DNA of 64,000 nucleotides from Frigidibacter oleivorans. Its GTDB lineage: Bacteria; Pseudomonadota; Alphaproteobacteria; Rhodobacterales; Rhodobacteraceae. Position 1 is the first letter of the stretch. Each line of letters opens with the position of its first letter. The stretch is taken from the NCBI RefSeq assembly GCF_003993775.1, contig NZ_RJRZ01000017.1, positions 1 to 64,000 on the forward strand. Reading direction: 5' to 3'. Made by a program: the position numbers and the translations under genes. The notes below the pieces were generated by a model. It saw nothing but the letters and a program-made list of their open reading frames with translations. It ran no database searches and was not told where the DNA came from. Positions 1-64,000 of this stretch are shown here, piece after piece.

Positions 1-759
1 ATGAAGATCCTCGTACCCGTGAAGCGGGTGATCGACTACAACGTGAAGGTCCGGGTGAAGTCGGACGGTTCGGGCGTCGATCTTGCGAATGTGAAGATGT
101 CGATGAACCCCTTCGACGAGATCGCGGTGGAAGAGGCGATCCGGCTGAAGGAGAAGGGCGCGGCGGAAGAGGTCGTGGTGGTGTCGGTCGGCGTGAGGCA
201 GGCGTCCGAGACGCTGCGCACGGCGCTGGCGATGGGCGCGGACCGGGCGATCCTGGTCGAGGCGGCCTCGGACGTGCATCAGGACATCGAGCCGCTGGCG
301 GTGGCGAAGATCCTCGCCCGGGTGATCGAGGCGGAACAGCCCGGGCTGGTCATCGCCGGCAAGCAGGCGATCGACAACGACATGAACGCGACCGGGCAGA
401 TGCTGTCGGCGCTCCTGGGCTGGAGCCTCGCCACCTTCGCCTCGAAGGTCGAGATCGCGGGCGACAGCGCCACGGTCACGCGCGAGGTGGATGGCGGGCT
501 GCAGACGATCAGGGTGACGCTGCCCGCGATCGTGACCGCCGACCTGCGCCTGAACGAGCCGCGCTATGCCTCGCTGCCGAACATCATGAAGGCCAAGAAG
601 AAACCGCTGGAGGAGAAGACCGCCGCCGATCTGGGCGTCGACGTGACCCCGCGGCTGAGCGTGGTGACGACGGCCGAGCCGGCGGGCCGCAAGGCCGGGG
701 TCAAGGTCGGCTCGGTGGACGAGCTGCTGGGCAAGCTGAAAGAGGCGGGGGTGATCTGA
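1..759 (+). CDS. etfB: Electron transfer flavoprotein, beta subunit (copy 1)
   Basis: Small subunit of the heterodimeric ETF that carries electrons from acyl-CoA and related dehydrogenases to ETF-ubiquinone oxidoreductase. The 252-residue product has the family length. It opens with the typical [10 protein letters not shown] start and carries the [11 protein letters not shown] segment of the AMP-binding region and the conserved [20 protein letters not shown] loop near residue 185. The window begins exactly at its ATG, so its promoter is not visible. Its stop overlaps the etfA start by one base (TGATG), so the two are translationally coupled. A second, diverged etfBA pair lies near 51-52.7 kb with the dimethylglycine dehydrogenase; this first pair, next to hbd, is probably the general fatty-acid and amino-acid oxidation ETF. 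Confidence 0.95.
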
Positions 760-1685
760 TGACGGTTCTGCTGCTGGGAGAGACGGTCGAGGGCAAGCTG
801 GCCACCGACGCGGTGGCCAAGGCGCTGACCGCGGTCGCGCCGCTGGGCGAGGTGCATCTGCTGATCGCGGGCGCGGGCGGCGAGGCGGCGGCGGCCGAGG
901 CCGCGACGCTGCAGGGCGTGACCAGGGTGCTGTTCGCGGACGACCATGCCTATTGCCACGGGCTGGCCGAGCCGAACGCGGCGCTGGTCGCGGAACTGGC
1001 GCAGGGCCACAGCCATGTCGCCGCCGCCTCCACCGCCTTCGCCAAGGCGGTGCTGCCGCGGGTGGCGGCGCTGCTGGACGTGATGGTGATCCCCGAGGTG
1101 ACGGCGGTGGTCGATGCCGAGACCTTCGAACGGCCGGTCTATGCCGGCAACGCGATCCAGACGGTGAAATCCTCGGATCCGGTGAAGGTCATCACCCTGC
1201 GCACCGCGGGCTTCGCCGCGGCGGGCACCGGCAATTCCGCCCCGGTGGAGCCGGTCTCGGGCGCGACCGGCGCGGGCCAGTCGGAATGGGTGGAGGACAG
1301 GGTGGCGGCCTCCGACCGTCCGGACCTGACCTCGGCGAAGATCGTCGTCTCCGGCGGGCGCGGCGTCGGGTCGGAGGAGAACTTCGCCATCGTCACCGCG
1401 CTCGCCGACAAGCTGGGCGGGGCGGTCGGCGCCTCGCGCGCGGCGGTCGATTCGGGCTATGCGCCGAACGACTGGCAGGTGGGCCAGACCGGCAAGGTGG
1501 TGGCGCCCGACCTCTATGTCGCGGTCGGCATCTCCGGCGCGATCCAGCACCTCGCCGGCATGAAGGACTCGAAGGTCATCGTCGCGATCAACAAGGACGA
1601 GGAGGCGCCGATCTTCCAGGTCGCCGATTACGGCCTCGTCGGCGACCTCTTCACCCTGGTCCCCGAACTGACCGAAAAACTCTGA
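759..1685 (+). CDS. etfA: Electron transfer flavoprotein, alpha subunit (copy 1)
   Basis: Large FAD-binding subunit of ETF. The 308-residue product has the family's N-terminal domain and the C-terminal FAD domain, recognisable by SGGRGVGS near residue 206, [26 protein letters not shown] and [12 protein letters not shown]. It ends with the usual [14 protein letters not shown]. Translation starts at the ATG that overlaps the etfB stop, implying coupling and equal dosage of the two subunits. It is followed by a GC-rich hairpin and then hbd, 134 bases downstream, which may be part of the same unit or have its own promoter. Confidence 0.95.
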
Positions 1686-1693
1686 CGGCGGGG

Positions 1694-1716
1694 CCGGCCG
1701 GGCGAACCCCGGCCGG
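1694..1716 (+). terminator. GC-rich hairpin after etfA
   Basis: Arms CCGGCCGGG (1694-1702) and CCCGGCCGG (1708-1716) pair perfectly around a 5-base loop, ten bases after the etfA stop. No clear T tract follows, so it may be a weak terminator or only an mRNA-stabilising stem between etfA and hbd. Confidence 0.35.
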
Positions 1717-1819
1717 GCACCCTTCTGTCGTGAAAAATTCGCAGGCGCTTCACAGGCTGTCGGCTTGTCGCGTGACATGCCATTTGCCATGGTCGCGGGC
1801 AGTCAGCGAGGGATCTGCG

Positions 1820-2713
1820 ATGGACATCAAGACGGTGAGCGACATCAGGTCGGTGGGCGTCGTCGGGGCGGGGCAGATGGGCAACGGCATCGCCCATGTC
1901 TTCGCGCTGGCGGGATACGAGGTCGTGCTGAACGACATCTCTGCCGACGCGCTCGACAAGGCGGTCGCGTTGATCGAGAAGAACCTCGACCGGCAGGTGA
2001 GCCGCGAGAAGATCACCGCCGATGCCCGGTCCGAGGCGCTGGCCCGCATCCGCACCACCACCACCCTGACCGATCTGGGAACCACCGATCTGGTGATCGA
2101 GGCCGCGACCGAGCGCGAGACGGTCAAGCAGGCGATCTTCCAAGAGCTTCAGCCGCACCTGAAGCCGACCACGATCCTGACCTCCAACACCTCCTCGATC
2201 TCGATCACCCGTCTGGCCAGCCGCACCGACCGCCCGGAACGGTTCATGGGCTTCCATTTCATGAATCCGGTTCCGGTGATGCAGCTGGTGGAACTGATCC
2301 GCGGCATCGCCACCGATCAGGCCACCTACGAGACGCTGCTGGCCGTGGTGCGGTCGCTGGGCAAGACCGCGGCCAGCGCCGAGGACTTCCCCGCCTTCAT
2401 CGTCAACCGCATCCTGATGCCGATGATCAACGAGGCGGTCTACACCCTGTTCGAGGGCGTGGGCGACGTGACCTCGATCGACGAATCGATGAAGCTGGGC
2501 GCCAACCATCCGATGGGGCCGCTGGAACTGGCGGATTTCATCGGTCTGGACACCTGCCTTGCGATCATGAACGTGCTGCATGACGGGCTGGCCGATACCA
2601 AGTACCGCCCCTGCCCGCTGCTGACGAAGTATGTCGAGGCCGGCTGGCTGGGTCGCAAGACCGGCCGTGGCTTCTACGACTATCGCGGCGAGGTGCCGAA
2701 GCCCACCCGCTAG
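1820..2713 (+). CDS. hbd: 3-hydroxybutyryl-CoA dehydrogenase
   Basis: Predicted to oxidise (S)-3-hydroxybutyryl-CoA to acetoacetyl-CoA with NAD(P), in short-chain acyl-CoA, butyrate or PHB metabolism. The 297-residue protein has the Rossmann motif [10 protein letters not shown] near residue 16, the conserved [11 protein letters not shown] segment containing the catalytic His, a following Glu-containing helix, and the C-terminal dimerisation domain with [19 protein letters not shown] and [11 protein letters not shown]. The start at 1820 is preceded by GAGGGA. An open frame runs upstream through etfA in another frame, but this ATG begins the conserved protein. Position behind etfBA is typical of Rhodobacteraceae and fits delivery of electrons from beta-oxidation to ETF. 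Confidence 0.92.
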
Positions 2714-2798
2714 GGGTTTCGTCCCGGGGTTCGATGGAAGTCGGCCCCGGGGCAACGGCAGGTCCGGCTGGCAGAGCGGCAGGCGCATCGCTTCGCGC

Positions 2799-3809
2799 TC
2801 ATGTCGGAGCGTCCCGGCAGGCCGGCCGCGCGCCGTCCGGCGGACCATGCGGATGGCCGCCGCCCCCGTCCGACGCATCCTCTTTCGGAGACAGACCGAA
2901 GGCACGCCGGAACGCCTGGCTGAAGGCGCTCTGCGACTGGTAGCCGACGGCGTTCGCTATGTCGGCCACGGTCGCGATGTCCTGTCTGAGAGCCGTCCGC
3001 GCCTTGGTCAGACGCCAGGCGCGAAGGTAGGACAGGGGCGGCTGACCGACGCGGCGGGCGAACTCGGCAGAAAAGGCAGCGCGCGACATGCCGGCGACGC
3101 CCGCCAGTTCGGCCACGGTCCAGGGATGAGCGACATTCCCGTGCAGGGCGGCGAGGGCCCGGCCGATGCGTGCGTCAAGAAGGGCGCCGAGCCAACCCAT
3201 ATCGCCGGTTTCGACATCTGCGGCATGAGTCCGGATCGCCTCGACCAGAAGGACATCGGCAAGGCGGGCGCTGACGATCGCGCGTCCGGGCATGTCTCGC
3301 CCCACCTCTTCCGACAAGAGGGTGAGAAGGACGGTGATCGTCCCCGACGCCGATGAGCCCCGGGGGACGAAGATGAAATCCGGCATCATGTCGAGAAGAA
3401 AGTCCGCGTTCGCCCCGTCGAAGGTGACCGTTCCGCCGATGGCGATCGTGTCGTCGCCGTTGAGGCGCGCCACATCGCGCTGCGGGCCGTCATAGAGGTC
3501 GCGACCATCCACCGGCCTCAGCGCGGGGTCGCTGGCAATGGCATAGTCGGTGCGACCGATCAGGCAGACGTCCCCCGCCTGCAGGAACTGCGGAGACCCA
3601 CCCGGAACCAGCATCCACGACTGCCCCCTCAGGAGCGCCACGAACTTGAGCCGGTCGAGGCCGGGGAAGGCCAGCGCCCAGTTCCCCGCCGCTTCGATCC
3701 GCGTACAGCGCGTCACCCTTGCGCCGAGCACATCGAGTACGTCCGAGAGAGGATCGAGTGCGGAATTGGACGCCTGCGACAACTTCATGGACCTTCTGGC
3801 ATCGTTCAT
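2799..3809 (-). CDS. AraC-family transcriptional regulator (cupin-type sensor)
   Basis: 336-residue regulator with an N-terminal cupin-like ligand domain of the AraC-binding (cupin_6) type, roughly residues 25-210 (WMLVPGGSPQFLQAGDVCLI region), and a C-terminal pair of helix-turn-helix motifs, roughly 225-310 (VAELAGVAGMSRAAFSAEF and VADIANAVGYQSQSAFSQAF). The start at 3809 has GAGAGGAT upstream; a second Met is at residue 8. It ends with a Gly/Pro-rich tail of about 25 residues that the family does not need. It is divergent from the short-chain dehydrogenase at 3870 across a 60-base shared promoter region, a classic regulator-target arrangement. The inducer cannot be read from the sequence. 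Confidence 0.85.
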   Translation of the reverse strand: MNDARRSMKLSQASNSALDPLSDVLDVLGARVTRCTRIEAAGNWALAFPGLDRLKFVALLRGQSWMLVPGGSPQFLQAGDVCLIGRTDYAIASDPALRPVDGRDLYDGPQRDVARLNGDDTIAIGGTVTFDGANADFLLDMMPDFIFVPRGSSASGTITVLLTLLSEEVGRDMPGRAIVSARLADVLLVEAIRTHAADVETGDMGWLGALLDARIGRALAALHGNVAHPWTVAELAGVAGMSRAAFSAEFARRVGQPPLSYLRAWRLTKARTALRQDIATVADIANAVGYQSQSAFSQAFRRAFGLSPKEDASDGGGGHPHGPPDGARPACRDAPT

Positions 3810-3869
3810 CTTGCCATCCTCTCATAGATCCCTTCCGACAGGAACCAATCCGCCGAGAAGGAGCCCCCC

Positions 3870-4604
3870 ATGAGTATCGAAGGCAAGGTCGTCGCCATCA
3901 CCGGCGCGAGCAGCGGAATAGGTCGCGCCACGGCGAAACTGCTGGCCGGGCGCGGCGCCCGCGTCGTGCTGGGCGCCCGCAGGGAAAGCATGCTTCAGGC
4001 CCTTGAGGACGAAATCACCGCAGCCGGCGGCGCTGCTGCCGTCCGGACAATCGATGTCCGCAATCGCGGCGACCTCGAGGCGCTCGTCGCGACGGCGACC
4101 GATGTGTTCGGGCGGCTCGATGTCATCGTCAATTGTGCGGGGATCGGCCCGATCTCGCGCTTCGATGCCCTCAAGGTCGAGGACTGGGACGCGATGATCG
4201 ACGTGAACCTGCGCGGCACGCTCTACGGGATCGCGGCCGCATTGCCGGTCTTCCAGCGCCAGAACTCGGGCCATGTGGTGAACGTCATCTCGACGGCCGG
4301 CATCGCGATCACCCCGACGATGGGCGTCTATGCGGCAACGAAGAACGCGGTGCGAACCGCGACCGAGGCGCTGCGGCAGGAAGCGGGGCCGAACCTGCGG
4401 GTGACCGAGGTTTCGCCCGGCATGATCTCGACCGATTTCATCGAGGGGATCACAGACGCCTCGGCGAAACAGAGGATCGCGACGCTTGTAAACGAGATCG
4501 CGATCCCGCCCGAGGCGATCGCGCGCGGGATTGCCTATGCCCTTGAACAGCCGTCCGACGTGGACGTGGGCAGTGTCGTGATCCGTCCCACCGCCCAGGC
4601 ATGA
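3870..4604 (+). CDS. SDR-family NAD(P)-dependent oxidoreductase
   Basis: Classical short-chain dehydrogenase/reductase of 244 residues. The cofactor motif TGASSGIG is at 11-18, NCAG follows the fourth strand near 89-92, the catalytic Ser lies in the VISTAG segment, and the catalytic Tyr-Lys pair is in YAATK near 154-158. SPGMISTDF follows. An Arg-rich stretch after the second strand (GARRESM) suggests NADP(H) preference. AAGGAG lies a few bases before the ATG. The gene is divergent from, and probably controlled by, the AraC regulator on its left. The substrate is unknown; this subfamily is often annotated as a general oxidoreductase. Confidence 0.88.
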   Translation: MSIEGKVVAITGASSGIGRATAKLLAGRGARVVLGARRESMLQALEDEITAAGGAAAVRTIDVRNRGDLEALVATATDVFGRLDVIVNCAGIGPISRFDALKVEDWDAMIDVNLRGTLYGIAAALPVFQRQNSGHVVNVISTAGIAITPTMGVYAATKNAVRTATEALRQEAGPNLRVTEVSPGMISTDFIEGITDASAKQRIATLVNEIAIPPEAIARGIAYALEQPSDVDVGSVVIRPTAQA

Positions 4605-4650
4605 CCGCGCAAGGCGCGCATGGCCGGGCGGCTCGGCGGCGAGCGAAGGC

Positions 4651-5562
4651 CTAGGCCCCCCGCTCCAGCGCCAGCACATGCGCGCGGAGCCATGCCATGA
4701 ATCCCCGCGGGTCCGCCCGCCACGACGCCAGCTCGGCCGCGGGGATCGGCTTGCCGATCACCGGGGCCTGCGGACGGTGCAGCGCGGCCTTGATCTCGTG
4801 CAGCAGCAGGCCCTGCCGCAGCGTGGCCGACAGCCGGTTCGCGATTTGGTAGGCCCGGCTGTTCTGTCCGGTGAAGCGGACGGGCAGGACCGCCGCCCCC
4901 GACCGCAGGATCATCTTGGCGGTGAAGACGTTCCATTCGGCCTCCACCGCCGGGCCGAACAGGCTGTCCGACGCCGCCACCCGGCCCGAGGGGAACAGCG
5001 CCACCGCCCCGCCCTGGGCCAGCTGCGTCATCGCCCGCGCCCGCATGTCGAGGTTGCGTTCATGGGCCTCGGCCTCGTGCGGGAAGGGCACAGGGATCAT
5101 GAAGCGATCCACCTCGGGCACGCCGGTCAGCAGCGAGCGGGTCAGGATGCGATAGTCGGTGCGCACCCGGCCCAGCAGATCGGCCAGCACCATCCCGTCC
5201 ACCAGCCCGTGCGGATGGTTCGCCACCACCACCAGCGGCCCCGTGGGGGGAATATGCGCGACCTCGGCCAGCGGGGTCCGGACCTCGATACCCATCTGTG
5301 CCAGCGCCTTGGGCCAAAAGGCCTGGCCATCGGGCACGCCCGAGGCCTCGAAGGCGCGGATATGGCGCAGCAGCGTCAGCTTGCCCGTCATCCATTCGAC
5401 GGCGCGGATTGTGCCGGCCTGCCAGGGGTCGGGGAAGGTGCCGGCATAGGACAGGCGGCGCCGGTCATAGGGCCCGGAATCGTCGGGGGCGACTGCGGGC
5501 GGCGTCTCTGCAGGCGCGGCCGCTACGACCGGGGACACCGCCGTTGACACCGCCCCCGGCAC
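4651..5562 (-). CDS. Lysophospholipid acyltransferase family protein (PlsC-like)
   Basis: Predicted membrane-associated acyltransferase that moves a fatty acyl group to a lysolipid. It has the HX4D-type catalytic motif in NHPHGLVDG near residue 114 and the FPSGR substrate-binding block near 192, both hallmarks of the glycerolipid acyltransferase family. The N-terminal 30 residues are Ala/Pro-rich and low in complexity, and the annotated start is a GTG, so the true start may lie further in; the conserved part begins near GPYDRRRLSY. It is the last gene of the minus-strand block behind HPr, nine bases downstream of it. It could act in phospholipid or ornithine-lipid synthesis; sequence alone does not decide. 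Confidence 0.78.
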   Translation of the reverse strand: MPGAVSTAVSPVVAAAPAETPPAVAPDDSGPYDRRRLSYAGTFPDPWQAGTIRAVEWMTGKLTLLRHIRAFEASGVPDGQAFWPKALAQMGIEVRTPLAEVAHIPPTGPLVVVANHPHGLVDGMVLADLLGRVRTDYRILTRSLLTGVPEVDRFMIPVPFPHEAEAHERNLDMRARAMTQLAQGGAVALFPSGRVAASDSLFGPAVEAEWNVFTAKMILRSGAAVLPVRFTGQNSRAYQIANRLSATLRQGLLLHEIKAALHRPQAPVIGKPIPAAELASWRADPRGFMAWLRAHVLALERGA

Positions 5563-5570
5563 CGCGCCGC

Positions 5571-5837
5571 TCAGAACGGCTCGCCGAAGCGGTCGGCCAC
5601 CAGCGTTTCCAGCGCGGTGGCCAGAGGGGCCGACTCCGCGCCCGACGTCTCGATCTCGATGGTCGAGCCCTTCGATGCACCCAGCATCAACAGGCCCATG
5701 ATGGAATCGCCCGACACCGTCATCCCGTCGCGGCTGACCTGCACCCGCGCGTCGAACCGTTCGACCACTTCCACGAACTTCGCCGACGCGCGGGCATGCA
5801 GGCCCTTCTCGTTGACGATCTTCAGCGTCTTCTGCAC
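5571..5837 (-). CDS. ptsH: Phosphocarrier protein HPr
   Basis: Small PTS phosphocarrier of 88 residues, the normal family size. The phosphorylatable histidine is His14 in GLHARAS. The regulatory serine that HPr kinase modifies is Ser45 in GDSIMGLL, which fits the hprK gene four genes upstream. Translation starts at GTG with GGAACGG just before it. No sugar-permease EIIC is present in this block, so HPr here most likely serves a regulatory relay together with EIIA and HPr kinase, as known for alphaproteobacteria. The EI gene is not in the window. Confidence 0.95.
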   Translation of the reverse strand: MQKTLKIVNEKGLHARASAKFVEVVERFDARVQVSRDGMTVSGDSIMGLLMLGASKGSTIEIETSGAESAPLATALETLVADRFGEPF

Positions 5838-5850
5838 CCGTTCCGCCCGA

Positions 5851-6258
5851 TCACCGCCCAGCCCGGCCCAGATCGCCGGTCTGGTAACAGTTGATGTATT
5901 TCCGCCCGGCGTCCAGTGCCGAGGCCACCGCCTCGCCCACCGTCAGTTGCCGGGACTTGGCCAACTTGATCAGCATCGGAAGATTGGCGCCGTAGAGGAT
6001 CTGGCGGTCCTGCGGCGCGCAGGCCAGCAGCGACAGGTTGGAGGGCGAGCCGCCGAACATGTCGGTCACCACCACAACCCCCGCCCCTTCGTCGACGGCA
6101 TCGGCGGCGGCCGAAATCTCGGATTGCTTCTGTGCGCGGTCGTGATCTTCCTCGATCGCGATGGCACGGATGCCGCTTTGCTTGCCCACCACATGTTCGA
6201 CCGCTGCGAGATACTCGCGCGCCAGTCCGCCATGTGCGACGATCACGATCCCGATCAC
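5851..6258 (-). CDS. PTS EIIA component, mannose family
   Basis: Cytoplasmic EIIA-Man-type domain of 135 residues that accepts phosphate from HPr. The active-site histidine is His9 in [10 protein letters not shown], followed by the family's [10 protein letters not shown] segment and GANLPML. There is no attached IIB domain and no permease gene nearby, so it is a stand-alone regulatory EIIA, common in alphaproteobacteria. Its GTG start overlaps the rapZ stop (GTGA), showing translational coupling. Gene order rapZ-EIIA-ptsH implies one operon. Confidence 0.92.
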
Positions 6259-7214
6259 GCCTTGCCTACCCCTACGGTCGGTTGCGGTGCTGCACCAGCC
6301 CCACGACGTTCCAGTTCCCTGTGTCTCTTAGACACCTGCCACCCGTCCCGTGCAAGCGCAGCAGAAAGTTTTTCTGCAACTGCCACGGATCTGTGTTGCC
6401 CCCCGGTACAGCCCAGCCCGATCGTCAGATGGGCCTTGCCTTCGTCCACATGGGCCGGAAGAACCAGAGTCAGATAGTCAACAAGCGCGCGAAAGAAAGG
6501 GGCGAAGCGCGGATCGCCCTCGACATGGGCCGCGACCTCGGGCGCACGACCGTCCAAGGGGCGCAGCGCCTCGACCCAGTGCGGGTTGCTGAGAAAGCGG
6601 CAGTCGAACATCATGTCGAGCCCGCGGGGCACGCCGCGCTTGTAGCTGAAGCTGTGGATCGCCACCGCCAGCCCGCCGCCCTGCCCCGTCTGGAACCAGC
6701 GCAGCAATTCCGCCTTCAGGTCGTGCGGCGACAGGTCCGAGGTGTCGATCAGCACGTCGGCCCGCGCCCGGACCGGCGCCAGCAGGTCGATCTCGCGCGC
6801 GATCCCGAGGTCCGGCTCGGCATCGGGGGTCAGCGGGTGGCGGCGCCGCGTCTCGCCATAGCGGCGCAGCAGTTCCTCGGGCCGGCAATCGAGGTAGAGC
6901 AGTTCCAGATGCACGTCGGGCATCCGGGTCAGCCGGTCGATCCCCTCGATCAGCGCGGCGGCCGAGAATTCGCGGTTGCGGATGTCGATGCCAAGGGCGA
7001 TGGGCCGCCCATAGGCCGGCCCGTCCAGCAGCCGCGGCACCAGGCTCAGGGGCAGGTTGTCGATCGCCTCATAGCCCAGATCCTCCAGCACCCGAATCGC
7101 CGTGGTCCGCCCGGCGCCCGAGGGTCCGGTGACCAGCACCAGCCGCTGGCCCTCTTGCGGAGCCGGATCGGCCGCTTCTGCGCCCCGTCCTTGCCATTGA
7201 TCCCCGACGGCCAT
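6255..7214 (-). CDS. rapZ: RapZ-family nucleotide-binding protein
   Basis: RapZ/YvcJ family P-loop protein; in enterobacteria RapZ controls turnover of small RNAs that regulate amino-sugar synthesis. The 319-residue frame from the ATG at 7214 has a Walker A-like GPSGAGRT at 30-37 with Arg in place of the usual Lys, then [13 protein letters not shown], and the conserved C-terminal domain with [20 protein letters not shown] and [15 protein letters not shown] chose 7214 because GGAAGGG precedes it; the frame extends to a TTG at 7304 inside hprK with no ribosome site. It sits between hprK and EIIA, a conserved alphaproteobacterial order. Confidence 0.9.
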
Positions 7215-7288
7215 GCCCTTCCCGTTCCGCGCCCATCCGGCGGGCCACCGGCCGGGACCGCCGCCTTGGCCGGCTGGCGCGCCCGAAC

Positions 7289-7729
7289 TCAGTCGACCCG
7301 GCAACCCCTCAGATATTGCAGGATCGCGCCGGGAAAATGCGCGCTCTCCACCTTATGAACAAGCGCGATCGGCAGGCCGAGCAGCATGAGCTGACGTCGG
7401 GGCGGCAAGCGTTCCGTTTCTGCAACGCCCAGATCCACCGCCAGCACAACCGGGGCGGGTCCGTACGCCTCTGCGGCGAGCAGGCCCACGCCCCGCGCCT
7501 CGATCCGGCCACGCAGCGGTTCGGGGCAACTGGCGATCAGCCTGTCGCCCTCCCGGTGCAGATCGACTCGGTCATCCGCGACCAGCCGCGCCCCCGCCGC
7601 CATCAGCGTCAGCGCCAGCCCCGACTTGCCCGCGCCGGAAGGTCCGAGGATCAGCAGCCCCCGCCCGCCCTCGGCCACGCAGGTCGCATGCAGGTTCAGC
7701 GCGGGCGTGCTGCCGCCCGTCTCCGTCAC
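7289..7729 (-). CDS. hprK: HPr kinase/phosphorylase, short form
   Basis: Serine kinase for HPr Ser45. The 146-residue protein keeps only the catalytic domain: P-loop GPSGAGKS at 29-36, LVADDRVDL (the capping aspartates) and the HPrK signature [13 protein letters not shown]. Firmicute enzymes of about 310 residues carry an extra N-terminal domain that is absent here, as is usual in alphaproteobacteria. The GTG start overlaps the chvG stop (GTGA). The link of an HPr kinase to the ChvG/ChvI sensor system suggests envelope or acid-stress signals are tied to PTS phosphorylation state. Confidence 0.92.
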
Positions 7730-9441
7730 ACCGGCAGGCCCACGACGAAGCGCGCGCCGAGCGGTGGCAGCATCGGGTCGGGATCGGCGGGGCGGATGTT
7801 TTCCGCCCAGATCACCCCGCCATGCGCCTCGACGATCTGTTTCGAGATGGCGAGACCCAGCCCCGAATGTTCGCCGAACTGGCCGGCGGGGCGTTCCGAA
7901 TAGAAGCGCTTGAAGATCTTGGTCAGCGCGGTTTCCGGGATGCCCGGCCCGGTATCCTCGACCACCACCAGCACCCGGTTCTCGCGCTGGCGGGCCCAGA
8001 CCCGCACCGCGTCGCCCGCCTCGCAGAAGGAAATGGCATTGGTGATCAGGTTGACGAAGACCTGTGCCAGCCGCTCTTCCAGCCCCAGCAGGACGATCGG
8101 TTCCGACGGCAGGTCGGTGATGTAGTCGATGCCCTTCTCGGCGGCCTGCTGGCCCAGATACTGGTTGATGTTGCCCAGCGTCTTCAGCAGGTCGAAGGAT
8201 TCCTCCTCCTCCTTCACCAGCTCGCTGTCCAGCCGGCTGGCGTTGGAGATGTCGCTGACCAGCCGGTCGAGCCGGCGCACGTCATGTTCGATCACGTCCA
8301 GCAGCGTCGCGCGCTGATCGTCGCGCTTGGCGACCCGCAGAGTGCCCACCGCCGACCGCAGGCTGGCGAGCGGATTCTTGATCTCGTGCGCGACGTCGGC
8401 GGCGAACTGTTCGTTCGCGTCGATCCGGTCATAAAGCGCCGCGACCATGCCCCGCATCGCCCCGGACAGCCGCCCGATCTCGTCCGGGCGCGCGGTCAGG
8501 TCGGGGATGCGCACGCGTGCGGGGCTCATCTTCCGCGCATTGCGGTCGCGGCCCAGTTCGGCGGCCACGGCAAGGTCGGACAACGGGTTGGCGATGGTCG
8601 AGGCCAGGACCAGCGACAGCCCGATCGACACCAGGATGGCGATGATGAACATCTGCAGCACCTGTTCGCGCTCGGCCCGCACCAGATCGCCGATCTCGCC
8701 CGCGACCGAGCTGAGCGCCACCACCCCCACCACCTGTCCGTCATGGCGGATCGGCGTCGTCACGGCGAAGACGGCATCGCCCGGCCGCGCATGATCGGTC
8801 GCCACGCCGGTGCCGCCCTCTGCGGCGCGCGGCAGCAGCCCGCGCAGCATCGCCTCGGGGTCGGCGGCCGCCGCGGGTTCCACCTCGGGCCCGATGACCG
8901 AGGACAGGCCGCGCCAGACCGCGTTCAGGAAGTCGGTGATCGTGGTCGACCGCGGCGCGCGTTCCAGTTCCGGCACCGGATCCGGCGCGGTGCGGGGCAG
9001 GCCGCGCGTGGTGGCCAGCAATTGGCCCGCCGGATCATAGACGAACAACTCTACCTCGGGGGCGAGCGCGATACGCGACAGAAGCTGGTTCGCGCGGCCC
9101 AGATCCGCCGGCGCGCCGGGGACCATCCCCGCCTCGAACACATCGGCGACCAGCCGCGCCTCGGCCACCAGCCCGCGTTCGCGCTGCTGGACAAGGCTTT
9201 CGCGGAACGGGTTCAGGAACAGCACGCCCGCGACCATGATCAGCATGGCCAGCAGGTTGAAGGTGATGATCTTGCGCGCCAGCGGCGAACGGTTGACGGA
9301 CAGGAACCCGCGCTTGGCGCGGCCCTCGCTGAGTTCGCTGTCGCCCATCGCCTCGGGCGAGACCCAGTCTTCGCCGAGGACGACGCCGGCGGTGCGGCTG
9401 GGTCTGGCCATGCGCAGATCCGGTTCCGAAACGAGGGTCAT
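7726..9441 (-). CDS. chvG: Sensor histidine kinase ChvG/ExoS type
   Basis: Membrane histidine kinase of 571 residues. An N-terminal cytoplasmic extension of about 55 residues precedes TM1 (about 59-76), a periplasmic sensor domain follows (about 80-258), then TM2 (about 262-284), a HAMP linker, the phospho-accepting His352 in [13 protein letters not shown], and a HATPase domain with NLITNAI, DTGPGIP and [16 protein letters not shown]. It overlaps chvI by four bases (ATGA), so regulator and kinase are co-translated. In rhizobia this pair controls acid response, exopolysaccharide and central carbon genes; pckA, divergent here, is a known neighbour. Confidence 0.92.
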
Positions 9442-10139
9442 TCTTCGTTGTAGCGATAACCGATACCGTACAGGGTTTCGATCGCGGTAAAATCGTCATC
9501 GACGCTGCGCATCTTCTTGCGCAGCCGCTTGATGTGGCTGTCGATGGTGCGGTCGTCGACATAGACCTGGTCGTCATAGGCCACGTCCATCAGCTGGTCG
9601 CGGCTCTTGACGAAGCCCGGGCGCTGCGCCAGCGCCTGCAGCAGCAGGAATTCCGTCACCGTCAGCGCCACGTCGCGACCCTTCCACGACACCGAATGGC
9701 GCAGCGGGTCCATCGTCAGATGGCCCCGCACCATCACCTTGTTCTCTTCGGTGGTCGCGACCTCGCCGGAATTCACCGCCTCCTGGCGCCGCAGCAGGGC
9801 GCGGATGCGCTCGACCAGCAGCCGCTGCGAGAAGGGCTTCTTGACGTAGTCGTCCGCCCCCATGCGCAGGCCCAAAACCTCGTCGATCTCGTCATCCTTC
9901 GAGGTCAGGAAGATCACCGGCATCGAGGTGCGCTGCCGCAGCCGCTGCAGCAGGTCCATTCCGTCCATGCGCGGCATCTTGATGTCCAGCACCGCCATGT
10001 CCGGCAGACGTTTGGTAAAGGCCTCCAGCGCGGATTGCCCGTCGTTGTAGGTTTCGACCTCGAACCCCTCGGCCTCCAGCGTCATCGACACCGAGGTCAG
10101 GATGTTCCTGTCGTCATCGACCAGTGCAATCCTCGACAT
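9438..10139 (-). CDS. chvI: Response regulator ChvI, OmpR family
   Basis: 233-residue response regulator. The receiver domain has the acidic pocket DDD at 8-10, the phospho-accepting Asp52 in AVLDIKMP, a conserved Thr in FLTSK and the Lys of VKKPF. The C-terminal winged helix (about 135-230) is of the OmpR/PhoB type, ending [14 protein letters not shown]. It is the first gene of the minus-strand block chvI-chvG-hprK-rapZ-EIIA-ptsH, so its promoter in 10140-10503 probably drives the whole set. It is divergent from pckA. Confidence 0.95.
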
Positions 10140-10503
10140 CGTCCAGCCCCATCCAGTTTATTTGCCTGATTTTTGACAGATAGTCCCTTGCCACGCGCGC
10201 AGAATCAATCGGTATCTGCGAATCGGCTGGTCTTGATCGCCGGAAGGGTGCAGTAAAATGCGCATGCTGGCTTTCTTGCCGCACCCTCGCGGGCCTTCCG
10301 CGGGCGGGCGGCGCCGCCCCGACGGACTGGTTGCGCTAAACCGACCTTGGTTGCGCTAACTCCGTCAATTCCCCCGTTTCTTCATGCTATCGTCATGTTA
10401 TAGCGGCTGCGACGGCACGTTCCATCGTGGCTGTCCGGTGTTCTTCTGGCCCGGAATGCCGATCCTCAATGGAAGCCGACCTATCGGCTATGGGAGCTTG
10501 CAC
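10140..10503. promoter_or_regulatory. chvI/pckA divergent control region
   Basis: A 364-base non-coding stretch between the starts of chvI and pckA. It holds a pair of identical 11-mers, GGTTGCGCTAA, at 10329-10339 and 10349-10359, exactly 20 bases apart and thus on the same helix face, about 145-175 bases before pckA. The 10-mer TTGCGCTAAC at 10351-10360 resembles a LacI-family operator half (compare the palindrome GTTAGCGCTAAC). An in-frame extension of pckA runs back to 10384 but does not resemble the protein family. I see no RNA gene in this stretch. Confidence 0.5.
10329..10359 (+). repeat. Tandem GGTTGCGCTAA operator-like repeat
   Basis: Two perfect copies of an 11-mer with a 20-base period upstream of pckA. 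The spacing of two helical turns suggests cooperative binding by one regulator. LacI-type regulators of gluconeogenesis (CceR/PckR type) are known in alphaproteobacteria and are the leading guess; the match to their site is from memory and unverified. Confidence 0.5.
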
Positions 10504-12102
<1,599 letters not shown>

Positions 12103-12125
12103 GCGAAGCGCAGGGGCAGGAACTG

Positions 12126-12149
12126 ACGGGCGCCCCCTCGGGCGCCCGT
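12126..12149. terminator. Bidirectional terminator between pckA and TSUP gene
   Basis: Perfect 10-base arms ACGGGCGCCC (12126-12135) and GGGCGCCCGT (12140-12149) with a 4-base loop, 23 bases after the pckA stop and touching the stop of the convergent transporter gene. A short TTT follows on the plus strand. Confidence 0.8.
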
Positions 12150-12150
12150 T

Positions 12151-12906
12151 TCACATCAGGCCATCGCGGATCAGGTTCAGCCCGGTCAGCACCAGGAGGA
12201 TCTGCGTGCCCTTGCGGAAGGTCTGCTGGTCCAGCCGGTCGTGCAGCCTGTAGCCCAGCCATGTCCCCGCCAGCGCCGGCACGGCCAATGCCACCGACAG
12301 CGGCATCCGGTCGGCCGTCAGCACGCCGCTGGTCAGGTGCCCGGCCATCAGCATGATCGAGCCGAGGAAGAAGAACACGCCCTGCACGCGCATCGCCTCG
12401 ACCTTCGGCACCCTCAGCGACAGCAGGTAGACGATCAGCGGCGGCCCCCAGATCGCGGCGATCCCGCCATAGATGCCGCCGACCGCGCCCAGCACCACCT
12501 CGGCCCGGCGGCGATGCGTCAGGTTCAGCACCAGCGGCAGCCCGGCCAGCTGCGCCCCCGCATAAGCGGTGATCGGCAGCCCGAGCGCCAGCAGCAGCGC
12601 CCGGTCCGGGATCGACTCGACGAACTGGGCCGAGATCAGGATGAAGCCCATCGTGACGGCCAGCATCAGCCGATAGTCCCAGGCGGTGCGCAGCGCGCTG
12701 CGCCAGCCGTCGCGCAGGCATTGCATCAGGTTGCTGAACAGCAGCGGCAACATGATCGCGGTCAGCACGATCTCGTGCGGCAGGAACGAGCCGAGCGCCG
12801 ACACCATGATCAGCGGCATGGCGAAACCGATCGCCCCCTTGACGAACCCGGCCCCCAGAGTGATGGCCATGGCCAGCCAGAAGGCCCAGATCTCGATCCC
12901 GAACAT
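12151..12906 (-). CDS. TSUP (TauE/SafE) family membrane transporter
   Basis: Sulfite/sulfonate exporter-type permease of 251 residues, predicted to have about eight membrane helices. The N-terminal repeat carries GAGFVKGAIGFAMPLIM and the second repeat VLGAVGGIYGGIAAIWGPPLI, the two family signatures. The family moves sulfite, sulfoacetate or other small organic anions; the substrate here cannot be inferred. It is convergent with pckA and follows the MFS gene, 89 bases downstream of it on the same strand. Confidence 0.85.
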   Translation of the reverse strand: MFGIEIWAFWLAMAITLGAGFVKGAIGFAMPLIMVSALGSFLPHEIVLTAIMLPLLFSNLMQCLRDGWRSALRTAWDYRLMLAVTMGFILISAQFVESIPDRALLLALGLPITAYAGAQLAGLPLVLNLTHRRRAEVVLGAVGGIYGGIAAIWGPPLIVYLLSLRVPKVEAMRVQGVFFFLGSIMLMAGHLTSGVLTADRMPLSVALAVPALAGTWLGYRLHDRLDQQTFRKGTQILLVLTGLNLIRDGLM

Positions 12907-12995
12907 GCGTGGTTCTCCTTCCGTCCGGCCTGCCTAGCGGATGCGGCCGGTCGAGGCCAGCCGCCGCCGTCCTGGCCGCCGCGCGCCGCCGCGGA

Positions 12996-14204
12996 TCAGT
13001 GGCGCTCGCCCAGCCGGGGATGCAACCGTCCGGCCAGCGCGAAGGTTGCGGCCATGCCCGCGCCGCAGGCGGCGAAGATGCCGGGGATCGGCGCCACCAG
13101 CAGCACGATCCAGGCCACCCCCGGCGTCACGATCCCCGACACGTCGCGAAAGCTGGAATAGACCGCCGCCATCTCGGCCCGTTCCGAGGGCTTGACCGCC
13201 ATCAGGAAGGGCAGGCCGCCGCTCATGTCCAGCAGCACCAGGAAGAAGGTTGCCGCGAACAGGGCTGCCACCGCCACCGGCGGCCATGCCCCCATCAGGC
13301 CGGCGAGCCCCGCCAGCCCGAAGGCCAGCGCCGCCCCCGCGAACCCCACCCGGACCGTGCCGCGCACCCCCGCATGCTGCATCCCGCGCAGCATCAGCGG
13401 GGTCAGGAAGGCCAGCGCGTTGGAGAAGGAAAAGATGATGCCGCCCAGCCGGTCGCCCAGCCCCGCCTCGATGCAGAAGATCGGCAGGTAGACGACATAG
13501 ACCCACCAGCCGCAGGACCGCACCACGGCGAAGATCCAGCCGGTGACCAGACGCGGCTGGTGCAGGAAGCGCGACAGATAGGCCAGCGGGTTGGGCGCGG
13601 GCCTGCGCGCGCGGCTGATCTGCTTGCCGTTCCCCAGCCGCAGCCGCCAGAACACCGCCAGCAGCACCAGCGCGAAGACCTGCGCCAGCAGGAAGGGCAG
13701 CGGCGGCCAGATGTTCAGCAGCGTCACCCCCAGCACCGGTCCCCCCGACCAGGCAAAGGCGGAATAGAACATCTTCATCTGCTCGCCCCGCCCCAGTTCG
13801 GGGCGCGAGATGTAGTCCATCACATAGGCGTTGAGGTTGATGAAGATGGTGACCGTGGCCGCGCAATTGACGAGATAGGCGAAAGGCACCAGCGCCGGCA
13901 CGCCCGACATCGCCAGCAGCGGCCCGGCGAGGTAGAGGCAGCCGCCGAGCGTATACAGCCAGCGGCGCGGGATGAACCGCCCGGCCCAGGGCACCATCAA
14001 CCCGATGACCAGCGCCCCCAGCCCCACGAGGAAATAGGCGCGGCTGACCGCCGCCGCATCCTGCAGCGCGCGATACATGACGATCGGCCAGACCGAGACG
14101 AGCGTGGCACGCACGGCAGCATCGACCGCGGCCAGAATGGCGAAGGCCCGAACGCCCGGCATCGGCACGTGCCGCAGCACGACGGGGATATAACGGGCGG
14201 CCAT
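12996..14204 (-). CDS. Major facilitator superfamily transporter
   Basis: 402-residue polytopic membrane protein with about twelve predicted helices in two halves separated by a charged loop (RLRLGNGKQISRARRPAPN, about 190-208). It lacks the sharp signature of a named MFS subfamily, although the loop after the second helix (WAGRFIPRRW) resembles the usual MFS A motif position. Its neighbours (TSUP permease and recO) give no hint of the cargo. The ATG at 14204 is the natural start. Confidence 0.75.
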   Translation of the reverse strand: MAARYIPVVLRHVPMPGVRAFAILAAVDAAVRATLVSVWPIVMYRALQDAAAVSRAYFLVGLGALVIGLMVPWAGRFIPRRWLYTLGGCLYLAGPLLAMSGVPALVPFAYLVNCAATVTIFINLNAYVMDYISRPELGRGEQMKMFYSAFAWSGGPVLGVTLLNIWPPLPFLLAQVFALVLLAVFWRLRLGNGKQISRARRPAPNPLAYLSRFLHQPRLVTGWIFAVVRSCGWWVYVVYLPIFCIEAGLGDRLGGIIFSFSNALAFLTPLMLRGMQHAGVRGTVRVGFAGAALAFGLAGLAGLMGAWPPVAVAALFAATFFLVLLDMSGGLPFLMAVKPSERAEMAAVYSSFRDVSGIVTPGVAWIVLLVAPIPGIFAACGAGMAATFALAGRLHPRLGERH

Positions 14205-14289
14205 GATACTCCTCGCCCGCAGGGAACGCCGGGACAGGCGATCTGGCTAGGCCGGATGCGACAGGACGTGTCGCTGACGAACCCTTTCG

Positions 14290-15018
14290 CTAGCCTGCCC
14301 GGGCCAGCAGATCGACCAGCCGGCGCCGCGCCTCGGGCAGCGGCCGGTCGCCCAGATCGCCCGCCATCCGGTCGAGGAAATGGCCGGTCAGCCGCAACGC
14401 CGCCGCGACATCGCCGGCAAGCGGGTCGGCGCCGGGCTCCTGCCCCAGCAGCACGGGGGGCAGCGGCAGCAGCCGGTCCGCCCAGTCGCCCGCCCCGGCC
14501 CGGCTGACCGCGCGTCCGCTGCGCGGGCTGACGAAGGCCAGATCGCCTGCCTGCCCGGTTACCGCGCAGCGCGACAGGTCCAGCGCATAACCCAGTTCCT
14601 CCAGCAGCAGCAATTCCCACCGCAGATAGGCCGCGGTCCAGCCCGGCCCGGCCGCCAGCGCCTCGGCCAGGACCTGCGTCACGCCGTAGAGCCGCGGATG
14701 CGGCTCACGCTCCGGCAGGCCAAAGCGCAAGAGTGCACAGAGCGAATTGAGCGCAGCCAGCGCCGCCCGGTCCGACAGGATCGCGGCGCGGGATCGCAGG
14801 GGTTCGACCGTGAAGGCGCCGATATGGTCCTCCAGACGCGCGCGCCAGGACAGATCGACCAGCGCGCCCGGCTGCAGCATCGGCGCGATCCGGCGCGACA
14901 CCCCGCCCCGCACCACACCCGCATGGCGGCCGCGTCCGGGGGTGAAGGCCTCGATGATCGCCGAGGTCTCGCCATGCGGGCGGACCGAGATCAGCATCCC
15001 TTCGTCCCGCCAGTCCAT
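14290..15018 (-). CDS. recO: DNA repair protein RecO
   Basis: RecO loads RecA onto SSB-coated DNA in the RecFOR recombination pathway. The conserved protein starts at the ATG 15018 ([17 protein letters not shown]), giving 242 residues with an OB-fold N-terminal domain (about 1-80, with [20 protein letters not shown]) and a helical C-terminal domain. The frame stays open upstream into ispH, but that part is antisense-like noise. The Cys-rich zinc site seen in some RecO proteins is not evident. In many alphaproteobacteria recO follows era; here it sits apart, 13 bases downstream of ispH. Confidence 0.88.
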
Positions 15019-15031
15019 CGCGGACCGCCGG

Positions 15032-16018
15032 TCAGGCCGGTTCGCGCAGGACGCGGGGCACCTTGAACTCCACCGTCTCGACCGCCGTCTCGACAATCTC
15101 CACCGTGGTGTCGAAGCGGGCGCGGAAGGCGTCGAGCACCTCGTTGACCAGCACCTCGGGGGCAGAGGCGCCGGCCGTGACCCCCACCGCCCGCAGGTCG
15201 CCGAGCGCCCGCCAGTCGATATCGGCCGCCCGCTGCACCAGCTGCGCATAGCCGCACCCCGCCGCCCGGCCGACCTCGACCAGCCGCCGCGAATTCGAGG
15301 AGTTCGGCGCGCCGATCACCAGCAGCGCGTCGATCTTCGGCGCGATCGACTTCACCGCAGCCTGCCGGTTGGTCGTGGCATAGCAGATGTCCTCGCGCGC
15401 GGGTCCGACGATTGCCGGAAACCGCGCCTTCAGCGCCGCGACGATCTCGGCGGTATCGTCCACCGACAGCGTGGTCTGGGTGATGAAGGCGAGTTTTTCC
15501 GGATCGCGCGGGACCAGCCCCGCGACATCGGCCACGGTTTCCACCAGCAGCACCTCGCCCGGGGGCAGCTGGCCCATCGTGCCCAGCGTCTCGGGATGGC
15601 CGGCATGGCCGATCATCACCATCTGCAGCCCGTTCTCGTGATGGCGCGCAGCCTCGCTATGCACCTTGGTCACCAGCGGGCAGGTTGCGTCCACATGCAC
15701 GAGGTTGCGGCGCTGCGCCTCGGCCGGGATCGCCTTGGGCACGCCATGGGCCGAAAACACCACCGGGCGGTCATCGGGGCAGTCGTCCAGTTCCTCGACA
15801 AAGACCGCGCCCTTGGCGCGCAGCCCGTCCACCACGAAGCGGTTGTGCACGATCTCGTGCCGGACATAGACCGGCGCGCCCCATTTCTCCAGCGCCAGCT
15901 CGACGATGCGGATCGCGCGGTCCACGCCGGCGCAGAACCCCCGCGGCGCGGCGAGGTACAGCGTCAGCGGCGGGCGGCCGTCCTGCGGCATGCCGGGGGC
16001 GGGGTTGGTCTGGGTCAT
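15032..16018 (-). CDS. ispH: 4-hydroxy-3-methylbut-2-enyl diphosphate reductase
   Basis: Last enzyme of the MEP isoprenoid pathway; a [4Fe-4S] protein that makes IPP and DMAPP. Starting at the ATG 16018 (328 residues), the three cluster cysteines are Cys29 ([13 protein letters not shown]), Cys113 (DATCPLV) and Cys212 (ICYATTNRQ). The substrate-binding histidines (AHGVP, GHAGHPE) and the SS motif in GAPNSSNS are present. A GTG eleven codons upstream is also possible but has no ribosome site. It is followed closely by recO. Confidence 0.95.
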
Positions 16019-16102
16019 CGCGGGCCAGTCCTGCAAGAGCGTCGCTGCCACAGGTAAGGCGGCGGCGCCGACGCGTCCAGTGCCGGGCGCGGGCGGTGGC
16101 GG

Positions 16103-16681
16103 TTACTTGACCTCGACCGCGGCGCTTTCGTCCCGCTCCTGCGCGCGGGTTTCGCGCGGCGGACGGCCGATCACCTCGCGCAGCTCGTCAAGCTCGATGA
16201 AGTTGTCGGCCTGGCGGCGCAGCTCGTCGGCGATCATCGGCGGCTGGCTGCGGATGGTCGACACGACCGAGACCCGCACCCCCTGCCGCTGCAGGCTTTC
16301 CACCAGCGGACGGAAATCGCCGTCGCCCGAGAACAGCACGATATGGTCGACCCGCGGCGCCAGCTCCATGGCATCGACCGTCAGCTCGATATCCATGTTG
16401 CCCTTGACCTTCCGGCGGCCCTGGCTGTCGGTGTATTCCTTGGCAGGCTTCGTCACCATGGCGAAGCCGTTGTAGTGCAGCCAGTCGACCAGCGGCCGGA
16501 TCGGCGAATAATCGTCGTTCTCCAGCAGCGCGGTATAGTAGAACGCACGCACCAGCTTGCCCCGGCGCATGAATTCCTGTCTCAGCAGCTTGTAGTCTAT
16601 ATCGAAGCCAAGAGCTTTCGCCGCCGCGTAAAGGTTCGAGCCATCAATGAACAGCGCAAGCCGTTCGTCCTTGTAAAACAT
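16103..16681 (-). CDS. NYN domain protein (LabA/DUF88 type)
   Basis: 192-residue protein of the PIN-like NYN nuclease superfamily. The acidic residues expected in the active site are visible: Asp14 in LFIDGSN, the Asp in GNMDIELTVDAM and the pair in FSGDGDFRPLVE. Members are predicted metal-dependent ribonucleases, possibly acting on tRNA or mRNA; the exact target here is unknown. The C-terminal 25 residues are charged and variable. It is divergent from folK across 149 bases. Confidence 0.85.
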   Translation of the reverse strand: MFYKDERLALFIDGSNLYAAAKALGFDIDYKLLRQEFMRRGKLVRAFYYTALLENDDYSPIRPLVDWLHYNGFAMVTKPAKEYTDSQGRRKVKGNMDIELTVDAMELAPRVDHIVLFSGDGDFRPLVESLQRQGVRVSVVSTIRSQPPMIADELRRQADNFIELDELREVIGRPPRETRAQERDESAAVEVK

Positions 16682-16817
16682 ATAATCTGTTCCTTTCGAA
16701 TCGCCGCGCCCCGGATCATCCGTGAGTGGTGGTCGAGAAGCTGATACGGGGTAGGCGGAGTATTCCGGCGGCGAGACATTTGAAGGATGATGTGCCCCGC
16801 GTCCATCCGCAAGATAG

Positions 16818-16827
16818 GTGACGTCAC
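16818..16827. repeat. Perfect 10-base palindrome before folK
   Basis: GTGACGTCAC lies three bases before the folK ATG, overlapping its likely ribosome-binding AGGTG. It could be an operator for a dimeric repressor or chance; no regulator can be named. Confidence 0.3.
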
Positions 16828-16830
16828 GAA

Positions 16831-17391
16831 ATGGTCACTTTCCCATACCTGGCCCTAGGCGCGAACTTGCCGACGGGGATGCAATCTGCAGATGAAACGC
16901 TGCGGCGTGCAATTGCGCAACTGGAAACAGAGCGTTTTCATATCCGCGACATAGGCCGCTTCTTTCACACCCCCGCCTTTCCGCAGGGCAGCGGGCCGGA
17001 CTATGTCAATGCCGCCGCGCGGGCGGAGACGGACCTGCCGGCAGAGGCGGTCCTTGCGCATCTGCACGCGGTCGAGGCCCGGCTGGGGCGCGAAAGGACG
17101 GGACGTTGGGCGGCGCGCACCGTGGATATCGACCTGCTGGCCATCGGTGATTCGATCCTGCCCGACGGCGCGGAGCAGGCCCGCTGGCGCACCCTGCCGC
17201 CCGGCCGGCAGCACATCGAGACGCCTGACCGGCTGATCCTGCCGCATCCGCGGATCACGGAACGCGCCTTCGTGCTGGTGCCGCTGGCCGATATCGCCCC
17301 GCTCTGGCAGGATCCCGTGACGGGGCGCCGCCTGCCGGACCTGCTGGCGGCGCTCGACCCGGCCGAGGTGGCGGCGGTGCGGCCGATCTGA
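16831..17391 (+). CDS. folK: 2-amino-4-hydroxy-6-hydroxymethyldihydropteridine pyrophosphokinase
   Basis: Transfers pyrophosphate from ATP to 6-hydroxymethyl-dihydropterin in folate synthesis. The 186-residue protein has the N-terminal LALGANLP, the FFHTPAFPQGSGPDYVNAA block that shapes the pterin site, and the RWAARTVDIDLLAIGD segment with the two metal-binding aspartates, then LPHPRITERAFVLVPLADIAP. The length is slightly above the bacterial average because of an insert around residues 110-135. It is divergent from the NYN gene and upstream of rpoZ. Folate supply fits the many folate-linked enzymes later in the window but is also housekeeping. Confidence 0.92.
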   Translation: MVTFPYLALGANLPTGMQSADETLRRAIAQLETERFHIRDIGRFFHTPAFPQGSGPDYVNAAARAETDLPAEAVLAHLHAVEARLGRERTGRWAARTVDIDLLAIGDSILPDGAEQARWRTLPPGRQHIETPDRLILPHPRITERAFVLVPLADIAPLWQDPVTGRRLPDLLAALDPAEVAAVRPI

Positions 17392-17505
17392 CGACGCCCG
17401 CTTCGCGCGACCCGGTCGTTCCCGGTGCCCAACCCTTCCCGCTTGTCAATACCGGACGGACCGCCTATGTAGCGCACTCATCTTCCATGCAGGATGGAGT
17501 TGCCG

Positions 17506-17862
17506 ATGGCCCGCGTGACGGTCGAAGACTGCGTTGACAAGGTTCCGAACCGTTTCGAGCTGGTGATGCTCGCCTCCCACCGCGCGCGAGAGATCGCGGC
17601 GGGGTCGCCGATCACCATCGACCGCGACAACGACAAGAACCCCGTCGTAAGCCTGCGCGAGATCGCGGAAGAGACGCAGGGCGCCGAAGACCTGCGCGAG
17701 CGGCTGATCGCCAGCCAGCAGACGCAGATCGAGATCGACGAACCGGAAGAAGACAGCATGTCGCTGCTGATGGGTTCGGGCGAGGCCGACCGCCCGGCGC
17801 AGGACGACATGGACGAAGAGCGCCTGTTGCGGCAGCTCATGGAAGCCCAGAACCAGGGCTGA
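17506..17862 (+). CDS. rpoZ: RNA polymerase omega subunit
   Basis: Small subunit that helps assemble RNA polymerase and mediates part of the ppGpp response. The protein starting [20 protein letters not shown] at 17506 has 118 residues and the omega core helices ([25 protein letters not shown]). The C-terminal half is acidic and variable, normal for alphaproteobacteria. I chose the ATG at 17506, which has GGAG seven bases upstream, over the one at 17494. It lies just before rsh, a widely conserved pairing. Confidence 0.95.
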
Positions 17863-17888
17863 CGCGGGATCGGGGCTGGCGGAGCGGA

Positions 17889-20012
17889 ATGATCGACGTC
17901 GAAGACCTGATCGCGCTGATCCGCAACTACAATCCCCGCACCAATGGCGATCTGATCCGGGCGGCCTATGACTATGGCCGCCTGATGCATGAAGGGCAGA
18001 TGCGCCAGTCGGGCGAGCCCTATTTCTCGCACCCCGTCGCCGTCGCCGCCATCCTGACCGAGATGCGGCTGGACGACGCGACGATCATCACCGCCCTTCT
18101 GCACGACACGATTGAGGACACCCGCGCCTCGTGGAAGGAAATCGCCAGCCGCTTCGGCGACGAGGTGGCGGACCTTGTTGACGGCGTGACGAAGCTGACC
18201 AACCTGCAGCTGTCCTCGACCGAGACGAAGCAGGCCGAAAACTTCCGCAAGCTGTTCATGGCGATGTCCCGCGACCTGCGGGTGATCCTCGTCAAGCTGG
18301 CCGACCGGCTGCACAACATGCGCACCATCAAGTCGATGCGCCCCGACAAGCAGGTGCAGAAGGCGCGCGAGACGATGGACATCTTTGCCCCGCTGGCGGG
18401 CCGGATGGGCATGCAGTGGATGCGCGAGGAACTGGAGGATCTGTCCTTCAAGGTCCTGAACCCCGAGGCCCGCAATTCGATCATCCGCCGCTTCCTGACG
18501 CTGCAGCGGGAATCGGGCGACGTGATCCCGAAGATCAGCTCGGACATCCGCAGCGAACTGGAAAAGGCCGATGTCGAGGCCGATGTCTTCGGCCGCGCCA
18601 AGAAGCCCTATTCGATCTGGCGCAAGATGCAGGAGAAAAGCCTTGCCTTTTCGCGCCTGTCCGACATCTACGGCTTTCGCATCATCACCCGGACCGAGGC
18701 CGACTGCTATCGCGTGCTCGGCGTCATCCATACCCGCTGGCGGGCGGTGCCGGGCCGGTTCAAGGACTATATCAGCCAGCCGAAATCGAACGGCTACCGC
18801 TCGATCCACACCACCGTGTCGGGACGCGACGGCAAGCGGGTCGAGGTGCAGATCCGCACCCGCCAGATGCACGAGGTGGCCGAGGCCGGCGTGGCCGCCC
18901 ACTGGTCCTATCGCGACGGGGTCCGGGCGAAGAACCCCTTCGCCGTCGATCCCGGCCGCTGGATCGAGACGCTGACGAAAAGCTTCGACGAGGGCGACCA
19001 CGACGAGTTCCTCGAGAACGTGAAGCTCGAGATGTACACCGACCAGGTGTTCTGCTTCACGCCCAAGGGCGATGTCGTGCAGCTGCCCAAGGGGGCGACG
19101 CCGCTCGACTACGCCTATGCCATCCACACGCGGATCGGCAATTCCTGCGTCGGCGCCAAGGTGGACGGCATCCGCGTGCCGCTGTGGACCCGGCTGCGCA
19201 ACGGCCAGTCGGTCGAGATCATCACTGCCGCCGGGCAGCGGCCGCAGGCCACCTGGCTCGACATCGTGGTGACGGGCCGGGCCAAGGCCGCGATCCGCCG
19301 GTCGCTGCGCGAGGAGGACCGCGAACGCTTCGTCAAGCTGGGGCAGGAACTGGCGCGGGTGGCCTTCGAACATGTCGGCCGGAAATGCACCGACAAGGCG
19401 CTGCGCACCGCGGCGCGGACGCTGGGCCTGCCCGACGAGGTCGAGGTGCTGGCACGGCTCGGCAGCGCGGAACTGACCGCGCGCGAGGTGGTCGAGGCGA
19501 TCTATCCCGAACTGGTCTCGACCCAGGCCGACGAGGTCGATGCCCGCCGGCCGGTCGTGGGGCTGGGCCCCGACCAGACCTTCCGCCGCGCCAGTTGCTG
19601 CCAGCCGCTGCCGGGCGAGCGGATCGTCGGCATCACCTATCGCGGCCAGGGCGTCATCGTCCACGCGATCGACTGCCCCGCCCTGGCGGAGTTCGAGGAA
19701 CAGCCGGACCGCTGGATCGACCTGCACTGGCATTCCGGCCGCCACGGCGCGGTGCATACCGTCAGCCTGAACCTGACGATCGCCAATGACGCGGGGGTTC
19801 TGGGCCGGATCTGCACCTTGATCGGCCAGCAGCGGGCGAATATCTCCGACATGCATTTCGTCGACAGAAAACCCGACTTCTACCGGCTGATCGTCGAGGT
19901 CGATCTGCGGGATGTGGAACACCTGCACATGGTGCTGACGGCGCTGGAGGCCGAAAGCGACGTGGCGCAGGTGGAACGCCACCGCGATCTGGCCCGCCGG
20001 CCCGGAAACTGA
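17889..20012 (+). CDS. rsh: Bifunctional (p)ppGpp synthetase/hydrolase Rsh
   Basis: Single long RelA/SpoT homologue controlling the stringent response. The 707-residue protein has an HD hydrolase domain with intact ligands (His48 in YFSHPVAVA, His72-Asp73 in LLHDTIEDT, and LVKLADRLHNMRT), a synthetase domain with YGFRIITR and PKSNGYRSIHT, a TGS domain (about 385-445, VFCFTPKGDVVQLPKGATPLDYAY) and a C-terminal ACT domain (about 630-700). Both catalytic sites look complete, so it should make and degrade (p)ppGpp. GGAG lies before the ATG. Hydrolase integrity is expected because no separate SpoT is seen. Confidence 0.95.
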   Translation: MIDVEDLIALIRNYNPRTNGDLIRAAYDYGRLMHEGQMRQSGEPYFSHPVAVAAILTEMRLDDATIITALLHDTIEDTRASWKEIASRFGDEVADLVDGVTKLTNLQLSSTETKQAENFRKLFMAMSRDLRVILVKLADRLHNMRTIKSMRPDKQVQKARETMDIFAPLAGRMGMQWMREELEDLSFKVLNPEARNSIIRRFLTLQRESGDVIPKISSDIRSELEKADVEADVFGRAKKPYSIWRKMQEKSLAFSRLSDIYGFRIITRTEADCYRVLGVIHTRWRAVPGRFKDYISQPKSNGYRSIHTTVSGRDGKRVEVQIRTRQMHEVAEAGVAAHWSYRDGVRAKNPFAVDPGRWIETLTKSFDEGDHDEFLENVKLEMYTDQVFCFTPKGDVVQLPKGATPLDYAYAIHTRIGNSCVGAKVDGIRVPLWTRLRNGQSVEIITAAGQRPQATWLDIVVTGRAKAAIRRSLREEDRERFVKLGQELARVAFEHVGRKCTDKALRTAARTLGLPDEVEVLARLGSAELTAREVVEAIYPELVSTQADEVDARRPVVGLGPDQTFRRASCCQPLPGERIVGITYRGQGVIVHAIDCPALAEFEEQPDRWIDLHWHSGRHGAVHTVSLNLTIANDAGVLGRICTLIGQQRANISDMHFVDRKPDFYRLIVEVDLRDVEHLHMVLTALEAESDVAQVERHRDLARRPGN

Positions 20013-20022
20013 AAGGTCGCCG

Positions 20023-20670
20023 GTGGTCTTCAAGCGCCGCATCCCCCGGTCCTACCTGCAGGTGGTGACGCAGTTCTTCTATCCGCGCGGCGGCTGGCTG
20101 CGGGCGGCGACCTATACTTGGCACCGGCTGCGGCGCCTGCCGGACGAACCGCACCGCATCGCGCGCGGGGTGGGCGCAGGCATCTTCATCTCGTTCACGC
20201 CGCTCTTCGGCATCCATTTCTTCGGCGGCGGCCTGCTGGCCTGGCTGATCCGCGGCAATATCTTCGCGGCGCTGATCGGCACCTTCGCCGGCAATCCCGT
20301 CACCATCCCCTTCATCGCCATCAGCTCGGTCACGCTCGGCCGCTGGATGCTGGGGGTGGAAGGCGACACCGCCTTCCACGCCATCGTCGGGGCCTTTTCC
20401 CGCGCGACGCAGGAGATGTGGTGGAACGTCACCGCGATGTTCACCGACCGCGTCGCGCATTGGAGCGGGCTGGACCTGTTCTTCGACACGATCTTCCTGC
20501 CTTATCTGGTCGGGGGGCTGGTGCCGGGGCTGGCGGCGGGGATCGCCGGGCATTACCTGACCCTGCCGCTGATCGCCGCCTATCAGAAGCGGCGCGGGCG
20601 CAAGCTGCGCGAACGGGCGGAAAAGCTGCGCGCCGCCGCGCGGTCCCGCGCCGAAGGCGGGCCGGGCTGA
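20023..20670 (+). CDS. DUF2062 membrane protein
   Basis: 215-residue inner-membrane protein of the DUF2062 family with three or four predicted helices. The family signature is the sequence [21 protein letters not shown] followed by [10 protein letters not shown], near residues 46-95. The C-terminus is strongly basic. Function is unknown; the family often lies beside rsh and pdxJ in alphaproteobacteria. Translation begins at GTG with AAGG upstream, ten bases after the rsh stop, so it is probably cotranscribed with rsh. Confidence 0.85.
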
Positions 20671-20791
20671 ACGGCCCCTCCCCCCACCCTTTGCCCGTCC
20701 TTTGCCACGCATACAATTCGTCGATGGCCGTGCGGTTGCCGCCGCGCTAGGGTCCGGCCACCCCGGACCACAGCATGACGGCGCCGCACAG

Positions 20792-21553
20792 ATGACCGCA
20801 CCCACCGCCCCCCTTGGACGCCTTCGCCTCGGCGTCAACATCGACCATGTCGCCACCGTGCGGAACGCCCGCGGATCGGCCTATCCCGACCCGGTGCGCG
20901 CCGCGAAACTGGCCGAGGCCGCCGGCGCCGACGGCATTACCGCCCATCTGCGCGAGGATCGCCGCCATATCTCCGACGCGGATATCGAGGCGCTGATGGC
21001 GGCGCTGACCCTGCCCCTGAACTTCGAGATGGCGGCCACGGCCGAGATGCAGGCCATCGCCCTGCGCCACCGCCCCCACGCCGTCTGCATCGTTCCCGAA
21101 AAGCGCGAGGAGCGCACGACCGAAGGCGGGCTGGAAGTCGCGCGCGAGGAGAACCGGCTGGCGCATTTCATCGCCCCCCTGCGCGATGCCGGGTGCCGCG
21201 TGTCGATCTTCATCGCCGCCGATCCCCGCCAGATCGAGGCGGCCGCCCGCATCGGCGCGGCGGTGATCGAGCTGCACACCGGCGCCTATTGCGACCTGCA
21301 TGCGGAGGGGCAGATCGACCAGCGCGATGCCGAGCTCGCCCGGCTGCGGGACATGGCGGCCTTCGCGCATTCGCTGGGGCTGGAGGTGCATGCCGGCCAC
21401 GGGCTGACCTATGACACGGTGCAGCCGGTCGCGGCCTTTCCCGAGGTGATGGAGCTGAACATCGGTCATTTCCTGATCGGCGAGGCGATCTTCCGCGGGC
21501 TGGACCCGGCGATCCGGGAAATGCGGCGGCTGATGGACGCGGCGCGGGCCTGA
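20792..21553 (+). CDS. pdxJ: Pyridoxine 5'-phosphate synthase
   Basis: Condenses 1-deoxyxylulose 5-phosphate with 3-amino-2-oxopropyl phosphate to form pyridoxine 5'-phosphate. The 253-residue protein from the ATG at 20792 is a TIM barrel with [16 protein letters not shown], the HLREDRRHI block, the catalytic Glu of CIVPEKREE, and [11 protein letters not shown] plus [14 protein letters not shown] near the end. The frame extends upstream to 20702 but that part is not conserved. Vitamin B6 supply matters for PLP enzymes in the window such as GlyA and the PatB-like lyase. Confidence 0.95.
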
Positions 21554-21559
21554 CCGGCC

Positions 21560-22453
21560 TCAGGCCATGAAGCCCGACCGCGCCAGTTCCGCCCGCAGCC
21601 ACAGGGCGAAGGCGCGCGCGGCAGGCCCGGGGCGGCGCGTCCCGGAGGTGACCAGCCAGTAGTGCAGGTCGGTCCCGACGAATCCCGGCGGCAGCGCCAC
21701 CAGCGTGCCCCGCTCCAGCGCATCGGCCGCCACCACCTCGAAGGCGAGAAACACCCCCGCGCCCGAGATCGCCGCGTCGAGGCAGAGCGAGGCGTCCGAG
21801 AAGACCGGCCCCTCGCCAAGCTGCAGATCGGCCAGGCCCTGCGGGGCGAGCCAGACCTCCCAGCCGAACATCGGCGCAGGCTCGCGGATCACCGGCAGCC
21901 GGGCCAGATCCGCCGGGCCCGCGAAGCGCGCCGCCAGGTCGGGGGCGCAGACCGCGGCCACGCGCTGGCGGAACAGCGGCTCGGCCCGCAGGCCGGGATA
22001 GGGCCCGCGGCCGACCCGGATGCAGAGATCGACATCCGATCGGTCGGGATCGGCCAGCGCCACATCGGCCTCGATCCGCACCTTCACCTCGGGATGGGCG
22101 CGCTGGAAGCCGGGCAGCCGCCAGATCAGCCAGCGCGAGGCCAGGATCGGCGCGACGGAGACGGTCAGCAGGTCGCCCCGCCCGGGATCGAGCCGGGCGA
22201 CGGCGGCGGCGATCTGGCCGAAGCCCGCACGCAGAAGCGGCGCGACCTCGGCCCCGGCCTCCGTCAGTTGCATCCCCTCGGGCTGGCGCAGGAACAGCGC
22301 GCGGCCAAGCGCCGCCTCGGTCCGGGCCACCTGCTGGCTGACCGCGCCGGGGGTCACGCCCAGTTCCGCGGCGGCCGCGCGAAGCGAGCCGAGCCGGGCC
22401 ACGGCCTCGACCGCGCGCAGGCCCGACAGGTGAAGGCGGTTCAGGGGCTGCAT
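21560..22453 (-). CDS. LysR-family transcriptional regulator (GcvA-like)
   Basis: 297-residue LysR regulator. The N-terminal helix-turn-helix (about 20-45, SLRAAAAELGVTPGAVSQQVARTE) and the effector domain with SVAPILASRWLIWRLPGF and LCIRVGRGPYPG resemble the GcvA/AmpR branch. It is convergent with pdxJ (six bases between stops) and divergent from a predicted 50-residue protein at 22544, a plausible direct target. The effector is unknown. Confidence 0.85.
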   Translation of the reverse strand: MQPLNRLHLSGLRAVEAVARLGSLRAAAAELGVTPGAVSQQVARTEAALGRALFLRQPEGMQLTEAGAEVAPLLRAGFGQIAAAVARLDPGRGDLLTVSVAPILASRWLIWRLPGFQRAHPEVKVRIEADVALADPDRSDVDLCIRVGRGPYPGLRAEPLFRQRVAAVCAPDLAARFAGPADLARLPVIREPAPMFGWEVWLAPQGLADLQLGEGPVFSDASLCLDAAISGAGVFLAFEVVAADALERGTLVALPPGFVGTDLHYWLVTSGTRRPGPAARAFALWLRAELARSGFMA

Positions 22454-22543
22454 TCAGAAAACCTTAACTCCGGCGCAGAAGAACTGGCCTTTTCGCGGGG
22501 TGCGACCTGCCTCAGATATTAAGCAGATTTGAAGGTGAAAGTC

Positions 22544-22696
22544 ATGATCTGGAAATTCCTGTTCCGCCGCCGCTTCCGCGGCTCTCCGGCTCCGGCCCCG
22601 CGACCGGGCGATGCGCTGCTGGATCACCCGGCGCTGGTCGGGCTCTGCCCCGCGCAGCTGGCCGACCTGCCGCTGCCCCGCCCCCGGCGGGGCTGA
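22544..22696 (+). CDS. Small hypothetical protein, 50 residues
   Basis: Short reading frame starting ATG at 22544 with a good ribosome site (AAGGTGA, six bases upstream) and ending TGA at 22696. The product begins [13 protein letters not shown], an aromatic and Arg-rich head, and ends with an acidic/Pro segment [12 protein letters not shown]. The final LADL pattern is faintly like the end of DUF1127 proteins, but the family cannot be assigned. It is divergent from the LysR gene 90 bases away, the usual position of a target gene. It is not in the size range normally called, so its reality depends on conservation. Confidence 0.5.
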
Positions 22697-22794
22697 CCGC
22701 GCGGGCGACCCGCCTCCCCAAGCGCTTGGGCCGCTTGCGCCGCGCCGCGGATGCGGGGATACCTGCCCGGCCAGCCAGCAGCCCGGAGCGCGCC

Positions 22795-23244
22795 GTGATC
22801 CTCGGCATCGGAACAGACCTTGCCAATATCGACCGGATCGCCGCGACGCTGGACCGCTTCGGCGACAGGTTCCGCAACCGCGTCTTCACGCCCACGGAAC
22901 AGCGCCGCGCCGAACGCCGGGCCGATGTCGCGGGCACCTATGCCAAACGCTGGGCGGCGAAAGAGGCATGTTCCAAGGCGCTCGGCACCGGGCTGCGCAT
23001 GGGCATCGCCTGGCGCGACATGGCGGTGACGAACCTGCCCACCGGCCAGCCGGTGATGGCGCTGACCGGCTGGGCCGCCGAACGGCTGGCCGCCATGACC
23101 CCGCCGGGGCATGAGGCGGTGGTGCATGTCAGCCTGACGGACGATCACCCCTGGGCGCAGGCTTTCGTGGTGATCGAGGCGCGTCCGCTGGCGGCAGCGG
23201 CAGCGGCAGAGCCGGCCCCCGGACCTCACGCCCCCGAAACTTGA
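22795..23244 (+). CDS. acpS: Holo-[acyl-carrier-protein] synthase
   Basis: Transfers 4'-phosphopantetheine from CoA to acyl carrier protein. Translation probably starts at the GTG 22795 with GGAG upstream, giving 149 residues beginning with the diagnostic [14 protein letters not shown]. The metal ligands are Asp8 and Glu57 ([16 protein letters not shown]). The longer frame back to 22726 is not conserved. The Ala-rich C-terminal tail is about ten residues beyond the family core. It precedes lepB and rnc, a standard order in this lineage. Confidence 0.93.
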
Positions 23245-23298
23245 CTCCCCGCGCCCCCCGCCGCATGTAGCGCGGGACGCAGGGCGGCACAGGGCATC

Positions 23299-24099
23299 AT
23301 GGCACTCGGATTTTCTAAGAAGGCAAAGAAGGACGAAGGCGGGATCGTCGAGACGGTCAAGACCGTCGTCTACGCGCTGCTGATCGCCGGCATCTTCCGC
23401 ACGCTGTTCTTCCAGCCGTTCTGGATCCCCTCGGGCTCGATGAAGGACACGCTGCTGATCGGCGATTTCCTCTTCGTCAACAAGATGGCCTATGGCTATT
23501 CTCGCTATTCCTGCCCCTTCTCGATCTGCCCGATCTCGGGGCGCATCCTCGCCTCGGACCCCGAACGCGGCGACGTGGTGGTGTTCAAGCATCCCGCCAA
23601 CGGCACCGACTTCATCAAGCGGCTGATCGGCCTGCCCGGCGATACGGTGCAGATGCGCGAGGGGCGGCTCTACCTCAACGGCCAGCCGGTCGAGGTCGCC
23701 GATGCCGGCACCTTCGAGGAGATCAAGGAACCGCAGGGCCCGCAGGGCATCCAGCCCCGCTGCGCCAACGACCCGGTCGGGCTGGGCGGCACCTGCATCA
23801 AGGAACGCCAGACCGAAACGCTGCCCAATGGGGTCAGCCATGACGTGCTGAACATCGGCGACGGCTGGGCGGACAACACGCCCGTCTTCACGGTTCCTCC
23901 GGGCCACTACTTCTTCATGGGCGACAACCGCGACAACAGCCAGGACAGCCGCTTTGCGCTGGCCGCCGACGGCGTCGGCATGGTGCCCGCGGAATTCCTC
24001 GTCGGCCGGGCCGACCGCATCATGTTCTCGGCCGCCGGCCGCAGCCTGTTCTTCTTCTGGACATGGCGCGGCGACCGTTTCTTCAAGGCGGTCGAGTGA
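23299..24099 (+). CDS. lepB: Signal peptidase I
   Basis: Membrane protease that cuts signal peptides from exported proteins. A single N-terminal membrane helix (about 19-40) precedes the catalytic Ser47 in [10 protein letters not shown], the general-base Lys107 in [12 protein letters not shown], and the family's [11 protein letters not shown] box near 211. The insert around residues 65-85 with three cysteines ([11 protein letters not shown]) is typical of alphaproteobacterial enzymes. Its TGA overlaps the GTG start of rnc, so the two are coupled. Confidence 0.95.
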
Positions 24100-24785
24100 A
24101 GCTGGCGGGCGATCTTCACGCCTTTCAGGCCCGGATCGGGCATGACTTCCGGCGGCCCGAGCTTCTGGTTCGGGCCGTCACGCATTCCTCGCTGTCTTCG
24201 GCGGTGCGGCCCTCGAACGAGCGGCTGGAGTTTCTGGGCGACCGGGTGCTGGGCCTCGCCATCGCCGAGGCGCTGTTCGCCGCCGACCGGGGCGCGGCCG
24301 AGGGCCAGCTTGCCCCCCGGTTCAACGCGCTGGTGCGGCTGGAAACCTGCGCCGCCGTGGCGCGCGAGGTGGGTCTGGGCGAGGTGCTGAAACTCGGCCG
24401 GTCCGAGATGATGACCGGCGGGCGACGCAAGGACGCCCTTCTGGGCGACGCGATGGAGGCGGTGATCGCCGCCGTCTATCTGGATGCGGGGTTCGAGCCG
24501 GCGCGGGATCTGGTGCTGCGCCTCTGGGGCAGCCGGATCGCCGAGGCCGCGGACCGCGCCCGCGACGCGAAATCGAGCCTGCAGGAATGGGCGCAGGCGC
24601 GCGGCATGAAGCTGCCCGTCTATACGGTGATCGACCGCGAGGGCGCCGATCACGACCCCCGCTTCACCGTCGAGGTGCGGGTGGATACAGGCGACGCGGC
24701 CACCGCCACCGCCGGATCGAAACGCGCGGCGGAACAGGCGGCGGCGCAGGCGCTGCTGGACCGGCTGGAGGGCGAGAATGACTGA
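24096..24785 (+). CDS. rnc: Ribonuclease III
   Basis: Double-strand-specific endoribonuclease for rRNA and mRNA processing. Starting at the GTG 24096 that overlaps the lepB stop (GTGA), the product has 229 residues: a catalytic domain with the signature [14 protein letters not shown] (Arg where most enzymes have Ser) and [14 protein letters not shown] with the catalytic Asp/Glu, then a dsRNA-binding domain from about 155 ([12 protein letters not shown] to the C-terminus). It overlaps era by eight bases. An ATG at 24063 within lepB is in frame but not supported. Confidence 0.94.
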
Positions 24786-25719
24786 CCTGACCGAAGACGA
24801 CACCCCCGCGTCCGGCCCCACCCGCGCGGGCTTCGTCGCGCTGATCGGCGAGCCGAATGCCGGCAAGTCGACGCTGCTGAACCGCATGGTCGGGGCCAAG
24901 GTCTCGATCGTCACCCACAAGGTGCAGACCACCCGCGCCCGCATCCGGGGTGTCTGCATGGCGGGGCAGTCGCAGATCGTCTTCGTCGACACGCCGGGCC
25001 TGTTCCGCCCGCGCCGCCGGCTCGACCGGGCGATGGTCGCCGCCGCCTGGGGCGGGGCCGCGGATGCCGATGCCATCGTCCTGCTGATCGAGGCGCATCG
25101 CGGCCTGACCGAGGGCGTGAAGACCATCCTCGACGCGCTGGTGCATCGCGCCGGCGGCCGGCCCGTCGCGCTGGCCATCAACAAGATCGACCGGGTGAAG
25201 GCCGAGACCCTGCTGGGCCTGTCGGAACGGATGAACGAGGCCTTCGCCTTCAACCGGACCTTCATGATCTCGGCCGAGAAGGGCTATGGCGTCGACGACC
25301 TGCGCGACTGGCTGGCAGGCGAGGTGCCCGAAGGCCCGTGGCTGTACCCCGAGGACCAGATCGCCGACCTGCCGATGCGGATGATCGCGGCCGAGATCAC
25401 GCGCGAGAAGCTGACCCTGCGCCTGCACGAGGAAATCCCCTACCAGCTGACGGTCGAGACCGAGAAATGGGAAGAACGGCAGGACGGATCGGCCCGGGTG
25501 GACCAGATCGTCTATGTCGCCCGCGACGGCCACAAGGGCATCGTGCTGGGCAAGGGCGGCGAGACGATCAAGGGCATCTCCACCGCCGCCCGCGCCGAAC
25601 TGGCCGAATTCATGGGTCGGCCGGTGCACCTGTTCCTGCAGGTCAAGGTCCGGCCCAACTGGCTGGAAGAGGCGGAACGCTATTCGGAAATGGGCCTCGA
25701 TTTCCGCGACGGCGACTGA
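24778..25719 (+). CDS. era: GTPase Era
   Basis: Essential GTPase that helps 16S rRNA maturation and 30S assembly. The 313-residue protein has G1 GEPNAGKST near 24-32, G3 DTPG, G4 NKID and a C-terminal KH domain with [15 protein letters not shown]. It overlaps rnc upstream and its TGA overlaps the start of the DUF1491 gene, so rnc-era-DUF1491 form one coupled unit. Confidence 0.96.
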
Positions 25720-26060
25720 TGGCGGCCGAGGCGCGGCTGGCCACCCATGTCTGGGTCGGGGCCTATCTGGCGCGGCTGCGGCTGGCCGACATCCCGGTCT
25801 ATGTCACCGCGAAGGGCGATCCGGACGCGGGCACGGTGATCGTGAAATGCGCCACGCTGGACGGGCAGGCCCGCGCCTATCACCGCAGCTATGACCTCGC
25901 CGCGGGTGCCCGGGTCTGGGTCCTGCTGGCCGAGGGGCCGGAGCCCGAGGTGGATGCCGTCCTCGCCCGCCAGCGCGGCCGCGACCGCGACCTGTGGCTG
26001 ATCGAGATCGAGAGCCGCGACGGGCGCACCCTGCTCGACGAACCCGGCCTCGCCGGCTGA
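25719..26060 (+). CDS. DUF1491 family protein
   Basis: 113-residue protein of the DUF1491 family, which is largely restricted to alphaproteobacteria. The sequence [22 protein letters not shown], followed by [12 protein letters not shown] and the [10 protein letters not shown] block, matches what I know of that family. It starts with the ATG overlapping the era stop. Function is unknown; the context with era and rnc suggests a role in RNA or ribosome processes, but that is only inference. Confidence 0.75.
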
Positions 26061-26118
26061 CGCCCCGCTGTTGACGCGCCCGCCCCGCCTGCCTAGACCG
26101 CGACGCGAAGGAGACGCG

Positions 26119-26595
26119 ATGCCCGACCTGTTCGCCTATACCGACGGTGCCTGTTCCGGCAATCCCGGCCCCGGGGGCTGGGGCGTGCTGCTTCTGGCGC
26201 GCGAGGGCGAGGCGGTGGTGAAGGAACGCAGCCTGTCGGGCGGCGAGGCGCTGACCACCAACAACCGGATGGAACTGCTGGCGGCGATTTCCGCGCTGGA
26301 GGCGCTGTCGCGCGCCTCGGACGTGACCGTCGTCACCGACTCGGCCTATGTGAAGAACGGCGTCACCGGCTGGATCCACGGCTGGAAGCGGAACGGCTGG
26401 CGCACCTCGGACGGCAAGCCGGTGAAGAATGTCGACCTGTGGCAGCGGCTCGACGCGGCGCAGGCCCGGCACCGGGTGACGTGGCGCTGGATCAAGGGCC
26501 ATGCGGGGCACGCGGAAAACGAACGCGCCGACGAACTGGCCCGCGCCGGCATGGCGCCCTTCAAGCCGGCGAAGGCGAAGGCCGCGCGGGGATGA
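26119..26595 (+). CDS. rnhA: Ribonuclease HI
   Basis: Degrades RNA in RNA-DNA hybrids. The product from the ATG at 26119 (AAGGAGA upstream) has 158 residues with catalytic acids Asp9 ([14 protein letters not shown]), Glu52 (NNRMELLA), Asp74 (VVTDSAYV) and a C-terminal Asp in NERADELA, plus the HAGHAENE segment with the conserved His. The last 15 residues are Lys/Ala-rich. Its stop overlaps the start of the TRIC-type gene (ATGA). Confidence 0.95.
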
Positions 26596-27236
26596 GCCCG
26601 CAGGCGCTGGCCATGACGCTGGACCATGCCGCGGTGCTGGTCTTCGCGCTGACCGGCGCGCTGGTGGCGAGCCGGTCGCAGCTCGACCTCGTGGGCTTCG
26701 TGTTCATGGCGGCGCTGACGGCGGTGGGTGGCGGCACGCTGCGCGACCTGATCCTCGGCCGCGATCCGGTGTTCTGGGTGGCCGCGCCGCAATTCGTGCT
26801 GATCGCGGCGGCGGCTGCGGTGCTGGTGTTCTTTACCGCGCATCTGCTGGAAAGCCGCTACCGGGTGCTCCTGTGGCTCGATGCCTGCGCGCTGGCGGTG
26901 GCGGTGCCGGCCGGGGTGGCGGTGGCGGCGGATCTGGGCCACGGGCCGGTGATCGTGGCGCTGTGCGGCGTCGTCACCGGCAGCTTCGGCGGGCTGATGC
27001 GCGACGTGGTCGCGAACGAGGTGCCGCTGGTGCTGAAACAGGGCGAGCTCTATCTGTCCGCCGCGCTCGGCGGGGCGCTGGCGGCGCTGGCGCTTGCCGC
27101 GCTCGGCCTGCCGCAGATCGCGGCATTGTCGGCCTGCGGGATCGTCACCTTCGGCCTGCGCGCGGGAAGCCTGCGCTTCGGCTGGCGGCTGCCGGTCTAC
27201 CGCCCGCGCCCGCCGCGCCACAAGCCGGGCGCCTGA
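26592..27236 (+). CDS. TRIC-type (UPF0126/YadS) membrane protein
   Basis: 214-residue integral membrane protein with about seven helices in two homologous repeats. The repeats carry the family signatures [13 protein letters not shown] (about 46-58) and [20 protein letters not shown] (about 130-149). Bacterial members are trimeric cation channels related to the TRIC channels of animals; transport of glycine has been proposed for some relatives. The start is the ATG overlapping the rnhA stop. The longer frame from 26439 runs through rnhA and is not real. Confidence 0.85.
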
Positions 27237-27288
27237 CCCGCCCCGTGCCTCTACCAGCTTCTTGTCGGCGCAAATATCCTCCGCGGGT

Positions 27289-27309
27289 GCGGGGGTGGAA
27301 AACCCCCGC
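27289..27309. repeat. GC-rich hairpin, possible dispersed intergenic element
   Basis: Arms GCGGGGGT (27289-27296) and ACCCCCGC (27302-27309) flank a GGAAA loop, between convergent genes. The preceding CGCAAATATCCTCCG followed by such a stem is a pattern I associate with recurrent intergenic elements in Rhodobacteraceae genomes. It may end transcription from both sides, though no T tract is present. Confidence 0.4.
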
Positions 27310-27322
27310 TGCGCCGGCGCCG

Positions 27323-27499
27323 CTATCGCGCCGCCACGGGCGTGCCCCAATGCTGCGCCGCCAGCAGCGCGGCGCAGGCCAGCACGATCCAGCCGCCGGG
27401 CCGGGTGATCAGCCAGAAGCCCGCCCGGACCAGCCGCCAGAACAGGAAGGCTGCGAGCATCGCGGCCAGACCCCACAGCAGGGTTCGGATCAGGCTCAC
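27323..27499 (-). CDS. Small membrane protein, 58 residues
   Basis: Short frame from the GTG at 27499, which overlaps the stop of the upstream YeaQ-like gene (GTGA), so it is translationally coupled to it. The product has two hydrophobic stretches (about 3-20 and 36-48) separated by RLVRAGFWLITRPGG. No family recognised. Coupling and hydrophobicity make it likely to be real and to work in the membrane with its neighbour. Confidence 0.6.
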   Translation of the reverse strand: MSLIRTLLWGLAAMLAAFLFWRLVRAGFWLITRPGGWIVLACAALLAAQHWGTPVAAR

Positions 27500-27735
27500 C
27501 GCCGGCGGCCCCGGCCCTGCCACAGCCAGATCAGCAGCAGCGCGCCCGCCACCGCGCCCAGAAGGACCGCGATCCAGCCCAGCACCGCAGCCACCACCCG
27601 CAGCAGCAGCCCGCCCAGCACGGCGCCGACGATCCCCAGCCCGACGGTCAGTAGCGGATCCTCGCCGATGCGCAGCATCCGCGCCGCCAGATAGCCGGCC
27701 GCCGCGCCGATGATGATGAGGGTCAGAATGCCCAA
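27496..27735 (-). CDS. GlsB/YeaQ/YmgE-like stress membrane protein
   Basis: 79-residue membrane protein. The N-terminal half (GILTLIIIGAAAGYLAARML and LGIVGAVLGGLLL) resembles the transglycosylase-associated GlsB/YeaQ/YmgE family with its glycine-zipper helices. The start is TTG at 27735, supported by a perfect AGGAGG seven bases upstream; no ATG or GTG fits better. The family is often stress-induced; role unknown. It is followed by a coupled 58-residue membrane protein. Confidence 0.7.
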   Translation of the reverse strand: MGILTLIIIGAAAGYLAARMLRIGEDPLLTVGLGIVGAVLGGLLLRVVAAVLGWIAVLLGAVAGALLLIWLWQGRGRRR

Positions 27736-27795
27736 GCCAGACCTCCTGCAAGAATTGCCGCGATCATGCGCCGAAGCGGGCGGGAAGGGAATCCC

Positions 27796-28695
27796 TCAGC
27801 CCAGCCTCCCGGGCAGCACCAGCCCGCGCAGCACCTCGGCCGCCGGCATCGGCCGCTTGCCCTCGCGCTGCGCCTCGGTCACCTCGACGGCGCCGGTGCC
27901 GCAGGCGATGGTGAAGCCGTCCAGTACCTGACCCGGCGCGCCCTGCCCCGCGGCGACGCGGGACCGCAGCAGCTTCACCCGCTCGCCGGCCACCTCGCAC
28001 CAGGCGCCGGGAAAGGGCGACAGGCCGCGGATCAGCCGGTCCACCCGGTCTGCCGGCTGCGTCCAGTCGATCCGCGCCTCGGCCTTGTCGATCTTCGCGG
28101 CATAGGTCACGCCGTCCTCGGGCTGCGGCTCGGCCCGCAGGTCGGCCAGCCGGTCCAGCGCCGTCACGATCAGCCGCGCCCCCGTGGCCGCCAGCCGGTC
28201 ATGCAGGTCGCCGGTCGTGTCCCCGGCCGCGATCGGCATCGCCTCGCGCAGCAGCACCGGCCCGGTATCCAGCCCTGCCTCCATCCGCATGATGCAGATG
28301 CCGGTCTCCGCGTCCCCCGCCATGATCGCCCGGTGGATCGGCGCGGCCCCGCGCCAGCGCGGCAGTAGCGAGGCATGGATGTTGAGGCACCCCTGCCGCG
28401 GCGCGTCCAGCACCGGCTGCGGCAGGATCAGCCCGTAGGCCACCACCACCGCCACATCGGCATCCAGCGCGGCAAAGTCGGCCTGCGCCTCGGCCCCCTT
28501 CAGCGACAGGGGGTGGCGCACCGGCAGGCCCATCGCCTCGGCCGCCGCCTGCACCGGCGAGGGGCGGTCCTTCTTGCCCCGCCCCGCCGGGCGCGGCGGC
28601 TGGCAATAGACGCAGGCGATCTCGTGCCCCGCCGCGGCCAGCGCCTGCAGTACCGGCACCGAGAAGGCGGGCGTGCCCATGAACACCACCCGCAT
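27796..28695 (-). CDS. fmt: Methionyl-tRNA formyltransferase
   Basis: Formylates initiator Met-tRNA using 10-formyl-THF. From the ATG at 28695 the protein has 299 residues and shows [16 protein letters not shown], the catalytic [20 protein letters not shown] block and [12 protein letters not shown], followed by the C-terminal OB-like domain. Its ATG overlaps the stop of the adjacent degenerate def gene (ATGA). The three def genes upstream and fmt form one minus-strand operon, linking addition and removal of the N-formyl group. Confidence 0.95.
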
Positions 28696-29195
28696 CAGCG
28701 CCGTCCCAGCTTCTGCGCCTTGGCGACCAGCATCTTGCGGCGCAGCGGCGTCAGGTGATCGACATAGAGCCGGCCGTTCAGATGGTCGATCTGGTGCTGG
28801 ACGCTGGTGGCCCACAGTCCGACGAAATCGCGGTCCTCGACCTCGCCCGCCTCGTTCAGGTATCGCACCGTCACCGCGCGGGGCCGTTCGATCACCGCCG
28901 ACACGCCCGGCAGGTTGGGCGAGGCTTCCTCGTGCCGGCGCAGCTGCACCGAGGCGTGCAGCACCTCGGGATTGGCCATCCGCACCGCCTGCCCGCGCTT
29001 GTCCGAGGCATCGACCACGGCCAGCCGCATCAGGATGCCGATCTGCGGCGCGGCCAGGCCCACCCCCGGCATCGCGTCCATCGTCTCGACCATGTCGTCC
29101 CAGATCATCCGGACGGTTTCGGTCACCGCGGCCACCGGTTCGGCGGGCTGGTGCAGCCGACGGTCGGCATAGGGCAGGAAGGGCCGGACGGTCAT
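28695..29195 (-). CDS. Peptide deformylase-like protein with degenerate active site
   Basis: 166-residue member of the peptide deformylase fold, third of three tandem copies. Motif I GLAAPQ is intact at 46-51. Motif II, normally EGCLS, reads EASPN with Ser92 in place of the metal-binding Cys, and motif III, normally HExxH, reads HQIDH with Gln135 replacing the catalytic Glu. The metal centre and chemistry should be lost or altered, so it is probably not an active deformylase but a paralogue with another role. I chose the Met at 29195 (GAGGG upstream); the frame extends seven codons further into the neighbouring stop. The reading frame is otherwise undamaged, arguing for retained function. Confidence 0.85.
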
Positions 29196-29205
29196 GCGCG
29201 CGCCC

Positions 29206-29724
29206 TCATGCGCCATGCGCCGCCCGCGCCGCCAGCTCCTTCAGCTGCGGGGCGAGGATCGTGCGGATCTCGTCGGTGGTGCGGTCGATATGCAGGATGC
29301 CGTCCAGATGGTCGAGTTCGTGCTGCACGCAGGTCGCCTCGAACCCCTCGAACTCCGCTACCGTCCAGGCCTCGTCGAGGCCCTGCCAGCGCAGCTTCAC
29401 CCGGTCGGGCCGCGTCACCGGCACCATCAGGCCCGGCACCGACAGGCAGCCCTCCTCGCGCGTGGCCTCGCCTTCGGCGAACACGATCTGCGGGTTGACG
29501 ATCACGCGCGGGTCGGGCGTGCCGTCCTTCCAGCCGCAATCCATCACGAACAGCCGCAGCATCGCCCCCACCTGCGGCCCGGCCAGCCCCCGGCCCGGCG
29601 CGGCATACATCGTTTCCAGCATGTCTTCGGCCAGATGGCGCAGCGCCGCGTCGAAGACCGCGACCTCGCCCGCGCGTTCGGCCAGCCGCCGGTCGGGCCA
29701 TTGGACGATGGGCAGCACCGCCAT
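29206..29724 (-). CDS. def: Peptide deformylase (second copy)
   Basis: 172-residue deformylase, middle copy. Motif I is GLAGPQ (46-51, Gly where GLAAPQ is usual), motif II EEGCLSVPG with Cys93, and motif III QHELDH with His135, Glu136 and His139, so metal ligands and catalytic Glu are kept. The ATG at 29724 overlaps the stop of the first copy (ATGA). It may have a different substrate range from the first copy. It is about as long as the canonical enzyme. Confidence 0.9.
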   Translation of the reverse strand: MAVLPIVQWPDRRLAERAGEVAVFDAALRHLAEDMLETMYAAPGRGLAGPQVGAMLRLFVMDCGWKDGTPDPRVIVNPQIVFAEGEATREEGCLSVPGLMVPVTRPDRVKLRWQGLDEAWTVAEFEGFEATCVQHELDHLDGILHIDRTTDEIRTILAPQLKELAARAAHGA

Positions 29725-30245
29725 CAGGCCCGCGCCATCCCGCGCTTCAGCTTTTCCATCTTGCGGGTGATCATCTGCCGCTTCAGCGGGCCCAGATAGT
29801 CGATGAACAGCTTGCCGTTCAGATGGTCGATCTCGTGCTGCACGCAGGTGGCCCACAATCCGTCGAACTGCTCTTCCTTGGTGCTGCCGTCCAGCGCGGT
29901 CCAGCGCACCCGCACCTCGGCCGGGCGCGTCACGTCGCCATATTGTTCGGGGATCGACAGGCAGCCTTCCTCATAGGTGTTCACCGCCTCCGAGGTCCAG
30001 GTGATCTCGGGGTTGACCAGCACCATCGGCTGCGGCGCGGCCCGGCTGTCCTTGACGCAATCCATCACCAGCATCCGCCGGGTCACGCCCACCTGCGGCG
30101 CGGCCAGCCCGATGCCCGGCGCGTCATACATCGTGGCCAGCATGTCGTCGGCCAGCCGGCGCAGCGTGTCGTCCACGGCGGGCACGGGGTCGCAGACCTT
30201 CTTGAGGCGCGGGTCGGGATGGATCAGGATGGGGCGCAGCGTCAT
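29724..30245 (-). CDS. def: Peptide deformylase (canonical copy)
   Basis: Removes the formyl group from nascent protein N-termini. The 173-residue protein from the ATG at 30245 has all three motifs in canonical form: GLAAPQ at 46-51, EGCLS with Cys95, and QHEIDH with His137, Glu138 and His141. It is the first gene of the def-def-def-fmt operon. Upstream in-frame sequence to 30419 overlaps the divergent PatB region and is not conserved. Confidence 0.95.
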   Translation of the reverse strand: MTLRPILIHPDPRLKKVCDPVPAVDDTLRRLADDMLATMYDAPGIGLAAPQVGVTRRMLVMDCVKDSRAAPQPMVLVNPEITWTSEAVNTYEEGCLSIPEQYGDVTRPAEVRVRWTALDGSTKEEQFDGLWATCVQHEIDHLNGKLFIDYLGPLKRQMITRKMEKLKRGMARA

Positions 30246-30363
30246 GGGCCGGATGTAGGCGATGGCCCGCCTCCGCGCAACGGCCATGAAACAAGGCCGC
30301 ACCCGGGCGCCGGACCCGCGCCGGCCGGCCGCGCGCACAGCAACGAAAGGCAAGACCACCTTC

Positions 30364-31536
30364 ATGAGCTTCGACGAGATCATCGAGCGGCGCGGCACCC
30401 ACTGCGCCAAATGGGACATGATGCAGCCGGTCTATGGCGTGCCGCGCGACGAGGGCATCGCGATGTGGGTGGCGGACATGGACTTCCGCCCGCCGCAGGC
30501 GGTGCAGCGGGCCGTCGAGTCGATGGCGGCGCATGGCGTCTACGGCTATTTCGGCGATGACAGCGACTATCGCGCCGCGATCTGCTGGTGGATGCAGCAC
30601 CGCCACGGCTGGCAGGTCGATCCCGGCTGGATCCTGACCACGCACGGGCTGGTCAACGGCACCGGCATCTGCGTCGATGCCCTCACCGAACCGGGCGATG
30701 CGGTGATCCTGACGACGCCGGTCTACCATGCCTTCGCCCGGGTCATCCGCGCCGGCGGCCGCAGCGTCACCGAATGCCCGCTGCCGCAGGTCGACGGGCG
30801 CTATGTCCTCGATCCCTCGGGCTGGGAGCCGCTGCTGACCGGGCGGGAACGGATGCTGATCCTCTGTTCGCCGCACAATCCCGGCGGCCGGGTCTGGACC
30901 GAGGCAGAGCTGCGCGCGGTGGGCGGGTTCTGCCGGCGGCACGACCTGATCCTGGTGTCGGACGAGATCCATCACGATCTGGTCCTGCCGGGCCAGCGCC
31001 ATCACGTGATGGCCAATGTCATGCCCGAGATTGCCGACCGGCTGGTGATGATGACGGCGGCGACCAAGACCTTCAACATCGCCGGCTGCCATACCGGCAA
31101 CGTCATCGTGTCCGACCCCGCGCTGCGCGGACGGATCGAGGCGCGGATGGGCGCGCTCGGCATCTCGCCCAACAGCTTCGGCCTGAACATGGTGACGGCC
31201 GCCTATTCGCCCGAAGGCGCCGACTGGGTGGATGACCTGGTCGCCTATCTGGACGGCAACCGGCAGATCTTCGACGGGGGGGTGAACGCGATCCCGGGCC
31301 TGCGGTCGATGCCGCTGGAGGCGACCTATCTGGCCTGGGTGGATTTCGGCGGCACCGGCATGGCGCCGGCGGAATTCATCGAGAGGGTGCAGGGGCAGGC
31401 GCGGATCGCGGTGAACCACGGCGCGAGCTTCGGCGCGGGCGGCGACAGCTTCCTGCGGTTCAACCTCGCCACGCCCCGCCCGCTGGTCGAGGAGGCGGTC
31501 GCGCGGCTGCGCGCGGCCTTCGCCGATCTTCAGTAG
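30364..31536 (+). CDS. patB: MalY/PatB-type PLP C-S lyase
   Basis: Fold-type I PLP enzyme of 390 residues, related to PatB and MalY cystathionine beta-lyases. It has the typical start (MSFDEIIERRGTHCAKWD), MWVADMDF, the cofactor-contacting TTPVYHAF, CSPHNPGGRVW, SDEIHHDL and the PLP lysine Lys235 in ATKTFNIAG. It cleaves the C-S bond of cystathionine or cysteine conjugates to give pyruvate, ammonia and a thiol; an aminotransferase side activity is possible. The start at 30364 lies 118 bases from the divergent def operon. Confidence 0.88.
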   Translation: MSFDEIIERRGTHCAKWDMMQPVYGVPRDEGIAMWVADMDFRPPQAVQRAVESMAAHGVYGYFGDDSDYRAAICWWMQHRHGWQVDPGWILTTHGLVNGTGICVDALTEPGDAVILTTPVYHAFARVIRAGGRSVTECPLPQVDGRYVLDPSGWEPLLTGRERMLILCSPHNPGGRVWTEAELRAVGGFCRRHDLILVSDEIHHDLVLPGQRHHVMANVMPEIADRLVMMTAATKTFNIAGCHTGNVIVSDPALRGRIEARMGALGISPNSFGLNMVTAAYSPEGADWVDDLVAYLDGNRQIFDGGVNAIPGLRSMPLEATYLAWVDFGGTGMAPAEFIERVQGQARIAVNHGASFGAGGDSFLRFNLATPRPLVEEAVARLRAAFADLQ

Positions 31537-31545
31537 GCTGTCTCG

Positions 31546-31908
31546 TCAGGACGCCGTCGCGGGCGGCGGCAGCAGCCCGCCCGGGGCCCGGTCGTCGCGG
31601 ACGAAGTCCACCGGCGGCCGGTCTTCGGCCGGGGTCATGCTCTTGACGGTGCAGATCAGCTCGTCGCCCTCGACGGCGGTGGCAACGATCAGGCAGTTCA
31701 TCAGGTGGCGCGGCCCGTCATAAAGATCGACGAAGCCGCGCAGATGCGCCGCCCCCCGCGCATCCAGCGCAAAGCCGCCCTCCCACCGGCGCAGCACCGG
31801 CCAGTGGTCGGCGCCCGCCTGGATGTGCAGCCGGCCCCGCCGGCGGCGGTCGCGGCGCCGGGCCTCTTCAAGCCAGGCCATCACATCCTTCGACAGATAG
31901 TCGCTCAT
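31546..31908 (-). CDS. Conserved hypothetical protein
   Basis: 120-residue soluble protein with a good GGAGGGGG ribosome site before the ATG. N-terminal basic helix (EEARRRDRRRRGR), then a beta-rich core with WPVLRRWEGGF and a FVDLYDGPRHLMNCLIVA segment. I believe similar small proteins occur across Rhodobacteraceae, but I know no function. Convergent with patB (ten bases between stops). Confidence 0.65.
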   Translation of the reverse strand: MSDYLSKDVMAWLEEARRRDRRRRGRLHIQAGADHWPVLRRWEGGFALDARGAAHLRGFVDLYDGPRHLMNCLIVATAVEGDELICTVKSMTPAEDRPPVDFVRDDRAPGGLLPPPATAS

Positions 31909-32201
31909 CTCGCCCCCTCCCCCGTCCGCTGAGATGGGGCGCGGCGCGGAGGCTTTTCAAGCGGCGCCTTTCGCCGCAGCTGCGCGGCGTTGCCGGCGCG
32001 CCACGCCCCCCCCGCACCCCCGTGCCCGCCCGCAGGGGAACCTGCGATCCGGCCGCGATGTTCCCTCGGCACGGCCGCCTGCCTTGTGCGGCAGCGCATG
32101 GATCCTGCGCGCGGCTTCGGGTGCCGCTTCGGGCACGGATCGACCATATAGGCCACAGACACACAGGAACATGCACAGGAAACGCGGAGGCGGAGGTTCA
32201 G

Positions 32202-33188
32202 ATGGGCCAACTCGTTCAGGGGCGCTGGTCGCCCGAATGGTACGACACCGACAGCACCGGCGGCGCCTTTCAGCGCACGACGACCACCTTCCGCAACTGG
32301 ATCACCCCGGACGGCAGCCCCGGCCCCTCGGGCGAGGGCGGCTTCGCGGCCGAGGCGGGGCGCTATCACCTCTATGTCTCCTATGCCTGCCCCTGGGCGC
32401 ATCGCACGCTGATCTTCCGGGCGCTGAAGGGACTGGAACCGCTGATCGACGTGTCGGTGGTCCATCCCGACATGCTGGCCGACGGCTGGACCTTCTCGAC
32501 CGATTTCGACGGCGCGACCGGCGACCGGCTGTTCGGACTGCCCTTCCTGCGCGACATCTACACCCGCGCCGACCCGCAGATCTCGGGCCGGGTCACGGTG
32601 CCGGTGCTGTGGGACAAGGCGCGGGGCACCATCGTGTCGAACGAAAGCGCCGAGATCATCCGCATGTTCAACTCGGCCTTCGACGGGCTGACGGGCAACA
32701 GCGCCGATTTCCGGCCCGCCGACCTGCGGGACGAGATCGACGCGCTGAACACCCGCATCTACGACAGCGTCAACAACGGCGTCTACAAGGCGGGCTTCGC
32801 CACCCGGCAGGAACCCTATGACCGCGCGGTCCATGCCCTGTTCGACAGTCTCGACTCGCTGGAAGACCGGCTGGCCACCCGCCGCTACCTGACCGGCGAC
32901 AGGGTCACCGAGGCCGACTGGCGGCTGTTCACCACGCTCGTCCGCTTCGATCCGGTCTATCACCTGCATTTCAAATGCAACCGGCGCCGGCTGATCGACT
33001 ATCCGAACCTCTGGGCCTATACCCGCGACCTTTATCAGGTGCCGGGCGTGGCCGGGACGGTGCGCTTCGACCATTTCGTGCGGCACTATCATTTCAGCCA
33101 CGACACGATCAATCCGAACCGGATCATCCCGATCAACCCGGTGCTGGACTTCGACGCGCCGCACGGGCGCGAGCGGCTGGCAACCTGA
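32202..33188 (+). CDS. Glutathionyl-hydroquinone reductase (Xi-class GST)
   Basis: 328-residue glutathione transferase of the ECM4/YqjG type, which reductively removes glutathione from glutathionyl-hydroquinones. The catalytic cysteine is Cys63 in SYACPWAHRT. The conserved core continues with VPVLWDK, IVSNESAEIIRMFN, and the C-terminal helical domain with YLTGDRVTEADWRLFTTLVRFDPVY. The start at 32202 has GGAGG upstream. It probably serves detoxification or repair of quinone adducts. Nothing in the neighbourhood narrows the substrate. Confidence 0.9.
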   Translation: MGQLVQGRWSPEWYDTDSTGGAFQRTTTTFRNWITPDGSPGPSGEGGFAAEAGRYHLYVSYACPWAHRTLIFRALKGLEPLIDVSVVHPDMLADGWTFSTDFDGATGDRLFGLPFLRDIYTRADPQISGRVTVPVLWDKARGTIVSNESAEIIRMFNSAFDGLTGNSADFRPADLRDEIDALNTRIYDSVNNGVYKAGFATRQEPYDRAVHALFDSLDSLEDRLATRRYLTGDRVTEADWRLFTTLVRFDPVYHLHFKCNRRRLIDYPNLWAYTRDLYQVPGVAGTVRFDHFVRHYHFSHDTINPNRIIPINPVLDFDAPHGRERLAT

Positions 33189-33264
33189 CCCGGCCGCCTC
33201 GCGCGGCGCCGCCGGAACCCGCGGGGCCGGCGGCGAGTTGCTCTGCGGTTGTCCGGAGCATTTC

Positions 33265-35031
33265 ATGACCCTGCCGCAGGCGCTGTCCTTCTCGATCCTC
33301 GGCGCCATGATGTTGCTCTTCATCTGGGGACGGCTCCGCTATGATCTGGTGGCGATGCTGGCGCTGCTGGCCTCGCTCGCGGCGGGAACGGTGACGCCGG
33401 AACAGGCCTTCACCGGCTTCAGCGACGACATCGTCATCATCGTCGGCAGCGCGCTGGTCGTCAGCGCGACCGTCGCCCGGTCCGGCCTGATCGAGGCGAC
33501 GATCCGCTGGCTGTCGCGCAAGGTCACCCATGTGCGCTGGCAGATGGCGGTGCTGGTCGCCTCGGTCACCTTCATGTCAGCGCTGGTCAAGAATATCGGC
33601 GCGCTGGCCATGCTGATGCCCGCTGCCTTCCGCATGGCCAAACGGTCGGGCGTCTCGCCCTCGGTCTTCCTGATGCCCATGGCCTTCGGCTCGCTGCTCG
33701 GCGGGCTGATCACGATGATCGGCACCTCGCCCAACATCATCGTGTCGCGGGTGCGGGCGGACCTGACGGGCCAGCCCTTCACCATGTTCGACTACGCGCC
33801 GGTCGGGCTGGTCCTGTCGGTGCTGGGCATCCTGTTCCTGATGCTGGGCTACCGGCTGATCCCGCGCGACCGCCGCGCCGCGCCCAGCCTCGAAGAGGCG
33901 GTGGGGATCAGCGACTACAACACCGAGGCGCGGGTGCCCGAGGGCGCGAAGGCGGCGGGCGACACGGTGGGCCATCTGCTCAGCCGGGTGGATGGCGGGC
34001 TGGCCGTCACCGGCATCCTGCGCAACGACCAGCGGCGGACCGTCACCCTGCCGGAAACCGTCATCGAACCGGGCGACACGCTGCTGCTGCGCGGGGGGCC
34101 CGATGCGCTGGAACGGGCGGTCAGCGTCGGCGGCCTGGAACTCGCCCGGCAGGAGGAAGAGCCGGGCAGCAGCCGCGAGAAGGTCGGCATCATCGAGACG
34201 GTGGTGACGCCCGCCTCGCTGCTGGTCGGCCGCAGCGCCAGCACCGTCAACCTGTATCAGCGGTACGGCGTCAACGTCATCGCCATCTCGCGCGCCGGGC
34301 ACCGGATGACCGAACGGCTGGGCGAGACGCGGCTGGCCGCGGGCGACGTGCTGCTGCTGCAGGGGCCGGCCGCGATCCTGCCCGAACGGATGCAGGGGCT
34401 GGGCCTGCTGCCGCTGGCCGAACGCAGCATCGGGCTGGGCAGCGTGCGCAAGGAACTGCTGCCGCTGGCGATCCTCGCTGCCGCGATGACGCTGACCGCG
34501 CTCAGCATCGTGCCGGTGGCCATCGCCTTCTTCGGCGCGGCGGTGCTGATGATGGCGACCGGCGCGATCAGCCCGCGCGACGCTTATGAAAGCGTGGAAT
34601 GGCCGATCCTGGTGATGCTGGGCGCGCTGATCCCGGTCAGCCAGTCGCTGCAATCGACCGGCGGCACCGACCTGATCGGGGCATGGCTGTCGGCGGCGGC
34701 GACCGGCCTGCCGGTCTGGGGGGCGCTGGCGATGATCATGGTCGCGGCGATGGCAGTGACGCCGTTCCTGAACAACGCGGCGACCGTGCTGGTGATGGCG
34801 CCCATTGCCGCCACCTTCGCGGGCCAGCTGGGCTTCGGTGCCGATGCCTTCCTGATGGCGGTGGCGGTGGGCGCGGGCTGCGACTTCCTGACGCCCATCG
34901 GGCATCAGTGCAACACGCTGGTCATGGGGCCCGGCGGCTATCGCTTCGGCGACTACGCCCGGCTCGGCGCGCCGCTGTCGCTGCTGGTGGTGGTGGTCGG
35001 CGTGCCGCTGATCCTTGCCGTCTGGGGATAG
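33265..35031 (+). CDS. SLC13/DASS family anion permease with RCK-C domains
   Basis: 588-residue permease with membrane helices in two blocks (about 1-200 and 400-588) separated by a soluble region of about 200 residues. The soluble part contains two TrkA-C (RCK_C)-like domains (LPETVIEPGDTLLLRG and TRLAAGDVLLLQG). The signature NNAATVLVMAPIA and the segment TPIGHQCNTLV near the C-terminus are of the DASS/CitT type; related proteins move sulfate, phosphate or dicarboxylates. ATG at 33265 with GGAG upstream. Substrate not evident. Confidence 0.85.
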   Translation: MTLPQALSFSILGAMMLLFIWGRLRYDLVAMLALLASLAAGTVTPEQAFTGFSDDIVIIVGSALVVSATVARSGLIEATIRWLSRKVTHVRWQMAVLVASVTFMSALVKNIGALAMLMPAAFRMAKRSGVSPSVFLMPMAFGSLLGGLITMIGTSPNIIVSRVRADLTGQPFTMFDYAPVGLVLSVLGILFLMLGYRLIPRDRRAAPSLEEAVGISDYNTEARVPEGAKAAGDTVGHLLSRVDGGLAVTGILRNDQRRTVTLPETVIEPGDTLLLRGGPDALERAVSVGGLELARQEEEPGSSREKVGIIETVVTPASLLVGRSASTVNLYQRYGVNVIAISRAGHRMTERLGETRLAAGDVLLLQGPAAILPERMQGLGLLPLAERSIGLGSVRKELLPLAILAAAMTLTALSIVPVAIAFFGAAVLMMATGAISPRDAYESVEWPILVMLGALIPVSQSLQSTGGTDLIGAWLSAAATGLPVWGALAMIMVAAMAVTPFLNNAATVLVMAPIAATFAGQLGFGADAFLMAVAVGAGCDFLTPIGHQCNTLVMGPGGYRFGDYARLGAPLSLLVVVVGVPLILAVWG

Positions 35032-35062
35032 GACGCGGCCCCATCCTCCGGCCCGCCGCCGG

Positions 35063-36463
35063 TCAGCATTCCGGCAGGTTGACGGCGATGCCGCCCTGCG
35101 AGGTTTCCTTGTACTTCTCGTTCATATCCCGGCCCGTGTCGCGCATCACCCGGATGCAGTTGTCCAGCGGCAGGAAATGGCTGCCATCGCCGCGCAGCGC
35201 CAGGCTGGCCGCGCTGACCGCCTTGATCGAGCCAAGCGCATTGCGCTCGATGCAGGGGACCTGCACCAGACCGGCGGCCGGATCGCAGGTCATGCCCAGG
35301 TGATGCTCGAGCGCGATCTCGGCCGCATTCTCGATCTGCGCATTCGACCCGCCCAGCACGGCGCACAGCCCCGCCGCCGCCATCGCCGAGGCCGAGCCGA
35401 CCTCGCCCTGGCAGCCGACCTCGGCGCCCGAGATCGAGGCGTTGTGCTTGATGAGCCCGCCGATCGCCGCCGCGACCAGCAGATAGTCGCGGATCCCGGT
35501 CGCCGTCGCGCCGATGCAATGGTCGAGATAATAGCGCCCCACCGCCGGCACGACGCCCGCCGCCCCGTTCGTGGGCGAGGTCACGACGCGCCCGCCGGCG
35601 GCGTTTTCCTCGTTCACGGCCATGGCATAGACGCTCAGCCAGTCATTCGCCTGATGCGGCTGGTTGATGTTGCGCCCCCGCTCGCGTTCCAGCTGCTCGT
35701 GGATGGCGCGGGCGCGGCGGCGGACCTTCAGCCCGCCGGGCAGGATGCCGTCCTGCAGCAGCCCGCGCGAGATGCATCCATCCATCGCGGCCCAGATCGC
35801 GTCGAGCCGGTCGTTCAGCCGGTCGCCCAGCACTGCCTCTTCGTTGGCGCGCTTCATCTCGGCAATGCTGCGCCCCGAGGCGATGCCCATCTGCAGCATC
35901 TGCTCGGCCGTCTCGAAGGGGAACGGCACGCGGGCAGCCTGCTGGACGGGGGCGCGGCCGGCCCGGCTCGCCTCCAGCTCGGGTTTGGTGACGACGAAGC
36001 CGCCGCCGACGGAGTAGTAGGTCTGCTGGTGATAGGGTCGGCCCTCGGGGTCGAAGGCCTTCAGGATCATGCCATTCGGATGGCCCGGCAGCGCGGGGCC
36101 ATAGTCGAAGACCAGATCGCGGTCCGGTCGGAAGACCAGCGTGCCCAGCCCCGCGGGGCGCACGACGCCCTGTTCGCGCACCTCGGCCTCGATCCGTGCG
36201 GCATCGTCGGGGTCCATGCGGTCCGGGGTCAGGCCGCAGAGGCCGAGGATCACCGCCCGGTCGGTCGCATGGCCCTTGCCGGTGAAGGCGAGGCTGCCGT
36301 GCAGGCTGGCAAACAGCCGGTGCGGGGTGCTGGCGCCGGGGATTTTCTCGGCCCCGCCGCGCAGATCGTCCAGAAACCGCGCGGCGGCGACCATTGGCCC
36401 CATCGTATGCGACGATGAAGGGCCGATGCCGATCTTGAAGATGTCGAAGACCGAGAGGAACAT
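35063..36463 (-). CDS. sdaA: L-serine ammonia-lyase (iron-sulfur)
   Basis: Converts L-serine to pyruvate and ammonia with a [4Fe-4S] cluster. The 466-residue protein is the fused single-chain form: beta domain with [13 protein letters not shown] near the start, and alpha domain with [12 protein letters not shown], Cys351 in GCQGEVGSA, Cys393 in [11 protein letters not shown] and Cys404 in VPCIERN as cluster ligands. Its ATG directly follows the glyA stop (TGAATG), so serine made by GlyA is channelled to pyruvate. It ends the sox-glyA-sdaA operon, turning betaine carbon into central metabolism. Confidence 0.95.
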
Positions 36464-37729
36464 TCACGCCCCGTAGATCGGGAAGCGGTCGCAGATCGCC
36501 TTGACCTCGGCGCGGACCTCGGCCTCCAGCGCGGCATCGCCCTCGGGGGTCTGACCGAGCGCGCGCAGCACGCGCAGGATCATCTCGCCGATCTGGCGGA
36601 ACTCGGCCTCGCCGAAGCCGCGGGTGGTGCCGGCCGAACTGCCGAGGCGGATGCCCGAGGTCACGAAGGGCTTTTCCGGGTCGAAGGGGATCGCGTTCTT
36701 GTTGCAGGTCAGGCCTGCACGCTCCAGCGCGATCTCGGCGGACTTGCCGGTCACGCCCAGCGGGCGCAGGTCGCACAGGACCATGTGGCAATCGGTCCCG
36801 CCCGAGACGATGCCCATGCCGCCCTGCCTCAGCGTGTCGGCAAGCGCGCGGGCATTGGCGACGACGGCCCGGGCGTAGTCCCTGAACGACGGCTGCAGCG
36901 CCTCGCCGAAGGCCACGGCCTTGGCGGCGATGACATGCATCAGCGGGCCGCCCTGGTTGCCGGGGAACACCGCCGAGTTGATCTTCTTCGCCAGATCCTC
37001 GTCATTGGTCAGGATGACGCCGCCGCGCGGGCCGCGCAGGGTCTTGTGCGTGGTCGAGGTGACGATATGGGCATGGGGCACCGGGTTGGGGTATTCGCCC
37101 GCCGCGACAAGACCGGCATAGTGGGCCATGTCCACCATCAGCCAGGCGCCCACCTCGTCGGCGATGGCGCGGAACGCCGCGAAGTCCATGTGGCGCGGAT
37201 AGGCCGAGGCGCCCGCGACGATCAGCCTGGGCCGTTCCGCCAGCGCCTTCTCGCGCACCTTGTCCATGTCGATGAGATGCGTGTCCTCCTCGACCTCGTA
37301 GCTGGCGACCTCGAACCATTTGCCCGACATGGTCACCGGGGAGCCGTGGGTCAGGTGGCCGCCATGCGCCAGCGACAGGCCCATGATCTTGTCGCCCGGT
37401 TGCAGCAGCGCCAGGAACACCGCCTGGTTCGCCTGCGCGCCGGAATGGGGCTGGACGTTCGCATGGGCCGCGCCGAACAGCTGTTTCAGGCGGTCGCGGG
37501 CGATGTCCTCGACCTCGTCCACGAATTCGCAGCCGCCATAGTAACGCTTGCCGGGATAGCCCTCGGCATATTTGTTCGTCAGGACCGAGCCCTGGGCGGC
37601 CAGCACGTCGGACGAGACGATGTTTTCGGAGGCGATCAGTTCGATCTGGTCCTGCTGGCGGCCCAGTTCGCGGGCGATGGCGCCGGCGATGGCGCTGTCC
37701 GAGATCGCGTGGAGCTTGGAATCGAGCAT
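36464..37729 (-). CDS. glyA: Serine hydroxymethyltransferase
   Basis: PLP enzyme interconverting glycine plus 5,10-methylene-THF and serine plus THF. The 421-residue protein has [16 protein letters not shown], the [13 protein letters not shown] block and the PLP lysine Lys229 in [12 protein letters not shown]. It sits between soxG and sdaA, so glycine and methylene-THF made by sarcosine oxidase are joined to serine. A separate housekeeping glyA is likely elsewhere. Upstream 91 bases show no riboswitch-like structure I can recognise. Confidence 0.96.
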
Positions 37730-37820
37730 GGGAAACCCTTTCGGTGTGGCGGGATCATCCGCGGCCGCGGGGCCGCAGCAGGAACGTTCGGCGATGTCGG
37801 CGTCGGGCAGGACCGCGGCG

Positions 37821-38357
37821 TCACAGCCCGGATTTCAGTTCCGCCGCGACCTTGTCGAGGATGGCGCGGACATGCGGCAGGAAGCTGCGCCAGACATCCA
37901 TGCGGAAGCTGTCCGCGCCGTCGCGCCACAGGATCACGGTCGCGCTGTCGAACAGCGTCCGGGCGGCGCGGCCGGTCTGCAGCGCCTCCACATCGCGGGG
38001 GCAGCCGGCCGTCAGCGCGGTCAGCGCCTGCGGGCCGGACAGGCGCAGCGTGATCTCGCGGTCGCTGATCTCGACCAGGCTGTGGGGGGTCTGGGCATAG
38101 ATGCGGGCGCCGGCATCGACCAGCGCGTCACGGCCCGACTCGGGCACCAGGACGGTCCATTCGTCCGGGCCGAGGCACAGGACCTCGGTCCCGCCCGTCA
38201 TGCTGCGCTCGCCGATGCGGGCGGGCAGGGTCAGGCCCAGGGCGCCTTCCAGTGCCGCGCGGTTCTGCGGGCGCACCCGCAGCGAGAAGCGGGGCGACCA
38301 GGGCAGCTCTTCCAGCCGGAAGGGCGCGGCGTCGAAGTCGTGGCGTTGTGCGGTCAT
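37821..38357 (-). CDS. soxG: Sarcosine oxidase, gamma subunit
   Basis: Smallest-but-one subunit of heterotetrameric sarcosine oxidase. 178 residues, related to the GcvT fold, with the typical [11 protein letters not shown] segment and a LRLSGPQAL... CPRDV... FRMDVWRSF pattern. Lies ten bases after soxA and is usually needed for complex stability and flavin attachment. The order soxB-soxD-soxA-soxG is the standard one. Confidence 0.92.
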
Positions 38358-38367
38358 CTCGCGCTCC

Positions 38368-41358
38368 TCAGGCCTTCAGCCGTTCGCCGGCGGGATCGTA
38401 GAAGTTGGTCGAGGTGATCGTGGCGCGCACCGTGCCGTTCGGCATCGGGATATGCACCGTCTCGCCCATCCGGCCATGACCGCCGGCGATCACCGCCATC
38501 GCGATGGGCCGGCCGAGCGCGACCGAGTCGTAGGACGAGGTGACATGCCCCGCCATCGTCATCGGCAGCGTCTGGTTCGGGTCCAGGACGATCTGCGCGC
38601 CCTCTTGCAGCCGGGTTCCGTCCTCGGTCAGCAGGCCGACCAGCTGCTTGCGGTTCGGCGCGACGATGTCGGGACGCTGCAGCGAGCGTTTGCCGACGAA
38701 GTCCTTCTTGGCCTTGCCGATGGCCCAGTCGAGCCCCGCATCCTGCGGCGTGACCGTCCCGTCGGTATCCTGCCCGACGATGATGTAGCCCTTTTCGGCC
38801 CGCAGGACGTGCATCGTTTCCGTGCCGTAGGGGCAGATGTCATAGGGCTGGCCGGCCGCGTGGATCGCCGTCCACAGCGCGAGGCCGTGACGGGCGGGCA
38901 CGTTGATCTCGAAGCCCAGCTCGCCGGTGAAGCTGATGCGGAACAGCCGTGCGGGGAAGCCCGCGACCGTGCATTGCGCGACCGACATATGCGGGAAGGC
39001 CTCGTCCGAGAGGTCCTGCCCCTCGACCAGCGGCGCCAGCACCTTGCGTGCGTTGGGGCCGTTGACGGCGACGGTCGCCCATTGCTCGGTGGTCGAGGTC
39101 AGCCAGACGTCCAGGTCGGGCCATTCCGTCTGCAGGTAATCCTCCATCATGTTCAGGACCCGCGCCGCGCCGCCGGTGGTGGTGGTGACGTGGAACAGGT
39201 CCTGCGCCAGCCGCCCGATCACGCCGTCATCGCGGATGAAACCGTCCTCGCCCAGCAGAAGGCCATAGCGGCACCGGCCCGGCGCCAGTTTCGTCCAGGG
39301 GTTGGTGTACATGCGGTTCATGAACTCGGTGGCATCCGGGCCCGCGACCTCGATCTTGCCGAGGGTCGAGGCGTCGAACATGCCGGCCGAGGCCCGCGTC
39401 ATCCGGCATTCGCGCGCCACGGCGGCGTGCATGTCCTCGCCCGCCCGCGGGAAATACCACGCCCGGCGCCACAGCGAGACCGGCTCGAAAGCCGCGCCCT
39501 GCGCCTCGGCCCAGGGGTCGATGGGCGTCCTGCGCGTCAGCTCGAAGGTGGCGCCCTTGTGATAGCCCACGAAGGCGCCGAAGCTGGTGGGCGTGTAGGG
39601 CGGGCGGAAGGTGGTCAGCCCCACCTGCGGCGGTTCCTTGGCCAGCGCGTCGGCGGCGATCATCAGCCCGTTGATGTTCGACATCTTGCCCTGATCGGTC
39701 GCCATGCCGTTGGTGGTGTAGCGCTTCACATGCTCGATCGAGCGCATGCCTTCGCGCACCGCCAGGCGGATGTCCTTGGCGGTCACGTCGTTCTGGTAGT
39801 CGACGAAGGCCTTGGCCTTGCCCGCGCTGCGGTCGGTCGGCAGCTCTTTCTGGGTGACGCCGGTGCCGGGGCGGTCGCCCTCGACCCCTGCGCCGGCCGG
39901 CGTGCCGGTGCGGCCGAGCGCCTCGGCCGCGGCAAGACCGGCGCGCATGCCGTCTTCCAGCACCGGGCCATAGCCCCACAGACCGCGGCCCGCGCCGGCG
40001 ATCTGGCAGGCCTCGGTCGTGCGATCGGGCAGGAAGGTGCGGTTGTCCGCATCCCAGGCCAGCGAGCCCTTGGTGTGCGAGAAGAGATGCAGCGACGGGG
40101 TCCAGCCGCCACAGATCAGCAGCACGTCGCAGGCGATCTCGCGGCCGGGGCCGACCTTGCCGTCCCGGACCGGGTTCACCCGGACGGACCTGACGCGCAG
40201 CCGGCCGGAGGTGGCGGTGGCGGTATGGCCGGCCAGCACCTCGATCCCGCGGCGGCGCGCGGCATCGACCAGATCCTGGCGCACCCGGTCGCGGGTGTCG
40301 GCGATGGCCGCGACGCGGGCGCCGGCATCGGCCAGGTCGAAGGCGGCATACCAGGCGCTGTCATGGCTGGTCACCACGGCCGCAATGTCGCCCACCTTGA
40401 CGCCATAGCGGTTCAGGTAGGTCTGGGCCGCGCCGGCCAGCATGACGCCGGGACGGTCGTTGCCGTCGAAGACCAGCGGTTTTTCCAGCGCGCCCTGCGC
40501 CAGAACGACCTGCCTGGCCCGTACATGCCACATCCGCTCGCGCGGGGCGCCCTGCGGGGGCCGGTCCAGATGGTCGGCCACCCGCTCGACAAGGCCGACG
40601 AAGTTCTGGTGATAATAGCCGATCGCGGTCGTGCGGGTCATCAGCGTGACGCCGGCCGCGCGCAGCTGCGCCACCCGGTCGGCCAGCCATGCCCAGGCCC
40701 CCTGCCCGTCGATGCGGACGGAGGGATCGGACAGCAGCGAACCGCCCATCTCGGGGTTCTCGTCGACCAATACCACGCGCGCGCCGGATTTCGCCGCCAC
40801 CAGCGCCGCCTGCAGGCCGGCCGCCCCGCCGCCGATCACCAGCACGTCGGTATGCAGGTTGCGGCTGGCATAGCTGTCGGGGTCGGCCTCGGTCGGGGAT
40901 TTTCCCAGACCGGCAGCGGCGCGGATAAAGGGTTCGTAGACCCTGTCCCAGAAGCTGCGGGGCCACATGAAGGTCTTGTAGTAGAACCCGGCCGAGAACA
41001 GCATGTAGGCGCGGTCGTTCACCGCCCCGATGTCGAACTTCAGGGACGGCCACTTGTTCTGGCTTTCCGCCACCAGCCCCTCGCGCAGTTCCTGCACGGT
41101 GGCGCGGGTATTCGGCTCGAACCGGCCGGGGCCGCGCGAGGTGCCGATCAGGGCGTTCGGTTCCTCGGACCCGGCGGTGACCGGGCCGCGCGGGCGGTGA
41201 TACTTGAACGACCGGCCCATCAGGTGGACGCCATGCGCCAGCAGCGCCGAGGCGACGGTGTCGCCGCGAAGGCCGGTATAGCTGCGGCCGTCGAAGGTGA
41301 AGCGGACGGTCCGGGCGGGATCGACCCGGCCCATGCCCGGGATGCGGTAACGGCTCAT
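38368..41358 (-). CDS. soxA: Sarcosine oxidase, alpha subunit
   Basis: 996-residue subunit that binds NAD+ and, through its C-terminal half, tetrahydrofolate. N-terminal ferredoxin-like region (FDGRSYTGLRGDTVASALLAHG), a Rossmann domain with VIGGGAAGLQAAL near 175, and a GcvT-like folate domain from about 610, where the formaldehyde equivalent is captured as 5,10-methylene-THF. Overlaps soxD by four bases (ATGA). A long antisense frame covers it but is only a codon-bias shadow. Confidence 0.95.
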   Translation of the reverse strand: MSRYRIPGMGRVDPARTVRFTFDGRSYTGLRGDTVASALLAHGVHLMGRSFKYHRPRGPVTAGSEEPNALIGTSRGPGRFEPNTRATVQELREGLVAESQNKWPSLKFDIGAVNDRAYMLFSAGFYYKTFMWPRSFWDRVYEPFIRAAAGLGKSPTEADPDSYASRNLHTDVLVIGGGAAGLQAALVAAKSGARVVLVDENPEMGGSLLSDPSVRIDGQGAWAWLADRVAQLRAAGVTLMTRTTAIGYYHQNFVGLVERVADHLDRPPQGAPRERMWHVRARQVVLAQGALEKPLVFDGNDRPGVMLAGAAQTYLNRYGVKVGDIAAVVTSHDSAWYAAFDLADAGARVAAIADTRDRVRQDLVDAARRRGIEVLAGHTATATSGRLRVRSVRVNPVRDGKVGPGREIACDVLLICGGWTPSLHLFSHTKGSLAWDADNRTFLPDRTTEACQIAGAGRGLWGYGPVLEDGMRAGLAAAEALGRTGTPAGAGVEGDRPGTGVTQKELPTDRSAGKAKAFVDYQNDVTAKDIRLAVREGMRSIEHVKRYTTNGMATDQGKMSNINGLMIAADALAKEPPQVGLTTFRPPYTPTSFGAFVGYHKGATFELTRRTPIDPWAEAQGAAFEPVSLWRRAWYFPRAGEDMHAAVARECRMTRASAGMFDASTLGKIEVAGPDATEFMNRMYTNPWTKLAPGRCRYGLLLGEDGFIRDDGVIGRLAQDLFHVTTTTGGAARVLNMMEDYLQTEWPDLDVWLTSTTEQWATVAVNGPNARKVLAPLVEGQDLSDEAFPHMSVAQCTVAGFPARLFRISFTGELGFEINVPARHGLALWTAIHAAGQPYDICPYGTETMHVLRAEKGYIIVGQDTDGTVTPQDAGLDWAIGKAKKDFVGKRSLQRPDIVAPNRKQLVGLLTEDGTRLQEGAQIVLDPNQTLPMTMAGHVTSSYDSVALGRPIAMAVIAGGHGRMGETVHIPMPNGTVRATITSTNFYDPAGERLKA

Positions 41359-41654
41359 TCCGCGGCCTCCAGCGTGGCGTGTGCCGGGCGCTCTTCGCCG
41401 GCCTTGTAGGTCATCAGGAACCGGTCGCTGACGGTGTCGCGGCAGGCGTTGAAGAAGCGGCCGCAGCCATGGATATGGCGCCAGCGTTCATAATGGGGCC
41501 CGCGCGCATTGGTGCGGATGAAGAGGAAATCGCGCCATTCCTCGTCCGTCAGGGCCGAGGGATCGGCCGGGCGCGCGATATGCGCCTCGCCGGCATAGGC
41601 GAATTCGGCCTCGGGCAGGGTCTCGTCGCAATAGGGGCAATGGATCAGAAGCAT
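41355..41654 (-). CDS. soxD: Sarcosine oxidase, delta subunit
   Basis: 99-residue zinc-binding subunit. The likely ligands are Cys6 and Cys9 (CPYCDE) with a His and Cys64 in the HIHGCGRFFNACRD segment, the known pattern of SoxD. Its stop overlaps the soxA start. Confidence 0.93.
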   Translation of the reverse strand: MLLIHCPYCDETLPEAEFAYAGEAHIARPADPSALTDEEWRDFLFIRTNARGPHYERWRHIHGCGRFFNACRDTVSDRFLMTYKAGEERPAHATLEAAE

Positions 41655-41664
41655 GGCGGGGTCC

Positions 41665-42918
41665 TCAATGCGCGACGGCGGCGGCGGCGGCTTCGTCGAT
41701 CAGCCGGCCGGTGGTGAAGCGTTCCAGCGTGAAGGGCGCGTTGATCGGATGCGGCTCGTCCTTGGCCACCGTCCAGGCCAGCGTATGCGCGGCCCCCGGC
41801 GTCGCCTTGAAGCCGCCGGTGCCCCAGCCGCAGTTGACATAGAGACCCTTGACCGGGGTCTTGCCGAGGATGGCGCTGCGGTCCGGGGTCACGTCCACGA
41901 TGCCGCCCCATTTGCGCAGCATCCGCATGCGGTTGAAGATCGGGAACACCTCGCAGATGGCCGCGACGGTATGTTCGATCAGGGGCAGCCCGCCGCGCTG
42001 GCTGTAGCTGGTATACTGGTCGGTGCCCGAACCGATGACCAGCTCGCCCTTGTCGGACTGGCTGATATAGGCATGGACCGAATTCGACATGACGACGCAG
42101 GGGAAGATCGGCTTCACCGGCTCGCTGACCAGGGCCTGCAGCGGGAAGCTTTCCAGCGGCATCCGCACGCCCGCGCTGTCCATCACCACGCTGGTGTGAC
42201 CCGCGGCCGAGACGGCGACCTTCTTCGCCTTGATGAAGCCCCTGGCGGTATCGACGCCCTGCACGGCCCCGTCGGGCCCGCGCCGGATCGCGATGACCGG
42301 GCAGTTCTGGATGATGTCCACGCCCCGCGCGGCGGCGGCGCGGGCATAGCCCCAGGCCACCGCGTCGTGCCGCGCCGTCCCCGCCCGCATCTGCAGCGCC
42401 GCGCCCATCACCGGATAGCGGGCGTCGGGGCTGATGTTCAGCGGCGGGCAGAAGGCCTTGGCCTCATCCCGGGTCAGCCAGCGGTTGTCGACGCCGTTCA
42501 GGCGATTCGAATGGACATGGCGCTGGAAGGACTGCACGTCATGGACGTTGTGCGCCAGCATCATCACGCCGCGCTTGGAATACATGACGTTGTAGTTCAG
42601 CTCCTGGCTCAGGTTCTCCCACAGGTCGAGCGCATGATCGTAAAGCCGCGCGCTTTCGTCATAGAGATAGTTCGAGCGGATGATGGTCGTGTTCCGGCCG
42701 GTATTGCCGCCGCCCAGCCAGCCCTTGTCGATCACGGCGACATTGGTGATGCCGTGTTCCTTGGCCAGATAATAGGCGGCGCCCAGGCCGTGGCCGCCCG
42801 CGCCCACGATGACCACGTCGTATTCGGCCTTGGGCTGGCTGTCGGGCCACTGCTCGCGCCAGTTCTTGTGGCCCGTCAGCGCGTTCCTGAGCAGGGACAT
42901 GGCAGAGAAACGTTGCAT
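41665..42918 (-). CDS. soxB: Sarcosine oxidase, beta subunit
   Basis: Flavoprotein subunit that oxidises sarcosine; carries FAD and covalent FMN in the family. The 417-residue product starts at 42918 ([17 protein letters not shown]) with GAGAGGG upstream; the open frame runs on into the divergent regulator but is not conserved there. The dinucleotide fold is [22 protein letters not shown], followed by [20 protein letters not shown] and the C-terminal [11 protein letters not shown]. First gene of soxBDAG-glyA-sdaA, divergent from the GbdR-like regulator at 43015. Confidence 0.95.
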
Positions 42919-43014
42919 GGCGGGGGCCCTCTCCATCGAAGCTGACGGGCAGATTAAGTTTTCATGACGCCCGCCGTTTGTAGATTTGCGCCAGTCACCG
43001 TGTAGGATCGCGTC

Positions 43015-44031
43015 ATGACCTCCGTGCCGTCCAAACCGATTCCCGCCACCCGCCTGCGCGTCGCCTTCCTGCTGGCCGATCAGTTCACCCTGTCGGCCTT
43101 TGCCAGTTTCGTGGACGTCCTGCGGCTGGCGGCGGACGATGCGGACAAGTCGCGCCCGATCCTGTGCGACTGGACCGTGCTGGCCGAGAAGATGGACCCG
43201 ATCCGGTCCAGCTGCGGTGTGCGCGTGCAGCCCGACACCCCGCTGCGCCGGGCCGGGCCCTTCGACTATCTGGTGGTGGTAGGCGGCCTCATCAGCGACC
43301 GGGCCGCCTTCGGACCGCAGGCGCTGGACTTCATCACGCAGACGGCTGCGCGCGGGGTGCCGCTGGTGGGGCTTTGTACCGGGGTCTTCACCCTGCAGGC
43401 GGCGGGGCTGCTGCAGGGCTATCGCTGCTGCGTCAGCTGGTTCCACCATCAGGATTTCATCGACCGGTTCGAGCATGAGACGCCGGTGTCGGACCAGATC
43501 TTCGTGGTCGACCGCGACCGGCTGACCTGTTCGGGCGGACACGGGGCGGCGCATCTGGCGGCCTTTCTGGTGCAGCGCCATGTCGGGCAGTCGGCGGCCA
43601 TCAAGAGCCTGAACATCCTGATGATCGAGGATGCGCTTGGCGGCCGGCGCGCGCAGCCCGGGCAGATGCTGGCCCGGCAGGCGCGGGACGAGATGGTCAA
43701 GCGCGCCGTCCTGAAGATGCAGCAGAACATCGAGCAGCCGCTGAACGTGGACGAGATCGCAGCCGCCCTCGGCACCGCGCGCCGCACGCTGGAACGGCGG
43801 TTCCAGGCCGATCTGGGCCAGTCGCCCCGGCGGATCTACCTCGAGATCCGGCTGGACCGCGCCGCGGCCCGGCTGCACCGGACCCGGCAATCGGTGACCG
43901 AGATCGCGCTGGCGTGCGGCTTTTGCGACGCGCCGCATCTGGCGCGCGTGCTCAAGTCCGAGCGCGGGGTCAGCCCGGGCGAGATCCGCGGCGCCCCGTC
44001 CGAGCCGGCCGAGGCTATGCCTCGACCGTGA
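43015..44031 (+). CDS. GbdR-like GATase1/AraC transcriptional regulator (copy 1)
   Basis: 338-residue regulator of the GlxA family: an N-terminal DJ-1/PfpI-like amidotransferase domain (about 15-200, with [10 protein letters not shown] and [17 protein letters not shown] around the nucleophile-elbow Cys) and a C-terminal AraC helix-turn-helix pair (about 230-325). This is the architecture of GbdR, which senses betaine and dimethylglycine in pseudomonads. It is divergent from soxB over 96 bases and convergent with gbcB, overlapping its end by 17 bases. A close paralogue sits at 52889. The ligand is inferred from context. Confidence 0.85.
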
Positions 44032-45088
44032 CGGTGCCGCGCGGGTTCGAGCAGCAGGCGAGGATGTAGCCCTCCTCGACCTCGTCCTCGCTGATCCCGC
44101 CGTTATGGACCATATGCACCTCGCCCGACAGCTTGCGGACGCGGCAGGTGCCGCAGACGCCCATGCTGCAGCCGAAGGGGATGGCGACCCCGGCCGCGCG
44201 GGCCGCGTTCAGCACCGTGTCGGCGGCGCTGCACTCATGCGTGACGCCGCTGTCGGCGAAGACCAGCTGCGCGGTCTCGACCGGCGCCTCGTCGGTGCTG
44301 CCGCTTTCCACCACGGGCACCTGCCCCGGCTCCGGCGCGCCGAAACTTTCCTGATGGTAATGGGCCATGTCGAAGCCCAGGCCCGCCAGCGCCTCGCGGA
44401 CGGCCTGCATGAAGCCTTCGGGGCCGCAACAGAACACCTCGCGTTCCAGGTAGTCGGGCGCCATCAGGCCCAGCATCAGCTGGTTGAAGCGGCCCTTGTA
44501 GCCGGTCCAGGGCTGATAGATGTCGGCCTCCTGCACGACCCATTTCAGGTCCAGCCCCTCGATCCGGGTGGCCATCTGTTCCAGCCGGCGCTTGAAGATA
44601 ATCTCGGAGGGACGTTCGGCGCAGTTCACGAAGACGATATCGCAGCTGCGGCCCAGATCGTAGATCTCGGTCGTCATCGACATCATCGGGGTGATGCCCG
44701 ACCCGGCCGAGATGAACAGGTACTTCTTCGCCGGGAAATGGGTCGAGGTGAAACGCCCGCCCGGCCCTCTGACCTTCAGCCGGGTGCCGGGCCGCACGTT
44801 CTCCATGATCCAGCGCGTGCCGATGCTGTCGGGCTGCGCCTTGATCGTGATCGTCAGCGATTTCGGCCGGCTCGGCGAGGACGAGATCGTGTAGGTCCGG
44901 TGCAGCGGGCCGCCCGGCACCGGCAGTTCCAGCGTCAGGAACTGGCCGGCGAGGAAGTCGAAGGCGCGGCCGGACGGCGCCTGAAAGCAGACCGTCACGA
45001 CATTGGGCGCTTCCGGCAGGATCGAGACGCATTCCAGCGGCTCGTCATCCGTCCATTTCGCCCCGGCGGAATGCTGGGAATCGAGCAT
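44015..45088 (-). CDS. gbcB: Glycine betaine monooxygenase reductase subunit
   Basis: NAD(P)H-dependent reductase feeding the GbcA oxygenase. 357 residues: an FAD domain with [10 protein letters not shown] near 65, an NAD domain with [13 protein letters not shown] near 126 and FCCGPEGFM near 219, and a C-terminal plant-type [2Fe-2S] ferredoxin with Cys307, Cys312, Cys315 and Cys345 or 346 ([10 protein letters not shown] then ACC). The arrangement matches GbcB. It follows gbcA by four bases. Its 3' end overlaps that of the convergent regulator. Confidence 0.92.
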
Positions 45089-45092
45089 CGGC

Positions 45093-46424
<1,332 letters not shown>

Positions 46425-46464
46425 CTAGATTACCTTGGCTAAACTCATTCCGCCAAATGACGGC

Positions 46465-46494
46465 TGCGACATCTTATAGCGCGGATGCGACATC
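46465..46494 (+). repeat. Two TGCGACATC direct repeats before lysR
   Basis: TGCGACATC occurs at 46465-46473 and 46486-46494, a 21-base period (two helical turns), the second copy ending at the lysR ATG. The same TGCGAC word appears as a dyad near 55.9 kb. Candidate regulator site, perhaps autoregulatory. Confidence 0.45.
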
Positions 46495-47397
46495 ATGCCC
46501 AAGCCCTACAACCTGCCTCCGCTCGGCGATCTGGCCTGTTTCGAGGTCGCCGCCCGGCACCTGAGCTTCAAGCGCGCCTCGGGCGAACTGAACGTGACCT
46601 CGGCCGCCGTCAGCCACCGCATCAAGGCGCTGGAAGAGCATCTGGGCCAGCCCCTGTTCATCCGCCGCTATCGCGGAGTTGAACTGACCGAGGCGGGTGC
46701 CCTGCTGTTCGTGGCCCTGCAACGCGGGCTTGAGGGAATCGCCGAAAGCGTAAGCCGCATCCGCAGCCGCTCGGTCCGCTCGGGCGTGTCGATCGCGGCG
46801 ACGACGGCGGTCAGCGCGCTGTGGCTGATGCCCCGTCTGGCGGGCTTCCTGTCCGCCCATCCCGAGGTGGCGCTGTCGCAGGCGGTTCACGACGGCGCCG
46901 CCCCCGAGGGGGTGGATCTGAGCATCCATTACGGCGATCCGGCCGAGGTGCAGGACGAGACGGCGATCCTGATGCAGGACCGCATCCTTGCGCTCGGGAC
47001 CGACAGTTTCATGGAGAGGCATCGCATCGCCAGCCTCGCCGATCTGGCGGCGGTTCCGCTGATCCACACCCGCTCGGACGAACCGGAATGGACGACCTGG
47101 GCCGACTGGCTGCGCAAGGTGGCCTCGGTGGAGCCGCGCGGGCCGGGCTTCACGCTGAACAACTATCTGGTATCGCTGCAGGCGGCCGAAGACGGCATCG
47201 GCGCGGTGCTGGGGTGGGAGGCGCTGACCGGCCCCTATCTGGCCCGCGGCAGGCTGCGCGCCCTGGTGCCCGAGGTCCTGCCCTCGCCCTATCCGTTCTA
47301 CCTGCGAATCCATGGCCGCGCCTCGGCCAATGCGCGGCTGCTGGCGGACTGGCTGGTCGCCCAGGGAAACGGCACGGGGCAGGTCGCGGCCGGATAG
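46495..47397 (+). CDS. LysR-family transcriptional regulator (GcvA-like)
   Basis: 300-residue LysR regulator with helix-turn-helix around residues 21-46 (LSFKRASGELNVTSAAVSHRIKALE) and an effector domain with SVSIAATTAVSALWLMPRL-like start, typical of the GcvA branch, which in E. coli responds to glycine and purines. Divergent from gbcA over 148 bases and convergent with the dimethylglycine dehydrogenase gene. The position makes it a strong candidate regulator of betaine/glycine catabolism. Effector unknown. Confidence 0.85.
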   Translation: MPKPYNLPPLGDLACFEVAARHLSFKRASGELNVTSAAVSHRIKALEEHLGQPLFIRRYRGVELTEAGALLFVALQRGLEGIAESVSRIRSRSVRSGVSIAATTAVSALWLMPRLAGFLSAHPEVALSQAVHDGAAPEGVDLSIHYGDPAEVQDETAILMQDRILALGTDSFMERHRIASLADLAAVPLIHTRSDEPEWTTWADWLRKVASVEPRGPGFTLNNYLVSLQAAEDGIGAVLGWEALTGPYLARGRLRALVPEVLPSPYPFYLRIHGRASANARLLADWLVAQGNGTGQVAAG

Positions 47398-47439
47398 GCA
47401 GCCGCGACCGGGGGTTATCTCAGCTAATCCCTCTGCTAC

Positions 47440-50001
47440 TCAGCTCCGGGGTTTGGCATTTTCGGGATCGTAGAGGGGGGCATAGCCGATGCCGGCAACC
47501 TCGACCGGGTAGATTTCGTCGAAATAGCTGACCGTCAGCTTGCGGCCCTTCTGGCAGTAGTCCCACGGCAGATAGGCCAGCGCGATGTTCCTGCCGATGC
47601 TCGGGCCATAGGCGATGGAGGTGGTGTAGGAGCGCCGGCCCAGGCTGTCGACCAGCACCGCGCCGCTGTCCGGGTCCATCACCGGCAGGGTGCCGACGGG
47701 GTAGCGGGCCTCACCCCGGCTGTCCACGTTGTCGGTCATCACCAGCGTGCACAGCATCGCGGGCTGGTGATCGCGGGCGCGGTATTCCAGATGCCGGGCC
47801 TTGCCGCAGAAATCCGCCTCCTTGACCTTGGGGCGGGCGAGGTCGGCCTCCAGCAGGTTGTACTGGGTTAGCAGATCGGCGTTCTGCAGACGCAGCGATT
47901 TCTCCAGCCGGCGCGAGTTGGCATAGGTCTCGACGCCGACCGCCATCACGCCCGCATCCCGCAGCGCGTCCCAGACGGCGAGGCCGTCGCCATAGGGCAT
48001 GTGCAGTTCCCAGCCCTGCTCGCCGACATAGGAGATGCGGAAGGCCATCACGGTGCGGCCGGCGATCTCGATCTCGCGGATGGCGGCGAAGGGAAAGTTC
48101 GCCGCGTCCAGCGCGTCCGGGTCGGCCACGACCTTCTTGAGGTTCGCGCGCGCGTTCGGCCCCCAGATGCCGATCGTCGTGTAGTCCTCGGTCACGTCGG
48201 TGACGGTCACGTCGAGCCCGCGATCCTGCGCGACGCGGCGCAGGTGGATCAGGTCGCGCGGGCCGGCATCCGCCCCGTTCACCAGCCGGCAGCGATCCGC
48301 CATGCGGAAGACGGTGAAGTCGGCACGGACCATGCCTTCCTCGTCCAGCATATGGGTGTAGATGCCCTTGCCGATATTGCCCTCGCCGCCGATCTTCGCG
48401 GCGCACAGCCACTCCATCAGCGCCACATGGTCGGGGCCGGTGATGTCGGTCATGTGGAAATGCGACAGGTTGATGATGCCGCAATCCGCGCTCATCTCCA
48501 GTTGCTCGGCATTCGAGACGCGCCAGAAATGGCGGTTGTCCCATTCATTCTCGCGCAGGGGAACCTGATCCGCGTATTTTTCCAGCAGGTGCTCGTTGGC
48601 GGCATAGCCATGCGCGCGCTCCCAGCCCCCCAGTTCCATGAAATAGCCGCCCAGTTCGCGTTCCCGTTCGTGGAAGGGCGAGCGGCGGATGCCGCGGGCA
48701 TTGGCGAAGGGTTCGCGCGGATGGACCGGCGGGTTGTAGATCTTGGCGGCGGTTTCGGCGCAGCGGCCCCAGATGTAGTCCTCGGACAGCTGGAAGTCGT
48801 TGAAGCGGGCATAGTCGATGCCGTGATGGTCGATTTCGGTCCGACCCTTGGTCATCCAGTCGGCGATCAGCTTGCCCATGCCGGGCCCATCCTTGACCCA
48901 GATCGCGACCGCATACCACAGGCCCCGCAGCTTGCGGCTTTCGCCCATCGAGGGCCCGCCATCGGTCGTCGTCTGCAGCAGGCCGTTGAAGGAATGGCCC
49001 TCGTTGAAGCCCAGCTCGGCCAGGATCGGCGTCAGCTCGATGGCGCGCTCCAGCGGCTCGATCACGTCGTCCAGCACCAGATCGCGCTGCGAGGGCGACA
49101 GCCGCGCCTCGTGCTTTTCCAGAAGCTCGCGCGGATGGACCATCCGCACGTCCTTTTCGTAGTAATAGCCCCACTCGATCTGGCCGCCCTCAGTGGTGTT
49201 GGGGTCTCCGGTGTCGCGCAGATAGGCCGAGTTGCCCTGGTCGCGCAGCAGCGGGCGGCCGATCTCGAGCCCGGTGCCCGCGAATTCGTCATAGGGGCCG
49301 AAGAAGGTCAGCGGGTGATCGACCGGCATCACCGGCAGATCCTCGCCCGCCATCTCGGCGATCAGGCGTCCCCACAGGCCCGCGCAGACCACGACATGGT
49401 CGGCCATGATCGTGCCGCGGCTGGTCTTGACGCCGGTGATGCGGCCGTTCTCGTGGATCAGTTCCAGCGCGGGGGTGTTGGCGAAGGCCTTCAGCTTGCC
49501 CGCGGCCTCGGCCATGTCGACCAGCTTGCCGGCCACCGTCTGCGAGCGCGGCACCACGAGTCCCGCATCGGGGTCCCACAGCGCGCCCTGGATCAGGTGC
49601 TCTTCCAGCAGCGGGAACTTCGCCTTGGCCTCGGCCGCCGAGATGATCGAGACATTGGTGCCGAAGGCCTTTCCGCTGTCGACGCGGCGCTTCAGTTCGG
49701 CCATGCGGGCGTCATCGCCGACCCGCGCGACCTCGAGCCCGCCGATGCGCCGGTAATGGCCCAGCTTCTCGTAGAAATTCATCGAATACATCGTCGTCCA
49801 GCAGGACAGCAGGTCGTGGCTGGTCGCGTAGCAGAAGTCCGAGGCATGCGCCGTCGAGCCGACATCCGTGGGGATCCCCGACTTGTCGATCCCGACGATG
49901 TCGTCCCACCCGTTCTCGATCAGGTGATGTGCGACGGACGCGCCGACAATCCCTCCAAGACCGACGATGACAACCCGGGCAGACGAGGGAAAAGCGGACA
50001 T
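47440..50001 (-). CDS. Dimethylglycine dehydrogenase-like FAD/GcvT protein
   Basis: 853-residue flavoprotein predicted to oxidise dimethylglycine to sarcosine, passing the one-carbon unit to tetrahydrofolate and electrons to ETF. N-terminal Rossmann motif VVIVGLGGIVGASVAHHL near 11, then GSTAHAS with His52 at the place where DMGDH attaches FAD covalently, a DAO domain to about 370, the FAO_M linker, and a C-terminal GcvT folate domain (about 430-850). The start at 50001 has AAGGA upstream. Together with etfBA copy 2 and folD it forms the unit etfB-etfA-folD-this gene. A sarcosine dehydrogenase role is the main alternative, but soxBDAG already covers that step. Confidence 0.85.
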   Translation of the reverse strand: MSAFPSSARVVIVGLGGIVGASVAHHLIENGWDDIVGIDKSGIPTDVGSTAHASDFCYATSHDLLSCWTTMYSMNFYEKLGHYRRIGGLEVARVGDDARMAELKRRVDSGKAFGTNVSIISAAEAKAKFPLLEEHLIQGALWDPDAGLVVPRSQTVAGKLVDMAEAAGKLKAFANTPALELIHENGRITGVKTSRGTIMADHVVVCAGLWGRLIAEMAGEDLPVMPVDHPLTFFGPYDEFAGTGLEIGRPLLRDQGNSAYLRDTGDPNTTEGGQIEWGYYYEKDVRMVHPRELLEKHEARLSPSQRDLVLDDVIEPLERAIELTPILAELGFNEGHSFNGLLQTTTDGGPSMGESRKLRGLWYAVAIWVKDGPGMGKLIADWMTKGRTEIDHHGIDYARFNDFQLSEDYIWGRCAETAAKIYNPPVHPREPFANARGIRRSPFHERERELGGYFMELGGWERAHGYAANEHLLEKYADQVPLRENEWDNRHFWRVSNAEQLEMSADCGIINLSHFHMTDITGPDHVALMEWLCAAKIGGEGNIGKGIYTHMLDEEGMVRADFTVFRMADRCRLVNGADAGPRDLIHLRRVAQDRGLDVTVTDVTEDYTTIGIWGPNARANLKKVVADPDALDAANFPFAAIREIEIAGRTVMAFRISYVGEQGWELHMPYGDGLAVWDALRDAGVMAVGVETYANSRRLEKSLRLQNADLLTQYNLLEADLARPKVKEADFCGKARHLEYRARDHQPAMLCTLVMTDNVDSRGEARYPVGTLPVMDPDSGAVLVDSLGRRSYTTSIAYGPSIGRNIALAYLPWDYCQKGRKLTVSYFDEIYPVEVAGIGYAPLYDPENAKPRS

Positions 50002-50049
50002 GAGAGGGTTCCTTGGTCGTTGACGCGGGCGCACCCGCAGATGGGAAAG

Positions 50050-50072
50050 GCCCGCCGCGGGGGGCGGCGGGC
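50050..50072 (-). terminator. Hairpin between folD and the DMGDH-like gene
   Basis: Arms GCCCGCCGC (50050-50058) and GCGGCGGGC (50064-50072), 9 base pairs with a 5-base loop. Read on the minus strand it follows folD by six bases and is trailed by CTTTCCC. It would end or attenuate transcription before the dehydrogenase gene, which may therefore have its own promoter. Confidence 0.55.
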
Positions 50073-50078
50073 GGCGGG

Positions 50079-50996
50079 TCAGCCCAGATCGGGGGCCGGA
50101 AGGCCGGCGCGGCGGTGGGCCGCGATCAGCGTGTTGTGCATCAGGGTCATGATGGTCATCGGCCCGACCCCGCCCGGGACCGGCGTGATCGCGCGTGCAC
50201 GCCGGCGGGCGCCGGCGAAGTCGACATCGCCGACAAGGCGCATCCTGCCGTCCCGTTCGACCCGGCTGGTGCCGACGTCGATCACCGTCGCGCCGGGCTT
50301 GATCCAGTCGCCGCGGATCATCTCGGCCGCGCCGACGGCGGCGACGACGATATCGGCCTGCCCCACCTTCGCCGCCAGACCCTTCGTGCGGGAATGGGCC
50401 ATCGTCACCGTGCAGTTGGCCGCCAGCAGCAGCTGCGCCATCGGCTTGCCGACGAGGATCGAGCGGCCGACGACGATCGCGTCCAGCCCGGAAAGATCGC
50501 CGAGGCTGTCGCGCAGCAGCATCAGGCATCCGTAGGGCGTGCAGGAGACGAGCCCCGGCAGGCCCGAGGCCAGATAGCCCGCGTTGATCGGGTGCAGCCC
50601 GTCCACGTCCTTGCCCGGGTCGATCGCCTCGATCACCGCCAGACTGTCCAGCCCCCCGGGCAGCGGCAGCTGCACGAGGATCCCGTCCACCGTCTCGTCC
50701 GCGTTCAGCCGGCCGATCAGCGCCATCAGGTCGGACTGCGACACCGTCTCGGGCAGGACATGCTCGAAACTTTCCATGCCCAGCTTGCGGGCCATCCGGC
50801 CCTTGGAGCGGACATAGACCTCGCTGGCGGGATCGGTGCCGACCAGCACGACGGCAAGGCCCGGGGCCCGGCCGGTCCTGCCGGCGAAGTCCCGGGCCTG
50901 CGCCGCGATGCGGTCGCCCAGCGCATCGGCATGGGCGCGCCCGTCGATGATCGCGGCGTCCGCCCCGCGGGACCCGGCCTCGGTCGCGGCAGCCAT
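50079..50996 (-). CDS. folD: Methylenetetrahydrofolate dehydrogenase/cyclohydrolase
   Basis: Converts 5,10-methylene-THF to 10-formyl-THF. The 305-residue protein from the ATG at 50996 has a Tyr and Lys in [26 protein letters not shown], the NADP fold around [14 protein letters not shown] and VIDVGTSRV and the closing [12 protein letters not shown]. It lies two bases after etfA copy 2, so it is coupled to dimethylglycine oxidation and removes the one-carbon units generated there. PurU then releases formate. Confidence 0.94.
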
Positions 50997-50998
50997 GC

Positions 50999-51928
50999 TC
51001 ACAATGCGCGCTCCAGTTCGGGGACAACGTCGAAGATGTCGCCGACAATGCCGTAATCGGCAACCTGGAAGATCGGCGCCTCGCCGTCGGTGTTGATGGC
51101 GACGATGATACGGCTGTCCTTCATGCCGGCCAGATGCTGGATCGCGCCCGAGATGCCGCAGGCGATATAGAGATCGGGCGCGACGACCTTGCCGGTCTGG
51201 CCGACCTGAAGGTCGTTGGCCGCATAGCCCGCATCGACCGCCGCGCGCGACGCGCCGACGGCGGCGCCCAGCTTGTCGGCCAGGGGGTTGATGACCGCAT
51301 CGAAGCGGTCCTTCGAGCCGAGCGCGCGGCCGCCCGAGACGACGATCCGGGCCGACGACAGCTCTGGCCGGTCGCTGGCCGACAGCAGGTTCTCGCGGAA
51401 GGCGGACAGCGCGGGCACGGCGGGCGCGTCGATGGCGGTGACCGGCGCCGCGCCGCCGCCGGCGGCGGGGGCGAAGCTGGCGCCGCGGATGGTCAGGATG
51501 CGCAGCGGGCCGCCGGCCTGCACCACCTCGACCGCGTTGCCGGCATAGATCGGGCGCTTGAAGGTGTCGGGCGCGACGATCTCGATCACGTCCGACACCT
51601 GCATCGCGTCCAGCAGGGCGGCGACGCGCGGCAGGACGTTCTTGCCGCTGCTGGTCGCGGGGGCGAGGATGGTGTCGTATTTCCCGGCCAGCGAGACGAT
51701 CAGCGCCGCGGTCGGCTCGGCCAGACGTTCGGCAAGGGCGTCGCCCTCGGCCAGAAGGACGCGGCGCACGCCCTGCAGGGTGCTGGCGGCGGCGGCTGCG
51801 GCGGCGGCGCCCTGACCGGCAATCAGGATGTCGACCTCGGCGCCGATCTGCAGCGCGGCCCCCAGGGCACGGGCGCTGTGTTCGGACAGGGAGGCGTTGT
51901 CGTGGTCGGCGAACAGAAGGATGGCCAT
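50999..51928 (-). CDS. etfA: Electron transfer flavoprotein, alpha subunit (copy 2)
   Basis: Second ETF large subunit, 309 residues, with FAD motifs [44 protein letters not shown] and [16 protein letters not shown]. It differs from copy 1 mainly in the N-terminal half and so is an old paralogue, not a recent duplication. It is 17 bases after etfB copy 2 and just before folD. Probable specific electron acceptor of the dimethylglycine dehydrogenase. Confidence 0.94.
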
Positions 51929-51945
51929 GTCGGTATCTCCCCGGA

Positions 51946-52695
51946 TCAGATGACGGCGGCTTCGGTCCGCAGCCTGTCCACAAGCTCGGCCACCGAGGCG
52001 ACCTTGATGCCGGTGGCGCGGGAGGCGGGCTCTTCCACCCGGACGACGGTCAGCCGCGGGGCGATGTCGACGCCCAGCTCCCCGGCCGTCTGCTGGACCA
52101 GCGGTTTCTTCTTGGCCTTCATGATGTTCGGCAGCGAGGCATAGCGCGGCTCGTTCAGGCGCAGGTCGGCGGTGACGACGGCGGGCAGCGTCACCTCGAT
52201 CCGCTGCAGGCCGCCGTCGATCTCGCGCGTGACCAGCGCCCGGCCGCCCGCCAGCTCGATCCGGCTGGCGAAGGTCGCCTGGCTCCAGCCCAGAAGCGCG
52301 GCCAGCATCTGGCCTGTCTGGTTGCAGTCGTCATCGATGGCCTGCTTGCCCAGAACGACCAGCCCGGCCTCTTCGGTCTGCGCGACGCACTGCAAGATCT
52401 TTGCGACAGCCAGCGGCTCCACGCGGCCCTCCGCCTCGACCAGGATGGCGCGGTCGGCGCCCATCGCCAGCGCGGTGCGCAGCACGTCCTGCGCCTGCGC
52501 CGGCCCCACCGAGACGACGATCACCTCCGAAGCGTCGCCTGCCTCCTTCATGCGGATCGCCTGTTCGACGGCGATCTCGTCGAACGGGTTCATCGACATC
52601 TTGGCGTTGGACAGGTCGACGCCCGAGCCATCGGCCTTCACGCGGATCTTGACGTTGTGGTCGACCACCCGCTTGACCGGGACAAGGATCTTCAT
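51946..52695 (-). CDS. etfB: Electron transfer flavoprotein, beta subunit (copy 2)
   Basis: 249-residue ETF small subunit, beginning [18 protein letters not shown] and with the same [20 protein letters not shown] loop as copy 1. First gene of the minus-strand unit etfB-etfA-folD-DMGDH; its upstream 193 bases are shared with the divergent GbdR-like regulator at 52889. Confidence 0.94.
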
Positions 52696-52888
52696 GGCGC
52701 TTCCTTTCTGTCGCGTCCCCGCGCCGGGGCAGCCGTGGTTGCCGCATCGGTCCTGCCGCCGCCCCCATCTCCGCGCGAATACCCGGGCGGGACAAGGGCA
52801 GATCGACGGGTCCGCCTGACCCTGACCTTGCCGCAGGCCCGGGCCGCGCGACAGGACATTTGCGTCATCGCGGGATTAGAGCTACGAC

Positions 52889-53953
52889 ATGAAACCGACA
52901 CATTGCCCGCGAGCCGCCGCCATGAGCGCTGCCCCCGCCCCGACCGTCACCTCGCCCCGCGCCGCGCCGCCGCGCCCCATGCGCCGCCAGCAGGGCGATG
53001 TGCGCCTCTCCGTCGGCTTCATCCTGGCCCGGCGGTTCACGCTGTGCGCCTTTGCCAATTTCGTGGATGTGCTGCGGCTTGCCGCCGATGAGGGCGATCG
53101 CAGCCGGCAGATCCTGTGCAACTGGACGGTCCTGTCCGACACGCTCGAACCGGTGATGTCCAGCTGCGGGATCAGCGTGCAGCCGAAAGAGCGCCTCGGC
53201 GATCCGACCCGATTCGACTATGTCGTCGTCATCGGCGGCCTGATGGAGGACGAGGCGATCCTGCCGCCGGGCTATCACCGCTTCCTGCACGATGCGGCGG
53301 CGGCGGGCGTGCCGCTGGTCGGCGTCTGCACCGGCGCGTTCCTGCTGCACCAGGCGGGGCTGCTGGACGGCTATCGCTGCTGCGTCAGCTGGTTCCACCA
53401 TGCCGATTTCCTGGAACAGTTCGAGGGGCTGAACCCCGTGACCGACCAGATCTTCGTGGTGGACCGCGACCGGCTGACCTGTTCCGGCGGGGCAAGTTCC
53501 GCGCATCTGGCGGCCTATCTGGTGGACAAGCATGTCGGCCGGGCGCAGGCCAGCAAGAGCCTGCACATCATGATCATCGACGAGGCGCTGCAGGCCGACA
53601 AGCCGCAGCCCGGCATCACGATGGAGTTCAAGACCCGCGATCCAATGGTCCTGCGCGCCCTCCTGATGATGCAGCAGAACATCGAGCAACCCTTCACCGT
53701 GGCCGAGATCGCGCGACGGATCGGCCACAGCAAGCGCCAGCTGGAACGGCATTTCCAGGCCGCGCTCGGCACCTCGCCCCAGGCTGCGTTCCTCGACATG
53801 CGGCTGTCGCTGGCGCATCACCTGATCGTCTCGGGCGACAGGGCGATCTCGCAGATCGCGCTGGAATGCGGCTTTTGCGACAGTTCGCATCTCAGCCGCA
53901 TGTTCCGCCGCCGCTATGGGCAGACGCCGCTGGCATTGCGGCAGGCGCGGTAG
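52889..53953 (+). CDS. GbdR-like GATase1/AraC transcriptional regulator (copy 2)
   Basis: 354-residue paralogue of the regulator at 43015 with the same two-domain design: GATase1-like domain (about 40-225, VVIGGLMEDE and LVGVCTGAFLLHQAGLL) and AraC helix-turn-helix (about 245-340). The two share long identical stretches such as [27 protein letters not shown] and MQQNIEQP. The start is uncertain: ATGs at 52889, 52922 and 52979 are all in frame and none has a strong ribosome site; homology begins near 52979. Divergent from etfB copy 2. Likely activates the etf-folD-DMGDH unit or the transporter. Confidence 0.85.
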   Translation: MKPTHCPRAAAMSAAPAPTVTSPRAAPPRPMRRQQGDVRLSVGFILARRFTLCAFANFVDVLRLAADEGDRSRQILCNWTVLSDTLEPVMSSCGISVQPKERLGDPTRFDYVVVIGGLMEDEAILPPGYHRFLHDAAAAGVPLVGVCTGAFLLHQAGLLDGYRCCVSWFHHADFLEQFEGLNPVTDQIFVVDRDRLTCSGGASSAHLAAYLVDKHVGRAQASKSLHIMIIDEALQADKPQPGITMEFKTRDPMVLRALLMMQQNIEQPFTVAEIARRIGHSKRQLERHFQAALGTSPQAAFLDMRLSLAHHLIVSGDRAISQIALECGFCDSSHLSRMFRRRYGQTPLALRQAR

Positions 53954-53960
53954 CGGGAAA

Positions 53961-53982
53961 GGCCCCCGCCGGGGCGGGGGCC
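53961..53982. terminator. Bidirectional terminator between regulator and BCCT gene
   Basis: Arms GGCCCCCGC (53961-53969) and GCGGGGGCC (53974-53982) with a 4-base loop, between two convergent stops. On the minus strand it is followed by TTTCCC, as the hairpin at 50050 is. Confidence 0.65.
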
Positions 53983-54014
53983 GGAAACGGCGGCCTGAAC
54001 GCAGGCGTGTCCCC

Positions 54015-55664
54015 CTAGCGCGGCTCGCTGGCGAGTCCCTTCCAGACCGCCACGCACATCATCAGCAGCAGCACCGTGAAGGGCAGCCCCGTCGAGATGA
54101 CCATGGATTGCAGCGCCGTCAGGCCGCCGGCGGACAGCAGCAGCACCACCGCGATCACGCCCGAGAAGGTGCACCAGAACACGCGCTGCAGGGTCGGCGC
54201 ATCCGTTTTGCCGCCCGAGGTGATCGTGTCGATCACCAGCGAGCCCGAATCCGATGAGGTCACGAAGAACACGATGACCAGCACGATGCCCACCAGACTG
54301 GTGATTTGCGTCATCGGCAGACCGTCCAGCATCGCGAACAGCTGCAGCGGCAGGTCGGCGTCGCGGGCGGCGACATAGCCGTCGTTCAGCAGCTGGTTGA
54401 TGGCCTGACCGCCGAAGATCGACATCCAGCCGACGCAGACGAGCGAGGGGATCAGCAGCACGCAGATCAGGAACTCGCGCACCGTCCGGCCGCGGCTGAC
54501 GCGGGCGATGAACATCCCGACGAAGGGCGACCAGCTGATCCACCACGCCCAGTAGAACGAGGTCCAGCCCTGCATGAAGTTCACGTCGTCGCGCCCGACC
54601 GGGTTCGACAGCGCGGGCAGGTATTGCAGATAGGCCAGCAGGAAATCCCCCGCCTGGGTCAGCAGCAGGACCGTCGGGCCGGCCAGCAGCACGAACATCA
54701 GCAGCCCGAAGGCCAGCACCATGTTGATCTCGGACATGCGCTTGACGCCCGCCTCGAGGCCGCGCACGACCGAGAAGAGGGTGATCAGCGTGATCCCGAG
54801 GATGATGACGATCTGCCATGTCTCGTCGACCGGCATCCCGAACAGCTTGTTGAAGCCGGCATTGGCCTGCGCGGCGCCAAGGCCGAGCGATGTGGCCAGC
54901 CCGAACAGCGTCGCGAAGACGGCAAGGATGTCGATGACATGGCCGGGCCAGCCCCAGACCCGTTCGCCGAAGATCGGATAGAAGACCGAGCGGATCGTCA
55001 GCGGCAGGCCCTTGTTGTAGCTGAACAGCGCAAGGCTGAGGCCCATGACCGCATAGATGGCCCAGGGGTGCAGCGACCAGTGGAAAATCGTCGCGGCCAT
55101 GCCCAGGCGGACGGCCTCGGCCTCGGTTGCGGCGGCGCCGAGCGGCGCCCAGTCGGTGCGCAGCCCGTCGGCACCGGCCGCGATGCCGCCCGCGGATGAA
55201 CTGAAATGGCTCAGGGGCTCGCTGACGCCATAGAACATCAGGCCGATGCCCATCCCGGCCGCGAACAGCATCGAGAACCAGCTGACATAGCCGAAGTCGG
55301 GTCTTGCCTGCGCGCCGCCAAGGCGGATCCGGCCGAAGGGACTGATCACCAGCACCAGGCACAGGATCACGAAGACGTCGGCGGCCCCGATGAAGAACCA
55401 GTCGAAGCCCTTCGTCGCCGCAGAGAACAAGGCCGAGAAACTGTCGGCGGCCAGGGTCGGGAAGATCAGGGTGAAGGCCACGAAGGCGATCACGCACAGC
55501 GCCGAGATCAGGAAGACGGGGTTGTGGACGCTGAAATCGAAGGGGCCCAGCTGGCCCTCGATATTGTCCTGCCCTGTCTGGTAGTCGGTCTGGATCACGC
55601 TGTCCGGGGGTGGTGTGTCGATCCGCGGTGCGGCCTCCTCGCCGTCCTTGGTCGCATAGGTCAA
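54015..55664 (-). CDS. BCCT-family betaine/carnitine/choline transporter
   Basis: Importer for quaternary amines such as glycine betaine or choline. Twelve predicted helices; it shows the family's AAGMGIGLMFYGVSEPLSHF and the WAWWISWSPFVGMFIARVSRGRT segment around the aromatic binding box. The start is TTG at 55664 with AGGAGG eight bases upstream, giving 549 residues; an ATG at 55796 is in frame but would add a disordered Pro/Gly-rich extension. It lies 83 bases beyond the DMGDH operon's regulator and shares a 12-mer with the gbcA promoter, so it should feed the betaine pathway. Confidence 0.9.
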   Translation of the reverse strand: MTYATKDGEEAAPRIDTPPPDSVIQTDYQTGQDNIEGQLGPFDFSVHNPVFLISALCVIAFVAFTLIFPTLAADSFSALFSAATKGFDWFFIGAADVFVILCLVLVISPFGRIRLGGAQARPDFGYVSWFSMLFAAGMGIGLMFYGVSEPLSHFSSSAGGIAAGADGLRTDWAPLGAAATEAEAVRLGMAATIFHWSLHPWAIYAVMGLSLALFSYNKGLPLTIRSVFYPIFGERVWGWPGHVIDILAVFATLFGLATSLGLGAAQANAGFNKLFGMPVDETWQIVIILGITLITLFSVVRGLEAGVKRMSEINMVLAFGLLMFVLLAGPTVLLLTQAGDFLLAYLQYLPALSNPVGRDDVNFMQGWTSFYWAWWISWSPFVGMFIARVSRGRTVREFLICVLLIPSLVCVGWMSIFGGQAINQLLNDGYVAARDADLPLQLFAMLDGLPMTQITSLVGIVLVIVFFVTSSDSGSLVIDTITSGGKTDAPTLQRVFWCTFSGVIAVVLLLSAGGLTALQSMVISTGLPFTVLLLMMCVAVWKGLASEPR

Positions 55665-55865
55665 ATCGTCGTCCTCCTGAGCTGGCCCTGTGCCTGCCTC
55701 GGGGATGTCCCTGCCGATGATCGCCGTCTTGCTCTTTGCAGCGGGCAAAGCGCCGCCCCTGCCCGGACGCGAAGGCGCCGGGCCGGGCAGGGGCATCGCC
55801 CCCGCGGCCTTCTTTCCATGCAGTTTGCGGCTGACTCGGGACGTGGGACGAGGCAAGCAATGTGA

Positions 55866-55877
55866 AGTCTGACAGTT
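55866..55877. promoter_or_regulatory. Shared 12-mer upstream of the BCCT gene
   Basis: AGTCTGACAGTT, identical to 46387-46398 before gbcA and in the same orientation, 202 bases before the TTG start of the transporter. Confidence 0.5.
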
Positions 55878-55898
55878 ATGTGTCCAAGCCGCCGCGCG

Positions 55899-55917
55899 GT
55901 CGCAGAACGATTGCGAC
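55899..55917. promoter_or_regulatory. GTCGCA-N7-TGCGAC dyad
   Basis: Inverted repeat GTCGCA (55899-55904) and TGCGAC (55912-55917) with a 7-base spacer. Further GTCGCA words follow at 55937-55942 and 56020-56025, both trailed by AA. The same word occurs in the repeats before the LysR gene. It looks like an operator for a dimeric regulator of the betaine/one-carbon genes. Confidence 0.5.
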
Positions 55918-56141
55918 ATTCCGGGGGTAGTTTCGCGTCGCAAACCCGGGCCGGCGGCAGACGGCCGCGGGATGGCGCTCCTCCGCCGGGCGGCGCTGGC
56001 GCAATGCTGCTGGCACTGTGTCGCAAATCTTCAGGCCCCCGGCCCGGCGAGCGACTAGGCCTGTGTCACCGGCCAGCACCGTCCACCGGCAGCCCGGCCC
56101 GCGCCATCCCCCGACAGCGACCGCGAAAGAGGAAATCGCCC

Positions 56142-57026
56142 ATGTCCCAGCTTATCCTGACCGTCTCCTGCCCCGTCCGGACCGGGATCGTTGCGACGAT
56201 TTCCACCTTTCTCGCCAAGGCGGGCTGCAACATCCATGACAGCTCGCAATTTACCGACCTGCAGAACGACCGGTTCTTCATGCGCCTCAGCTTCGCCTCC
56301 GAGGCCGGCAAGACCCGTGAGGAGCTGGATCAGGAATTCCGCGCCGCGACCCAGGGGTCGGACATGGTGCATGCCTTCCACAACGCGGGCGAGAAGATGA
56401 AGGTCGTGATCATGGTCAGCCGCTTTGGCCATTGCCTCAACGACCTTCTGTATCGCTGGCGGATCGGCGCGCTGCCCATCGACATCGTCGCGGTGATCTC
56501 GAATCACATGGATTACCAGAAGGTCGTGGTGAACCACGACATCCCCTTCCACTGCATCAAGGTCACCAAGGCGAACAAGACCGAGGCGGAAGCCGAACAG
56601 ATGCGCATCGTCCGCGATGCCGGCGCCGATCTGATCGTGCTGGCGCGCTACATGCAGGTGCTGTCGGACGAGATATGCCAGAAGATGTCGGGCCGGATCA
56701 TCAACATCCACCACAGCTTCCTGCCCAGCTTCAAGGGCGCCAACCCCTACAAGCAGGCCTTCGACCGGGGCGTGAAGCTGATCGGCGCCACCAGCCACTA
56801 TGTCACCGCCGATCTGGACGAGGGTCCGATCATCGAACAGGATACCGTCCGCGTCACCCATGCCCAAAGCGCCGGCGACTATGTCAGCCTTGGCCGCGAC
56901 GTCGAAAGCCAGGTCCTGGCCCGCGCCATCCACGCCCATATCCACCGCCGCGTCTTCATCAGCGGCGACAAGACCGTCGTCTTCCCCGCCAGCCCGAACG
57001 AATACGCCTCGGAACGGATGGGCTGA
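56142..57026 (+). CDS. purU: Formyltetrahydrofolate deformylase
   Basis: Hydrolyses 10-formyl-THF to THF and formate, recycling folate when one-carbon load is high. 294 residues from the ATG at 56142 (GAGG upstream): an N-terminal ACT regulatory domain (about 1-85) and a formyltransferase-like domain with NIHHSFLPSFKGANPYKQAF and GATSHYVTADLDEGPIIEQD carrying the catalytic Asn, His and Asp. Divergent from the BCCT gene. Betaine breakdown yields up to three one-carbon units, so PurU is a logical relief valve. Confidence 0.94.
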   Translation: MSQLILTVSCPVRTGIVATISTFLAKAGCNIHDSSQFTDLQNDRFFMRLSFASEAGKTREELDQEFRAATQGSDMVHAFHNAGEKMKVVIMVSRFGHCLNDLLYRWRIGALPIDIVAVISNHMDYQKVVVNHDIPFHCIKVTKANKTEAEAEQMRIVRDAGADLIVLARYMQVLSDEICQKMSGRIINIHHSFLPSFKGANPYKQAFDRGVKLIGATSHYVTADLDEGPIIEQDTVRVTHAQSAGDYVSLGRDVESQVLARAIHAHIHRRVFISGDKTVVFPASPNEYASERMG

Positions 57027-57092
57027 GGCGCCTGCCCCCGGGGGCGCTGGACCCGGCCGCGGCCGACAGGCGGAACGCCCGACGCCTTGGCC

Positions 57093-57932
57093 CTATCCCC
57101 GGCGCCACAGTCCCCGATAGGCGTCGGGCGTCGTTGAGGTCCGGTCCTTGAAAACCCTGGTGAAATGGCTCTGGCTGGAAAAGCCGCAGGCCTGCGCGAT
57201 CTCGATCAGGGGCGTGGTCCCGGCCAGCAACGTCCTTGCCCGCGCGATCCGCCGGTTCGTGACCCAGCCATGCAGGGGAAGCCCCCGCGACACCCGGAAC
57301 ATCCGGTGCAGGTGAAACGGCGACAGATCGGTCAGGGACGCGATGTCGGCCAGCCGGATCGGCTGATCGAGATGGGCCTCGATCCACTCGTCGATCCGCC
57401 GCATCAGATGCGCCGGCAGCCCGCCCTTCAGGGTGACCGCGCGCGTCCCCAGCCGCTCCACCAGATCCGATACCGCGGTATCGGCCATCAGCAGATCGTG
57501 GCGCCGGGCCGCCTCGGCCAGCGCCACCAGCGGCAGGACAAGCTCCGGCACCTCGGCGAAGGTCAGTTCCGGCAGGGCCATCCGGCGGGCATCGCAATCG
57601 TGGGTCAGGGCGAACGCCGCCCGGAGCTGATCGTCCGGGACATAGAGATGCACGAAGCGGAAGGGCGTCGTGATCTCCCATTCCGAGGTCTGGCCTTCGG
57701 GCATGATGCAGACCGTGCCCGGCCGCCCGGTTTCCGGCCCGGCATCCACCCGGCGCGTGCCGGTTCCGCCCGTCAGGTAACAGCTGAAGACGTGGCCGCG
57801 CGGCGCGACATAGCTGATGCGGTCGTCGCGGTTTTCCCAGATCGCGACCCCGCTCGCCGCGCCCATGGGCAAGGACGCCGTTTTGCGCGCGGCGGGGGAA
57901 CCTTCGAGAAAATCGCGGATGGTGGCGGCCAT
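57093..57932 (-). CDS. AraC-family transcriptional regulator
   Basis: 279-residue regulator with a cupin-like N-terminal part (about 20-150, VFSCYLTGGTGTRR and MPEGQTSEWEI) and two helix-turn-helix motifs at the C-terminus (about 195-275, LADIASLTDLSPFHLHRMF and LIEIAQACGFSSQSHFTRVFKD). Divergent from the EamA exporter 115 bases away, which is a likely target. ATG at 57932; further in-frame sequence upstream is not conserved. Confidence 0.85.
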   Translation of the reverse strand: MAATIRDFLEGSPAARKTASLPMGAASGVAIWENRDDRISYVAPRGHVFSCYLTGGTGTRRVDAGPETGRPGTVCIMPEGQTSEWEITTPFRFVHLYVPDDQLRAAFALTHDCDARRMALPELTFAEVPELVLPLVALAEAARRHDLLMADTAVSDLVERLGTRAVTLKGGLPAHLMRRIDEWIEAHLDQPIRLADIASLTDLSPFHLHRMFRVSRGLPLHGWVTNRRIARARTLLAGTTPLIEIAQACGFSSQSHFTRVFKDRTSTTPDAYRGLWRRG

Positions 57933-58047
57933 GACGCCTTTTAGCGCAGGCCGCCGGACCGCGCCACGCCGCCCCCTCGTTTGACCGCAAGATCCTGCAA
58001 AAGGCCGCCTGCCGCCTCGTCTATACGGGCCGTGAAGGAGCCATCGC

Positions 58048-58926
58048 ATGAGCACGCCGTTTCTGTTTGTCGCCACCGTCCTGATCTGGGGGACGACCTG
58101 GATTGCCATCGCCGCCCAGGTCGGAGAACTGGCCGTCACCGTCTCGATCTTCTACCGCTTCGCGCTGGCGGGGGCGGTCATGCTTGCCGGGCTTGCGGTT
58201 CTGGGACGGCTGAAGCGCCCCGCCAGATGGTGGTTCGTCATCGTGCAGGCGCTGTGCCTGTTCTGCCTGAACTTCATCGGCCTTTACATGGCCGCCTCCC
58301 TGATCCCGTCGGGGCTGGTCTCGGTCATCTTCTCGCTGGCCTCGATCTTCAACGCCGTCAACGCGCGGCTGTTCTTCGGCGACCCGATCCGCGGCCGGAC
58401 GATACTGGCGGGGGGCTTGGGCGCGCTCGGCCTGCTCCTGCTGTTCTGGAACGACATCGCCGTGATGGTCGATCCGGCCACCCTGGCCGGCATCGGCTGG
58501 GCGGTGCTGGGAACCCTGTTCTTTTCCCTGGGAAACATGGCGTCGCGGCAGAACGGTCTGCTGGGAATCACGCCGGTCACGGCCAACGCCTGGGGCATGG
58601 CGATCGGCGCGCTGTGCCTGCTGGCCATCGTCATGCTGACGGGGCAGCCTCTGGGCCTGCCGGAGCGGACGAGCTACTGGGTCGCGCTGGTCTATCTGGC
58701 GATCGTCGGGTCGGTCGTCGGCTTCACGACCTACCTGATGCTGGTGGCGCGGATCGGCTCGGCCCAGGCCGGATATGCAACCGTCCTGTTCCCCATCGTC
58801 GCCCTGACCGCCTCGACCCTGGTGGAGGGCTACCAGTGGACCCCGACGGCGGTGATCGGTCTGGCCCTGGCCTGCGCCGGCAATGCCGTGATGTTCCTGA
58901 GGCGGCCCGCGCCCCTGATCGCCTAG
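58048..58926 (+). CDS. EamA/DMT-family transporter
   Basis: 292-residue drug/metabolite transporter with ten predicted helices in two EamA repeats. The start LIWGTTWIAI and the second-repeat SLGNMASRQ are family-like. AAGGAG precedes the ATG. Such proteins often export amino acids or metabolites. It is divergent from an AraC regulator and is the last chromosomal gene before the integrated element. Confidence 0.85.
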   Translation: MSTPFLFVATVLIWGTTWIAIAAQVGELAVTVSIFYRFALAGAVMLAGLAVLGRLKRPARWWFVIVQALCLFCLNFIGLYMAASLIPSGLVSVIFSLASIFNAVNARLFFGDPIRGRTILAGGLGALGLLLLFWNDIAVMVDPATLAGIGWAVLGTLFFSLGNMASRQNGLLGITPVTANAWGMAIGALCLLAIVMLTGQPLGLPERTSYWVALVYLAIVGSVVGFTTYLMLVARIGSAQAGYATVLFPIVALTASTLVEGYQWTPTAVIGLALACAGNAVMFLRRPAPLIA

Positions 58927-59001
58927 CGGACCGCCGGGCGGAGAGGGGATAGCGTCCCGGAAAGGACGCCTATCGCGGCACTCATCATCAGGGGGAATTC
59001 T

Positions 59002-59047
59002 TGGTCGGAGCGAGAGGATTCGAACCTCCGACCCCCTGCTCCCGAAG
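59002..59047 (-). repeat. Attachment site: 3' fragment of tRNA-Pro(CGG)
   Basis: Read on the minus strand this is the 3' half of a proline tRNA: anticodon loop TTCGGGA, stem part GCAGG, variable loop, the T-arm GGTTCGAATCC, and the acceptor end CTCCGACCA. The 5' half is missing: next to the loop the sequence becomes ACTCC instead of the expected CCTGC. Such a duplicated tRNA 3' end beside an integrase gene marks one end of an integrated element (attL). The complete tRNA gene should lie at the other end, outside the window. Confidence 0.85.
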
Positions 59048-59079
59048 GAGTTTGGCGGAGGATGAATTTGCAATTAATA

Positions 59080-60222
59080 TCAATTGGTTGCTTTCGCCGT
59101 CTTGGCCGCAGCAGGGACTTCTTCAGGGACTTTCCGCCTCCGGTTAGCGAGTGCTTCCAGCCCGGCGGCTACCTCGTCGTCTAGAACATGCGCGTAGCGG
59201 AGCGTGGTCTTGATGTCGGCATGGTTCAGAGTCCGCTGCACCAGCTTGACGTTTCCGGTGGCCCGAAGAAGCTTTGTGCCCACATCGTGCCGGATGTCGT
59301 GAAACCGGAAGTCAACAACGCCCGCCTTCTCGCGCGTGCGGCGCCATTGGGTCTTAGCCCCCTCCAAGGTGATGGGATACCGCTGCCCCCGCACTTTTCC
59401 GGCGCGGGTCTTCATGGCAGTATATGTGAACACCCATTCGGGGTGATGGCCCTTGAGCGGTTCCAGCAGAAACCGGACGGCCTCGGTGATCGGTGTCGTG
59501 ACCTTCCGCCCCCCTTTGCCCATGATGGTGATCTGCTTGGCACCCCAGTTTACGTCCCGCCACCGCAGAAGGGTTTCGCGGCGGCGCAAGCCCGTGAGAC
59601 GGGCAAACTCCAACCAAGGCGCATAGTCGGCTCGCACGGCCGCTTCCAGCGCCTCCGCTTCGTGGTCATGCAGTTCTCGCGTTCGCTCCTGCGGCTCCTT
59701 CAGCAGGTGGTCGCGCCAGATCGGTTCGTTCGGGAAGCTGTAGCGCCAGACCCTCTTCGCCCGACCGAACAGGTTCTTCAGCACCAATGTGCAGGTTCGA
59801 TTGACGGTGGCGGAGGAAATGCACGGCATCGGGCTGCCGTCCTTCCGGACTGTCTTTCCACCGATCGTGTGAGAGGCGCGCCAAGCGACCAGTTCGGCAA
59901 CATCCCGATCTGTGATCTGGTCAAGGCGAGTGTTCTTGCCAAGGCGCCCGATCAGGCGGGCGATGTCGCGCCACGTATCGGCTGCGTTCGCATGGTGCTG
60001 CCCGACTTCCTGCCAGTAGCGGCCGAAGGCGATGTCGAGCGTCAGCGGCCCCTTGCCCGCGGCTTTCTGCTGTTCGATGTCGGCCAGCAGTTCCTTCCGA
60101 AGGGTCTTCTCTAGGGCTTCGGCTTCGCGCCGGTTCCGGGTTTCGGCATTGCGCTGAACCCGGTGTCCTTTAAGGACGAAGTCAATTTGATAGATGCCTT
60201 TTTTATTTGTAAAGACAGACAC
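59080..60222 (-). CDS. int: Tyrosine recombinase (phage integrase)
   Basis: 380-residue site-specific recombinase. An N-terminal arm-binding part (about 1-55) and core-binding domain (about 60-160) precede the catalytic domain with Arg213 (TGLRRRE), His308 and Arg311 (FHDIRHD), His334 (LNHAD) and the nucleophile Tyr343 (LRYAH). All catalytic residues are present, so it may be active. Starts at GTG with GGGAG upstream and lies 33 bases from the tRNA-Pro fragment it presumably recognises. Overlaps the excisionase-like gene by 112 bases in another frame. Confidence 0.93.
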   Translation of the reverse strand: MSVFTNKKGIYQIDFVLKGHRVQRNAETRNRREAEALEKTLRKELLADIEQQKAAGKGPLTLDIAFGRYWQEVGQHHANAADTWRDIARLIGRLGKNTRLDQITDRDVAELVAWRASHTIGGKTVRKDGSPMPCISSATVNRTCTLVLKNLFGRAKRVWRYSFPNEPIWRDHLLKEPQERTRELHDHEAEALEAAVRADYAPWLEFARLTGLRRRETLLRWRDVNWGAKQITIMGKGGRKVTTPITEAVRFLLEPLKGHHPEWVFTYTAMKTRAGKVRGQRYPITLEGAKTQWRRTREKAGVVDFRFHDIRHDVGTKLLRATGNVKLVQRTLNHADIKTTLRYAHVLDDEVAAGLEALANRRRKVPEEVPAAAKTAKATN

Positions 60223-60464
60223 TTGGGCGTCTCCCGGACCTTCTGGTTCGCGATGAAAGTGCTGAGGTTCTTGGGGGTGAAGCGGTAGGATTTTCGCTTC
60301 GCGGTGCCGATGTTGATGAAGCGGAGGCGTCCGGCATGGACGTGGCTCATGACGGATTTCACGCTTATGCCAAGCTTCTCGGCCGCTTCGGCCGCGGTCA
60401 TCAGCGGAAAATCGTCCGAAGGCCCGGTGGGGGCCTTCGGTTTACGCAGGGTGATGACGGACAT
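60111..60464 (-). CDS. Excisionase-like helix-turn-helix protein
   Basis: 117-residue protein with a MerR-like/HTH_17 domain (about 20-70, MTAAEAAEKLGISVKSVMSHVHAGRLRFINIG) typical of recombination directionality factors. The C-terminal 37 residues overlap the start of int and are Lys/Pro-rich. It probably bends att DNA and steers int towards excision. The gene follows the 52-residue frame by two bases. Confidence 0.75.
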   Translation of the reverse strand: MSVITLRKPKAPTGPSDDFPLMTAAEAAEKLGISVKSVMSHVHAGRLRFINIGTAKRKSYRFTPKNLSTFIANQKVRETPKCLSLQIKKASIKLTSSLKDTGFSAMPKPGTGAKPKP

Positions 60465-60466
60465 CG

Positions 60467-60625
60467 TCAGACCGTCTTGATGCTGGCCATCCCGCCGAGG
60501 CTGGTCTTGATCGCCTCGGCTGCGGCCTGTGCTTCGGCCAGAGTTTTGTAGCCGGTAGAAACGCCCGCATGGCGAACGAAGAAGATCCCGGTTTCAGAAG
60601 TAGTGTCGACGATGATCCGCGTCAT
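60467..60625 (-). CDS. Small hypothetical protein, 52 residues
   Basis: Frame from ATG 60625 to TGA 60467. The ATG overlaps the stop of the 103-residue gene upstream (ATGA) and the stop lies two bases before the excisionase-like gene, so it fits a four-gene coupled operon. Sequence begins MTRIIVDTTSETGIFFVRHAG, a beta-hairpin-like pattern, followed by an Ala-rich helix. No family known. Confidence 0.65.
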   Translation of the reverse strand: MTRIIVDTTSETGIFFVRHAGVSTGYKTLAEAQAAAEAIKTSLGGMASIKTV

Positions 60626-60933
60626 GCAGCTTCTCCCGCGACACGGGCGCGGGCGGCAAGAGCTTGCGCCACCGCGTCATTCACGAGCGCCTCTTGAACC
60701 AGCAACAGCCTAGCTTGAAGGACTTCTGCCAGTTTCAGCAGTTCGTCACGGGTCAGGGCCTCGCCCAAGTCCACGACTACTTCGTCATCCATCGAAGCAT
60801 CGATGAAGAACAGCTTTTCACCGTCCTCGCCAAGGCACGGCACAACGAGTGCGTTGATCTCAGCCAGGATGTTCTCCGCGCAGGTCACTTCCTCATCCGC
60901 CCGCACGTCTTCAAGCATCTGTTCGTCGGTCAT
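60622..60933 (-). CDS. Acidic hypothetical protein, 103 residues
   Basis: First gene of the coupled set leading to int. Strongly acidic with predicted alpha-helices; AAGGAG precedes the ATG. No domain recognised. Being in a phage early-type operon, it may be an accessory or anti-host factor; nothing specific can be said. Confidence 0.65.
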   Translation of the reverse strand: MTDEQMLEDVRADEEVTCAENILAEINALVVPCLGEDGEKLFFIDASMDDEVVVDLGEALTRDELLKLAEVLQARLLLVQEALVNDAVAQALAARARVAGEAA

Positions 60934-61020
60934 TTCTCTTTCTCCTTCGAGGCCTTAACTGAAGCACTGAGGTAGTGTTTGGTCAGCTCGAGTCCGGTTG
61001 CGTCTCGCTGCGGCCTATCT

Positions 61021-61035
61021 TAGTGATATACACTA
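61021..61035. promoter_or_regulatory. Operator-like inverted repeat TAGTG-N5-CACTA
   Basis: Perfect 5-base arms in an AT-rich stretch (61015-61080) that also holds repeated TATCT/ATATCT words, between the acidic-protein operon and the ribbon-helix-helix gene. A plausible binding site for that regulator. Confidence 0.4.
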
Positions 61036-61082
61036 GAATCGGCCTCATATATCTAATTTATATCTCCAAGATAGGAAACTCG

Positions 61083-61379
61083 TTGAGCGAGAAACGGAAA
61101 CAATCTGGGGAACAGATGCTGGTTCGCTTTCCAGAGGGATCAGATCTGCGAAGCCGCCTAGAGGTCGCCGCCAAAGCCAACAACAGGTCAGTGACCGCTG
61201 AAATCATGCAGAGATTGGCGGTTTCATTTAGCTCCGAAGAAGATTGGGTAACTCTAACTCAGCGTTCACCAACGATGCGAGCAGAAAGAAAAATAATCGC
61301 CGCCGAAGCGCGGTTAATCGAAAGAATCGAGTCACTGGAAGAACGAATTGCAGCAATTGAGGCTAGAAAAAACAGCTGA
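61083..61379 (+). CDS. Arc-type ribbon-helix-helix regulator
   Basis: 98 residues from TTG 61083 (AGGAAA upstream; an ATG at 61116 is the alternative). The segment MLVRFPEGSDLRSRLEVAAKA then NRSVTAEIMQRL is the Arc/MetJ-like DNA-binding fold, followed by a C-terminal coiled coil (ARLIERIESLEERIAAIEA). Likely a dimeric repressor of the element, divergent from the integrase operon. The frame extends upstream to 60975 but that part is AT-rich promoter DNA. Confidence 0.7.
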   Translation: MSEKRKQSGEQMLVRFPEGSDLRSRLEVAAKANNRSVTAEIMQRLAVSFSSEEDWVTLTQRSPTMRAERKIIAAEARLIERIESLEERIAAIEARKNS

Positions 61380-61386
61380 ATATTCT

Positions 61387-62202
61387 CTAATCCCTGTTGC
61401 GATCCACTAAATCTATCCACTCATCATTCGCCAAACGCGTGCCGGACCGAACCTCACGAGAGAGCCGCCTAAGTTTCATCATTATCCCTTCATCGAAGTG
61501 AACGTCCACCCCAAATGAATCCCGCAGTTTCTTCTGCGCATCCTCGGCCCAACTGATTGCGTCGCCTGCGACATCCCCTTCATACTCTGCATCTATGTAC
61601 GGCCGATAGTTTTGGGGTATTTCACGCAGTTTTGCCACTCGCGCACTGTAGGCGACATGATCCTTGATCACCGGACCAAATTCAGCCGAAAGCCTTTTTT
61701 GTGCTTCGTTTCTTCCGGCTACCACAGCAGCATGTATCGGATCGAACAAATACCTCATAATATCAAGCACAAAGATCTTCTTAACCTTCGCCTCCAAGTC
61801 ACCAAAATCCAGCTTTTGCCCCAACTCATTGTGCTGCTGAACCAGGTCATCGTAGAGCTTCCAAGTTTCCCTCCAGCTGTTGGATGCTCCCCATCTACCT
61901 CTCATCGCGGCACCAAGCACCACTTCCCGCGTATAGATCGAGACGACAACTCGAAGTCTTTCTATCAAATCTGCGGCTTCTTTTTGCGTATCCTCCCAAA
62001 GCTCCGCCTCGATCCCAAACCCCTTGATTTTTTTGAATCGTGACAGCTTTGACATCACAAAGCTAAGTAGCGCCATGCCAAAGGACGCCGCGGCGGAGAC
62101 CAAGTCGTTATTGTAGAGACGCGCGATGCTAAATGCCAAGAATGTTCCGCCGATCAATGAAAAGGCAACGCGCTCCCAGTTCTTCGAAAGAAACTCCCGC
62201 AC
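61387..62202 (-). CDS. Two-TM membrane protein of unknown function
   Basis: 271 residues. Two predicted N-terminal membrane helices (about 11-30 and 36-52) followed by a 215-residue cytosolic region that is mostly helical and charged. Starts at GTG with AGGAGG upstream. Lower GC content than its neighbours and a location between int and tape measure genes suggest cargo acquired by the phage. I recognise no domain; superinfection exclusion or a defence role is possible but unsupported. Confidence 0.6.
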   Translation of the reverse strand: MREFLSKNWERVAFSLIGGTFLAFSIARLYNNDLVSAAASFGMALLSFVMSKLSRFKKIKGFGIEAELWEDTQKEAADLIERLRVVVSIYTREVVLGAAMRGRWGASNSWRETWKLYDDLVQQHNELGQKLDFGDLEAKVKKIFVLDIMRYLFDPIHAAVVAGRNEAQKRLSAEFGPVIKDHVAYSARVAKLREIPQNYRPYIDAEYEGDVAGDAISWAEDAQKKLRDSFGVDVHFDEGIMMKLRRLSREVRSGTRLANDEWIDLVDRNRD

Positions 62203-62278
62203 CCATCCCTCCTATGTTTTGCTGGCTGCGAGCCTACGCATTTGAGAGACGGACGGCAATTTGTCTGTCTTCGTCTTC

Positions 62279-64000
62279 TCACCCCTTCCGCATGACGGCA
62301 CGGTGCTGGTCCATCGCCGCCCGTGCGTCGGTCTGCGTCCTGCTGCGACCGAAGCTGTCGGGGGCAGGCAGGGCGTTCCGCACCTCAGCAGCGATCATCC
62401 GGGCAAGATTGCGGTCCTGTGACGGATTGCCGGAGCCGGTGACATTAATTGCAATCGACGGGGCGTAGCTGCTGGCAAAGGTCCGGCTGCCCACCAGCCC
62501 GCCGGAGGCGAAGCCGGGCAGCTTGCCGGTGTTGATGGCGTCCAGTGCCCGCACCCCGAGTCGCCGCACTGTCTCCTGCGGCATCACGTATTCGCCTTTG
62601 TGGACAACGCCTGCGGGCTGATACTTGCCGCCCGCCCCGGTGTATCCCCCAGACGCAAAGCCCATCATACCTGCCAAGCCGGTGGAAAGGGCGTCCCCGC
62701 CGATGCCGCCCCAGATCGTCGCGAACAGCCGGTTCGCCGCAAGTTCCGCCAGCCTGTTCAGGAGCTGGCTCACGGCATCCAGGGCGGTGTTGGCCCCGGT
62801 GATCCATCCGGTGAAGGCATCTCGGCCTGCCGTCTCGATACTGGCCTTGGCGCTGTCCAGCTGCTGTTGGGCGGCCGCCAGTTCACGTGCTGCCGCTTCG
62901 GCCTCCACATAGGCACCTGCCAGCCGGTCGGCCTCTGCCTTCAACTGGGGCGTCACTTCAAGGCCGGACTCCTGCGCCGCTGTCAGCAGATCATGCGCGA
63001 TCTTCGCCCGGTCCACTGCTGCCGTTTGTTCTTCGACCGATCCGGTTGCGGTGCGGCGGGCGTCGGCTTCGGCCTGCATCGCGGCGATACGCTCGCGCAG
63101 GCTTTCGGTTTCACGGTCATAGGCACTGGTCCGGTCGGCCCCGGAAGCGCCGCCTGATCCGCCACCCGACCCGGCAGAGGCAGGCGCGGGCGCCGGGCTG
63201 CGGGCATCCTGCCAGTCGCCGTAGCTGTCCACCCCCTGCCGCTGCGGCCGTGGCGAGGTAGTCGGGGCAACGGTGCTGACATAGGCACCGGCCCTCGCCT
63301 CGGCGATGGCGGCTGCCCGGTCGTCGGTCTGCAAGCCGTCCAGCCTGCGGATGGCATTGGCGGCTTCGGCCACGGCCGCCGGAATGCGGGCGATGGCGCC
63401 CAGCAGGCCGCCCACCGATGCTGTCACGTTGCCCAGACGGGCTGCGTCCAGGTCGCCAAGCCCTGTCACGGTGTTCTGGGCCTCGGTCGCAATCGCGGTC
63501 AGTTCGGCTCGGAGTTCTTCGCCCGTGATCGCCCCCGCCTCGAATTGCTGCACGGCCGCTTCCATCTGCGCAGCAAGTTCGGTCATCGTGGCGGCCGCGG
63601 TGGTGTTGCCAAGGCCGGTCATCGTCATGGCAGCATTGTTGAGTTCCAGTGCCGTGCCCCGCGCCTCACCGGCAAGGTGGCCGAATTCGATGCCGATCCC
63701 TTCGATTTCGGCGCGGGATGCCGCCGACACGTCGCCCAGATTTGCCAGCGACGCCGCCAGGCCGGGTCCGAACAGCTGTGCGGTCATCTGCTGGTCGAAG
63801 GGCAGGGCTTCGCGCATTTCCCGCACCAGCCCCAGCATCGTGGCGAGGTCCACGATTCCGGTCTTGAAGACGCTGCCCACGCGGGTCTGAAGTTCGGTAA
63901 ATTTCCGGTCCAGTTCGGCTGCCTTGGCAATCATCTGTGCGTCCATGACCGCGCCCACCTCATGCGCCCGCGCAATCGTGGCGCGCAGCCCGGCTTCGCC
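62279..64000 (-). CDS. Phage tail tape measure protein (5' end beyond window)
   Basis: The frame is open through the right edge; 573 residues are visible. Long Ala-rich coiled-coil regions, a Gly/Ser linker (about residues 275-290 of the visible part), then the C-terminal module FASGGYTGAGGKYQPAGVVHKGEYVMPQE and a second FASGGLVG, which is typical of lambda-type tape measure proteins. It would set tail length. No minor-tail genes follow downstream; instead comes the membrane protein at 61387. Confidence 0.85.
   Translation of the reverse strand, partial: GEAGLRATIARAHEVGAVMDAQMIAKAAELDRKFTELQTRVGSVFKTGIVDLATMLGLVREMREALPFDQQMTAQLFGPGLAASLANLGDVSAASRAEIEGIGIEFGHLAGEARGTALELNNAAMTMTGLGNTTAAATMTELAAQMEAAVQQFEAGAITGEELRAELTAIATEAQNTVTGLGDLDAARLGNVTASVGGLLGAIARIPAAVAEAANAIRRLDGLQTDDRAAAIAEARAGAYVSTVAPTTSPRPQRQGVDSYGDWQDARSPAPAPASAGSGGGSGGASGADRTSAYDRETESLRERIAAMQAEADARRTATGSVEEQTAAVDRAKIAHDLLTAAQESGLEVTPQLKAEADRLAGAYVEAEAAARELAAAQQQLDSAKASIETAGRDAFTGWITGANTALDAVSQLLNRLAELAANRLFATIWGGIGGDALSTGLAGMMGFASGGYTGAGGKYQPAGVVHKGEYVMPQETVRRLGVRALDAINTGKLPGFASGGLVGSRTFASSYAPSIAINVTGSGNPSQDRNLARMIAAEVRNALPAPDSFGRSRTQTDARAAMDQHRAVMRKG

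Follow-up and report, generated by a model that had tools for sequence, protein, structure and literature searches.

The question raised by this locus is why a phage tape measure gene should be followed not by minor tail and tail-tip genes, as the initial annotation expected of a tailed phage, but by a gene for an apparent membrane protein and then by an early and integration region. Two answers had been offered, a truncated prophage remnant and a phage-derived particle with a reduced tail. The window, the whole stretch of 64,000 nt of Frigidibacter oleivorans DNA that was analysed, holds only part of the element; the contig continues to 79790 with the remainder. The gene order had been read correctly. 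The tape measure protein (TMP; 785 aa) is encoded on the minus strand at 62279..64000 and onwards to a start at 64636 outside the window, and it matches PHROG tape measure families (phrog_10574, E 3.5e-135), its Pfam PhageMin_Tail match lying under the Pfam cut-off. Beyond the gene that directly follows it, the opposite strand carries an Arc-like gene, and then two small ORFs precede the genes for an AlpA/HTH_17-like protein and a tyrosine integrase.

We found the element to be a 15.5-kb island, bounded by att repeats of 46 bp in tRNA-Pro(CGG). An exact repeat search placed the copy at the integrase end at 59002..59047, identical to the 3' part of the tRNA gene, and, together with a tRNA call, the partner copy at 74519-74564 within tRNA-Pro(CGG), outside the window. 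Truncation by the window or the contig edge was ruled out because the contig goes on and both att sites are there. In three genomes (G205, G295 and G297) the right flank runs straight into tRNA-Pro; the focal left flank has no counterpart past the tRNA in these genomes, and a strict empty site was not obtained from them.

The tyrosine integrase gene (380 aa; 59080..60222, minus strand; Pfam PF00589, E 8.6e-27) encodes a protein with 81% amino acid identity to the integrase of a sister element, and it is overlapped by the final 112 bp of the gene for an AlpA/excisionase-like HTH_17 protein (117 aa; 60111..60464, minus strand; PF12728, E 3.6e-9; phrog_66 excisionase, E 7.7e-5). An integrase with an AlpA-like regulator is typical of PICIs, and the focal element joins these two genes to att sites and a small size, as capsid-forming PICIs (cf-PICIs) do. 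Two ORFs come next on the minus strand, one of 52 aa (60467..60625) that, like another of 73 aa, lay outside the family-library search of the element, and one of 103 aa (60622..60933) for which no Pfam or PHROG family rose over the cut-off. The Arc-like gene (60975..61379, plus strand) takes its name from phrog_7906 (E 1.9e-6) and phrog_3178 (E 4.9e-6), its top match being phrog_1388, whose function is unknown (E 1.4e-9). Its true start may lie further inside, and we infer that it acts as a regulatory switch for the early region.

The gene in the slot after TMP (61387..62202, minus strand) encodes a 271-aa protein with no Pfam, PHROG or PADLOC match and with two hydrophobic stretches close to its N-terminus, as judged by eye without a TM predictor. 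It is present in one of 295 same-family genomes, its own, and in the sister element another gene occupies the slot; the slot is variable, and the two-TM gene is its cargo here. A defence role was considered for it and set aside, PADLOC having given no match.

Outside the window, upstream of TMP, lie TerL (64646-66319; Pfam/PHROG) and, upstream of TerL and reaching to 73240, genes for head closure, tail terminator, neck, adaptor, HNH, chaperones, tail tube, capsid, protease and portal. By Pfam and PHROG the head and shaft set of the element comprises portal, protease, HK97-type capsid, neck, tube, chaperones, terminator, TerL and TMP, and a GTA-gp10-type protein is also encoded. Working tip genes elsewhere in the element would have contradicted the initial annotation; these were sought by annotating the rest of it, and none was recognised upstream of the portal or at the opposite end. 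Pfam and PHROG profile searches between the att repeats recognised neither a distal tail protein nor a hub, fibre or lysis gene, and a complete temperate siphophage would carry a hub, a receptor-binding tip and lysis genes. No plasmid replication genes of the kind that a phage-plasmid would need were recognised in the element, and hmmsearch found no Terminase_4 small subunit (best E 1.5).

This architecture recurs in a family of related loci. A genome scan gave 201 TMP relatives and IMG/VR at least 450, both including some standard-order phages, and each of these wide scans contributed its best 80 loci; 170 loci collapsed to 134 non-redundant ones at 97% TMP identity. TerL stands immediately before TMP in 121 of the 134, a permuted set that includes one locus (E031) in which an insertion interrupts TerL. 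Family hosts are Rhodobacteraceae and some Rhizobiales. Outside the counts, in a set of 11 genomes, two (G042 and G234) have other architectures with tip-like genes and one (G091) has only TMP pieces on short contigs. Three members look complete by topology: L171 and L174, with terminal repeats of 95 bp and 127 bp respectively, and NZ_CP157016.1 from Paracoccus, a finished circular plasmid of 17,494 bp with a Rep3 initiator. Replication-type genes were seen in two relatives, Rep3 in L210 and a ParA-like gene in L171. Eight of the nine loci that have wide flanks are bounded by att repeats (16-50 bp) in tRNA genes, with spans of 15.5-20.2 kb; in a wider set such repeats were found in 12 of 74 loci, most of the others having only 10 kb of upstream sequence, and one match (L074; 15 bp, 11.9 kb) is doubtful.

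That nearly all of more than 100 related islands end at the same point suggests a satellite family that borrows just the tail tip. The element is probably a complete integrative satellite, akin to cf-PICIs, that has its own head, shaft and ruler and obtains its tip from a helper phage. The notion of a phage-derived particle with a reduced tail was sound in its direction, and is better put as a satellite that has head, neck, tube and ruler and is without tip and lysis genes.

In tblastn searches (E 1e-3), the 121 TerL-TMP loci gave J-like, hub and K/NlpC-like matches in 0/121 each and Dit matches in 6/121, against 5/13, 4/13, 4/13 and 4/13 for the other loci; most queries take their names from gene order and size. 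The J, hub, K and L228-Dit queries were drawn from outside the 13 comparison loci, and the STD-tip queries, whose seven matches include self-matches, came from five of them. At least 4 kb of sequence lies past TMP in 84 of the 121 loci, and searches of this kind could miss small holins or tip proteins that have diverged. A PHROG scan of the downstream ORFs, with the E loci and 11 of 159 ORFs outside it, placed a gpM-like minor tail family in 10, a distal tail family in five, the 'tail protein' phrog_9574 in four and the 'virion structural protein' phrog_384 in three, the counts being those for the 25 of 37 families that were listed. ORFs of 62, 149, 170 and 220 aa that have no assigned role recur after TMP (in 40, 32, 16 and 14 loci); by eye, the 149-aa family resembles a ribbon-helix-helix regulator. 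A fibre and a lysozyme were found in L177 alone, both as self-matches to the query, in the order TMP, 251-aa protein, tail-fibre protein (phrog_11439), lysozyme; a helper tip is therefore not needed by every member.

These data bear on whether the family consists of autonomous mini-phages or phage-plasmids with a minimal tip that escaped recognition, in which receptor binding would fall to a small accessory ORF after TMP and lysis to an uncharacterised protein. Such an arrangement would make sense of genomes of 15-20 kb that carry nearly all virion genes, of some members whose circular replicons encode a Rep3 or ParA-like protein, and of the tail-related matches and recurring ORFs downstream of TMP, and L177 shows that TMP can be followed by a fibre and a lysozyme. 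We nevertheless judge it unlikely: hub, J and K genes were found in none of the 121 loci, the focal post-TMP gene has the narrow distribution given above, the 149-aa family looks regulatory, and group A, one of three groups into which the loci fall, has no detectable tube protein.

Among 100 loci with the whole module, a tube profile built from groups B and C detected the protein in 0/50 loci of group A, 41/41 of group B and 9/9 of group C. Group A is therefore, by known means, unable to build a tail alone, and it keeps terminator, chaperone and TMP despite having no detectable tube protein. The sole uncharacterised gene shared by group A, p7493, was considered as a hidden tube and rejected: its structure model (mean pLDDT 79; 0 PDB matches at E 0.001) is a hairpin with helices, not a tube barrel. 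Its match to Pfam TAC_6 (E 0.064) is under the cut-off, and we infer a tail assembly chaperone. The Terminase_4 small subunit is absent from eight of the nine loci of group C, the focal subgroup, the exception being L120, which has TerS. A graded series exists, from group A with head, neck, terminator and ruler, through B and C, which add the tube, and a few members that add a joint ring, to L177 with its fibre and lysozyme.

The state of group A could also be taken to mean that the particles are tail-less or stub-tailed, with TMP merely a neck plug or pilot and the DNA delivered without a tip. This seems quite improbable, however, as the length of TMP (median 785 aa, range 492-1071, 700-900 aa in 104 of 121) suits a ruler within a tube, and the tube is kept throughout groups B and C, the source of the profile.

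The satellite reading places the contact with a helper at the end of the ruler. In known siphophages the C-terminus of TMP is the tip end, and gpM connects tube and tip, according to the accessible portions of PMC5099701, PMC11661146 and PMC10721106. Depending on which of four lambda-like prophages supplies the full-length TMP for comparison, the final 190 aa of TMP find a match in 62-66 of 120 members, about half, and none in the other 54-58. In three of these prophages TMP is followed by genes that, on the basis of order and size, are named M/Dit-, L/hub-, K- and J-like. The shared C-terminal motif is found in Escherichia phages too, and is therefore no proof of a particular partner. Because the scans drew on patterns from the N-terminal domain of TMP, the conservation seen there between satellites and full phages is biased. 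A helper was sought in the focal genome, where the ORFs on C3 and C34 that look TMP-like by eye have no real similarity to the focal TMP; in C34 a weak PF13550 match falls inside that ORF, and we do not treat C34 as a tip locus.

On C32 the host genome carries an RcGTA-like cluster whose PF13550 gene encodes ~1430-1460 aa and whose gp12- and gp13-like neighbours are named by order and size alone. RcGTA-like agents have the RcGTA gene order, a gp12-gp15 tip and no integrase; unlike them, the focal element has another gene order, no recognised tip, and an integrase with att sites, and the host RcGTA-like locus is separate from it. The tip might come from such a host gene transfer agent, the element riding on GTA expression and release. 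The C32 cluster and the GTA-gp10-type protein of the element are in keeping with this, as are the family hosts, which belong to the groups, Rhodobacteraceae and Rhizobiales, in which RcGTA-like clusters are known from the consulted part of PMC11409702. Against it, the TMP C-terminus matches host GTA-region ORFs in 2/120 members, as compared with the 62-66 for each lambda-like TMP, and the best query for all six Dit-like matches in the satellites is a phage protein, not a GTA protein. We set the host GTA aside as tip donor on the C-terminal count, and consider that origin very doubtful.

The sister element (L239) lies in the same tRNA-Pro in a same-genus genome. All 15 genes compared between it and the focal element are open, with dN/dS of 0.11-0.50, values that indicate purifying selection on the compared pairs; family medians run from 0.088 (TerL) to 0.30 (MCP), with TMP at 0.26. 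With both att sites present and these 15 genes open, the element shows neither the broken genes nor the lost boundary of a remnant. The truncated remnant of the initial annotation, a decaying prophage stripped of tip, lysis and replication genes, would explain the missing tip and lysis genes and the lack of Terminase_4 in the focal subgroup, but is scarcely credible beside intact att sites at both ends, the dN/dS values of the 15 genes in the comparison with a sister element at the same site, a TerL-TMP order with an identical stop point and no hub or J-like gene in 121 of 134 loci, TerL and portal trees in which the family splits cleanly from standard-order relatives, and members complete by topology.

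As a satellite, the element would enter tRNA-Pro by its own integrase and, on induction, would make its own head, HNH/TerL packaging, neck, terminator, tube, chaperones and tape measure. With a helper growing alongside it in the cell, the satellite TMP, together with the chaperones, would dock by its C-terminal end onto the tip complex of that putative helper; the satellite tube would then polymerise on its own ruler, be capped by its own terminator and receive its own head. Lysis by the helper would release particles for transfer that consist of satellite head and shaft and helper tip. A broader proposal is plausible, although we rate its chances as slightly short of even: that these loci form a widespread alphaproteobacterial satellite lineage whose satellite/helper boundary lies inside the tail, at the tube-tip joint, and works via the TMP C-terminus and sometimes through a gpM- or Dit-like joint protein of its own.

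Among known systems, cf-PICIs are described as small integrative elements with their own capsid, portal, protease, connectors, HNH and terminase that use helper tails (PMC10690885, in part); they average 14 kb, and the main host taxa listed in the accessible section of PMC10803314 do not include Rhodobacterales. The focal element is likewise small and carries capsid, portal, protease, connector and packaging genes of its own, although the small terminase is missing in its subgroup. Unlike cf-PICIs, which lack tail genes and depend on the helper for tails, this family encodes tube (groups B and C), chaperones, terminator and TMP, and is without the tip only; the focal element has such tail genes. 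The Streptomyces satellites MulchRoom and MiniFlayer, compared by description only, resemble the family in encoding capsid and packaging genes and needing a helper; in the part of PMC10690885 that treats them, the satellite of the MulchRoom system has no known tail components and MiniFlayer has its own tail fibre. The N-terminal domain of TMP in Sinorhizobium phage phi2LM21 is 55.6% identical to that of the focal TMP (206 aa), but this phage is 46.6 kb, its head genes are of the lambda type, and TMP is followed by a J protein, a fibre, a chitinase and a putative holin. The tape measure region of Rhodobacter phage RcapNL resembles both ends of the focal TMP in separate pieces (26.7% and 43.6%), but RcapNL is 40.5 kb and has more genes past TMP, one annotated as a tail component.

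Satellites that remodel the helper capsid are known, and cf-PICIs build heads and take whole tails, as the available passages of PMC10803314 and PMC10690885 describe. If the present reading is true, tip and shaft of one tail can derive from different genomes, the TMP and joint residues that choose the tip have a natural assay, and host range can change through exchange of helper tips; for cf-PICIs, a host-range change via whole tails is reported in the portion consulted of PMC13345588. Members of the family are currently filed as a small circular prophage (PMC8224337, in part), a plasmid (NZ_CP157016.1) or IMG/VR contigs. The first of these is prophage 1 of Loktanella (Limimaricola) hongkongensis, predicted to be a complete circular prophage of 17,661 bp; in the accessible part of PMC8224337 the prohead protease is the one gene named, and a satellite nature or a missing tip goes unmentioned there. 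L171 has that length and is the same sequence as the DSM 17492 contig (26/26 test windows of L072), which makes prophage 1 a member of the family.

The element on contig C8 (79,790 bp, in a genome of 4.05 Mb) is bounded by exact 46-bp repeats, detected by repeat search at L003:3003-3048, adjoining the integrase, and at L003:18520-18565, within a tRNA-Pro(CGG) gene that is intact at that copy; L003 is the locus C8:56000-75999, in whose coordinates the focal genes are given; adding 55999 converts them to positions in the window, which is C8:1-64000. The occurrence of the repeat at both sites therefore indicates an element of about 15.5 kb, complete at both ends. Its GC content (63%) is lower than that of the short flanks (67% and 72%).

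Transcription on the minus strand runs from a wHTH protein of no family (17643-18302) through the portal (16003-17241; Phage_portal, E 1.6e-92), a GTA-gp10/TAC_11 protein (15611-16006; E 4.9e-20), the prohead protease (15039-15614), an HK97-type capsid (13885-15042; E 1.4e-78), the tail tube protein (13248-13715; phrog_158, E 4.1e-18, Pfam under cut-off), p7493 (12672-13232), an HTH protein (12280-12675), HNH (12089-12457), a small HTH-like protein (11763-12092), the adaptor (11460-11762), an HK97-gp10 neck protein (11044-11460), the gp17 tail terminator (10637-11062), head closure (10320-10640), the large terminase TerL (8647-10320) and the tape measure protein (TMP; 6280-8637) to a two-TM protein of 271 aa (5388-6203). 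Beyond it lie an Arc-like gene, read from the plus strand, two ORFs of 103 and 52 aa, an AlpA-like protein and the integrase. The whole-element order thus agrees with the initial annotation, which had the TMP gene followed by the two-TM gene and the early/integration module. Pfam and PHROG searches of all but the 52-aa ORF and a 73-aa ORF (18299-18520), by which a small holin could be missed, recognised no distal tail protein, hub, fibre, holin, endolysin or replication protein; tip genes elsewhere in the element, which the initial annotation had named as the refuting result, were likewise not recognised in these searches.

The family was sampled first among same-family genomes: 11 of the 295 carry TMP relatives, one of the 11 being the host's own genome, which has two such loci. 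Nine loci in eight genomes share with the focal element the order portal, chaperone, protease, capsid, HNH, (tube), adaptor, neck, terminator, closure, small terminase (TerS), TerL, TMP; one is cut by a contig end (E026b) and one has an insertion in TerL (E031). Nine loci, among them the focal one, were retrieved with wide flanks; in eight of these, the focal one again among them, att repeats (16-50 bp) lie in a tRNA gene and enclose 15.5-20.2 kb, and none was found in E252. Scans of GTDB and IMG/VR with a TMP alignment added 160 loci, the best 80 of each, mostly from Rhodobacteraceae with some Rhizobiales. Collapsing at 97% TMP identity left 134 loci, of which 121 (72 from genomes, 49 from IMG/VR) are permuted, with TerL directly upstream of TMP; the capsid-to-TerL module is fully covered in 100. 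Standard-order phages split cleanly from the family in unrooted trees of TerL (seven such phages) and portal (six); the neck tree had little resolution.

Searched by tblastn with tip proteins from full phages and from the host GTA, most of them named by gene order and size, the 121 permuted loci gave Dit in six and J-like, hub and K/NlpC-like proteins in none, a negative limited by early contig ends, at least 4 kb of sequence following TMP in 84 loci. The same queries detected J-like (5), hub (4), K/NlpC-like (4) and Dit (4) proteins in the 13 other loci. A PHROG scan covered 148 of 159 ORFs starting within 1.5 kb after TMP in 109 permuted loci; among the 25 of 37 matched families listed, chaperone-like proteins accounted for up to 35 ORFs, the gpM-like minor tail protein phrog_14 for 10, distal tail protein for five, 'tail protein' phrog_9574 for four, 'virion structural protein' phrog_384 for three and a tail fibre for one. 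That fibre (585 aa) belongs to L177, where it follows a 251-aa protein and precedes what by eye is a lysozyme; this locus is possibly a self-sufficient or ancestral form. It is the sole permuted locus with a fibre, and fibre, lysozyme-like ORF and a small ORF lie between TMP and a chaperone-like gene (L177:7103-11536). Three members are complete by topology, which removes the doubt over early contig ends for those three only: L171 (17,661 bp, 95-bp terminal repeat, ParA-like), L174 (18,154 bp, 127-bp terminal repeat) and NZ_CP157016.1 (L210, 1-17494), a finished circular 17,494-bp Paracoccus marcusii 'plasmid unnamed5' that encodes a Rep3 initiator and has no integrase in its annotation. A Pfam scan covered ten of the ORFs of these three. 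The P. marcusii member indicates that a plasmid lifestyle is possible in this family. Four loci have a 192-253 aa protein directly after TMP (e.g. L174:11925-12686, L172:9759-10406) whose start, by eye, looks like an Ntn-hydrolase; the L174 copy had no Pfam match.

The J, I, K and L proteins of lambda act ahead of TMP and tube in assembly. Siphophage TMP has its N-terminus toward the neck and its C-terminus toward the tip (PMC5099701, PMC11661146), and in lambda the tip is held on the tube by a ring of gpM, with the gpH C-terminus located in the tip (PMC10721106). The satellites have tail parts on the head side of the tube-tip joint, sometimes with the joint ring, and none beyond it. The satellite tail would stop at the joint and take its tip from a helper, which the TMP C-terminus would face. 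In 62-66 of 120 members, the C-terminal 190 aa of the satellite TMP match any given one of four full-length lambda-like prophage TMPs (1290-1412 aa); in 91 of 120 they match TMPs from the 13 other loci. The N-terminal 280 aa gave no match to the four prophage TMPs. Directly after TMP, three of the four prophages have genes of M or Dit, L or hub, K and J type, named by order and size; in the fourth (L229), large ORFs of 1204 aa and 1145 aa lie farther downstream. Genome G046 carries both a satellite (E046) and a lambda-like prophage, their TMP ends being 58% identical over 59 aa. The C-terminal motif is common, Escherichia phages included, so the match supports tip borrowing but does not prove it. 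In the mechanism that we consider likely, the satellite TMP end would dock on the helper tip. Two loci of the focal genome, at most candidate tip donors, match the tail-tip family PF13550 strongly: one on C3 (E 1.4e-41), the other within the RcGTA-like cluster of C32 (E 2.1e-38). A weak third match, on C34, lies inside a tape-measure-like ORF and was left out as a tip locus.

So far we infer that the focal element works like a cf-PICI, from whose definition it departs at one tested point because tail shaft genes are present. A complete siphophage would have the hub, tip and lysis genes, none of which was recognised. The truncated remnant offered by the initial annotation is not supported, given the presence of both ends and of open genes under constraint: a sister element (L239) in same-genus genome G296 occupies the same tRNA-Pro (repeat about 45 bp, span 16.3 kb), is 81% identical in capsid and integrase and 48% in TMP, and all 15 genes compared, regulatory and cargo genes lying outside the comparison, are open, with dN/dS of 0.11-0.50. 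Family medians from up to 28 close pairs were 0.088 for TerL, 0.17 for portal, 0.18 for terminator, 0.19 for neck, 0.26 for TMP and 0.30 for capsid, the highest single value being 0.78. The element is alive, not decaying. Nor does it fit the definition of a GTA, since its gene order differs and it has an integrase and att sites but no recognised tip. One member is in print (PMC8224337) as a 17,661-bp prophage predicted to be complete and circular, and another (NZ_CP157016.1) is filed in PLSDB as a plasmid; a literature search, with most subscription papers and the first cf-PICI paper outside its coverage, found no publication describing the family or tip-only dependence.

The 100 whole-module loci fall into groups A (50), B (41) and C (9, the focal element among them); the portal tree separates group B cleanly, the TerL tree does not. 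A profile built from B and C detected the tube protein in all of both groups and in 0/50 of group A, which retains portal, chaperone, capsid, neck, terminator, TerS, TerL, TMP and p7493 in 48-50 of its loci. The predicted model of p7493 is a beta hairpin with helices; we read the protein as a chaperone. TerS (Terminase_4) is present in all nine shared-order loci of same-family genomes, and in 50/50, 41/41 and 1/9 loci of A, B and C; the one C locus that has it, L120, is placed apart from the C clade by both the TerL and the portal tree. TerS was not found in the focal element, nor did L239 give a match; its absence from eight of nine C loci and L239 thus characterises the focal subgroup and is not decay. 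The HTH-like proteins beside HNH might serve as small terminase there; they lie at L003:11763-12675 and L239:6947-8231.

The focal two-TM gene is cargo: a search of the remaining 294 same-family genomes did not find it, and L239 has a different gene in that slot. A second variable slot lies inside the structural module, between HNH and adaptor genes, with contents that vary by element and are on the opposite strand in E252 (16974-18029), E026a (18013-19310) and L087 (6258-6752). In loci of group A and some of group B (L022, L023, L025, L031, also L024 and L026), a single gene call of about 500-518 aa spans protease and capsid, whereas they are separate in the focal element. In E031, about 1.1 kb carrying minus-strand ORFs interrupts TerL (L031:7433-8556) and is probably the source of the lone rve integrase-core match in the bulk scan. 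One member (L075, CP059262.1) is in a MAG titled Exiguobacterium profundum, remote from every other host, an assembly that is probably mislabelled or mixed. The focal genome holds a second member, of group B type, on contig C11 (L026, TMP 9192-11294, with L037), beside tRNA-Glu, with a 16-bp repeat and a span of 17.7 kb.
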